41,140 nucleotides of DNA from Verrucomicrobiaceae bacterium (GTDB lineage: Bacteria; Verrucomicrobiota; Verrucomicrobiia; Verrucomicrobiales; Verrucomicrobiaceae), in the NCBI GenBank assembly GCA_027487315.1, contig JAIYDW010000087.1, forward strand, positions 1 through 41,140, read 5' to 3'. The notes beneath the pieces are model-generated. The model was not told the origin of the DNA. It saw only the letters and a program-made list of their open reading frames with translations, and ran no database searches. A program made the translations under genes and the position numbers. Of the stretch, positions 1-41,140 are shown one piece after another (within the stretch, counting starts at the first letter, position 1; each line of letters opens with the position of its first letter).

Positions 1-1940
1 GCCCCCCCCACAAAATCCGGCACCCCGTCCCCATCAAAGTCCACCACCGTTGGACTCACATCGTGTCCCTCAATGTTCACCTCCGCCAGCAACCCGCGAT
101 CCGCAAAAAACCACTTCCCTCCTTCACCCCTCGTCTGCTGAATGAAGTTCGCATTCGCCGAATTCAGCAGGATGTCCAGCTTGCCGTCGCCATCCCAATC
201 CACCACGCACAACTTCCGCCGACCACTCTTACCCGCAATACCCGCATTGAGCCTCAATGGCTCCCCAGGCTTCATCACCACCGGCGTCTTCACCTTCAGT
301 CCGTCAGGCACCACCGCCGCAGACACGTCAGCCGCGCATAACACCCGCCTCGGTGATTTCAAAATCAGAATTCCCCCCTGCTTCGCCCGCTCAAAAAACG
401 CCAGATAACCTTCCTGATCCAGCATCACCAAATCCATCAGTCCGTCCGCATTCCAATCCACCGCCACCGGTGTCGTCCGCCACTGCGTCAGCAATCCCTT
501 CCCCTCCGGCTTCATCCACCCGTAGGCCAGACGCGGCTGCTCACCTTCCCACTCCACCTCCACCGGCTTGCCCTTGGCCAACTTCGGCTCCGCACGCGTC
601 CCCACATTCTTAAACCACGTCACCTTGCCCAAAATCGAATTCATCAGCAAATCCGGCAACCCATCACCATCCCAATCCGCCACCGTCTGCGTCGTGTAAC
701 CCCACTTCGCCTCGCACGGCCCCTGAATCGATCCATTGCCTCCCGCCATCGGACGAATCACCTTCCCTCCCGCCTCAAGCAGTTTCGGCGCCGCCCACTT
801 CGGACGCGCCACCTTCGGCCCGCTCAAATTCTCAAACCACCCAATGTATCCGGCCGTGTTCCCGCAAATCAGATCCGTATCCCCATCGCCATCCCAATCA
901 AATCCCACCGGTGTCACCAACGCCCCAAACTTCAAATCCTCCGCCTCTTGCTGAAAGTAACGCGGCCCCTTGAACACCGGCACCTTCGCCTCATCAAACT
1001 TCCCCGTGTTCTCCACAAACGCCACCCGCCCATCCTCATCGCCCACGATCAAATCCAGATCCCCGTCCTTGTCCCAGTCAAACGCCGTCGGTGTGATCAT
1101 CTCCAAATCCATCTTCAAATACCCGCCCTCATCGGTCTTCACCCGCTTCACCAGCGCATACTTCGGCTTCGTCCGCGTCCCGGTGTTCTGAAAATAGGTG
1201 AACCCATCCAAAAACTCCCCGCACAACAGATCGAGGTCCCCATCCCCGTCAAAGTCCGCAAAATTCGGCGACGGCCACCCATAGGTCTCCACTGGCCGAT
1301 CCTCCGCCATCACCTTCTTCGCCTTCTCCCACTTCGGCTTGTCATTCGTCCCCTCATTGCGCACCAAATACACATAACCGCGCAACGGCCCGTTCATCCA
1401 GCGCCCGTTCTCATCATACGCATTGTCCCAGCCATACTCCGTCCAGTCCCCAACGCCGACGATGACGTCATTCACCTGATCCCCGTCGAAATCCACCATC
1501 CGCCACATGTTCGCACGCACCTTGTTCCCGTGCACATTCGTCGGCAAATCCAACGCCACCCCTTGATCGATTCCCACCTTCAAAAAATCCGGATGCACGG
1601 TCTTCGGTGTCATCACCAGCGGCTTCCCGTCCACATAACTCACCTGCACATTCTGCGCCCCCTTGCTAATCCGCTTCCCCGGCTTGAACACCGGCATCGA
1701 CCCCCGCGCCGTATCCCCCGTCGCATTCTCAAACACATAAATCCCGTTGGACGGCTGGTCCGGACAATTCACCACCAGATCAAAATCCCCATCGCCATCA
1801 AAATCCATCGGCAATGGCCAAGCCCACAACCCCACTCCCAAATCCACCACCAATCCCGGATGGTTATACTTCAAACGTTCGAGCGCAAAAGCAGGCAGCG
1901 CCAGCGATGTGAGTAAGGCAATAAAAAGAATCGGTTTCAT
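1..1940 (-). CDS. Secreted FG-GAP/VCBS repeat protein (3' end cut by window)
   Basis: An open frame runs leftward from ATG at 1938-1940 to the window edge without a stop (646 codons seen). It begins MKPILFIALLTSLALPAFA, a typical Sec signal peptide cleaved after AFA. The mature part carries repeated calcium-binding-like aspartate loops, for example DFDGDGDFDL, DWDKDGDLDL, DWDGDGDTDL and DWDGDGLPDL, spaced about 50-90 residues and each followed by an aromatic segment such as YVFENATG or TYFQNTG. This is the FG-GAP/VCBS pattern of integrin-like beta-propeller blades. The protein is probably extracellular or periplasmic; such propellers often bind polymers or proteins, but nothing here shows a substrate. 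No catalytic domain is visible in the part present. It lies 66 bp downstream of the DapA-like gene on the same strand with an inverted repeat between them, so it may be co-transcribed with it or attenuated. Confidence 0.9.
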   Translation of the reverse strand, partial: MKPILFIALLTSLALPAFALERLKYNHPGLVVDLGVGLWAWPLPMDFDGDGDFDLVVNCPDQPSNGIYVFENATGDTARGSMPVFKPGKRISKGAQNVQVSYVDGKPLVMTPKTVHPDFLKVGIDQGVALDLPTNVHGNKVRANMWRMVDFDGDQVNDVIVGVGDWTEYGWDNAYDENGRWMNGPLRGYVYLVRNEGTNDKPKWEKAKKVMAEDRPVETYGWPSPNFADFDGDGDLDLLCGEFLDGFTYFQNTGTRTKPKYALVKRVKTDEGGYLKMDLEMITPTAFDWDKDGDLDLIVGDEDGRVAFVENTGKFDEAKVPVFKGPRYFQQEAEDLKFGALVTPVGFDWDGDGDTDLICGNTAGYIGWFENLSGPKVARPKWAAPKLLEAGGKVIRPMAGGNGSIQGPCEAKWGYTTQTVADWDGDGLPDLLMNSILGKVTWFKNVGTRAEPKLAKGKPVEVEWEGEQPRLAYGWMKPEGKGLLTQWRTTPVAVDWNADGLMDLVMLDQEGYLAFFERAKQGGILILKSPRRVLCAADVSAAVVPDGLKVKTPVVMKPGEPLRLNAGIAGKSGRRKLCVVDWDGDGKLDILLNSANANFIQQTRGEGGKWFFADRGLLAEVNIEGHDVSPTVVDFDGDGVPDFVGG

Positions 1941-1965
1941 AAAAAATCTAAGAGGGTTCGAGCCG

Positions 1966-2005
1966 CTGGCACGCAGGGTTGAAAGAGGAGGCAGTTGCGT
2001 GCCAG
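1966..2005. repeat. 10-bp perfect inverted repeat between two leftward genes
   Basis: CTGGCACGCA at 1966-1975 is exactly complementary to TGCGTGCCAG at 1996-2005, with a 20-base loop. It starts two bases after the DapA-like stop codon (in the leftward direction) and ends 25 bases before the start codon of the FG-GAP gene. On the leftward transcript there is no U-run directly after the stem, only a short one (TTTTTT) close to the next start codon. It could be a weak terminator, an mRNA-stabilising hairpin or an attenuator; the sequence does not decide which. Confidence 0.6.
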
Positions 2006-2006
2006 A

Positions 2007-2930
2007 CTAGGAAACGAGCGCCGAAATCTGTTCCTTCAATTCCGGCAAAACACCCTCCACCCGACCACGCTCCTCATCCCGAAATCGATGAAACGGCTCA
2101 GCCATAAAATCATCACACACTCCCTCGATCGATAGCGCGCACTTGATCCCCTTGATGATCGCCGACGAATGCCGCCCCACTTGATAAAGCCTCGTCGACA
2201 CCTCCATCACCATCGCATGCAAAGCCCTAGCACGCACCAAGTCCCCCGCCACCGCCGCCTGATGCAACGCCACATACAACTCCGGAAACACATTCGCACC
2301 ACCGTTCACCCCGCCGTGCCCCCCCGCAAGCACCGCATCCAACAACAACTCCTCCGGTCCCATCAAGATACTCCAATCCTCCCGCCCCCGAGCCAGTCCA
2401 CACAACCGATGAAAATACGTCATGTTCCCTGAGCTATCCTTAATCCCATGTACCTTCGGATCATCCATCAACGCCCGCACCGTCTCCACCTCAAAACTCA
2501 CCTTCGTCAGACTCGGCATGTTATACAAAAAGAACGGCAGCGGCAGCTCCGGCAAAAGATGCCGAATGTACTCAATCAACTCGGGCTGCCCCTCCGGCAA
2601 ATAATACGGCGGCGCCGCCACCAAAGCAGCCGCCCCCACCTCCGCCGAGTGCCTCGCTAACTCCACCGACTCCACAAACGCCGTGTCCGTGATCCCCACC
2701 AGCACCGGCACCCGCCCCTTCGCCACTCGACACGCCACCGACACCACCTCCCGCCTCAGCCGATAACTCAAACTCGGCCCCTCCCCCGTCGTCCCCAAAA
2801 CAAACAAGCCCCCCACCCCACCCCCAATCAGCCGCTCAATCAACCGCTCAAACCCTTCCATATCCAGCGTATCACGATCCGTGAGAGGAGTAACCAATGG
2901 AGGCACAATGCCAGTAAGTAGCGAGTTCAT
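2007..2930 (-). CDS. Dihydrodipicolinate synthase/N-acetylneuraminate lyase family protein
   Basis: A 307-residue class I (Schiff-base) lyase of the DapA/NanA/KDG-aldolase superfamily, the usual length for the family. The start at MNSLLTGIVPPLVTPL (2928-2930) is preferred over an upstream in-frame ATG because it fits the family N-terminus. Visible signatures are the GTTGE loop at residues 46-50, the catalytic tyrosine in LYNMPS (Tyr136) and the Schiff-base lysine in HGIKDSSG (Lys164). These enzymes condense or cleave pyruvate with an aldehyde in the cytoplasm. The neighbouring fucose-isomerase-like gene and the nearby sulfatase favour a sugar-acid aldolase role over lysine synthesis, but this is inference; the substrate-specificity residues do not settle it. 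It is divergent from the small genes starting at 2993, with 62 bp between start codons. Confidence 0.88.
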   Translation of the reverse strand: MNSLLTGIVPPLVTPLTDRDTLDMEGFERLIERLIGGGVGGLFVLGTTGEGPSLSYRLRREVVSVACRVAKGRVPVLVGITDTAFVESVELARHSAEVGAAALVAAPPYYLPEGQPELIEYIRHLLPELPLPFFLYNMPSLTKVSFEVETVRALMDDPKVHGIKDSSGNMTYFHRLCGLARGREDWSILMGPEELLLDAVLAGGHGGVNGGANVFPELYVALHQAAVAGDLVRARALHAMVMEVSTRLYQVGRHSSAIIKGIKCALSIEGVCDDFMAEPFHRFRDEERGRVEGVLPELKEQISALVS

Positions 2931-2992
2931 AATGCGATGCTTGTTTAACAGGAAGATTGATTTTAGGGAGCGTTTCAGGTAGCCTTTCCAGC

Positions 2993-3184
2993 ATGAAGCC
3001 TGAAATTGATCCAAAGCTGTTGGAGAATCCGCTCTTCAAAGAGTTGATGGCAGAAGGTTTGGCGATTCAGGACCGCTTTGCCGCCGAACCGGTCTATGCG
3101 AAAACGGGCAAAGGATTTCTGAAAAGCGCCGGAGTTGGAGAGCTTCAGAAGCTCAAAACTCAAAGGCAGCCTAAAAAAAACTGA
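2993..3184 (+). CDS. Small hypothetical protein (63 aa)
   Basis: ATG at 2993 opens a 63-codon frame beginning MKPEIDPKLLENPLFKELM and ending in a basic tail (KLKTQRQPKKN). It has no signal peptide and no membrane segment, and is predicted to be soluble and mostly helical. It is preferred over the opposite-strand frame because it is followed after three bases by another plausible gene in the same direction, suggesting a two-gene operon. An in-frame upstream ATG at 2957 is possible, but would add a low-complexity SGSLSS stretch. I do not recognise the family. Confidence 0.6.
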   Translation: MKPEIDPKLLENPLFKELMAEGLAIQDRFAAEPVYAKTGKGFLKSAGVGELQKLKTQRQPKKN

Positions 3185-3187
3185 CCC

Positions 3188-3580
3188 ATGCCTTCCATGC
3201 ATCAGGACTGGCTCGCACCCTTCACGTGGGAGATGGTCGCAGCCCAGAATGCTGTGCTTTGTCAGGCCAAAAACTCTCTTCACAAGCCGACAAGCGACGG
3301 ACACGAAAGCACGCGCGAGTTGTGGGAAACCCATCACAGAACGGTCATGACTCTCGAACAAGCCGTCGACCTCTGTCGCCGCTGCCATAAAATGGCGCCC
3401 TTCTGCTTCTATAACGGCAACACATTCGCCTCCATCGTGGCTTTGGTGATTCGCAAACTCGATCTTCCTGCCGTCGAAGCGCACCTCATGCGCAGCCTCG
3501 CAGGCCACATCGTCGCCGGCGTCGCCACCGAAGAAGAGGTCCGCGCCTTTCACAACCTCTGCTCCAAGCTCGACGCCTAA
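3188..3580 (+). CDS. Hypothetical protein (130 aa), possible metal or redox cysteines
   Basis: It starts three bases after the stop of the 63-residue gene, so the two are probably co-translated. The protein has an aromatic N-terminal region (WLAPFTWEM), a cluster LCRRCHKMAPFCFYNGN containing C-x2-C-H and a third cysteine, and a C-terminal helical part ending FHNLCSKLDA. The spacing of the cysteines and histidine could bind a metal, but no known zinc-finger pattern is complete. No signal peptide or membrane helix is seen. The family is not recognised; an alternative start at the second Met (MHQDW, 3197) is possible. Confidence 0.65.
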   Translation: MPSMHQDWLAPFTWEMVAAQNAVLCQAKNSLHKPTSDGHESTRELWETHHRTVMTLEQAVDLCRRCHKMAPFCFYNGNTFASIVALVIRKLDLPAVEAHLMRSLAGHIVAGVATEEEVRAFHNLCSKLDA

Positions 3581-3671
3581 GGTGGCGCAACCATCTTGGT
3601 TGCCGCCCTCCCCTTGTTGCAAGCAGCTCGCTCGCACCCTCCCTCCAGCGCTCGTCATCTCCCCCCGCATC

Positions 3672-5306
3672 TCAGCTCCCCCACTCCAGTTCCCGCGTCC
3701 GCTTCCCGCACACATTCACCCGCATCCCCAGCGCCCGCGCAAACGCCGCCTTCGCAAACAAACACGCATCCGCCGCCGCCGCATCATTCGCATAAGCCAC
3801 CTGGATGTGATTCGCCTGATGCTTCGCCATCAACTGATCCCGACTCACCCCATACGTCACTGCATGCATGATCGGCCACTGCGGTGTCGTAGCCTCCAAC
3901 CGCCGCCGCGTCTCCGCCTCTGGCAGCGCCACCACACCTCCCCTCCCAATGTCCATATGCAACCCTCCCTCCGCCACATAGATCCGACTCCACACAATCT
4001 CACCCGGCTTTGACACCCCATGCACCGTGCTCCCCCCGTTCGGAAAATACATCGCCGGTTGCCGATACCCGTGCGCCCCCTTCCATCCCCCCACAAAATG
4101 CGCCGGCGGTGCCGCCCCACTGATCAACAGCACCCAAACATAATCCTCCACCGTTCCCGACGCATCCAAATCCCCCCACCGCACATCATGCAGCGTGTTC
4201 TCCATCGGCTGCCCCAGCGCCAAATGCACCCGCTGCGTCAAAATCGCATCCAACCCCGCGCACTCATCCACCTCATTGAAATGCGGCAGCAGCACCCCTT
4301 TGTATAACACCCGCTTCCCATCCCGACTCTTCACCGGCGGTCTATCCAAATTGTTGAGAATCCCCTCCACCAAGTCACTCGCCGGCAACAAATCCTTCAA
4401 CCCCTGCTGATACTGAATCCCGATCGTGTCACAGCCAAAATCATCCGCCAACCGCACCGCCGCCACATACATCCGGCACTGCAACAAAATCTGCGCCTCG
4501 GTCAGATCAGCCTCATGCTTCTTCCCGGTGTGAAAGGTCATCCCCTTCTTCTTCAGCCAGTCATACACAGCACGCCCATCGCTCTCCGCCACCTGCATCG
4601 TCTCATGATAAAGCGCCGACTGGCTTAACCTCTCCTTAAACACCCCGCACCCATGCAGCAAATGATCAGGGATGATCGCATTGTACATCCCCATGCACCC
4701 CTCATCAAACACCCCCATGATCGCCTTGTCCTCCACCAACTGCCGCGCCAATTGCTTGCCCAAAGCCAACGCCTTCCCCGGTACCTTCACCGCCTCCAAC
4801 GACCTCGCATGCGACACATCATGCGTCACCTTCCCCGTCTTCAGCCACTCCCTCAGCTTCGTCACAAAAAACGCATCCTTAAAATCCTCACTCCACAGCG
4901 TCGAATACGTCACTCCCTGTTTCGTCAGCGACCCGTTCAAATTCAGCATCCCCACCAACCCCGGCCACTGACCGCTCCAGTTCGCCACCGTCAAAATCGG
5001 CCCCTCATGCGTGCTCAGCCCCGCCAGCACGTGATGCGAATACTGCCACACCGCCTCCGCCACAATCAGCGGCGCCTTCGGATCAATCCCGCGAAACACC
5101 TCCATCCCCTCCTTCTGACTCGCGATGAACCCATGCTTCTCCTTCGCCTTCACCACATGCGCCCGCTGCACCGTCCACCCCTCCGCCGCCAGCGCCTCCC
5201 CCAACGCCCCCTCAATCGCCGCCTGCGCCGGCCAGCACGTCTGATTGGCAGACAAACGCAAGTCACCACTGGCGACAAGCAACACCGTTCGTTTCGAGAT
5301 CTTCAT
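3672..5306 (-). CDS. L-fucose/arabinose isomerase-like protein
   Basis: A 544-residue cytoplasmic protein resembling the L-fucose isomerase superfamily, which interconverts aldoses and ketoses using a divalent metal. The start [15 protein letters not shown] at 5304-5306 is chosen because it leads straight into the first Rossmann-like strand; an upstream ATG would add nine residues. Recognisable blocks are [12 protein letters not shown] near residue 20, [19 protein letters not shown] in the middle, [20 protein letters not shown] and [13 protein letters not shown]. The acidic residues in FDEG and NEVDE are candidate metal ligands. The length is slightly below that of canonical FucI (about 590). 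Together with the DapA-like lyase 0.7 kb away it suggests deoxy-sugar catabolism, although the two small rightward genes between them mean they are not one operon. The exact substrate is not shown. Confidence 0.8.
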
Positions 5307-5606
5307 GGTCGGGCAAAATTCGGGCGCAAGCAAAGCCTCACCCTGGGTTGGATAACCCCATCCTCACAAAGCCACCCACCCAAGGCAACCCTCATGGCGT
5401 GCCCATTTCAGAACACGCATGCCCATTCTTGACCTCGTATTAGACCGTTTCTCGAAAAGAGGGTCATTTTGATCCGGCGAGCGCAGCGGCTTCAATGGCA
5501 AGGAAGTCGCGCAGCCCGCTATCAAATCAATAGCGGGCAAGCGGCTGACGCAGCCAATGAGGCCGCTCCGCCGCTGGGCAAGGTGACAAGCATTTCGAGA
5601 ATCGGT
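5307..5606. other. Intergenic region between thrS stop and isomerase start
   Basis: About 300 bases with no credible gene. The thrS-proximal half (5485-5567) holds the nested inverted repeats described separately. The other half, read leftward, should carry the isomerase promoter; a sequence TCTAATACGA (about 5439-5448) could serve as a -10 element, but I see no convincing -35. The words AATGGGCATGC and AATGGGCACGC (reverse strand, about 5397-5435) form an imperfect direct repeat upstream of the isomerase and could be an operator. Confidence 0.4.
5485..5567. repeat. Nested inverted repeat downstream of thrS
   Basis: An inner perfect 9-bp stem, GCCCGCTAT (5514-5522) with ATAGCGGGC (5530-5538), has a 7-base loop. 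It is flanked by a 15-base outer pair (5485-5499 with 5553-5567) matching at 13 positions, one mismatch being a G-U wobble. The structure begins 40 bases after the thrS stop in the leftward direction. No U-run follows, so it is more like a REP-type or mRNA 3'-end structure than a classical terminator. Confidence 0.6.
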
Positions 5607-7568
5607 CTACATCCGCCGCTCCCTCACCTCCGCCAGCAACTCCGCCACAAACTCATCCACCGCCTTCACCCCGATGTCACCCCGCCGGCTATGCCTCACC
5701 GCCACCGAGCCCGAAGCCGCCTCTTTCTCCCCCAGCACCAGCATATACGGCACCTTGTCGAGTTGCGCATTCCGAATCTTCGCCCCGATCTTGTCCGACT
5801 CATTCACCAACGTCGCCCGCAAACCCGCCTCCTTAAGCTTGGCAAACACCTCATCTGCAAACGCATCGCTCTTCTCACTCACCGTCAAAACCCGCACCTG
5901 CTCGGGTGCCAGCCAAGCCGGGAAATGCCCCGCAAAGTGCTCGATCAACACCCCGCAAAAACGTTCCATGCTCCCGAACGGCGCCCGGTGAATCATCACC
6001 GGCCGGTGCGACTTGTTGTCCGCTCCCGTATACTTCAAATCAAACCGCACCGGCAGCACATAGTCCACTTGCACCGTTCCCAACTGCCACTCCCGCCCGA
6101 TCACATCCTTGATCACAAAATCAATCTTCGGCCCGTAAAACGCCGCCTCTCCCGGTTCCTCCGTGAACGGCACTCCCAACGTCGCCGCCGCATCCCGGCA
6201 CGCCGCCTCCGCTTGATCCCACTGCTCCGCATTCCCCGTGAACTTGCTGCTGTCTGGATCACGAAGACCCACACGCACCCGGTAATCCTTCATGCCCAGC
6301 GTGTTCAATACCGTCTTCACCAAACTCAAACACCCCTGAACTTCCGCCGCCACCTGCTCCTCCGTGCAGAACAAATGCGCATCGTCCTGCGTGAATCCGC
6401 GCACCCGCGTTAGCCCGTTCAACTCCCCGCTCTGCTCCCACCGATAAACCGTTCCAAACTCCGCCAACCGCACCGGCAGATCCCGATAACTCCGCGGCTG
6501 CGAATCAAAAATCTTGATGTGATGCGGACAGTTCATCGGCTTCAACATGAACCCATCCAACAAATCCTCATCCGGCAGCACCCGGCTCTCCGGAATCACC
6601 TCCTTGCCTGCCCGCTCATTCAGTTGGTTGCGCAGCTTCGCCGAAACCGCATCCAACCGCGCCATCACCTCCGCGCATGTGCACCCCGCATCCGCCGCCT
6701 GCTGCATCGCCTCATTCTCCATGATAGCCCCGAACTGGCTCTCCTTGTAGTAAGGAAAGTGACCGCTCGTCTTATACAGCGTCAACTTCCCGATGTGCGG
6801 CGTGAACACCTGGCTGTAACCCTGCTTCCTCAGCTCCTCGCTGATGAAATTCTGCAACTCCTGCCTCAGCACCGACCCGTTCGGCGTCCACAAAATCAAC
6901 CCCTGACCCACATCCTCATCAATGTGAAACAACTTCAACTCCCGCCCCAGCTTGCGGTGATCACGCTTCTTCGCCTCCTCCAATTGCACCAGATGCTGCT
7001 CCAACTCCTCCTTGCTCGGAAACGCCGTCCCATAAACCCGCTGCAACTGCGGCTTCGTCTCGTCCCCCATGTAAAAGGACGCCGACACACTCATCAGCTT
7101 CACATTCTTGCACTTGCTCGTATAGCCCACATGAGGTCCCGCGCACAAATCAATGAAATCCCCGTTCTTGAAGCATGAAATCTCCTCCCCCTCCGGAATC
7201 TTATCGATCAAATCCAGCTTGAACACACTGCGATTCCCTGGCCGCTCCGACAACCCGCCCAGCCGCCCGCTCTCCGCCAGCGCCTTCGCCTCCTCCCGAC
7301 TCACCCCCATCCACTCAAACTTCTGGTTCTCCTTCGCAATCTTCTTCATCTCCGCCTCGATCTTCTCAAAGTCATCCGGCGTGATCCGGTGCTCCGGCAG
7401 ATCAAAATCATAGTAAAACCCATTCTCCACTGGCGGCCCGTAAGCAAACTGAGCACTCGGCCACAGCCGCAAAATCGCGGTCGCCATCACATGAGCAGCA
7501 GAGTGCCGCAGACGGTCAATATCAGACATCTGGGCACGTTCTTCGAGGGTCTTGCGTTCAGTAGACAT
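5607..7568 (-). CDS. thrS: Threonyl-tRNA synthetase lacking the TGS domain
   Basis: A 653-residue class II synthetase that charges tRNA-Thr with threonine in the cytoplasm. The editing (SAD) domain is marked by H22SAAH26 and CAGPH near residues 142-146. The catalytic core is marked by KPMNCPHH (zinc Cys347), DDAHLF (His398) and MIHRAPFGSMERF (third zinc His and motif 3), followed by an anticodon-binding domain ending VPYMLVLGEKE. The 51-residue spacing between the zinc Cys and first His equals that of E. coli ThrRS. Two oddities are visible: the roughly 60-residue N-terminal TGS domain is absent, the editing domain starting almost at the first residue, and about 55 extra residues (about 282-340, including a CTC motif) are inserted before KPMNCP. 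The start is MSTERKTL; MSDIDRL 13 residues later is possible. Confidence 0.97.
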   Translation of the reverse strand: MSTERKTLEERAQMSDIDRLRHSAAHVMATAILRLWPSAQFAYGPPVENGFYYDFDLPEHRITPDDFEKIEAEMKKIAKENQKFEWMGVSREEAKALAESGRLGGLSERPGNRSVFKLDLIDKIPEGEEISCFKNGDFIDLCAGPHVGYTSKCKNVKLMSVSASFYMGDETKPQLQRVYGTAFPSKEELEQHLVQLEEAKKRDHRKLGRELKLFHIDEDVGQGLILWTPNGSVLRQELQNFISEELRKQGYSQVFTPHIGKLTLYKTSGHFPYYKESQFGAIMENEAMQQAADAGCTCAEVMARLDAVSAKLRNQLNERAGKEVIPESRVLPDEDLLDGFMLKPMNCPHHIKIFDSQPRSYRDLPVRLAEFGTVYRWEQSGELNGLTRVRGFTQDDAHLFCTEEQVAAEVQGCLSLVKTVLNTLGMKDYRVRVGLRDPDSSKFTGNAEQWDQAEAACRDAAATLGVPFTEEPGEAAFYGPKIDFVIKDVIGREWQLGTVQVDYVLPVRFDLKYTGADNKSHRPVMIHRAPFGSMERFCGVLIEHFAGHFPAWLAPEQVRVLTVSEKSDAFADEVFAKLKEAGLRATLVNESDKIGAKIRNAQLDKVPYMLVLGEKEAASGSVAVRHSRRGDIGVKAVDEFVAELLAEVRERRM

Positions 7569-7778
7569 AAGTTGAGGGCTGCCAACATGGCGCATCCCCC
7601 CAATTTTGCGACCCCCGATTTATCACATTCTTTGACTCCTCCCCCCAAACTCCAATTCGCTATACCTCTAACGTCAATATGCTCATTAAATCCGCAGGTC
7701 CAGCACCCTTGCTTGTAAGAATTTTCTTTCAATGCAAATCGTTTATTCTTAGTCTCAGACCATATTCACCCAACCGAA

Positions 7779-10700
7779 ATGCGATCCACCAAACGACTTT
7801 TCATCACCTTGATCGCCCTCGCCCTACTTCCCGTCGGCTGTAGCGATCAACACCCTTCATCGACCAGCTCACCCCGCCCTGCCAGCCCCTCCTCAACCCC
7901 ACCCATCGTCCCCCTCGCAACTCAAATCACCGATGCAACAACCCCTACCGTCCAACACAGTCCCAACACACAAACCACCTCCCCGTCCATTCCACCACTG
8001 AATGCATCACCAACCCCTCCCACCCAAAACGCATCCCCTCCTCCTTCCAACGCCACCCTCCTCAACACCACCACCACACCCAATCACCAACTCACTCCAA
8101 CCATCACCGGCCATCCAACCTCCCCGCCCACCCCATCCCAACCCTCCTCCAGCCTCACCCCCATCACCCCAACCGCCACCATCGCCCAGCGCCTCTCCCA
8201 ATCCCACAACCTCACCGACCCCACCCAACGCGCTGCCCTCGTCACCGAACTGAAGTCCCTCGAACAAAAGGAACAAGCCAATCTCCATGCCAAGGCCAAA
8301 CGCCTCGGCATCCCCACTTCAGGCACCCGTCCCGATGGCACTCCCTTCCTCCTCCGCGACTTCGAAGGCGACACGCCCATCTACGAATCCCCCGAAAACA
8401 TCAACGCTGCCATCACCACTGCCGCAGATCGAGTACGTTCTACCCCCCCATTTGATGTCACGGGCGCCAACCTCACCGTCGGCATCTGGGAAAGCGGAGG
8501 AATCCCCAGAGTCTCCCACCAAGAGTTCGGAGGCCGCGTCACCGTTGTCGACGGCTCCACCACCACCTCTAGTCACGCCACCCACGTCACGGGCACCGTC
8601 GCTGCCGCGGGCATCAACCCCCAAACCTTGGGAATGGCTCCGCAAGTCACCGTCCAAGCCTACAGTTCCACCAGCGACGTCTCTGAAATGACCGCAGCCG
8701 GCGCTGCCTCCTCAAACGAACCCGGAAAAATTCAACTCTCCAACCACTCCTACGGCACCCGCCGCGGTTGGTTCGACGACGGCGTCACCTGGCTCGGCAC
8801 CTACAGTGACGATGCCGACCCCACCAACGACGTCGATTTCGGCTTCGGCCGCTACGACACCTCTGCCGTCGCCCTCGATGGTCTCACCTACAACCTCCCC
8901 TACTACCTGCCCTTCTTCTCCAATGGAAACCAGCGCAACAATGGCCCTCCAGCCACAGGTGCCACTTGGTATCAGGGCTTCGGCGGCACCACCCGCACCT
9001 ACGACCCTGCCCGCCACCCTCCCGGTAACGGCGCCTACAAGCAGCAATACGACACCATGGACGGTCGTAAAACTGCCAAAAACATCATGTCCATCGGCGC
9101 CATCAACGACGCCGTCAGCGCTGGCCAGCGCTTCCTCCCCAATGGCACCCTCACCAGCTTCTCCTCAAGCGGCCCCACCGACGACGGCCGAATCAAACCC
9201 GACCTCGTCGCCAACGGCGCCAGCCTGACCTCCACCAGCAATGCCAGCGACACCGCCACCTCCGTCTCCAGTGGCACCAGCATGTCCACACCAAATGCCA
9301 TGGGCTCAACCGCCCTCCTCCTCGACTACTACAAGCAGCGCTTCCCCGGCCAAACCATGCGCGCCAGCACCATCAAAGCCCTCCTCCTCCACACCGCGGA
9401 CGACCTCGGCACCCCCGGCCCCGACTACCTCTATGGCTGGGGCCTCATGAACACACTCTCCGCCGCCCAAGTCATCAAGTCCCACGCCGAAAGCAACAGC
9501 AACCCTTTCATCATCGAAAACCGCCTCAACTCTACCTCTCCTTCCCGCTCACACCCCTTCACCTGGAACGGCATCGACCCCATCCGCGTCACCCTCTCTT
9601 GGACCGACCCCGCCTCCACCGCCTCCACCAATCACGACGACCGCACCCCCCGCCTCGTCAACGACCTCAACCTAACCCTCACCGGTCCCGCCAGCACCAC
9701 TCACCTGCCCTTTGTGATGCCCTACGTTGGCAACTGGACCAACGCCATGCTCACCGCCCCCGCCACCACTGGTGTCAATACCGTTGACACCGCCGAACAG
9801 ATATTCCTCCCCGCCCCATCACAACCCGGTCTCTACACAGCCACCGTCAATCACACCGGCATCCTCACCGGCTCACAACAGCATTACTCCCTCATCATCA
9901 CCGGTGGCGGCATTCCTGATCTCTTGACCATTCTTCCAGCCAATGGTCTCAACAGCGAAGGCGAGGCAGGCGGACCCTTTGCTCCTAGCAGCGAAACGTA
10001 TACCCTCTCCAACTCCGACTCTGCCCCCACCGCCTGGACTGCCGCCGTCGACGCCCCCTGGGTCACCCTCTCACAACCCGGCTCCACTCTGCTGGCAGGA
10101 CAAAGCGCCACCCTCACCGCTTCCATCAACTCCAGCGCCAACTCCCTGCCCCTCGGCCTCCATACAGCCACCCTCACCCTCACCGACACCACTCGTCAAA
10201 CAACTCGCACCCGCCTGATCACCCTCAATGTCCGTACCTATCCCATTATCAGTGCCGAACACCCGGAAAACACACCCCTCCAGAACGGACTCTCCCGCAT
10301 TGACTTTGGATCCCCCTTGATAAAGACCACCTCAAAACGCCGCCTCCTGATCCGCAATTCCGGCGTTGCGAACCTCAACATCGGCGCCCGCACATTCGAA
10401 GGCCACAATGCGTCAGATTTCACCGCCTCATCCCCCACTCTCTCGATGGTCCCCCCAAATGGCACCTCCTTCATTGACATCACCTTCGCACCCTCCACTC
10501 CAGGCCCCAGCATCGCCTCCCTTTCCATCGCCAACGACGACCCCGACGCCAACCCTTTGATCATCGACCTCACCGGCAACGCACTCGACACCCACAGCGG
10601 CATCACCTTCATCGGAGACTTGAACTCCGTCACCGCCGGAGTCGCCATCAACTCCACCGCTTCCGTTCCCCTCGCCATGGACACCTATGTCCTCTTTGCC

Positions 10701-13700
10701 GGCAACTCGCCACTTGATGGCAACGAAATGTGGCGCACCGACGGCACCGTTGCTGGCACTTATCCACTCACCAATCTCACTCCCAGCACCAATACCGTCA
10801 CACCCACAAACCTTACCCGCGTCGGAAACCGCGCCTTCTTCAGTGCCAATGATGGCATAAGCGGCACCGAACTCTACGTCACCGACGGCACCATCGCCGG
10901 CACTCAACTCGTTCGCGACATCAACCCAGGACTTTCATCCTCCTCCCCTTCCAATCTCACCGTCCTGGGCTCTACACTCTACTTCACCGCCAACACCTCC
11001 CTCACGGGCACCGAACTCTGGAAAACTGACGGCACTGCTGCGGGCACCCTTCTGGTCACCGACCTTAACCCCGGCAGCCTCAACTCCTCCCCGTCTTCCC
11101 TCGTTGCCTTTCAAAACAGAATCTTCTTCGCAGCCACCACCTCCGACACTGGCACCGAACTCTACTCTTCAGACGGCACTACCGCTGGCACCTTCCTTGT
11201 GAGGGACATCAGTTCCGGCTTCGCCAGCAGCTCTCCTACCAGCCTCACCGTTGTCGGCTCTGACCTCTTTTTCGCCGCCTCGAACTCCGACACCGAACTC
11301 TGGAAAACAAACGGCACCTTTGCGGGCACCCAGATCGTCCTGGACATTGCTCCCGGCTTTAACAGCTCCTCACCCGCAGGCTTCATTGTTCTCAACAACA
11401 TTCTCTATTTTCGCGCCACCACCTCTAGCTCCGGCACCGAACTCTGGCGCTCCGACGGCACCCCCACCGGCACCTTTCTCGTCAACGACATCAATCCCGG
11501 AACCAACTCCGGCCTCACTGCCACCCCCACTGTCTACAACAACAAACTCTATTTCTCCGCCTCCAATGGTTCCTCCGGTTCCGAACTCTGGACCTCCGAC
11601 GGCACCAATCTCGGCACGACCCTCCTCTCAGACATCTACCCCGGCTCCGTAAGCTCCACCCCCACCAACTTTCGTATCGCCAACAACCAGCTCTTTTTCT
11701 CCGCCTTCACCCTTCAGGGCCGCGAACTCTGGAAGACCGACGGAACCAACGCCGGCACCGTCCTCCTTCGTGACATCAACCCCGGATCGCTGAGCTCCTC
11801 CCCAGCCCAGCTTACCAACTTCAATGGTCTACTCATCTTCGCCGCCAACGACGGCCTCATCGGCCTCGAACTCTGGCGCAGTGACGGCACCACCGCAGGC
11901 ACCATACCCATTCACGACACCATCCCCGGCACCGCTTCCTCCAGTCTGTCCTCCCTCACAAATATCAATGGCTCCCTCCACTTCGCCGCCAATACCGGCA
12001 GCATCGGCAACGAACCTTGGCGCATACCCACCACCACTACAACCCCCACCTTGATCAGAGACATCGCCACAGGCTCTTTAAGCTCAACGCCTTCCGCCTT
12101 CATCCTCGCCCCCAATAACACCCACACTCTCTTCAGTGCCAATGCAGGCACGACCACTGGCACCGAACTCTGGATCTCTGACGGCAGCAATCTCGGTACG
12201 TCACTCCTAATGGACATCAACCCTGGCTCCTCGTCCTCTTTCCCCGCCAACTTCCGCCGGATCGGTAACCAAGTCTTCTTCACCGCCACCAACTCCTTAG
12301 GCTCAGAACTCTGGACCACAGACGGCACCGCAGCAGGCACTCGCCTCGTTCGTGACATCAACCCAGGTTCGTCCTCATCAAGTCCCTCCCAACTCACCAT
12401 CTACCAAAATGTCCTCTACTTCCGCGCTTCAAACGGCACCGTCGGCACAGAACTCTGGCGGTCCGACGGCACAACCGCAGGCACGTACCTCCTCAAAGAC
12501 ATCCGTCCAGGCCCCTTCAATTCCACCCCCCTGAACTTCGCGATCCTCGATGGTCTCCTGTACTTCTCCGCCTACAGCGAAGAAGACGGCTACGAACTCT
12601 GGCGCACTGACGGCACCTCGGACGGCACCCTCCAGGTCGCATCTCTCATGCCGGGGATCAACAGTTCGTCTCCCTCCAACCTCACCCCCGTAGCATCCAC
12701 CCTCTTCTTCTCCGCCACCACCCCCTCCGGCACCGAACTCTGGAAATACGATCCCCTCTCCGCAACCGCTTCTCAGGTGGTCGATCTTGTCCCCGGTTCC
12801 GCATCCTCCAGTCCCTCCCAATTGACTGCCAACAACGGCCGCCTCCTATTCGCAGCCGACGACGGCCAAAACGGACGCGAACTCTGGGTCAGTGATGGCA
12901 CCTCAGTCGGCACCAATCTTCTCAAAGACATCTATCCAGGCTCCGACTCCTCCACCCCCGCTTCACTCACCCCCATGGGTGAAATCGTCTGTTTCACAGC
13001 AACCAACGGCACCAACGGCAGAGAAATGTGGCAGACAGACGGCACACCGGAAGGCACCATCCTCCTCGCCGATCTGAACCCCGGATTCCTCGGCTCTAAC
13101 CCCGCCGCCCTAACCCCCGTCGGCCCTCTGCTCTACTTCACCGCCACGCTACTCGGAATCGGCACGGAGCTTTTCATGGTCGAACCCATCGCCTCGAGGC
13201 CCGTCCTCCAGGTCTACGCAGGACCCTCCTCCGGCCCAGCCCTCCTGCCCAACGCCGGTCCGGTCAACTTTGGCTTCGCGCTCCTTGGACAACGGCAGAC
13301 GAGGACCTTCGCCATTCGCAACATAGGAAATTTGCCACTTTCGATCACCAACCTTGAGACCACTGGCGATTGGCAAATCGATACCCAACGGACTAATACC
13401 CAGCTAGCACCTCGAAGCCTCACGACTTTCATCGCCCACTTCTCCCCTACAGGTGCGGGAACGCGGGTCGGAAGTCTCACCATCCAAAGCAACGATCCTT
13501 TCCATCCATCCATGGTCTTGGCGTTTAACGGAACAGGTATCGACTCTGCTCCCGGCTTGCCCGTCATCGGAATTCCTCCGGCTCACCACATCGTTCGCCC
13601 TGGTGCACGAGTGAACCTCTTTACCGTCGCTGTAGGAACTCCCCCTTTAACCTACCAATGGTCCAAAAATGGACGCCCAATTTCTGGCGCCTCATCCTCT

Positions 13701-15506
13701 CTCTTCAGCATTCCGTCTGTCAGTTCGTCAACCGCCGGTCTCTATACCGTCTCGGTTTCCTCAAAACAAAAAATCACCAGCCCAGCCACCTTCCTCACGA
13801 TCGTTCCGGACATTCCAAAATCACACCTCGTCCAGGCTGGCAAATCCATCACCTTCACCTCCGGCGATTCCGGTCCCACCACCTTCCGTGTCTGGACCCT
13901 TAACGGTGCACCCCTCCCTTCCTCCCCACGCTTCTCACTCACAAAAAACGGGCAAATCCTTACCATCAAAAACCTTCAGGCGAACGATTCAGGCATCTAC
14001 CAGTGCAATGTCTCCAATCCCGCAGGCACCCTTTCGACTGGCCCTATCAGTCTAAATGTAATTGATGCTCCTCCAACTATCATTACCCCCCTCGCGATCC
14101 CGTCAGGAATCGTCGGCGCCGCTTTCGCCTATCAAGTCCCGATAAACATCAGCCCCTCGAGGCAGCCCAATCGCTTCGGCGCCAAAGGCCTCCCTCCAAG
14201 CCTCTCCATCGACCCCATCACAGGCATCATCTCCGGCTACCCCACACGCGCCGGCACCTACCAAGTGACAATTACCGCAGCCAACAGCCTTGGTTCCTTT
14301 AGCGCCTCACAAGCCGTTCAAATCGCGCCCCTTCCCATCAATATTGCAGGCTCTTACTCAGGGTTGGTTTCACGTCACCCCATCTTGAACGACAACCTCG
14401 GGGGCAGGCTTGACTTCACCATTACCGAATCAAGCTCAGTATCAGGTTCGCTAGAGCTGGGTTCGACCAAGCTGGCATTCAGAGGACGCGTCATCGTCGA
14501 TCCCAATGGCATCCTCGAACCCCGGGTGACGATCTCGATTCCCTCTCCAAACAACCCAACCTCTCTCCTCTACACCCTTGATTTCAATATCAACAGGTCA
14601 CAAGGCGTCATTGAAACTGGAGGCATCGTCAGCGACGCTTCAAGCTCTGCACTACTCGAAGGTTGGCTCAATCCCTGGAACCTCCCCACCCGTCCAGCCT
14701 CCGCCCTCGCGGCCTACTACACATTCATCCTCAAACTCTCTGCCATCGACCAAGGCAACGTCGCCATCCCACAGGGCGACAGCTTTGGCTCGTTCAAAGT
14801 CTCCCCGTCAGGCCAACTCCAAGTCACCGCTCGCCTTGCCGATGGCACCCCCTTCACTCTCTCCTCCTTCGTTGGCCCAGGGGGGCAAATCGCACTCTTT
14901 AGGACCCTCTACTCCAAACCTCTCTTGGGTTCCCTGATCGGTCGCCTCACCGTCGACCTCAGCGGCGATCCTGAGTCTGCGCTGGACAACTCTCTCTCTG
15001 GCAGGGCCGTGACATGGTCGCGCCCAGCCATCCCAGGCCTCCTTTACCCTGAGGGCTTCACCCCCCGCTCACTCGACACTTTTGGCGGCGCCTTCACTCC
15101 ACCTCCTCTGCTTCTTAACATCACCCCCGCTCCCGGTAGCGCCCTTCTCAATTTTTACCAAGCCAACATCTCACAATCAGCCACCCCTCCAAATCGAACC
15201 CTCGCCGTCGGCCTGAACAATCGCATAACCATCCTCCCTTCAGCTTCACTTGGCACCACCACCCTCAATGTCACGCCCGCCACCGGCACCTTCTCCGGCG
15301 CCTTCACCCTCATCGACCCCCACTGGCAATCCCCTCCCCCCGCCACCTGGAGACGCACCTCCACCTATCAAGGCATCACCATCAAAAACGGCCCCACCTA
15401 TTCCGGCCACGGCCACTTCCTCCTCCCCCAACTCCCCACCTCCAACCCCAAAACCTCCCCACCCCCCACCCTCTCAGGGCAGGTCCAGTTACAGACCGTA
15501 CCCTGA
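7779..15506 (+). CDS. Giant subtilisin-like lipoprotein with ELWxTDGTxxGT repeats
   Basis: 2575 residues. The N-terminus has a lipobox (LLPVGC, Cys21), then a Pro/Ser/Thr-rich tether to about residue 130. An S8-type peptidase domain follows (about 225-560): catalytic His266 in SHATHVTGT and Ser501 in GTSMSTP are clear, but the Asp position reads GIWESGG (Glu238). Next come a beta-sandwich, a BACON-like segment (about 715-815), a choice-of-anchor-D-like domain (about 825-940), 17 ELWxTDGTxxGT repeats (about 945-1800), a second anchor-D domain, two Ig-like domains (about 1928-2095), a putative-Ig (He_PIG) domain (2096-2187) and a C-terminal domain (2188-2575) homologous to the end of the 19205-27640 protein. 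It is probably a cell-surface lipoprotein that binds or cuts polymers or proteins. It is divergent from thrS with 210 bp between them; no clear promoter was identified there. Confidence 0.93.
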   Translation: MRSTKRLFITLIALALLPVGCSDQHPSSTSSPRPASPSSTPPIVPLATQITDATTPTVQHSPNTQTTSPSIPPLNASPTPPTQNASPPPSNATLLNTTTTPNHQLTPTITGHPTSPPTPSQPSSSLTPITPTATIAQRLSQSHNLTDPTQRAALVTELKSLEQKEQANLHAKAKRLGIPTSGTRPDGTPFLLRDFEGDTPIYESPENINAAITTAADRVRSTPPFDVTGANLTVGIWESGGIPRVSHQEFGGRVTVVDGSTTTSSHATHVTGTVAAAGINPQTLGMAPQVTVQAYSSTSDVSEMTAAGAASSNEPGKIQLSNHSYGTRRGWFDDGVTWLGTYSDDADPTNDVDFGFGRYDTSAVALDGLTYNLPYYLPFFSNGNQRNNGPPATGATWYQGFGGTTRTYDPARHPPGNGAYKQQYDTMDGRKTAKNIMSIGAINDAVSAGQRFLPNGTLTSFSSSGPTDDGRIKPDLVANGASLTSTSNASDTATSVSSGTSMSTPNAMGSTALLLDYYKQRFPGQTMRASTIKALLLHTADDLGTPGPDYLYGWGLMNTLSAAQVIKSHAESNSNPFIIENRLNSTSPSRSHPFTWNGIDPIRVTLSWTDPASTASTNHDDRTPRLVNDLNLTLTGPASTTHLPFVMPYVGNWTNAMLTAPATTGVNTVDTAEQIFLPAPSQPGLYTATVNHTGILTGSQQHYSLIITGGGIPDLLTILPANGLNSEGEAGGPFAPSSETYTLSNSDSAPTAWTAAVDAPWVTLSQPGSTLLAGQSATLTASINSSANSLPLGLHTATLTLTDTTRQTTRTRLITLNVRTYPIISAEHPENTPLQNGLSRIDFGSPLIKTTSKRRLLIRNSGVANLNIGARTFEGHNASDFTASSPTLSMVPPNGTSFIDITFAPSTPGPSIASLSIANDDPDANPLIIDLTGNALDTHSGITFIGDLNSVTAGVAINSTASVPLAMDTYVLFAGNSPLDGNEMWRTDGTVAGTYPLTNLTPSTNTVTPTNLTRVGNRAFFSANDGISGTELYVTDGTIAGTQLVRDINPGLSSSSPSNLTVLGSTLYFTANTSLTGTELWKTDGTAAGTLLVTDLNPGSLNSSPSSLVAFQNRIFFAATTSDTGTELYSSDGTTAGTFLVRDISSGFASSSPTSLTVVGSDLFFAASNSDTELWKTNGTFAGTQIVLDIAPGFNSSSPAGFIVLNNILYFRATTSSSGTELWRSDGTPTGTFLVNDINPGTNSGLTATPTVYNNKLYFSASNGSSGSELWTSDGTNLGTTLLSDIYPGSVSSTPTNFRIANNQLFFSAFTLQGRELWKTDGTNAGTVLLRDINPGSLSSSPAQLTNFNGLLIFAANDGLIGLELWRSDGTTAGTIPIHDTIPGTASSSLSSLTNINGSLHFAANTGSIGNEPWRIPTTTTTPTLIRDIATGSLSSTPSAFILAPNNTHTLFSANAGTTTGTELWISDGSNLGTSLLMDINPGSSSSFPANFRRIGNQVFFTATNSLGSELWTTDGTAAGTRLVRDINPGSSSSSPSQLTIYQNVLYFRASNGTVGTELWRSDGTTAGTYLLKDIRPGPFNSTPLNFAILDGLLYFSAYSEEDGYELWRTDGTSDGTLQVASLMPGINSSSPSNLTPVASTLFFSATTPSGTELWKYDPLSATASQVVDLVPGSASSSPSQLTANNGRLLFAADDGQNGRELWVSDGTSVGTNLLKDIYPGSDSSTPASLTPMGEIVCFTATNGTNGREMWQTDGTPEGTILLADLNPGFLGSNPAALTPVGPLLYFTATLLGIGTELFMVEPIASRPVLQVYAGPSSGPALLPNAGPVNFGFALLGQRQTRTFAIRNIGNLPLSITNLETTGDWQIDTQRTNTQLAPRSLTTFIAHFSPTGAGTRVGSLTIQSNDPFHPSMVLAFNGTGIDSAPGLPVIGIPPAHHIVRPGARVNLFTVAVGTPPLTYQWSKNGRPISGASSSLFSIPSVSSSTAGLYTVSVSSKQKITSPATFLTIVPDIPKSHLVQAGKSITFTSGDSGPTTFRVWTLNGAPLPSSPRFSLTKNGQILTIKNLQANDSGIYQCNVSNPAGTLSTGPISLNVIDAPPTIITPLAIPSGIVGAAFAYQVPINISPSRQPNRFGAKGLPPSLSIDPITGIISGYPTRAGTYQVTITAANSLGSFSASQAVQIAPLPINIAGSYSGLVSRHPILNDNLGGRLDFTITESSSVSGSLELGSTKLAFRGRVIVDPNGILEPRVTISIPSPNNPTSLLYTLDFNINRSQGVIETGGIVSDASSSALLEGWLNPWNLPTRPASALAAYYTFILKLSAIDQGNVAIPQGDSFGSFKVSPSGQLQVTARLADGTPFTLSSFVGPGGQIALFRTLYSKPLLGSLIGRLTVDLSGDPESALDNSLSGRAVTWSRPAIPGLLYPEGFTPRSLDTFGGAFTPPPLLLNITPAPGSALLNFYQANISQSATPPNRTLAVGLNNRITILPSASLGTTTLNVTPATGTFSGAFTLIDPHWQSPPPATWRRTSTYQGITIKNGPTYSGHGHFLLPQLPTSNPKTSPPPTLSGQVQLQTVP
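10620..13190 (+). repeat. 17 tandem ELWxTDGTxxGT coding repeats
   Basis: Within the giant lipoprotein a unit of about 48 codons recurs from residue 981 to 1795. Its core reads GxELWxTDGTxxGTxLLxDINPGSxSSxP, followed by a short strand ending LxFxA. Seventeen units are visible plus a terminal half-unit (GTELFMVEP). Units 10 and 15 are degenerate (GNEPWRIPTTT and ELWKYDPLS). The DNA is diverged between units, so the array is old or under protein-level selection. The pattern suggests beta-propeller-like blades, possibly two or three propellers in series. Confidence 0.93.
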
Positions 15507-15521
15507 CCACCTTCACCCGGA

Positions 15522-16022
15522 TCACTTCACCACCCCGTGAAACCCCGCCTTGTTCAGCGCCACAATCAAATCCCCCTCACTGAACTCCCCTTCCACCTCA
15601 AACACGCTCGCCTTCGTCTCGATCTTCGATCCCGTCACCCCCTTCACACTCGCCACCGCCTTCTCCACTGCCTTCACACACTTTCCGCAACAAAGGTGCG
15701 CCCCGCTCACGGTCGCCCCCTTCAGCACCCGCGTTAAACTCGCCTCCTTCGGCGCCTCAATGCCCTCACCCGTCCCGGAGTAACCCGCTCCCACCAAAGC
15801 CTCGAACGCCTTCTTCGCCGTAGGCGTGTTCTTCGCCGTAATCGTCACCGTCTCCCCATCCACGGCCGCCGTCGCTCCCTTCACGGATTCAATCGCCTTC
15901 GTGATGCCCTTCGCGCAACTGCCACAGCAATTGTGCACCCCGTTCACCGTGATCGTCGCATCCGCCAAAGCCGACCCGCTCAACGCCGCCACAACACTCA
16001 AAATCAAAAAAGAAGTTTTCAT
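15522..16022 (-). CDS. Exported protein with two heavy-metal-associated domains (CCxxC)
   Basis: 166 residues starting MKTSFLILSVVAALSGSALA, a Sec signal peptide with cleavage after residue 20. Two HMA-like ferredoxin-fold domains follow: the first has VHNCCGSCAKG (Cys32, Cys33, Cys36), the second AHLCCGKCVKA (Cys111, Cys112, Cys115). Normal HMA domains have GMxCxxC; here the Met position is replaced by Cys, giving CCxxC in both. The protein would bind soft metals such as Cu(I) or Hg(II) in the periplasm; as neither a P-type ATPase nor a regulator is adjacent, the metal is unknown. It converges on the giant lipoprotein gene, 15 bp away. An upstream in-frame ATG at 16043 is less likely because it precedes the signal peptide. 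Confidence 0.88.
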   Translation of the reverse strand: MKTSFLILSVVAALSGSALADATITVNGVHNCCGSCAKGITKAIESVKGATAAVDGETVTITAKNTPTAKKAFEALVGAGYSGTGEGIEAPKEASLTRVLKGATVSGAHLCCGKCVKAVEKAVASVKGVTGSKIETKASVFEVEGEFSEGDLIVALNKAGFHGVVK

Positions 16023-16074
16023 AGACCCCTCATAACGCACCACCCCCCTTCACCTTTGCTCAAAATCCCACATA

Positions 16075-17439
16075 TCACCTCACCAGCACCTCTTTCTCCT
16101 CCGCATCCATCTCCGCCTCCCAGTCCGCCAACCGCTTCTTCAAATCCGCCACCACCTCCGGATGCCTGAAATTCATGTTCGTCCGCTCCCCCGCATCCAC
16201 CTCCAAATCAAACAGCAAATCCATCGTGTTGCCATCATTCACATACTTCCACTTCCCCCTCCGAATCGCCTTCATCGTCCGGTTCGACCGCTGCATCCTC
16301 CAGCAAAAATCCCGCTCCGCCACCTTCGTCTCACCACTCACCAACGGCAGCAAATCCACCCCATCAAACGGCTTCTCCTTCGGCAGTTGCCCTCCCGCCG
16401 CCGTCAAAAAAATCGCGCTCAAATCCATCGTGATCCCCGGCACATTCGACCGACTCCCCGCCGCAATCTTCCCCGGCCACCGCATCAGACACGGCACCCG
16501 AATCCCCCCCTCCCACAGCGTCGCCTTGTGATGAAACAGCTGCGCGTTACTCGCCCAGCGTTCCCCGCCATTGTCACTAGAAAACACCACCAGCGTCTTG
16601 TCCGCCACTCCCGCCACCTCCAGCTCCTTCAAAAGCATCCCCACCCCCGCATCCACCCGCTCCAGCATCGCCTTGTAAATCCCCCGACTCCCCTTCAGCA
16701 TGGACTCCTTCGTCACCATCGGCGTCTCCGGCGCATCCGGGGCCTGAAACGGCGCATGCACCGCCAAATGCGGCACATACAAAAAGAACGGCTTCTCCCC
16801 GCCCGCATGCTTCTTCACAAAAGCCGCCGCCCGCTCATTCACCAAATCCGTGAAATACCGCCCCTTCAGATCCACCTCCTTCAGCCCATCCCGAATCCCC
16901 ACCGTCCCGTCATAATACCGGTGCCGATAGTAATCCACATGCCCCAGTAACTCCCCAAAAAACTCATCAAACCCACGCTTCACCGGATTGTACTCATCCT
17001 TGAACCCCAGGTGCCACTTCCCAAACGCCCCCGTCACATACCCCGCCTCCCGCATCCGCTCCGCCACCGTCACCTCGCCCAGCGGCAACCCCAACCCATG
17101 CATGTCCGGCTCCGGCACCCACGCCCCGTTCACCTTCTTCATCTGCTCCACCTGATACCCAAACGCAAACTCGATCCCCACCCGCTGCTGCCATCTCCCC
17201 AGCATGAACCCCGCCCGCGTCGGCGTGCACACCGGCGCATTCGAGTAAAAATCCGTCATGATGACCCCCTCCTTCGCGATCCGATCAATGTTCGGCGTCG
17301 CAATGTCCTGGCACCCCATGCACCCCAGATCCCCATACCCCAAATCATCCGCCAAAATGAACACCACATTCGGCCGCTCAACCGCAAACGCCCCCGCCGT
17401 CACCAGCATCCCAACAAAAACCCCAAGTCGCATCTTCAT
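16075..17439 (-). CDS. Exported arylsulfatase-family sulfatase
   Basis: 454 residues, S1-type alkaline-phosphatase-fold sulfatase. The N-terminus MKMRLGVFVGMLVTAGAFA is a signal peptide. Metal-binding Asp31-Asp32 sit in FILADDLGYGD, and the formylglycine signature is Cys71 in VCTPTRAGFMLGR (C-x-P-x-R). Further family blocks are GKWHLGF, LFFLYVPHLAVHAPFQ-like and VVFSSDNGGE. The enzyme hydrolyses sulfate esters, probably of polysaccharides, in the periplasm or outside. It needs a formylglycine-generating or anaerobic maturase enzyme, not found here. The family's length (450-550) is matched. It is followed 52 bp downstream by the HMA protein on the same strand and preceded by a methyltransferase gene with a 7-bp repeat tract between. 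A start at MRLGV (17433) is equally possible. Confidence 0.93.
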   Translation of the reverse strand: MKMRLGVFVGMLVTAGAFAVERPNVVFILADDLGYGDLGCMGCQDIATPNIDRIAKEGVIMTDFYSNAPVCTPTRAGFMLGRWQQRVGIEFAFGYQVEQMKKVNGAWVPEPDMHGLGLPLGEVTVAERMREAGYVTGAFGKWHLGFKDEYNPVKRGFDEFFGELLGHVDYYRHRYYDGTVGIRDGLKEVDLKGRYFTDLVNERAAAFVKKHAGGEKPFFLYVPHLAVHAPFQAPDAPETPMVTKESMLKGSRGIYKAMLERVDAGVGMLLKELEVAGVADKTLVVFSSDNGGERWASNAQLFHHKATLWEGGIRVPCLMRWPGKIAAGSRSNVPGITMDLSAIFLTAAGGQLPKEKPFDGVDLLPLVSGETKVAERDFCWRMQRSNRTMKAIRRGKWKYVNDGNTMDLLFDLEVDAGERTNMNFRHPEVVADLKKRLADWEAEMDAEEKEVLVR

Positions 17440-17479
17440 CCCCCCACCCTAATCCCCCACCAAACCTCCTGCCAAGCCC

Positions 17480-17528
17480 AATCCACAATCCGCAATCCGC
17501 ATTCCGCAGTCCGCAATCCCCAATCCGC
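17480..17528. repeat. Seven tandem copies of a 7-bp unit (AATCCGC)
   Basis: The tract reads AATCCAC, AATCCGC, AATCCGC, ATTCCGC, AGTCCGC, AATCCCC, AATCCGC with no gaps: 49 bases, each unit at most one base from AATCCGC. It lies four bases beyond the methyltransferase stop codon and about 40 bases upstream of the sulfatase start. It could vary in copy number by slippage and alter spacing of the sulfatase 5' region. Confidence 0.85.
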
Positions 17529-17532
17529 CCCC

Positions 17533-18555
17533 TCACTTCACCCCCGTCATAAACCCCCGCCCCACCAACGTCTCCACATACCCCCCCGGCGTGAACCCCG
17601 CCTCCGCCATCAGCTCCGCATATTCCCCCACACTGTAGCACTTCCCCTGCGTCGAGTGCATCAGCAGACACGAATACTCCGCCACATGCACCGGCCCATC
17701 CTTCGCCTCATTGATGAACGCATCATGAATGATGAGCAGCCCACCCGCCGGCAGCGCCGCATACGACACCCGCAACAACTCCCGCACCTCCTTCACACCC
17801 CAGTCGTGCAGCACATTGGAAAACAAATGCACATCACAGTCTCCGGGTAACCCATCAAACATGTTCCCCACCGCCACTTCCACCCGATCCGCCACCCCGC
17901 GCTCCTCGATCAACTTCCGCGCGATCCGATCCACCGGCGCCTGATCCAGCACCACACACCGCACCCCCTCATGCCGCGCCGCAATCCCGCACGCATAAAT
18001 CCCCGACCCCGCCCCGATATCCAGCACCCGCTTCCTCCCGCCCAAATCCAGCTTCGCAGCCAAACCCTGCGCCAGATAAATCCCGCGACAATCCATCGCC
18101 GCCGTAAACTTCCGCGCAAACCCCTCCTCCTCCATCGCCTTGTGCCAGTCAAACGACGCCTTGTCTCCCGACCACCCCGCCGGCTTGTCAGACTTTAGCA
18201 CCTCCAGAAAATCCCGCGCAATCGGCCGCTCATGCAGCGACGCATAATACGGCCCCAAATGCCACACCGACCCCGCGCACAAATGCTCCTTCGCCACCTC
18301 CGTCACCTCCAGCACAGCGCCATTGCGCCGCACCCAGCCATTCGCCACAAACAGCGTCACCATGACATCCACCGGCCGCTCAGCGAATCCAAAATACTCC
18401 CCCACCTCCGCCAACGTTGAAGGATGCGCCTCCAGCCAGGAAAAGAAATCCAACTTCAACGCCGCCGTAATCAAATCCACCGCATACAAACCATCCCGGT
18501 ATCGGTAAATCGAAATCGGATCCGTAGCAGGCGCGCGCGTCAGTTCAAAACTCAT
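17533..18555 (-). CDS. SAM-dependent O-methyltransferase-like protein
   Basis: 340 residues from MSFELTRAPA (18553-18555); four extra residues upstream are possible. The N-terminal ~90 residues resemble the winged-helix dimerisation domain of COMT-type methyltransferases (SWLEAHPSTLAEVGEYFG). The SAM-binding motif I is VLDIGAGSG (residues 177-185), followed by an acidic strand end (VVLDQAP), LFSNVLHDW and GGLLIIHDAF, all typical of the O-methyltransferase/hydroxyneurosporene methyltransferase group. It is cytoplasmic and methylates an unknown small molecule. No biosynthetic cluster is visible around it. It is leftward, 93 bp upstream of the sulfatase gene; the 7-bp repeats lie in this gap. 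Confidence 0.87.
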   Translation of the reverse strand: MSFELTRAPATDPISIYRYRDGLYAVDLITAALKLDFFSWLEAHPSTLAEVGEYFGFAERPVDVMVTLFVANGWVRRNGAVLEVTEVAKEHLCAGSVWHLGPYYASLHERPIARDFLEVLKSDKPAGWSGDKASFDWHKAMEEEGFARKFTAAMDCRGIYLAQGLAAKLDLGGRKRVLDIGAGSGIYACGIAARHEGVRCVVLDQAPVDRIARKLIEERGVADRVEVAVGNMFDGLPGDCDVHLFSNVLHDWGVKEVRELLRVSYAALPAGGLLIIHDAFINEAKDGPVHVAEYSCLLMHSTQGKCYSVGEYAELMAEAGFTPGGYVETLVGRGFMTGVK

Positions 18556-18608
18556 CGACCACCACACCCCGCGATCCCTCCCCTGTCAAGCCCCCCAAAA
18601 CCCCCACT

Positions 18609-18980
18609 CTACCCCTTCCGCTCCAGCCAAAGCACATGCGCCCCCGGATTCTGCTTATCCGGCGCCAACCGTCCCCCCACCTTCACCGCCAGCGACCGCA
18701 GCAACGGCACCGCATGGGACCGAATCACCCCCTGCCCACTCCCCGCCCCATACCCGTGAATGATCTTCACCCCCTTGTGCCCCCCCATCACCCCCCGATC
18801 CACCGCACGCAAAATCTTCTCCCGCGCCACCTCCCACGTCTCCCCCGCGTGCGCCACATCCACCTCCAGCACCCCCTGCAAAGCCCTCCCCCTCAGCCCC
18901 TCCCCACACTTCGGACACACCCCCATCCTCCCCGGATCCACCGGAAACTCACACGTCGGGCAGCAAACATCCTTCCTCAT
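18609..18980 (-). CDS. Small zinc-ribbon plus Smr-domain protein
   Basis: 123 residues from MRKDVCCPTC (18978-18980). The N-terminus has a zinc-ribbon pattern, CPTC then CPKC separated by about 12 residues. The C-terminal two thirds is an Smr (MutS2-type) domain: LEVDVAHAGETWEVAREKIL corresponds to the LDLHG helix region, and VKIIHGYGAGSGQGVIR to the nucleic-acid-binding IIHGxGxG loop. Smr domains nick or bind DNA or RNA and, in bacteria, act in recombination or ribosome rescue. The canonical LDLHG is changed to VDVAHAG, so the DLH motif linked to endonuclease activity is altered. A longer reading frame extends upstream to 19784, but crosses the giant gene and low-complexity repeats and is rejected. 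The gene lies 53 bp upstream of the methyltransferase. Confidence 0.83.
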   Translation of the reverse strand: MRKDVCCPTCEFPVDPGRMGVCPKCGEGLRGRALQGVLEVDVAHAGETWEVAREKILRAVDRGVMGGHKGVKIIHGYGAGSGQGVIRSHAVPLLRSLAVKVGGRLAPDKQNPGAHVLWLERKG

Positions 18981-19032
18981 CACTCCCAAACCTCGCATAC
19001 CTCCCCACCCAAAGCGAGCCCTTCTCATGCAA

Positions 19033-19112
19033 GTTACCCCCTCCCCCCGTCGAGCAACCGGCTCGGTTGCCCCCTCCCCCCATCGCGCAACCGCCCCGGT
19101 CGCCACCCCCTC
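19033..19112. repeat. 33-bp imperfect tandem repeat (about 2.4 copies)
   Basis: Unit 1 (19033-19065) and unit 2 (19066-19098) both follow GTTnCCCCCTCCCCCC then a CAACCG-rich end; a third partial unit runs to 19112. Unit 1's end joined to unit 2's start can form a hairpin, GCAACC with GGTTGC. The repeat lies in the 224-bp gap between the giant gene's stop and the Smr gene's start, so it sits just upstream of the Smr gene. Confidence 0.7.
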
Positions 19113-19146
19113 AACATTCGTGCCCATTTGCGCCATTCGTGGCTCC

Positions 19147-19182
19147 AAACAAAACGCCCCCTGAACTTTCGTCCAGAGGGCG
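19147..19182 (-). terminator. Rho-independent terminator of the giant exported protein gene
   Basis: Read leftward, CGCCCTCTGGAC (19182-19171) pairs with GTTCAGGGGGCG (19166-19155) through 12 base pairs, two of them G-U, closing a GAAA tetraloop, and is followed by TTTTGTTT (19154-19147). It begins 22 bases after the stop codon. It is the best-formed leftward terminator in the window. Confidence 0.85.
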
Positions 19183-19204
19183 CCAAAACCTTCCTCCCCT
19201 TGCT

Positions 19205-22200
19205 CTACGGCACCACCGGCGCCACCACCTTCACCTCCACCCGCCCGCCTTCCTGTGGCGAGTTGCTCGTCGTCTGCGCCGGAACCGCACCCACCGCCGG
19301 CAACTGATTCAAGATGAAGTACCCATGCCCCACTCCCCCGACCAAGAGCCCCTGGAACGTCACCGTCCGCGTTACAGGCACCAGCAAAGGCGGCACCGCC
19401 GCCGCTAGCACCGGATTGTTCTCCCTCAAGGTCGCTTTCCCCGTAAAACTTCCTTTCGAGGCAACGAACGTCAGGCTCATCGCCCGTGTGTTCACCAGCT
19501 TGTCCAAATTGAACGCCACCTTGTTGGTCAAAGCCACATTCGCTTTCACGTCCGCCTGCAAAGGCAGCGCCGTCTCCACCCCGGCCTTTGTCAGCAACAC
19601 CTCGATCTGATTCGCCAAATCCGTCAGCCCCATCACCCGCGGTTCCGCCAGCGGATTCGTCCTCGTCCGTGCCGGAGGCGCCACATACCGCCCCCCGGTC
19701 AGCGTCACATCCAGCAAGCCAGGCGCCGGGAACCCACTCCGATACAACCGGTTCGAAGTCGCCGTGTTCGCCGGACGCGTCCACGTCATCGGCCCGGCCA
19801 CCGTGTTGTTCAGCGGATTCGCTTCCGCCGCAATCCCCAGCGCACCCAGCAACGACCCCCGCGTCGTCGTCCCATACAAAGTCCGGAACATCAGCATCTG
19901 CCCCGCTGGACCCGCAAACGTCGCCATCGTAATGACACTCCCGTCACTCAGCCTGCCCGACAGCGTCAAAAGACCCGTCGTCGGTGCCACCGTGAAGGAC
20001 AAATAACCCGCCCCCAACGGCGCCTGCGCACTCGTTAATGCCGTGTTCACCAGATCGATCTTTGTCGTATAATAACCCGCCAGCGCCGTTGCTGGATTCA
20101 ACTTGCTCCATGGATTCCGCCAGCCCGTGAACGTCACCGTCGCCGTCCCGTCACTGATCGTCGACGTGTTCAGAATCGTCCCCGTCAGCGTGTCCACCAG
20201 CAAACTCACCGTCAGGTTCCGTGTCGTCGATAGCTTGATCGTCGCTGCCACCGACAACCGATTCGCAGGCGACGCCGGAATCACCGCCTTCGCTTTGGAG
20301 AACGAATACACCTTCGTTCCAATCGTCACCTTGCCACTCGCAATACCCGTCGAAGCCACCGTCATGTCAAATCGCCCACCCAAAGCACCATTACCCCCGG
20401 TCACGATGCCCTCCAAAAGCGCACTCCGCCCAATCGGCCCCGCAAACACCCCCAACGCCCCGGTCGGCAACGGATTGATCAAAATCCGCGTCCTCAAGAC
20501 CGCCGACCCAAACGCATTCCTCGCCGTCACACTCACCGCATACGGCGTCGACTTGATCGCCGCCGGCGTCCCCGTGATCTCACCCGTCGTCGGATTGATC
20601 ACCAATCCCGTCGGTTGCCCCGTCATGCTGAAACTCGTCGCCGAACGGAAAACCGGCGGCACCGCTCCCGGCAAATCCGCCTTCACATTCAAATCAAACG
20701 CATACGGCACCCCAATCTGCCCCGCTGGCAGATCCGGCAAAAGATCCCACTCCGGCTTCGACGTCGCCGGGCCCGAAGTTGGCAAACTCAAAACCGCCAC
20801 CGCACTCGTTGTGGATCCACTTCCGTTCGTCACGATCACTCGATAATTCCCAAACGTCGTCGTCCCGGCGACCACTTGCAGCGTCGATCCAATCTCTCCT
20901 GAAATCGGACTCTCGTTCCTCTCCCACACATACGAAAACGGACCAGGTCCTGCTACCGTCACCGAAAAGGTCACCGTCGTTCCAGCCGAAACGCTCGCAC
21001 TTTGCGGCGGCACCGTAATGACCGGGAACCCGCCCACCACCAGCAAAGCCCCATCACTGGTCGCACTCCCAGCCGTGTTCGAAACCACCACGGAATACTC
21101 TGCCGCCTGGGCCTGCGCCACATTCGTGAAGCTCAATGAGCTTTCATTCGCCGCGCCAAAGGGCTGCCCGTTTCGCCGCCACACATAATTAAGCGGTCCA
21201 GTGCCCGCAGCAACCACGCTGAACGTCACATTATCTCCCACCGCCGCGTCTTTCGATTGTGGCCCAACCACAATCGTCGGCGCCCCGTTTGCCCGTGCAA
21301 TCACCAGCGCCCCTGTCGTCGCAAAGAAACTCGTGTCCCAAGACAACCCTCCCGATAACACCGGCAAGTCGAACACCACCCCGGTGAAATCCGCCGTCAT
21401 GTCATTCGCCCACCCCAGCACCTTAAACACATCTCCCGCCGCAGGCACATAATCGGATACCAATTTCACACTCACCGTCCCCGCAAAAGTCACCGTTCCA
21501 CCGCCCGCCGTCGGACTCGCCAACTCCAACGCGTCAAACTCGGTGCCGCGCGCCTTCCCACCAATGTCAATCTTCAACACCGAGCCACTCTCTGCGATAA
21601 GGCCGCTGTAAGCCGTCACCAAACGAGTCGTCCCATCCGTTCCCAACACCAGCTCAGTGCCTGCACCCAGGTCCAATCCGGTCGCCCCCACCACACCCCC
21701 ATTGCCCAAGGCCTCCGTATTCAGCACCAAACTCACCGTTCCACGCACCTTCACAGGTTTGTTCAACCCCGCTTTGGTTCCCGCAAACGTCACCGCTCCG
21801 CTGCCTTCCAATCGCAGCGCATCGATGGACGCTGCGGCACCAGCCACCACAATGTCCCCGCCAAACGTCACCGCGCCCGTCGTCCGCAACACAATATCCC
21901 CAAGCGTTCCCGCTCCAGCAAACAAGGCCGACTCCCCGGCAATCTCAATCGCGCCTGCAGACGCCGTCAGCACCGCCTCACTGCCCTCACGTCCCCCGAT
22001 CGAAAACCCGACCGGTATCGCATCCACCCCCGTCATCGCGGCTGTCGCTTTCAATTCGCCATAGTTGAAAAACCCTTGCGTGATCCCCAGCGCGTCTTTG
22101 CTGCCAAACTCAATCACCCCGCCGTTCGTCGCCGGCAACCCTTGCAGACCCAGCGCTACCTTGTTCAAGTCCGGATTCGCCGTTGGCAGCACCAGCGTAC

Positions 22201-25200
22201 CCGCCCCCGTTTTGATGAACCTGTTGGTTCCACCCCCACCCAGCTTCACTCCACCATTCAACCGAACCGTCGCCCCCGTTTCGACAAAAAGCGTCGGGGT
22301 CGACGCCACAAAATCCACCACGTTCCCCACCAGCGTGGATCCCGTCGTGTGCAGCGCGCTGAACCCGGTCAGATCCAACTCATTGCCGGTGATCTCAGTC
22401 GCCTGCGCCACTTTGAGCGGCCCCAACTGCAACGTGCTTCCCGTGAAACCCACGCCACCTCCGCCCGTCAGCGTCAACCCCGTCGGCATCGTAACACTCC
22501 CAGCCACCGTCAAAATCGTTCCCGTCGTCGGACTGAGCGTCCCCTCCCCAGTGATCGCTCTTGTCGCAGGCAAGGTCAGTGTCGCCGTGGTCGCCAAGGT
22601 CCCGCTCAAACTGATCCCGTTGCTCACTGCTCCCAACGCGGTATCCGCCCCAATCTCGATGCTTCCCGCTCCGATCGAGACCGGACCCGTAAAGGTATTG
22701 ACCCCCGTCAAAGACAACGTCCCGGCACCCAGCTTGCGCAGCCCTGCAGCACCTTGAATCTCCGAACCAATCACCGACTTGCCAGCCACCACCCTCACCC
22801 GCGGCGACGTCCCGGTCAGCTCAATCACTCCCCCGGACAGTGTCACCTGTCCCTCCTCAATCGTAAGCGCCCGAGTGCTCTGCGTTCCAGACACCGTCAC
22901 CGTGTAATCCCCAATCGCATCCGAACCCGCCGCAAACGTCGCTCCCTCACCCGAAATCCAACCCGCAGTCAATGCGTCTCCCAAAGCGGACGCCCCCCAA
23001 TACGAATCCGTTCCCCACGCCCCTGTCGGCGTCGGTCCTCCCGCTCCAGCCACCGCTCCATCCGCATCCCAGAACAACCCGGGATTGATCGGTTGGTAGG
23101 TCATCGAAAAATCATCAATCCCAAACGTGTCCCGGCTCCCGCCTCCAGTCGAACCCGAAAGCGCCACCACCCGGAACCAAGCCTGCGCCTTGTCCTCAAT
23201 CGAACTCAAGTCAGACTCCGTCAACGTCACCGTCGTCGCACCAAACACCCCTGGGTCCGTGAACACCGCCACCGTCTCCCACGCCGCTGGCTCCGCCCCA
23301 CTGCCCACCTGCAAACTCCACGTTGTCGACCGCGTCTGCACACTCAACATCTGCAAACTCAAACTCAATCCCGTCAGGGTCTTGCCCGTAGTGCTGAACG
23401 TGAACGCAAACGCCGCTCCCGGATCCCCAAAGGCCCCTGTTTGCCGGATCGCCGGTGCCCGGTTCGTGCTCGCCAACTGCGCAGCTGCATTCGATGTGGA
23501 AATCAGCCCTGTCGCCGCAGCCGAATTCCGAAACGCTCCCGCCGATGTCACCCACTCGACCGCCGTGGCTCCAAACGTCCCCAAACCGCCCACCGCTGTT
23601 GCCGTCGCCCCCGTCCTCACCGACCACCCCGCTGGCAATCCCGCCGCAATCCCGTCAAAATTCTGCGCATACGTCGTGCCCGGCGGCAACTCAAACGGAT
23701 CATTCGGTGACTGCACATTCAGCAGCACCGCCGCGCTCGTCGCCGTGTTCCCCACCCCCGGCCCCGTCACCACCACCCGGTAACTCCCCTCATTCACCTC
23801 CTGCGCATCCGTGATCGTCAGCGTCGCACTGTCAGGCGCCCCCAAACTCACGCTACCCTTCTGCCAGTCATAACTCAATGGCCCATCCCCCGCCGCCACC
23901 ACCGTGAAGGTCGCCGTCGCCCCCGCCACCACCGACTGTGCCACCGGCGGTGTCGTGATGCTCACCGGCACCCGCGTCGTAAAGCTGAACACTTTGTCCG
24001 CATCCATCCCCGCATCCACCGCATCCTTCACCTTCGTCTTGTCCACCGTCACCGTATACTGCGTCCCCGCCGCCAAGGGCGCTGTCGGCGTCAGCACAAA
24101 ACTCGTCGCCAACCCAGGCCCGCCAAAGTCCGGCACCATCGTGAACGGCACCACAGGACTGATGCTCACCGCCCCCGCCTCCAACTGCACCGCCTTGCTA
24201 AAATTCAAAGTGATCGTGCTGTCCACCGCCACCCCCGTCGCCGCCGCCGCAGGCACCGTGCTCGTCACCACCGGGAAATCCGTGTACGTCACCACCGCAT
24301 CATTGCTGTCCGCAAACTGTGCCCCCGGATTCGTCGCCCGCACAAAATACGACACCACCCCCACCGTCGGCCGCTGAACCACCAACGTCGATTCCGTCTT
24401 CCCCGTCAAAAGCGTCGCCCCAGCAAAGTTCGCCGACGTCCCCTCATACCACTGCAACGTCACCGGTGCCGTTCCCGCCGTCACATTCGCCGTCAACGTC
24501 ACATCCGTGCTGATCGGTGACGTCACCGCCGTTGGTGTCACATTCACCACCGGCGCCACCAAAGCCTCCGTCATGAACCGCACCGGAATCGTCGCCGTCG
24601 TCGCCCCCAGCGGAGCCGCCGTCGCCGAAGTGATCTCAGCCGCCACCAACGTCGCCGTAATCGTTTTCCCGTAAGGCAGCGGACTGCTCGGCGTCAACGT
24701 CACCGACGCCGCCGCCGTCGTCACCGGCAATCCCGTGAACGGAATGACATTGCTGTCCTGATCCACCATTGTCACCGCCGTCGCCGACAACAAAGCCGGA
24801 GCCGAAAAATTCAAAACCACCCCACTGCTCACTGGCACGTTCGTCGCCAAATGCGCTGGTGTACTCCCCGTGAATTGGAACGGCGGGTTCCCCGTCACCC
24901 GCACATTGTCAAACCGCCAAGTCCCGCCAGTTCCGTAGCTGCTCGCAGGTGCTGCGGCAACGTACCCCGTGCCCAGCGGATCAAAGGCTGCCAAGATTCG
25001 AACTCCAAAATTCGGGTTGTTGGCTACCCCGGGAGTGCTTGAAAAATCCAACACGTTGTTATTCGTCCAAACGCTCCCAACCGTCGTCAAAGTCTGCACC
25101 GGCCCGAAATCCAACCATGTCGTCCCATCGGTTGTGTATTGAATCTGTGCGTGTCTAGGAGCCGTGTTGCTATGGCGAATGTCATAAACAACCTGCACGC

Positions 25201-27640
25201 CAGTCGCTCCCACTGTGCTCACATTGAATTGGGCTCCCCGCGTGGCGCTATCGGCACCCTGCGCTGGAAAAGTCGTCACCGTCCACCCCAAGTTGTTCAC
25301 CGCCTCCGTGTCCGAGCTCCCCGCCCCGCTCGCTGACGATCCCGTCGCCCCGCCAACGAGCGCCGCCGTGCCCGTCCCAATACTAGGTGTCGGCGTGCTC
25401 GTTCCCCCAGGAATCGTCGCCCCATTAAACAACCACTGCGCTAAAGCCGCGCCACTGCCACCCCCGTTGATCCGCCCCGTCAACCCGGTCACTGGTCCCA
25501 GGAAATAGTTCCCCGCATCCGCTCCCGCCAAGGTGTCCGGCACCGTCACCCCAATCGGATCCCCTGGACCCGCATTCAAAAACGCCCCCACCCCGGGGAA
25601 CGTCACCACGTCTGGACTGATGACTCCCGTCAACGTCCCCGTCACCGTCGCCACCACGCCCCCGTTAAACGCCCGCGTCGTCACCGCCGCATCCGTCAGC
25701 GTCAACTCCTTCTTCTGAATGTTCGCCGTCAGCGTCGGCTGCGTCAGCGAGTAATTCCCCGCCTTTGCCCCACTCAAAACAAACCCCGTCACCGTCACCG
25801 TCAACCCCGTCCCCTGACCCACCTGCCCAAACGCCGCCGTCGCCGCCGTTCCATCCAGCGTCACATCCGCCTCATCCCCCACAATCACCCCGCTCAAAGC
25901 TGGCGTCCCCGTAAACGTCGCGAACAGCGTCCGATCATAAAACTTATTCTCCCCGGCCAGCCCCGTGATCGTCAAAGCCTTCTTGCTCACCGATCCCTCA
26001 GGCACCGCCAAAGTCTGTGTCGTCGCTCCCGTGCTCGTCGCACTCACATTCCCCGTCGCCACCGGCCCAAACGGATTGTTCCCCTTCATCCGCAGGAAAA
26101 GCGTCGTCAACGCCACATTCCCACCCGTCTGCGTCAAGGTCACCGATGCCCCATAAGTTCCCGCCGCCGCATCTGACACCTCAAAACCCGTCGGCGCACT
26201 CACCAACACGTCCGCTGTCAACGCTCCCCCGGACACCGTAAACGACTGCGCCGCCGACGCCGTCCCATACTCCGCCGTCATCGCCGTGAAAACCCCGCTC
26301 AAGGTGATCGAAGGATCCGCTGTCACCGTCAAATCCGCCGCCGTGTAAGTGATCGCATAATTCGACGCCGTAAACGTCCCCCCAGTCGCTGCACTCGGCA
26401 CCACCGACCCCGCATAAACCTGCGCCAAATCCGCCGCCAATCGTCCCGCCCCGTAAGTGATCGTCACCGTCCCCACCAACTCTCCGTTCACGAGCCCCGT
26501 CGGCACAAACGCCGTTGAACCCGAATTCACCTCCGCGAGTTCCGCCCCGAGCGGCTTGCTCACCGCATTTGCCGCAATCGTCAACCCCGTAGCCGCCACC
26601 GAACTCCCGGTCGCGGGCGTCGTCAAATTCACCGCCACCGCCCCCGTGCTCGCCAAAGCAATCACCGCACTGTCATACACGCCCAACACCGGTGCATTCG
26701 CCTTCAACCGAACACTCAAAGTCGCCCCCGTCACCACCCCACTCGTTGGCGCAAAACTCGCCGTCGGCCCCCAAGTCGTCCCATCATTCGCCACCTCAAA
26801 CCCCGCCGGCGCCGTCGCCACAATCGGAGCCGTCAAATCCGTCCCCGAAACCGAAAACGTCTGCACCGCCGAAGCCACGCCGTACGTCGTCGTAAACGTT
26901 GCAGTTGCACCAGCTATCGGACTTGTGATCACCGGCGTTGCTGTCGGCAGCGAAGTCACCACCAAGTTATCGATGCTAATCTTTGGACGACTCCCCGCAG
27001 CACCACCCGTTCCGTTGTGATAATAGAAGCGAAGCCGAGCCGTTGAAGACCCGTTAAACGCAGGGGGGAGCACAATCGAAGTTATACTACCACTCCCTGC
27101 TACATTGTTCGTGGCCACAAACGGTAGATTCGTCCCGGTCAATTCAGTAAAAGTCGTTCCGTTCGTTGTGGCATACACTCGCAAACTTCCCACTCGATCT
27201 CCGGTCGAGTTAAACACGGTTGCCGCATCAAATGACAACGTCCCTGCATTTCTACCTGTGAAATCGAGAAAAAGATCAATTGCCGCCGAAGATGTATTGT
27301 TCGTAGTCCCAGTGCTCAGAAGTTGGATGTTCTCAAGCGGTGAAATACTTCGCTGCACCCCCCCGCTACTTCCTGTCACAAACGTCGCCGTTGCCGCAGA
27401 AATTCGAACGCCATCTGGAATCGTTCCTGTCGCATTAACTGCCACTGCCCCCCACTCAGTTGAACTAGGCCCATTGAAGGCATTGGGCCAATTAGTCGTA
27501 TTCGCAATGTCCGCGAAATCTTCCGAATAGTTTCCTCCAGACATCACATACGGAGTCTGCCCCCTCGCCTCCCCTCCCACCATCGCCACACACGCAGCCA
27601 ATACACAAAAACACGATTTCAAGAGACGATTCAGATTCAT
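19205..27640 (-). CDS. Giant exported multi-domain protein (Ig-like, YDG, beta-strand repeats)
   Basis: 2811 residues from MNLNRLLKSCFCVLAACVAM (27638-27640), a Sec signal peptide ending ARGQ near residue 28. Domains in order: a beta-sandwich 'choice-of-anchor' region (about 30-235), MBG/YDG-like repeats (about 235-740; KFYDRTLFATFTG is a YDG signature), a second anchor-like domain, two Big_5-type Ig-like domains (ATNVPVSSGVVLNFS; ATGVAVDSTITLNFS) alternating with Ig domains, another anchor-like domain, a beta-helix autotransporter-associated repeat region (about 1520-2110; KLGAGTLSLTGVNTFTG), two Ig domains (about 2122-2290), a He_PIG domain and a C-terminal domain (about 2393-2811) homologous to that of the 7779 protein. 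No PEP-CTERM, LPXTG or autotransporter barrel is seen. It is probably a surface adhesin or matrix protein. A strong terminator follows; a sigma-54-like site lies 29 bp upstream. Confidence 0.93.
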   Translation of the reverse strand: MNLNRLLKSCFCVLAACVAMVGGEARGQTPYVMSGGNYSEDFADIANTTNWPNAFNGPSSTEWGAVAVNATGTIPDGVRISAATATFVTGSSGGVQRSISPLENIQLLSTGTTNNTSSAAIDLFLDFTGRNAGTLSFDAATVFNSTGDRVGSLRVYATTNGTTFTELTGTNLPFVATNNVAGSGSITSIVLPPAFNGSSTARLRFYYHNGTGGAAGSRPKISIDNLVVTSLPTATPVITSPIAGATATFTTTYGVASAVQTFSVSGTDLTAPIVATAPAGFEVANDGTTWGPTASFAPTSGVVTGATLSVRLKANAPVLGVYDSAVIALASTGAVAVNLTTPATGSSVAATGLTIAANAVSKPLGAELAEVNSGSTAFVPTGLVNGELVGTVTITYGAGRLAADLAQVYAGSVVPSAATGGTFTASNYAITYTAADLTVTADPSITLSGVFTAMTAEYGTASAAQSFTVSGGALTADVLVSAPTGFEVSDAAAGTYGASVTLTQTGGNVALTTLFLRMKGNNPFGPVATGNVSATSTGATTQTLAVPEGSVSKKALTITGLAGENKFYDRTLFATFTGTPALSGVIVGDEADVTLDGTAATAAFGQVGQGTGLTVTVTGFVLSGAKAGNYSLTQPTLTANIQKKELTLTDAAVTTRAFNGGVVATVTGTLTGVISPDVVTFPGVGAFLNAGPGDPIGVTVPDTLAGADAGNYFLGPVTGLTGRINGGGSGAALAQWLFNGATIPGGTSTPTPSIGTGTAALVGGATGSSASGAGSSDTEAVNNLGWTVTTFPAQGADSATRGAQFNVSTVGATGVQVVYDIRHSNTAPRHAQIQYTTDGTTWLDFGPVQTLTTVGSVWTNNNVLDFSSTPGVANNPNFGVRILAAFDPLGTGYVAAAPASSYGTGGTWRFDNVRVTGNPPFQFTGSTPAHLATNVPVSSGVVLNFSAPALLSATAVTMVDQDSNVIPFTGLPVTTAAASVTLTPSSPLPYGKTITATLVAAEITSATAAPLGATTATIPVRFMTEALVAPVVNVTPTAVTSPISTDVTLTANVTAGTAPVTLQWYEGTSANFAGATLLTGKTESTLVVQRPTVGVVSYFVRATNPGAQFADSNDAVVTYTDFPVVTSTVPAAAATGVAVDSTITLNFSKAVQLEAGAVSISPVVPFTMVPDFGGPGLATSFVLTPTAPLAAGTQYTVTVDKTKVKDAVDAGMDADKVFSFTTRVPVSITTPPVAQSVVAGATATFTVVAAGDGPLSYDWQKGSVSLGAPDSATLTITDAQEVNEGSYRVVVTGPGVGNTATSAAVLLNVQSPNDPFELPPGTTYAQNFDGIAAGLPAGWSVRTGATATAVGGLGTFGATAVEWVTSAGAFRNSAAATGLISTSNAAAQLASTNRAPAIRQTGAFGDPGAAFAFTFSTTGKTLTGLSLSLQMLSVQTRSTTWSLQVGSGAEPAAWETVAVFTDPGVFGATTVTLTESDLSSIEDKAQAWFRVVALSGSTGGGSRDTFGIDDFSMTYQPINPGLFWDADGAVAGAGGPTPTGAWGTDSYWGASALGDALTAGWISGEGATFAAGSDAIGDYTVTVSGTQSTRALTIEEGQVTLSGGVIELTGTSPRVRVVAGKSVIGSEIQGAAGLRKLGAGTLSLTGVNTFTGPVSIGAGSIEIGADTALGAVSNGISLSGTLATTATLTLPATRAITGEGTLSPTTGTILTVAGSVTMPTGLTLTGGGGVGFTGSTLQLGPLKVAQATEITGNELDLTGFSALHTTGSTLVGNVVDFVASTPTLFVETGATVRLNGGVKLGGGGTNRFIKTGAGTLVLPTANPDLNKVALGLQGLPATNGGVIEFGSKDALGITQGFFNYGELKATAAMTGVDAIPVGFSIGGREGSEAVLTASAGAIEIAGESALFAGAGTLGDIVLRTTGAVTFGGDIVVAGAAASIDALRLEGSGAVTFAGTKAGLNKPVKVRGTVSLVLNTEALGNGGVVGATGLDLGAGTELVLGTDGTTRLVTAYSGLIAESGSVLKIDIGGKARGTEFDALELASPTAGGGTVTFAGTVSVKLVSDYVPAAGDVFKVLGWANDMTADFTGVVFDLPVLSGGLSWDTSFFATTGALVIARANGAPTIVVGPQSKDAAVGDNVTFSVVAAGTGPLNYVWRRNGQPFGAANESSLSFTNVAQAQAAEYSVVVSNTAGSATSDGALLVVGGFPVITVPPQSASVSAGTTVTFSVTVAGPGPFSYVWERNESPISGEIGSTLQVVAGTTTFGNYRVIVTNGSGSTTSAVAVLSLPTSGPATSKPEWDLLPDLPAGQIGVPYAFDLNVKADLPGAVPPVFRSATSFSMTGQPTGLVINPTTGEITGTPAAIKSTPYAVSVTARNAFGSAVLRTRILINPLPTGALGVFAGPIGRSALLEGIVTGGNGALGGRFDMTVASTGIASGKVTIGTKVYSFSKAKAVIPASPANRLSVAATIKLSTTRNLTVSLLVDTLTGTILNTSTISDGTATVTFTGWRNPWSKLNPATALAGYYTTKIDLVNTALTSAQAPLGAGYLSFTVAPTTGLLTLSGRLSDGSVITMATFAGPAGQMLMFRTLYGTTTRGSLLGALGIAAEANPLNNTVAGPMTWTRPANTATSNRLYRSGFPAPGLLDVTLTGGRYVAPPARTRTNPLAEPRVMGLTDLANQIEVLLTKAGVETALPLQADVKANVALTNKVAFNLDKLVNTRAMSLTFVASKGSFTGKATLRENNPVLAAAVPPLLVPVTRTVTFQGLLVGGVGHGYFILNQLPAVGAVPAQTTSNSPQEGGRVEVKVVAPVVP

Positions 27641-27898
27641 AACAGGTTGGGTCAGACAGGCTTGAGTTAGCATTGTTCACGCCACTTTGAGATTTCAGAA
27701 AAAAAATTACGCTCCCGGGTAGATTCCACAGCTCAATAGAAGCGCTCCATCCCCCATCAAATAAGGATCGCACGCCCTAATCACCACCCTCCCCATGCCC
27801 CGAAATTCGCTCTCCCACAAACCCAACACAGTGTCGTTTCAGTCACATGAATTATGACTAATTCAATCAACATCAAAATCACATAGTCCTAACATCGC
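27641..27898. other. Upstream region of the giant exported protein gene
   Basis: No credible gene. It contains the sigma-54-like site at 27669-27685 and, further out, AT-rich sequence with a short dyad AGTCA (27841-27845) and TGACT (27855-27859) separated by nine bases, which could be an operator for the leftward gene. The part next to 27899 abuts the inverted-repeat element. Confidence 0.4.
27669..27685 (-). promoter_or_regulatory. Weak sigma-54-like promoter candidate for the giant protein gene
   Basis: Read leftward, GTGGCGTGAACAATGCT has GG and GC exactly 10 bases apart, as in -24/-12 promoters, and retains TGGC and TGC of TGGCACG-N4-TTGCW but differs at three other positions. The predicted start would give an approximately 18-base leader. 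The match is weak alone; it is listed because a closer match sits at the same distance upstream of the pseudopilin operon. Confidence 0.3.
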
Positions 27899-28149
27899 CC
27901 TAGCCTGACCTATTCATGAAAGTCGTCGCGAGACGCAGCGAAAGCCCGGATTGGCCAGGCGGGCGCCGTTTTGAAAGACGGAGTGTATCGGTGGATACTC
28001 GACGACTTTCAAAACAAGCCCATCGCCGCCAATGCGGGCTTGCAGCCAGCGCCTTGCCGCGTCAGCGGCGTCTGAAAGCGCAGCCACACCGCACAGCCTG
28101 AGGAACGAAGGCAATTCGCAGTAGAGTTTCATGAATAGGTCAGGCTAGG
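27899..28149. mobile_element. 251-bp non-autonomous element with perfect 23-bp inverted ends
   Basis: The left end 27899-27921 and right end 28127-28149 are perfect 23-base inverted repeats (CCTAGCCTGACC then TATTCATGAAA). CTAG occurs at both ends and may be a 4-bp target duplication, as some IS5-group elements make; in that case the true ends begin at CCTGACC. The interior has no long gene but is highly structured: GTTTTGAAAG (27968-27977) pairs with CTTTCAAAAC (28006-28015), and GCCGC-GTCA-GCGGC (28056-28069) forms a hairpin. It starts three bases after the stop codon of the secreted paralog gene and could act as its terminator. It may be a MITE or a structured repeat; no transposase is present in the window. 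Confidence 0.7.
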
Positions 28150-28152
28150 CCT

Positions 28153-28896
28153 TCATCGATCCTCTAACACCACCGCACTGCCACCCGCCGCAAACTCCAC
28201 CGCCTTCAACTTCCCCTCAGGATCCTGAAAAAACACCACCCATCTCGCCCGTGGCTCTTCCATGTTCAAAACCAACAACTCCCTCTTTTCACCCTCCCCT
28301 TTTGGAGCCTCCAGACTCGCATCCGCATCAAAGGTCCCCTCATCTTTCACACTGATGAATCCTCCCTCAGTCTCGGTCGTCACCTCGACCGGCTTCAACC
28401 GCCTGAGTGTGCAAACCTCGGTCCCAATCTTCACTGAAATGTCCCGCGTCAAAGTCGCATTGATCGCCACCACTCGCCGCTCCCCACCATTCGCCTGATT
28501 CCCCTTCGCCGCTTCTTCCTTGCAGTCCACCAGCAGCACACCCGCCGCCAACCGCTCCGGCCGCCCGGGTCGACTCGGCTCCGCCAACTCCGGATGCAAC
28601 AAAATCGCCTTCAAATCCCCGGCCTCCAACTTCAATGGCAGTTCCACCTTCCCCCACGGTTGATGCTCCGCCTCAAGCTTGACCGCTCCCTCCGGAAAAT
28701 GCACCCACCCCGTCACCGCCCCCTCGGCAAACCCCGCAGGATTCGCATCCTCTCCATTAATCACCAAAAAAGCCCTCCCCTTCTCTCCAAGTGCGTTCAC
28801 AAACAACACCCCAGGCTCACTCGTCTCCGCTCCCCGCAAAACCGGCACACTCAGCAAAGCCAGCGCAAAACCCAAACCATGAATTCGTGCATTCAT
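28153..28896 (-). CDS. Exported protein of unknown function, paralog of the next gene upstream
   Basis: 247 residues from MNARIHGLGFALALLSVPVL (28894-28896), with a signal peptide cleaved near RGAE. The N-terminal half (VLFVNALGEKGRAFLVINGEDANPAGFAEG followed by VTGWVHF) aligns with the adjacent protein (LRFVNATGLPGKLFVKLDGEDINPEGYADG), sharing GED-x-NP-x-G-x-A-x-G and the strands after it. The fold appears to be all-beta. The C-terminal part has a strand RWVVFFQDPEGKLKAVEF, matching GHVLFFFTDQKGVLRNVWF of the paralog. It begins four bases after the upstream paralog ends, so it is the last gene of the pseudopilin operon. The family is not recognised; an assembly, periplasmic or surface role is inferred from context only. 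Confidence 0.82.
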   Translation of the reverse strand: MNARIHGLGFALALLSVPVLRGAETSEPGVLFVNALGEKGRAFLVINGEDANPAGFAEGAVTGWVHFPEGAVKLEAEHQPWGKVELPLKLEAGDLKAILLHPELAEPSRPGRPERLAAGVLLVDCKEEAAKGNQANGGERRVVAINATLTRDISVKIGTEVCTLRRLKPVEVTTETEGGFISVKDEGTFDADASLEAPKGEGEKRELLVLNMEEPRARWVVFFQDPEGKLKAVEFAAGGSAVVLEDR

Positions 28897-28900
28897 AGCC

Positions 28901-29572
28901 TTAGTCCACCATGTTGTGGAACCACACATTCCTTAGCACCCCTTTCTGATCCGTGAAGAAGAACAGCACATGACCAGTGGGCTCGACGCAGTTAACAGTC
29001 GTAAGCATCTTCTCACCTAACTTAACCTCTACAAATTCCCCATTTCCTCGACTCAACGGCGCGACGACTGGCTTTAGCTTCTCCGCTACGATTGACACCC
29101 CCCCCACCATGAAGTTGAGCAGTTCCGCAGGTGACGATTGCACCAACGTGATGGTCGCTGGCTGCCCCTTGCGATGTTTTTTGGAAGCCACGACTTGATG
29201 CCCCAACGTGATTTCTGTAGGTTCTCCCTCCTTTTTCGACTCCTTAGTGATAGGCAGTGCTACCACTGCGGTCACTTCCCCACCCTTGATCTCCACCGGC
29301 ACCTTCAGCTTGCCCAGCCCGTCATGCTGCAACTCCACCTGACAAATCTTCGCCTGAAACCCCACCGCACCCGTTGCGTACCCGTCCGCATAACCTTCCG
29401 GATTGATGTCCTCCCCATCCAACTTCACAAACAACTTCCCGGGCAATCCCGTCGCATTCACAAACCGCAAATAAGCCAACCCTCCTACCCCCTCCTGCCC
29501 CCTCAGGGCCACAGGACCCAAGACCATCCACCCCAGACACCACGTGAAAGCCAGCTTAAAGAGTGCGCGCAT
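28901..29572 (-). CDS. Exported protein of unknown function, first of tandem paralogs
   Basis: 223 residues from MRALFKLAFTWCLGWMVLGP (signal peptide to about RGQ, residue 26). The mature protein is predicted to be beta-rich and contains KLDGEDINPEGYADGYATG, the motif shared with its downstream neighbour, followed by repeated strand-turn units (QVELQHDGLGKLKVPVEIK). Its start codon overlaps the end of the large pseudopilin-like gene by 17 bases, so translation is likely coupled and it belongs to the same operon. No catalytic motif is visible. The gene duplication (both with signal peptide, same order of blocks) indicates a tandem duplication followed by divergence. Function unknown; possibly a pilus-associated or secretion-associated periplasmic protein. 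Confidence 0.85.
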   Translation of the reverse strand: MRALFKLAFTWCLGWMVLGPVALRGQEGVGGLAYLRFVNATGLPGKLFVKLDGEDINPEGYADGYATGAVGFQAKICQVELQHDGLGKLKVPVEIKGGEVTAVVALPITKESKKEGEPTEITLGHQVVASKKHRKGQPATITLVQSSPAELLNFMVGGVSIVAEKLKPVVAPLSRGNGEFVEVKLGEKMLTTVNCVEPTGHVLFFFTDQKGVLRNVWFHNMVD

Positions 29573-32500
29573 AAAGAATCTCCGTTTGTTGTCTGATCAA
29601 ATTTCCATCCGCATCCCGAATCGGACGCACAAACACATGATACACCCGCGATCTCGTCGCCAGCACCTTCGTCGTCTCACTCCGAGTCTTAACCACCGCC
29701 TGCCCTGTCACCACCACCCGAAAATGCCGACTCCTCACCGTCGCATTGTTAAAAATTCGCGCAAAAGCCTCCTCCGCCGCCGCATCATTCCACTCCGGCT
29801 CAACACTCGTCTCATTCGCCCTTCTGCTCGCCCCCAAAATCGGCTGCCCGTCAGTGTAAACCATCCCCTTCTGCTGCAGGTCCACTTGCCTCACCCGCTG
29901 ATACGGACGCTGCGCCAAATCCGCAGATGTCGGCAACCTCAATTTCTCCGGCAACTCAGCCGGCGAAAGATAAGGCCGGTTCCGAATGATCAATTCCGCG
30001 ACCAAATCCCCCACCCCGCCATCAGTCTCCGTCATCTGCACAAAGGGCCGGCTTGTTGGCGGCTGCAGCGCTACCGGAGACGTCAATGTCGGATCCGCCG
30101 CAGCCGAATCCAATTTCAACCTCGGGTCCGTCACCAACCGCCCTGACACCAACGCTCTCAAAGTGTCAAAAGTCGCCGTGTTCAAATTCACATGCCCGTC
30201 GATCCTCACCAAATCACCCGTCCGCTTCAATGGATCTGCCGACCTCGGAACGCCCACATGAAACAGATCCAGCAGCGCCGTTGCACATCGACTCCGGTTC
30301 ACAGGCGCTCCCGTCGCAGGAGGAACGTTATAGTCAGGTCGAAACCGTGAATGCTCCGGCCTCCCAATTCGTAGCGTGTTGCCGCCACAAAACTTATCTG
30401 ACGCTCTCACAACCGCATTCGAACCAAGCTTGACGTTAGCAAAATCTCCATATCTCGGGGCGTTAAACTCGTCCCCACCATTCGGATCCCACATGATCGG
30501 GTCAAACACATGACCCAATTCGGTCACGCTGCTCAGCCGCCCCCGATTCGAAATCACCTGCACATAGTTCTGCCTCTCCCGCATTCCGTCCGTATTCGAA
30601 GCTGGAAGCGCCGCATGGATATTCGGCCTAAAAATAGGATCTCCAGGATTCTGCGAGAAGGATGTGACTGGCCTGATCGCAGTATTGCCATTGTGCCCAC
30701 CATCAGGCCATAACTTAATTCTAGCTTCTCGATGAAACGGATCTCCTTTAATGTTGAACCGAAGACTTCGTGCCCAAGGCGTCGTTCCTCCCACTTTGTC
30801 ATTTAAGTCGAGATAAGTCACCACATCTTGTGTGTATTTGATGAAGAAGGCAGCACGGGGATCGCCAAGATTGTTCGCAAAGTTTTGGTTTCGATTGGAA
30901 TACGACATCCCAGGAATCGTGCAGTTAAAAATTTGAGGCCGATCCGCCCTCAACTGCCGCTCGGGTCCACCCCGTCTTTCGACCGGAGTCAACGGCTGGT
31001 CCACCAATGCAAAATCGCTACTGCCTGTTGGCCGAAAAGCCAAGCGGTATCGGCTACGCATGTCGCTTTGCAAAAAGTCTTGCCCACTTAGATCAATTTC
31101 TTGGATCGAACCTACTCCGGTCTTCAACTCCATCTTTACAGGTGGAAAAGAAATCACACGTATCTCATTCGGCTCCATGGGTCTTTGAGACGGGACCGGA
31201 CCTGATTCAACCGGCATTTGCATAACCGGAGCCCCGGGATTGTTGATTTCTACGGGTTTGTGCCAAGCACCAGGAAGTTTATTCATCCCTGCCCCGTACA
31301 TCTCGCTCCGCAGTTCCGCATTTGGGGGATTAGTTGCACTCTCTGCAAGCTTTTCCACGTACAACGGATTTTGAAATCCGACCTTAATCGCTAAATCGCT
31401 CTCGAATGCTGCCGAAACCTCTCCCGAAATCTTCTGGTTCGTCATATTCCACAACTCCACATACTGAGTCACCGAAAACACGACAGGACGTTCACCCACT
31501 GGAGACTCCCATCTATACCTGACCCATTGTTCCGAAACAAAAGGATAACTATCCACTCCTCGGTAACTGGGATAACTGGGGCCATGTCCCAATTTTGGAA
31601 GTGGTTCTGCTTTGGCATTCAAATCAAAAGGATTACCATCCATACTTGGATAAGAGTCATTGTCTGCATAATCGATGATTCCAGCTGCCAAACAACGGAG
31701 GTAGGCGCGGGCGCGCTCTTTCACATCCGTGCTATTCATAGGAAGCGGATACCCCCCCATTCGCTCCGTCCCAAACACATCCAAGAAAGTCTGAATGTGC
31801 TGGGCAATCGCATTGATCGCCTCCGTCGCTTTCGCTCTCCTCGCCGTTCCCTGCAACGCATCAATCTCCTCCAACCACTTGTTGAGATTCATCTTCCTCA
31901 ACCCTGGGACCCAATTCTCTTGAAACGCCGGATCAGGCGGTATCAGCGCCAATTCCTCATACGGCACCAACTGGTGCATCGTGTTCTCCTCCAGCGACCG
32001 AAACACTGGGTCCTGCAAGCTCCCCACCATCGTCCCACTTGCCGAGTTTGATGGAAACCGATTTGAAAACAGCGCCTCATCAGAAAATCCCGCCCACCCC
32101 GTCTCGCTGTCAGGCTGCATCAAAGACTCCCGCCACGCCCCCGGCGTCAGATGCATCGCTCTCAATGACAGCAATTGTCGATGCATCGAAAGACGCCCCG
32201 AGTTCAATGACCCATCTGTGGCAAGCGGATCACGATTCGACTGCAACAGCGTGAACAAACTCGTCTGGTTCAACAGCGGACGCGAGTCATTCGCCAGGTT
32301 CAATCCGGGCACAGAATGCACCGTTTCCGTCTGCCCATTGCTCAACACTCTAAAAAAAGGCTTCTCCCTCACCGGCAAGGGCGCTGCGGAAGAGGCAACC
32401 GTCGCGTCCACATCCCCTGCCGTCCCCAGGTTCAACCGCCCCTGCAAATCATCGATCACAAAACAAAATCGCCCCTTCACCACATCCTCCTCCTTGCCCT

Positions 32501-33149
32501 CCCCCGGCGGGAGACCAAACTCCACCCAATAACAGGGCGCACTCCGCATCCATGGCTCCACCGCCGCCATTTGCTGCGTCACCCGCTTCAGTTCGATCGC
32601 TTCCTCCGGCGTGGCAGCCACGTTCTGTCCGGGTTTCGGCACATAAGAACCAAACTGCGGCCCTGCCGTCATCCCAGGCCCCGTCAAACGAACCCCCTTC
32701 AAATTCGCCAGCACCGGGTCCGCTTCAAGCGGAGGCCTCCGGTCGGAACCCAAGGCCCCTGACACCAAGGGCGCATACGCCCACAATCCATCCGTCCCCG
32801 TGCGTGCCGACATCAGCACCTCCCTGTCCCTTTTCCCCGTCTCCGACCGCAGGCGCCGGTTCGTGTCATTCATCACATCCGCCTCGCTGATCCATGCCGG
32901 CGTCGGCACCGACATGATCACTGACGTCTCGTCTTCCAAAACCTCTTTCAACATCGACCCCGCCTGTTCCAATCCCGCTTGCACCGCCAAATCCGCCTGC
33001 TCCACTGCATCAAAAGTTCCCGACGTTTGCCTCTCCCGCGAAACCAATCCAAAAAGCCCGACCACCAGAATCGTCACCGCCGCCAATATACTCAGCGTCA
33101 TCACCAAAGTGAAGCCCTTTGAAGATCTCTGGCTGCAACTGGTATTCAT
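29556..33149 (-). CDS. Verru_Chthon cassette protein A (large pseudopilin-like protein)
   Basis: 1197 residues. The N-terminus SSKGFTLVMTLSILAAVTILVVGLFGL is a prepilin-type leader with cleavage after Gly and a hydrophobic helix; position +5 is Met instead of the usual Glu, as in GspK/PilX-type tip pseudopilins. The remaining ~1150 residues are a large extracytoplasmic domain, rich in Asn/Pro, with segments such as RFCFVIDDLQGRLNLGTAG and VNLNTATFDTLRALVSGR, the latter resembling the GspK helix-hairpin-helix-like region (LNxNTA). Size and position identify it as the A protein of the cassette (TIGR02600, from memory). It begins four bases after C and its end overlaps the first paralog gene. 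It is probably exported and assembled by a type II/IV pilus-like machine not encoded here. Confidence 0.85.
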   Translation of the reverse strand: MNTSCSQRSSKGFTLVMTLSILAAVTILVVGLFGLVSRERQTSGTFDAVEQADLAVQAGLEQAGSMLKEVLEDETSVIMSVPTPAWISEADVMNDTNRRLRSETGKRDREVLMSARTGTDGLWAYAPLVSGALGSDRRPPLEADPVLANLKGVRLTGPGMTAGPQFGSYVPKPGQNVAATPEEAIELKRVTQQMAAVEPWMRSAPCYWVEFGLPPGEGKEEDVVKGRFCFVIDDLQGRLNLGTAGDVDATVASSAAPLPVREKPFFRVLSNGQTETVHSVPGLNLANDSRPLLNQTSLFTLLQSNRDPLATDGSLNSGRLSMHRQLLSLRAMHLTPGAWRESLMQPDSETGWAGFSDEALFSNRFPSNSASGTMVGSLQDPVFRSLEENTMHQLVPYEELALIPPDPAFQENWVPGLRKMNLNKWLEEIDALQGTARRAKATEAINAIAQHIQTFLDVFGTERMGGYPLPMNSTDVKERARAYLRCLAAGIIDYADNDSYPSMDGNPFDLNAKAEPLPKLGHGPSYPSYRGVDSYPFVSEQWVRYRWESPVGERPVVFSVTQYVELWNMTNQKISGEVSAAFESDLAIKVGFQNPLYVEKLAESATNPPNAELRSEMYGAGMNKLPGAWHKPVEINNPGAPVMQMPVESGPVPSQRPMEPNEIRVISFPPVKMELKTGVGSIQEIDLSGQDFLQSDMRSRYRLAFRPTGSSDFALVDQPLTPVERRGGPERQLRADRPQIFNCTIPGMSYSNRNQNFANNLGDPRAAFFIKYTQDVVTYLDLNDKVGGTTPWARSLRFNIKGDPFHREARIKLWPDGGHNGNTAIRPVTSFSQNPGDPIFRPNIHAALPASNTDGMRERQNYVQVISNRGRLSSVTELGHVFDPIMWDPNGGDEFNAPRYGDFANVKLGSNAVVRASDKFCGGNTLRIGRPEHSRFRPDYNVPPATGAPVNRSRCATALLDLFHVGVPRSADPLKRTGDLVRIDGHVNLNTATFDTLRALVSGRLVTDPRLKLDSAAADPTLTSPVALQPPTSRPFVQMTETDGGVGDLVAELIIRNRPYLSPAELPEKLRLPTSADLAQRPYQRVRQVDLQQKGMVYTDGQPILGASRRANETSVEPEWNDAAAEEAFARIFNNATVRSRHFRVVVTGQAVVKTRSETTKVLATRSRVYHVFVRPIRDADGNLIRQQTEILYARTL

Positions 33150-33153
33150 GACA

Positions 33154-34152
33154 TCAAGACCCTCCCGGCAAAGCCGTCCTCATTGCGTAAGTTCGCACAT
33201 CCACATCGTCCAAATAAACATCCGGTGTCCCCTTCGTAAGCCGGCTCCCCTCAGTTCCCTCACCCCGCCAATCCGCCTCCGTCTCAAGCCACTGACTCGT
33301 CTGTGAATTCGTCAACCGAAGGGTCACATCCATCCACCTTGGAGCCTTTGAGGGTAAAACAGGAACCGCAAACCGCTCCAGAAGCAGGTCGTCAAATCCA
33401 TTAATTTTGAATGTCACCACATCATGCGCAACAACCGAAACGGTTCCTCCACTTCCCGCCACCGGCGCATCCATGATTCGAACCCAATCCTCATCGCTCA
33501 CCATCGGCTGCTGCGTCGCTAAAGCCGCTCTCAAGCGATTGTGTGTCTCCGCAGGTCCCAGCACACGCCGGATCAATTTCTGGGTCAATTTCGGACTGCT
33601 CAAACCACTCGCCGCCGGATCTCGAGACACCACCGTCGCGTACAAGACCAAGCGCAAATCTCCCCTCCCCAAATCCCCTGCCCTCGCCGTGCCCTCACTG
33701 CACCTCAAAAAAGCCAGCCTCGAATTCCCTCCAGTTGCAACCCCCGTGTCCAACCAGAATCCCGTCCGATTGTCTGACGCCTGGTCTTGACGCTCTTCCC
33801 ATGGCACCAATCCTCCCACTCCACCACTCGGTATTCCCCCGTTATTGGCCCTTTCCATTCCAATCGTCACATCCGTCAACCGCCTGACCGAAGGCAAAAT
33901 GGTAACCATCGCCTGCAGGTCATCCGAAAGAATCCTCATCGCCGCACGCCCTTCCCGCTGTGCCCCCACCGTCCGGCTCTGCTTCGTCCACGAATCAGAC
34001 GCTGACGTTAGCGCCTGCAGAAGCGCCGTCATCAAAATCGACGCCACCGCCATGCTCACTAACAATTCGACCAAGGTCACCCCACCACACCTGCGGCTGA
34101 AGCAAATCCCGCCTCGAACGCTTGCGTTGCTAAGGGCTGACAAGGGTTTCAT
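33154..34152 (-). CDS. Verru_Chthon cassette protein C (pseudopilin)
   Basis: 332 residues from MKPLSALSNASVRGG. The prepilin segment is RRCGGVTLVELLVSMAVASILMTALLQ: peptidase site after Gly and Glu at +5 of a 20-residue hydrophobic helix, as in GspJ-type minor pseudopilins. After the helix comes SWTKQSRTVGAQREGRAAMRILSDDL, a coiled segment typical of GspJ/PilW. The start codon overlaps the end of gene B by 23 bases, giving strong translational coupling, and the stop lies four bases before gene A. It acts as a membrane-anchored subunit of a pseudopilus. The leader before GVTLVE is longer (about 24 residues) than in B or D, so a later start is possible. Confidence 0.87.
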   Translation of the reverse strand: MKPLSALSNASVRGGICFSRRCGGVTLVELLVSMAVASILMTALLQALTSASDSWTKQSRTVGAQREGRAAMRILSDDLQAMVTILPSVRRLTDVTIGMERANNGGIPSGGVGGLVPWEERQDQASDNRTGFWLDTGVATGGNSRLAFLRCSEGTARAGDLGRGDLRLVLYATVVSRDPAASGLSSPKLTQKLIRRVLGPAETHNRLRAALATQQPMVSDEDWVRIMDAPVAGSGGTVSVVAHDVVTFKINGFDDLLLERFAVPVLPSKAPRWMDVTLRLTNSQTSQWLETEADWRGEGTEGSRLTKGTPDVYLDDVDVRTYAMRTALPGGS

Positions 34153-34606
34153 ACCGATGAACTTTCCGTTGTCCCGCGGGCGCTGCCGCAGGCGACTCGA
34201 TCGTTATCTCCAAATGAAAAACTCCAGGCAAGTTGGGCGAAAGACTAATCTGCGACTTCCCAATAAGCGACGCCCCAACCCTCGAGCTCCCTCCCTGATA
34301 CTCCCCCTCAAGCCCACCTACCGTGCGACTTGTCTCAAGCGTCTGCATGGCTTCGTCCCACAAAAAGTAACGCGCCAGAGGCAAGGCTGGCAGTGGCGTC
34401 GCTTTCATGTCGTACTTCGCCTCAGCCGTCATTCGACGGCTCAGAATCCCCGCGATCGTCTCCGTCTTCGCATCCCGCGCACCTCCCACCCCGCCTGCCA
34501 GCAAACCGATCACCGCCAGCAAGGTCGACCCGGTAATCGCAACCGAGAGCATGCATTCAGCCAGACTGAATCCCTTCTGATGGGTTCTGATACGGTAGTT
34601 TTTCAT
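34130..34606 (-). CDS. Verru_Chthon cassette protein B (pseudopilin)
   Basis: 158 residues from MKNYRIRTHQKGFSLAECML. Cleavage after QKG is expected to release FSLAE..., with Glu at +5 and a hydrophobic helix (MLSVAITGSTLLAVIGLLAGGV), the layout of GspI/PilV-type minor pseudopilins. The ATG overlaps the TGA of gene D (ATGA, 34603-34606), which fixes this start and shows translational coupling; a long upstream frame reading through gene D is rejected. The mature part ends VHRYETLVSP. It is anchored in the inner membrane before assembly. Confidence 0.9.
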   Translation of the reverse strand: MKNYRIRTHQKGFSLAECMLSVAITGSTLLAVIGLLAGGVGGARDAKTETIAGILSRRMTAEAKYDMKATPLPALPLARYFLWDEAMQTLETSRTVGGLEGEYQGGSSRVGASLIGKSQISLSPNLPGVFHLEITIESPAAAPAGQRKVHRYETLVSP

Positions 34607-35316
34607 GGCAGTATCTTTGAGTTCCCTGTCGTTCGTTCGATTGCCAGCCATCGGCAGTCTCCAGCCTGATGCACCCCACCGCCCCGGGCTTCGGGCGATA
34701 CTCCACTGAAAGATCCTTCCGCAATCGCAAGCAACACCGGCCGTGCGCGGCTGTCGATCGGCTCCACAATCTCTCCCAAAGGCCCAAAGACCAGCACCGG
34801 CAAAGTCACCTCTCGCCCGCCGGATTCCGGGCAAAGGATCATGTGATTCCCCAGCGGTTCCTGCAATAAATTCACTCCGGCATCTTCGCTCGCCGGTCCG
34901 GCCATGGTCAAATAGAACGCCTCAGGCAGCACATACCACCCAGTAACAGCCTCGTATCGCGAGCCCACTGGCACCGCCTCACCTGGCGTCGGTATTACCG
35001 GCTTTTCTACACAAATCACCGCCGCTCGATAGGCCAAATCATCCCTCCCCACCGCCCCATTCGCAAACGCCAAAACCACCTCACCTTGCCCAGACAGAGC
35101 CTTCGCCCGCGCCGAATCCACCATTGCGGCCAACTGCTGGATCGCGGTGTTCCCTCGATTTCCATTCACCGCCCCCGATACCCCGACAGTCACCCCGACT
35201 AACAATCCAATGATCGTCACAGACACCAACATCTCCAACAAAGTGAAGCCCTGACGCCTCAATCGCAAACCCTGACGGTCTGGATTGGGAACAATGGAGA
35301 GCAAACGTTTTGACAT
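34603..35316 (-). CDS. Verru_Chthon cassette protein D (pseudopilin), first gene of operon
   Basis: 237 residues from MSKRLLSIVPNPDRQG (35314-35316). The prepilin motif LRRQGFTLLEMLVSVTIIGLLVGVTV is canonical: cleavage after Gly, Glu at +5, and a hydrophobic helix, resembling GspH/FimT. The extracytoplasmic part has QQLAAMVDSARAKAL, typical of GspH-type proteins. The upstream in-frame extension (to 35499) lacks a signal and is not used. It is the first gene of the D-B-C-A order known for the cassette in Verrucomicrobium and Chthoniobacter. A sigma-54-like promoter at 35347-35362 would give a leader of about 20 bases. The peptidase, assembly ATPase and secretin are not in the window. Confidence 0.88.
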   Translation of the reverse strand: MSKRLLSIVPNPDRQGLRLRRQGFTLLEMLVSVTIIGLLVGVTVGVSGAVNGNRGNTAIQQLAAMVDSARAKALSGQGEVVLAFANGAVGRDDLAYRAAVICVEKPVIPTPGEAVPVGSRYEAVTGWYVLPEAFYLTMAGPASEDAGVNLLQEPLGNHMILCPESGGREVTLPVLVFGPLGEIVEPIDSRARPVLLAIAEGSFSGVSPEARGGGVHQAGDCRWLAIERTTGNSKILP

Positions 35317-35685
35317 TGATTCAATCGCTGTGTGTTTACGATGTAGTGCATAACACGTGCCATTCGACTCCTCGAATGTGCCAATTTTGACAAAAAGGTC
35401 ACTCTTCCCCATTCCAAAGACCTTAAACTGAGGATTTAATCGCGATTTTTCAAATCCACCCCTCATCCTCCAATTTCCCTTCCCTCCACTGATCCCCATT
35501 TCTAAAATCTCCGTAATACCCTCTTGCTTTTAGCCCAACTCAGCTGAACCTACCCCTCAAGCCAGGAGCACTGGTCAATTTTCAGGCAAGGTAGTCTTCA
35601 GTTAAGTCATAGCATTTAGTGTTGATTAACCCCGGTGGTCGGGGGCCAGTTCAGAAAAGCAGACGTCCGGCAAGCCAGATAAGTT
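35317..35685. other. Divergent intergenic region between pseudopilin operon and RRM gene
   Basis: 369 bases without a credible gene. Leftward it carries the sigma-54-like site next to gene D. Rightward it carries the RRM leader with the inverted repeat at 35613-35703 and, nearer the start, CCCCG-GTGGT-CGGGG (35630-35644), a small hairpin inside the larger one. The centre (about 35440-35560) is AT- and CT-rich; no firm -35/-10 pair was found for the RRM gene. Confidence 0.5.
35347..35362 (-). promoter_or_regulatory. Sigma-54-like promoter candidate for the pseudopilin operon
   Basis: Read leftward, TGGCACGTGTTATGCA matches the -24/-12 consensus TGGCACG-N4-TTGCW at all but one specified base (A for the first T of TTGC). 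GG (35361-35360) and GC (35349-35348) are separated by exactly ten bases. A start about 12 bases downstream of GC would lie about 20 bases before the gene D ATG. Sigma-54 commonly drives pilin genes in other bacteria. No activator gene or UAS was identified in the window. Confidence 0.5.
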
Positions 35686-35703
35686 ATGATCAACACTAAA
35701 ATG
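35613..35703 (+). promoter_or_regulatory. Leader inverted repeat covering the RRM start codon
   Basis: TTTAGTGTTGAT at 35615-35626 is perfectly complementary to ATCAACACTAAA at 35689-35700. With one bulged A the pairing extends outward to CAT (35613-35615) with ATG at 35701-35703, and inward through a G-U and an A-U pair to 35687. If transcription starts upstream of 35613, both possible start codons (35686 and 35701) would be base-paired or at the helix end. The enclosed loop contains a hairpin at 35630-35644. It may be a translational switch, possibly autoregulatory or temperature-sensitive, or alternatively a DNA operator. Confidence 0.5.
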
Positions 35704-36144
35704 TACGTCGGGAATCTTTCCTTCGACGCGACCGAACTCGACATCCGCGAACTCTTCAGCCAGCACGGCGAAGTCACAGAAGTCGCAGTCATCATGGACC
35801 GTGACAGCGGCCGCCCTCGCGGTTTCTGCTTCGTTTCCATGAGCACCCGTGAAGGCATGGAAGCTGCCATCAAAGAACTCGACGGCAAAGACTGGATGGG
35901 TCGCCCCCTCGCAGTCAACGAAGCCCGCCCACGTGAAGAACGCCCATCCTTCGGTGGTGGCGGCGGTGGCGGTGGCCGTAGCGGCGGCGGCGGTGGCCGT
36001 GGCGGTTACGGTGGTGGTGGCGGCGGTGGTCGTAGCGGCGGTGGCGGCTACGGCGGCGGCGGCGGTGGCCGGGGTCGCAGTGATCGTGGCGGCGGCGGTG
36101 GCCGTGGCGGCGATTACGGTGGCGGCGGCGGCGGCAGCTGGTAA
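35686..36144 (+). CDS. Glycine-rich RRM RNA-binding protein
   Basis: 152 residues. One RNA recognition motif (about 5-85) has RNP2 KMYVGNL at the start and RNP1 RGFCFVSM near residues 45-52, with aromatic residues Tyr7, Phe47 and Phe49 positioned for base stacking. A glycine-rich tail (about 90-152) follows, made of [17 protein letters not shown] units with Arg and Tyr, a low-complexity RGG-like tail. Such proteins occur in cyanobacteria and in several other phyla, where they are often cold- or stress-induced RNA chaperones. The start is [10 protein letters not shown] at 35686, or MYVGN at 35701. Transcription is divergent from the pseudopilin operon and ends at a strong terminator 34 bases after the stop. 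The leader can pair with the start region, which suggests post-transcriptional control. Confidence 0.95.
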
Positions 36145-36177
36145 CCCAAGCGCCGAGCCCTCAAGCTCGATTCATTC

Positions 36178-36207
36178 GGCGGACCCCTCACAGGGTCCGC
36201 CCTTTTT
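36178..36207 (+). terminator. Rho-independent terminator of the RRM gene
   Basis: GGCGGACCC (36178-36186) and GGGTCCGCC (36193-36201) form a perfect 9-bp GC-rich stem with a 6-base loop, followed by CTTTTT (36202-36207). The stem begins 34 bases after the RRM stop. Confidence 0.93.
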
Positions 36208-36253
36208 GTATCCCAAAGGACAGCAGATCAAGCTCCCACCTTGACTCACCCGT

Positions 36254-36357
36254 GGTGCAAGCCGCTGGCTTGCACGTCCTCCAAGGGATGAAAAGCTCTG
36301 CGCGCTCAGCGCTCAACCGCACCAAGTGCCTCAAATGTCGGCGTTCGGGCTTGCACC
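36254..36357. repeat. 104-bp structured element with 10-bp inverted ends
   Basis: GGTGCAAGCC (36254-36263) is the exact inverse complement of GGCTTGCACC (36348-36357). The left arm also forms its own perfect 9-bp hairpin, GTGCAAGCC-GCT-GGCTTGCAC (36255-36275). The interior contains GCGCTCAGCGC. It lies between the RRM terminator and the end of the small leftward gene and may be a small dispersed repeat or a leftward 3'-end structure. There is no coding capacity. Confidence 0.6.
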
Positions 36358-36361
36358 CACC

Positions 36362-36724
36362 TCAAATCTCCCCAAAAAACTTCTCCCTCACCTCCACAAT
36401 CGCATCCAGCATCGTCTCCGACTCCGCCCTCATCTTCGCATCCAAGCTCGATGCCCCCCGGTTGTATCGCCGGTAAAGCAGCTTCAGCCGCGCTCCCACC
36501 TCAGCCTTCCCCATCTTCGGCTGAATCCCGCAAAGCACCTCCGCCGAAACCTTCTTCTCAGCCTTGGCCACCACTTTCGGACTCTTGCCCGCATCCACCA
36601 TCTTTTCCCCCTTGGCCACCTTCTCCAGCACACTCCCCTCCGAAATCCGCCGAGCAGGCTTCTCCGGCACGCTTTTCGACGACATGAGCGACCGACTGAT
36701 CGATTGAAGAACTTTGCGAAACAT
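36362..36724 (-). CDS. Hypothetical basic protein downstream of the Hsp70-like gene
   Basis: 120 residues from MFRKVLQSISRSLMSSKSV (ATG 36722-36724; a TTG two codons earlier is also possible). The first half is Lys/Ser/Glu-rich and probably disordered (KVAKGEKMVDAGKSPKVVAKAEKKV). The second half looks like a helical domain: GARLKLLYRRYNRGASSLDAKMRAESETMLDAIVE. No signal peptide. It starts 26 bases after the Hsp70-like stop on the same strand, so it is probably co-transcribed and could be a partner or substrate adaptor. It has no J-domain HPD motif. Family not recognised. Confidence 0.75.
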   Translation of the reverse strand: MFRKVLQSISRSLMSSKSVPEKPARRISEGSVLEKVAKGEKMVDAGKSPKVVAKAEKKVSAEVLCGIQPKMGKAEVGARLKLLYRRYNRGASSLDAKMRAESETMLDAIVEVREKFFGEI

Positions 36725-36750
36725 AATCAAAAAAGGATTTCAGGGACCAC

Positions 36751-38241
36751 TTACTCAATCCTCATCGCCCGCAAATGCTGACTGCGACGCTGAAGCTCTT
36801 CCTCAGACAAAACACCCGCCCCGCGATACGTCACCGCCACCTCTTTCACCCGCCCTGACGCCTTGTCCAAAACCCGCGCCTGCACCCTCTGGTTCTCATC
36901 GTAACTGAACGTCACCTCCACCTCGCATCCCTTCGGCCGATTCGGCGGCACCTCCAACGTCAGCCTCCCAATCACATCCACAAACCGCGGGTCCTCGTCC
37001 TCTCCCTGCGTGATGTCCACCTCAATCACCTTCTCATTGTCCTCCGAAGTCTGATAGACCTGCGACCGCGAACAAGGAATCACCGTGTTCTTCGGAATCA
37101 CCACCGAATTCGCCACCTTCTCCTCCCCGGTCGCCGCATTGTAAATCATCGCCAGCGTCCCATAGCTCGCATTGCAAACCTCCTGAATCTTCGCCGACGA
37201 CTTCGCAAACAACGCCGCCCCAAGCGCCACGCACTCGTCCACATTCCCGCAAGACTTCGGCGTCTTGCCAAAGAACTTCTCCAGCACCTTCTTCACCTTG
37301 GGAATCCGTGTTGACCCCCCCACCAAAACCACGTGATCCACCTCGGACACCTTCAGCCCCGCCGAATCCAGCGCCTGCTCCACCAGCAAAACCGTCCGCG
37401 TCAGCATCTTCCGAATCAACCCCTCAAACCCCTCCCGCGTCAGATCAATCCTCGCCAACCCCGAATTCTGATCGTTCGCCACCGTGTCATTCACCCGCTG
37501 CAGCTTCGACAGCATCTTCTTCGCATCTTCCGCCGACTGCAAAATCCGCCGCCGATGACGCTCATCCGTGTAAAGCCCCTGTCCCGTTTGCGCGCGATAC
37601 TGCTCCTCAAAGGCCGTCACCAGCAAATCATCCAAATTGCCCCCCCCCAAATGCCGCGCCCCCTCGGACGTCAAAATCCGAATGCTCCCGCCCTTCACCT
37701 CCAAGATCGTCACATCCAGCGTCCCCCCACCCATGTCAAACACCAGCACCCGCCCCTGCACGTTCTGAGTCTGCGCATAATAAACCGCCGCCGCCGTCGG
37801 CTCATTCACCAACCGCTTCACCTTCATCCCCGCCATCTCCGCAGCCGCAATCGTGCTCTTCCGCGCCAGCTCATTGAAATTCGCCGGCACCGTGATCACC
37901 ACATCCCGAATCTCCCCGATGATCTTCTCACAATCCCGCTTCAGCTTCGAAAGAATCAACGCCGAAATCTCCGCCGGCGTCCACTTCTTGCCGTCGATCT
38001 CCAACACGTGATCCGGATCATCCATGTACCGCTTGATCTGAAAAATCGTCCGCTCCGGATCCCCGCCATCGCGCGCCGCACTACCCACCAGTTTGACATC
38101 CTCATGCGCGTCAAAATACACCACCGATGGCGTCAAACGCTCCCCATCCGAGTTCGGAACAATCTCCGGAGTGCCATCTCCTTTGAGATAAGCCAGTCCG
38201 GAAAGCGTTGTTCCGAGATCAATTCCAACGTGTTGAGCCAT
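36751..38241 (-). CDS. Hsp70-family protein without the C-terminal lid
   Basis: 496 residues compared with about 640 in DnaK. The nucleotide-binding domain is complete: DLGTT (8-12), Lys70 in FQIKRYMD, NEPTAAA (146-152), DMGGGT (169-174) and VGGSTRIP (307-314). A beta-type substrate-binding domain follows (about 375-480: SVVIPKNTVIP, LTLEVPPNRPKG, VEVTFSYDEN). The helical lid and the disordered EEVD-like tail are absent; the protein ends shortly after SEEELQRRSQHLRAM. Such lidless Hsp70s are often dedicated or specialised chaperones. It is leftward, 75 bases downstream of arsC and in the same direction, with a small gene of unknown function directly after it. A link with arsenic stress is possible but the gap leaves room for a separate promoter. 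Confidence 0.93.
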   Translation of the reverse strand: MAQHVGIDLGTTLSGLAYLKGDGTPEIVPNSDGERLTPSVVYFDAHEDVKLVGSAARDGGDPERTIFQIKRYMDDPDHVLEIDGKKWTPAEISALILSKLKRDCEKIIGEIRDVVITVPANFNELARKSTIAAAEMAGMKVKRLVNEPTAAAVYYAQTQNVQGRVLVFDMGGGTLDVTILEVKGGSIRILTSEGARHLGGGNLDDLLVTAFEEQYRAQTGQGLYTDERHRRRILQSAEDAKKMLSKLQRVNDTVANDQNSGLARIDLTREGFEGLIRKMLTRTVLLVEQALDSAGLKVSEVDHVVLVGGSTRIPKVKKVLEKFFGKTPKSCGNVDECVALGAALFAKSSAKIQEVCNASYGTLAMIYNAATGEEKVANSVVIPKNTVIPCSRSQVYQTSEDNEKVIEVDITQGEDEDPRFVDVIGRLTLEVPPNRPKGCEVEVTFSYDENQRVQARVLDKASGRVKEVAVTYRGAGVLSEEELQRRSQHLRAMRIE

Positions 38242-38316
38242 GCCCCGCCATCAAACAGGTTGCCAGCTCCAAAGTCAATCCCATAGCGAACCCTTCGCCC
38301 TCCCAGGTCGAACACC

Positions 38317-38760
38317 TCACCCCACCCGCTTCCCCTCATCCAACCGCCCCGCAGCATACGCCTCAAACACCCGCCGAATCTCATCCCGCACCCGCCGAAA
38401 CACCGCCATCTGCTCCTCCTCCGTCCCCGTCGCATGCGCCGGATCATCAAACCCCCAGTGATGCCGGTTCAACTGCCCCGGAAACATCGGACACGCCTGA
38501 TCCGCATTGCCACACACCGTGATCACCGTCTCCACCTCCTGATTCAAAAACTCATCCATGTGCTTGCTGGTGTGCCCACTGATATCGATCCCGATCTCCG
38601 CCATCGCCTTCACCGCCAGCGGATGCACATAACCCGCCGGCTTCGAACCCGCGCTCGCCACCACATACGCATCATTCAAAGCCGCCCGCAAAAGGCCCTC
38701 GGCAAGGTGAGATCGGCAGGAATTGCCCGTGCAAAGAATCAGAATCGTTGGTTGGCTCAT
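38317..38760 (-). CDS. arsC: Thioredoxin-type arsenate reductase
   Basis: 147 residues of the low-molecular-weight protein-tyrosine-phosphatase fold. The P-loop is C10TGNSCR16S. Cys83 (TVCGNADQ) and Cys90 (QACPMFPG) match the redox cascade Cys82/Cys89 of the plasmid pI258 enzyme, so reduction of arsenate to arsenite is probably coupled to thioredoxin; the catalytic Asp lies in FDDPAHA. It is cytoplasmic. It is the fourth gene of the operon, 12 bases after the channel gene. The Cys triad distinguishes it from ordinary tyrosine phosphatases. No regulator (arsR) is within the window. Confidence 0.95.
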
Positions 38761-38772
38761 AAGATCATCGGT

Positions 38773-39423
38773 TCAATTGGAAGAACTGGGTCGAGTGGCA
38801 AAAAACAACGGCACCGCCAGCACCGCCCCAAGCGTCGTCGCCACCAGATACACCCACAAATGCTGCGTCTGCCCTGACATCAACGCCGGCCCCAGAGACC
38901 GCGCCGGATTCATCGACGCCCCGCAAATCGGACCCGCAAACAGCGCCTCCAAGCCCACCACTCCCCCAATCGCAATCGCCGCCGTCACCCCCTTCTCCTT
39001 CGCCCCCGTCGACACACTCAACACCGTCATCATCAACATCGCCGTCAAAATCACCTCCAGCCAAAAACTCTGCCCCACAGACCCCGACGGCAGCGTCGCC
39101 CCCAGATTCGCCTGCTCAGGAAACAAAACCTTCAACATCCCGCTCGCAGCCAGCGCCCCCAGCACCTGCGCCAGCACATACCCAGGCACCTCCCGCCACC
39201 CAAACCGACCCGCCACCGCAAACGCCACCGTCACCGCCGGGTTCAAATGCGCCCCCGACACATCGCCATACGTGTAAATCAAAGCCATCACCACCAACCC
39301 GAACGTCAGCGCAATCCCCACATGCGTCACCGCCCCCCCGCTCACACTATTCGCCACAATCGCCCCCGTACCTGCAAACACGAGCGTGAACGTCCCCAAA
39401 ACTTCAGCCAGTAACTTTTTCAT
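38773..39423 (-). CDS. Aquaporin/aquaglyceroporin-family channel in an ars operon
   Basis: 216 residues with six predicted membrane helices and two half-helices bearing NPA: HLNPAVT (61-63) and MNPARSLGP (172-174, with the conserved Arg175). The start is MKKLLAEVLG at 39421-39423. The MIP family conducts water, glycerol or small uncharged solutes; As(OH)3 permeates several members. In Sinorhizobium meliloti an MIP channel (AqpS) replaces the arsenite pump in an ars operon, and the same logic fits here: ArsC makes arsenite, which leaves by the channel. It lies between the FmdB-like gene (8-base gap) and arsC. The selectivity residues were not determined. An 11-residue longer start is less likely. 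Confidence 0.93.
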   Translation of the reverse strand: MKKLLAEVLGTFTLVFAGTGAIVANSVSGGAVTHVGIALTFGLVVMALIYTYGDVSGAHLNPAVTVAFAVAGRFGWREVPGYVLAQVLGALAASGMLKVLFPEQANLGATLPSGSVGQSFWLEVILTAMLMMTVLSVSTGAKEKGVTAAIAIGGVVGLEALFAGPICGASMNPARSLGPALMSGQTQHLWVYLVATTLGAVLAVPLFFATRPSSSN

Positions 39424-39431
39424 GTCCCAGC

Positions 39432-39656
39432 CTAGCAACATCCCTCCGGTCCGCAATCACAGCCCTCACCACTCCCTTTCTGAGCCGCGCCTCCACTCGC
39501 TCCAAACAATCCCCACCCACCCAAAATCACCCGCCGAATCGCCGCCCCCGTCTCCGGATGCTTCGTTAACGGCAAATCATTCACACCCTGTTCGATCTCA
39601 TAATGCTCCACCGCATCGCCTTCCCCCATCACAACCGATTCGTAAAGATAGATCAT
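39432..39656 (-). CDS. FmdB-like small protein with C-terminal cysteine tail
   Basis: 74 residues from MIYLYESVVMGEGD. The body resembles FmdB/zinc-ribbon proteins (aromatic YLYE start; YEIEQGVNDLPLTKHPETG then AAIRRVILGG), but the usual CxxC pairs are missing: LTKHPETG stands where CPKCG normally occurs. The tail ends EGCDCGPEGCC, with four Cys in nine residues, a plausible soft-metal or metalloid site. Its ATG overlaps the arsA stop (ATGA, 39653-39656), so it is translationally coupled to arsA. Function unknown; a role in binding or delivering arsenite is only a guess from position. Confidence 0.75.
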   Translation of the reverse strand: MIYLYESVVMGEGDAVEHYEIEQGVNDLPLTKHPETGAAIRRVILGGWGLFGASGGAAQKGSGEGCDCGPEGCC

Positions 39657-41140
39657 ACCAACAAAGAAGAGTGAGGGTTCGTACTCGCCAAGTGCAAAAG
39701 CGCCTCCGGCCCCACAGGCTCCTCGGCTTGCCACGGCAGCCAGGCGGTGCGCCTGGCCTGCTTCTCTACCACCTCGCGTAAGTATCGATGTTCGGAAGCT
39801 TCGCGGCACTGCAGCAAAGGATCGCATGAGCCGCTGTTGAGCAGGCTTTGATTGATGACCCACGCAAACGGTTCGATGTGGGCTCGGCGCAAGTCTTCCT
39901 GCAAAGCCGCCGCTTCGTGCACGGGCGTCGCCTCAGGTAGGGTCACGAGCAGGATTCGAGTGAAGTCAGGATCGCGCAGGCGTTCAAGCAGCTTCAGCAC
40001 TTCCTCGGGCTGCGTGCTCCGCGCCTGACGCTCCAGTTCGCGCTGATAAGCCTCGCTGGCATCCAGCAACAAAAGCGTGTGCCCAGTCGGAGCGGTATCG
40101 AGCACGACAAAACGACCCGTGCCACGACCCACCTCACGCGCAAACGCCCGGAACACCGCAATCTCCTCCGTGCAGGGCGAGCGCAGATCCTCCTCCAGCA
40201 ACGCACGACCCGCTTCATCCATCGCCGCACCTTGGGCCAGCATGACTTCGCCTTGATAAGCCGCAGTCTCCGCGGCGGGATCAATCTTGCTAAGCGTAAG
40301 TCCCTCCACCTTGCCATGCAAAGTCTGCGCCACATGGGCGGCGGGATCGGTCGTGCTCAGATGCACAGAATGGCCTCGCTTTGCCAGCATCACCGCGATG
40401 GCCGCCGCGACCGTCGTCTTGCCCACGCCGCCTTTGCCCATGGTCATGATGACACCGTTGCCCTGCCTCTCGATGGTGGCCACCAAGTCTTCAAGACTTT
40501 CCATTTCAGGGGGTGTCCAGCCGCTCTCATCCGCTTTCACACACTTGCCTTGCCCATCACCGCTCAGCAGCACACGCAGACCGCCGATGCCAAGGATGTT
40601 GATGGGGCGCAGCGGCACGATGAAGCTCGGCATGGATCTGATGAACTCGCCCGCTGCCGCCAAAGCCGACAATCCCCGCTGCTGCATCGCCTGCGCCGTC
40701 ACATCTTCCGGGCAGTCCGTTTCAAAGGTTCCGTTCACCACGAGACATTGATTGCCCACACCGATGGCTCGCAGTTCTTTGGAGGTGCGCTCCGCCTCAC
40801 GCAAAGCCGCCCCTTGCGGACGACTCACAAGCACCAGCGTCGTCGCCATGGCATCCGCCAGGGTGTTGACCGTGGCCTCATAAATCACTCGCTGCTTCTC
40901 CAAACCCGCCAGCGGTCCAAGACACGACGTCCCGCTCGTGTTGTTATCCAAAAACTGATCCCACGCCTTCGCCAAACTCATCAAGCGCAGCGTGTGCCCC
41001 GTCGGCGCCGTGTCAAAAATGACGTGATCATACGCCTTCGCCGCCTCCGGATTCCCAATCAATCCCGAGAACTCATCGAATGCCGCAATCTCCACCGTGC
41101 ACGACCCCGAAAGCTGCTCCTCCATGCTCCTTAGCGCCGC
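39653..41140 (-). CDS. arsA: ArsA arsenite-transporting ATPase (5' end cut by window)
   Basis: 495 codons seen to the stop at 39653; the frame remains open to the window's right end, so the first ATPase P-loop is outside. The visible part covers most of the first half (DTAPTGHTLRLMSLAKAWDQF, GTSCLGPLAGLEKQ), a linker, and the full second half with P-loop GKGGVGKT (40438-40415) and DTAPTGHTLLLLDASEAYQ. Cysteines in SGSCTVEIAAF, GTSCLGP and RSPCTEEIAVF are consistent with the three As/Sb-binding Cys of ArsA. It hydrolyses ATP to power arsenite extrusion, normally with ArsB; no ArsB is in the window. It is the first gene seen of a leftward operon arsA - FmdB-like - channel - arsC; genes upstream (arsR, arsD) may lie just beyond the edge. 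Confidence 0.97.
   Translation of the reverse strand, partial: AALRSMEEQLSGSCTVEIAAFDEFSGLIGNPEAAKAYDHVIFDTAPTGHTLRLMSLAKAWDQFLDNNTSGTSCLGPLAGLEKQRVIYEATVNTLADAMATTLVLVSRPQGAALREAERTSKELRAIGVGNQCLVVNGTFETDCPEDVTAQAMQQRGLSALAAAGEFIRSMPSFIVPLRPINILGIGGLRVLLSGDGQGKCVKADESGWTPPEMESLEDLVATIERQGNGVIMTMGKGGVGKTTVAAAIAVMLAKRGHSVHLSTTDPAAHVAQTLHGKVEGLTLSKIDPAAETAAYQGEVMLAQGAAMDEAGRALLEEDLRSPCTEEIAVFRAFAREVGRGTGRFVVLDTAPTGHTLLLLDASEAYQRELERQARSTQPEEVLKLLERLRDPDFTRILLVTLPEATPVHEAAALQEDLRRAHIEPFAWVINQSLLNSGSCDPLLQCREASEHRYLREVVEKQARRTAWLPWQAEEPVGPEALLHLASTNPHSSLLV

Follow-up and report, generated by a model that had tools for sequence, protein, structure and literature searches.

Two giant exported proteins encoded in the window, the whole stretch of 41,140 nucleotides of Verrucomicrobiaceae DNA analyzed here, end in a common C-terminal domain of ~385 residues. 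We consider this tail a putative, lineage-specific surface-sorting or anchoring domain of Verrucomicrobiota and give this assignment an even chance of being correct. We infer this function because the position, occurrence, and exchange of the tail resemble those of a sorting signal and because Slam and autotransporter barrels are absent. Giant surface proteins are numerous in Verrucomicrobiota, and little work has addressed how they cross the outer membrane and are retained there. If the assignment is true, dozens of proteins annotated as "hypothetical, Ig domain-containing" would become a defined surface proteome, and a folded 8-stranded-barrel tail would be documented outside the Slam system as well. 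The many-or-none distribution of the tail in one family offers a handle for finding the export machine by comparative genomics.

The two genes, designated gene A and gene B, converge. Their main features are as follows.

7779..15506, plus strand: gene A, encoding an exported protein of 2575 amino acids
13539..14297, plus strand: Ig-Ig-He_PIG-like stalk of gene A, from blastp against the gene B stalk and from Ig matches
14349-15503, plus strand: domain A, from the genome search
19205..27673, minus strand: gene B, encoding an exported protein of 2822 amino acids
19229-20392, minus strand: domain B, from the genome search
20504..21301, minus strand: Ig-Ig-He_PIG-like stalk of gene B, from blastp against the gene A stalk

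The product of gene A contains a borderline signal resembling a lipobox (LLPVGC), a Peptidase_S8 domain, HYDIN/choice-of-anchor-D, ELWxxDGT repeats (17 in all), Ig domains, and the C-terminal domain. That of gene B contains a Sec signal, YDG, Big_5, Ig, PATR repeats, and the C-terminal domain; a preliminary description of this DNA gave no strand for gene B, which occupies the minus strand. The domains (14259-15503, plus strand, versus 19208-20482, minus strand) align with 33% identity and 50% positives over 280 amino acids (E=4e-36). The sequence motifs listed in the preliminary description are present, and its claim that both giants have a large C-terminal domain in common is borne out. The same description held the remainder of both proteins to be unrelated. 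This is correct for the parts further upstream, a subtilase with ELWxxDGT repeats in gene A and a YDG/Big_5/PATR protein in gene B, but not for the stalks, the ~250 residues upstream of the domain, which are homologous (30% over 276 amino acids, E=8e-19, blastp). The block common to both proteins is ~650 amino acids long and comprises the stalk (two Ig domains and one He_PIG-like domain) together with the C-terminal domain. He_PIG and Ig-like domains had been placed before the C-terminal domain; Ig matches were recovered, whereas He_PIG falls below threshold in genes A and B; in many of the other copies it is called directly upstream of the domain.

Searching the genome to which the window belongs (5.87 Mb, 256 contigs, 98.7% complete) revealed 35 matches to the domain in about 33 genes, which places its alignability beyond chance. 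The domain closes the protein in 25 of the 26 copies with a readable end, usually with 0-17 residues left over, and copies share the closing motif G-x-GYFLLPQLP ... LSGxVxL. The exception is L025, where an FGE-sulfatase domain comes after the tail. Another domain follows the tail in L059, a copy from a relative, and in L011 the domain is split by delta-60 repeats, while the protein still finishes with the last strands of the domain. The extreme C-terminus is thus not strictly required for the tail. Bodies preceding the tail are varied and include subtilase, ELWxxDGT, FGE-sulfatase, kelch, NHL, FG-GAP, delta-60, lamin-tail, cyclophilin, and glucose/sorbosone dehydrogenase types; one shows a weak matrixin match. 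Most copies have Ig or He_PIG between body and tail, and inspection by eye shows a signal peptide at the start of most intact copies. The tail is more highly conserved than the body on which it sits (59% versus 34%). This supports the earlier designation of the domain as "mobile" in the sense of domain shuffling only.

The tail does not correspond to a named domain in the collections searched. Scanning of 21 copies yielded no convincing match in Pfam, where just five unrelated single matches appeared up to E 0.1, or in NCBIfam, and a profile search of PDB sequences with the domain matched none. An already named domain would have refuted the preliminary description, and none turned up. An alignment of the 21 copies contains seven invariant residues, all proline, glycine, or tyrosine (P171, G173, G185, Y263, G343, G385, and G407), and nearly invariant glycine, leucine, tryptophan, arginine, and phenylalanine residues. 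No acidic, histidine, cysteine, or serine position is invariant in this alignment, which argues against the tail being an enzyme.

Profile searching of genomes and structure prediction had been proposed as checks at the outset. Besides the 35 matches in its own genome, the profile detected the domain in at least 35 of 388 genomes of the phylum, a lower bound since only 4 candidates per genome were scored. Genomes of the same family carry either many copies or none: five contain 35, 23, 31, 28, and 54 matches, and two others contain 0. The tail-bearing genomes are designated G000, G188, G191, G200, and G235, and those lacking the tail G066 and G218. This spread fits the pattern of sorting or tag systems. 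The five related loci found with a 4-row alignment are all in GTDB genomes named as Verrucomicrobiaceae or Prosthecobacter MAGs. A literature search for a C-terminal sorting domain of Verrucomicrobia returned nothing relevant beyond PEP-CTERM.

An AlphaFold2 model of the tail, built with an alignment from its own genome, is all beta (pLDDT 86, pTM 0.84). Two predicted strands of the preceding He_PIG-like domain are followed by 24 strands in three sets of eight (units 1, 2, and 3; model residues 31-137, 152-278, and 291-413, respectively). Residues 146-415 modelled alone gave a pLDDT of 91. The predicted units are located in the window as follows.

14322..14687, plus strand: domain A unit 1, predicted 8-stranded barrel resembling fHbp, TbpB, and haemophores (AlphaFold2, VIA-align)
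14694..15101, plus strand: domain A unit 2, predicted second 8-stranded barrel (AlphaFold2, VIA-align)
15102..15503, plus strand: domain A unit 3, eight further predicted strands ending in GHGHFLLPQLP...LSGQVQL (strand count in the models)
20102..20479, minus strand: domain B unit 1, predicted barrel 1 (alignment to the modelled copy)
19208..20095, minus strand: domain B units 2 and 3, predicted (alignment to the modelled copy)

VIA-align superimposed unit 1 on the C-barrel of fHbp (4ayn_B) with a Z score of 10.5 and an rmsd of 3.0 over 103 residues. Further matches of unit 1 were HphA (Z 8.9), the Haemophilus haemophore (8.6), and TbpB (8.1); quinohaemoprotein amine dehydrogenase (9.8) and the cyclic-dinucleotide receptor Cap15 (9.3) fall in the same range. 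Unit 2 matched designed barrels, streptavidins, the TbpB C-lobe, HpuA, and fHbp with Z scores of 7.0-8.9, near the level of common arrangements. Foldseek returned no match at E<=0.001 for either model (the whole tail or residues 146-415), so that VIA-align and strand counts are the basis of the fold assignment. In our reading, the tail consists of three consecutive soluble 8-stranded barrels, a prediction that structural matches support for units 1 and 2 and that follows from strand count for unit 3. Comparison of the three units by hhalign did not support an internal sequence repeat: probabilities were 0.4-16%, sequence similarity was not significant, and a short TG-fSG motif was all that they had in common.

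The best functional evidence for the tail is its exchange with PEP-CTERM on homologous bodies. The genome contains exosortases and PEP-CTERM proteins, and its PATR giants are found with different endings. Those on contigs C46, C148, and C210 end in PEP-CTERM; gene B (C93), C69, and C104 continuing on C38 end in the triple-barrel tail; and C143, C195, C7, and C112 carry a third, unnamed tail. The join of C104 and C38 rests on an identical overlap of ~39 residues at the contig ends. Giants adjoining Verru_Chthon A genes show the same alternation. The triple-barrel tail occurs at G188:C3, G191:C2, G191:C9 (two genes), G200:C5, G200:C3 (two genes), and C47 of the window's own genome (two genes), and PEP-CTERM occurs at G188:C1, G191:C4, three G218 loci, and one G066 locus. 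Bodies are homologous across the two tails in C104 and G188:C1 (31% over 745 amino acids, E=1e-44), G188:C1 and G188:C3 (38% over 382 amino acids, E=8e-41), and G191:C4 and G191:C2 (37% over 331 amino acids, E=4e-38). Judged from sequence, this amounts to exchange with another sorting signal on homologous bodies, a hallmark of sorting domains. The tail also displays the general features of a C-terminal sorting domain: it is terminal, it follows many unrelated exported bodies, and it occurs many times or not at all per genome. The suggestion of a sorting, anchoring, or assembly domain thus gains partial support from the terminal copies, the many-or-none spread, and the alternation with PEP-CTERM; the function itself remains putative.

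The main rival to sorting is a generic ligand-binding or adhesion module that recognizes exopolysaccharide or a host or particle glycan and holds the proteins in a matrix or on substrates without any role in export. Eight-stranded barrels of the calycin, streptavidin, and TbpB type are often binding folds, the bodies are of matrix/adhesive and degradative types, and non-terminal copies occur. A common ligand would also account for the terminal position and the diverse bodies. We nevertheless judge this explanation possible but rather unlikely: the tail is nearly always the last domain, the invariant residues are mainly glycine, proline, and aromatic with no obvious binding-site signature, and binding is a poorer explanation for why the tail and PEP-CTERM, which is a processing signal, alternate on homologous bodies. 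The same alternation with a sorting signal weighs against the idea that the tail is a structural cap, serving solely to protect the C-terminus or to assist folding of the giants. Such a role would suit a terminal, all-beta domain that lacks catalytic residues, but a domain of 385 residues would be costly for a cap when some genomes carry dozens of copies and close relatives with comparable giants have none, and we find this improbable.

Two explanations draw on known outer-membrane systems. C-terminal barrels of eight strands are known to be read by Slam (PMC5449769, PMC12282271), and T11SS cargo consists of a variable body and an 8-stranded C-terminal barrel (PMC12282271), which provides a precedent. 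The tail could be a T11SS cargo barrel read by a Slam/DUF560 outer-membrane channel, since units 1 and 2 have the predicted 8-stranded fold of fHbp, TbpB, HphA, and HpuA and the proteins have the corresponding architecture of variable body plus C-terminal barrel. The fold matched, yet Slam (PF04575) was absent from the window's own genome, G191, G200, and G235 in a search whose control, G208, gave E=3.8e-52. Across the 388 genomes, 27 Slam matches and 35 tail genomes had 3 in common versus 2.4 expected. The tail copies had no match to PF01298. Moreover, cargo such as fHbp, TbpB, and HphA (TbpBBD, lipoprotein C) resembles the tail-bearing proteins in having a variable N-terminal part followed by a soluble 8-stranded C-terminal barrel, but the tail has three units rather than one or two and no sequence match to TbpBBD or lipoprotein C. 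Verrucomicrobiota are not among the phyla reported to have T11SS in the literature searched. The Slam explanation is therefore largely refuted and highly improbable. The prospect that the tail is an integral outer-membrane barrel, an autotransporter-like translocator, appears slighter still. PATR passengers are common on autotransporters, and unit 2 matched OmpA with a Z score of 7.6. On the other hand, PF03797 gave 0 matches in the genome, with positive controls in E. coli and Caulobacter, so an autotransporter (T5SS) barrel was rejected. None of the 21 tails matched an autotransporter barrel in Pfam; the models show short strands in three separate 8-stranded units; and the listed copies from this genome all lack the terminal aromatic residue that characterizes BAM substrates. 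The preliminary description had likewise set aside an autotransporter barrel, LPXTG, and PEP-CTERM. The exclusion of PEP-CTERM agrees with the absence of PF07589 from tail-bearing proteins, the same model finding other proteins in this genome.

Sorting or anchoring by the tail would proceed as follows. The passenger would cross the inner membrane by Sec, as the signal peptides of most intact copies suggest. The barrels would fold in the periplasm before export, and the folded tail would serve as a common handle that is recognized as a tag. An outer-membrane export route may recognize the tail, the tail may keep the protein on the outer surface, or both. The variable body (protease, propeller, beta-helix, or other enzyme) would then project outward on the Ig/He_PIG stalk, the tail taking the role that PEP-CTERM and exosortase have for sister proteins.

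PEP-CTERM resembles the tail in being C-terminal, present in dozens or none per genome, and attached to diverse exported bodies; it differs in being a ~24-residue motif with a TM helix and an Arg-rich end, whereas the tail is a ~385-residue fold without TM helix or Arg cluster. The C-terminal domain of T9SS cargo (Por secretion tail) is likewise a folded beta domain that targets diverse cargo. That domain is Ig-like and has ~80 residues. T9SS models TIGR04183 and PF18962 had no match at the C-terminus; one sub-threshold match lies in the Ig region of gene A rather than in the tail. A precedent is MYXO-CTERM, a tag at the C-terminus of proteins that reach the surface through the T2SS (PMC11980579). 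Like the tail, MYXO-CTERM is phylum-wide and occurs in dozens per genome, and its carriers are displayed on the surface via the T2SS; unlike the tail, which is a folded domain, it consists of a short Cys-TM-Arg stretch and undergoes cleavage and lipidation. The 21 copies have no conserved Cys, no MYXO-CTERM- or GlyGly-CTERM-like end, and no NCBIfam match to either.

A type II-like pseudopilus is perhaps the most probable exporter; we favor it because Verru_Chthon cassettes (TIGR02596, 02598-02600) adjoin giants with either tail. These pseudopilin cassettes are candidate machinery and are not homologous to the tail. The genome encodes at least 6 secretins, which together with the cassette neighbors makes a T2SS-like pseudopilus the first suspect. 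It is tempting to speculate that Verrucomicrobiota have an undescribed outer-membrane export route for which the triple-barrel tail serves as the address, and that Verru_Chthon cassettes supply this route with a type II-like pseudopilus dedicated to giant surface proteins and accepting either the tail or PEP-CTERM; we consider this fuller proposal unlikely.

In relatives, the gene adjoining Verru_Chthon A often encodes a giant exported protein. Tail and cassette are adjacent at 8 of 16 loci versus 1.6 expected in a uniform simulation (reached in 4 of 20,000 runs, or in 11 of 20,000 without C104/C38), and because the eight cassettes represent about three ortholog groups the simulation overstates the significance. 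The association is obligate in neither direction. Cassettes adjoin a minority of tail copies; many cassettes occur in G066 and G218, which lack the tail, and the tail occurs in G085, G140, and G317, which gave no cassette match. A literature search found no mention of the name Verru_Chthon. Upstream of gene B itself, at a distance of 0.5 kb, is a cluster of pseudopilin-like genes on the same strand (D, B, C, and A-like), all of which score below curated cut-offs.

34603..35499, minus strand: pseudopilin-like gene, Verru_Chthon D / GspH-like (28.5 bits, below cut-off)
34130..34834, minus strand: pseudopilin-like gene, Verru_Chthon B-like (22.2 bits, below cut-off)
33154..34152, minus strand: pseudopilin-like gene, Verru_Chthon C-like (35 bits, below cut-off)
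29556..33149, minus strand: large pseudopilin-like gene, Verru_Chthon A / GspK-like at its N-terminus only (24 bits over residues 12-70, cut-off 332)
28153..29572, minus strand: a pair of small exported proteins, encoded between the cassette and gene B and unmatched in NCBIfam

The product of 29556..33149 had no blast match to other Verru_Chthon A proteins. True Verru_Chthon A genes are present in this genome on C243, C104, and C47, and scores above cut-off were obtained for Verru_Chthon B, C, and D at C104 and for C and D at G188:C3. The gene at 34603..35499 opens the same-strand cluster that leads to gene B.

The triple-barrel tail, a C-terminal domain of about 385 residues, ends in proline in approximately 14 of the 23 copies found in the window's own genome, even though the domains are only about 30% identical. 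This terminal proline is less common in distant relatives. Two proteins of 2530 and 1858 amino acids, encoded at loci L037 (C38:10000-24000) and L035 (C109), respectively, match the tail weakly and in part at several places along their lengths; these matches perhaps represent repeated barrel units.

The tail also occurs together with an FGE-sulfatase domain, which lies N-terminal to it in one of two proteins (L041:12354-15230 and L031:2794-8538) and C-terminal to it in the other. The window itself contains a sulfatase-like gene:
16075-17439, minus strand, sulfatase-like gene

PATR giants on contigs C143, C195, C7, and C112 of the window's own genome (L108, L110, L111, and L112) carry a third terminal module at their C-termini. 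Its motif reads W-R-x-FG ... D-x-D-x-DG-x-NLxEYAxGTxP ... VxYxVExSxxLxxW ... RRFxRLKV.

Two members of the family, G066 and G218, each contain about 19-23 matches to the pseudopilin cassette gene Verru_Chthon A, far above other family members, and neither contains the triple-barrel tail. Elsewhere in the phylum, one genome encodes a strong match to the T11SS channel Slam/DUF560 (G208:C32:119683-120534; E=3.8e-52); the T11SS literature cited here is confined to Proteobacteria.

One further reading frame overlaps tail-bearing gene B:
18609-19784, minus strand, ORF weakly matching the C-terminal (Smr) region of MutS2
The N-terminal part of this ORF overlaps gene B over a long stretch, probably as an artefact of start-codon choice.
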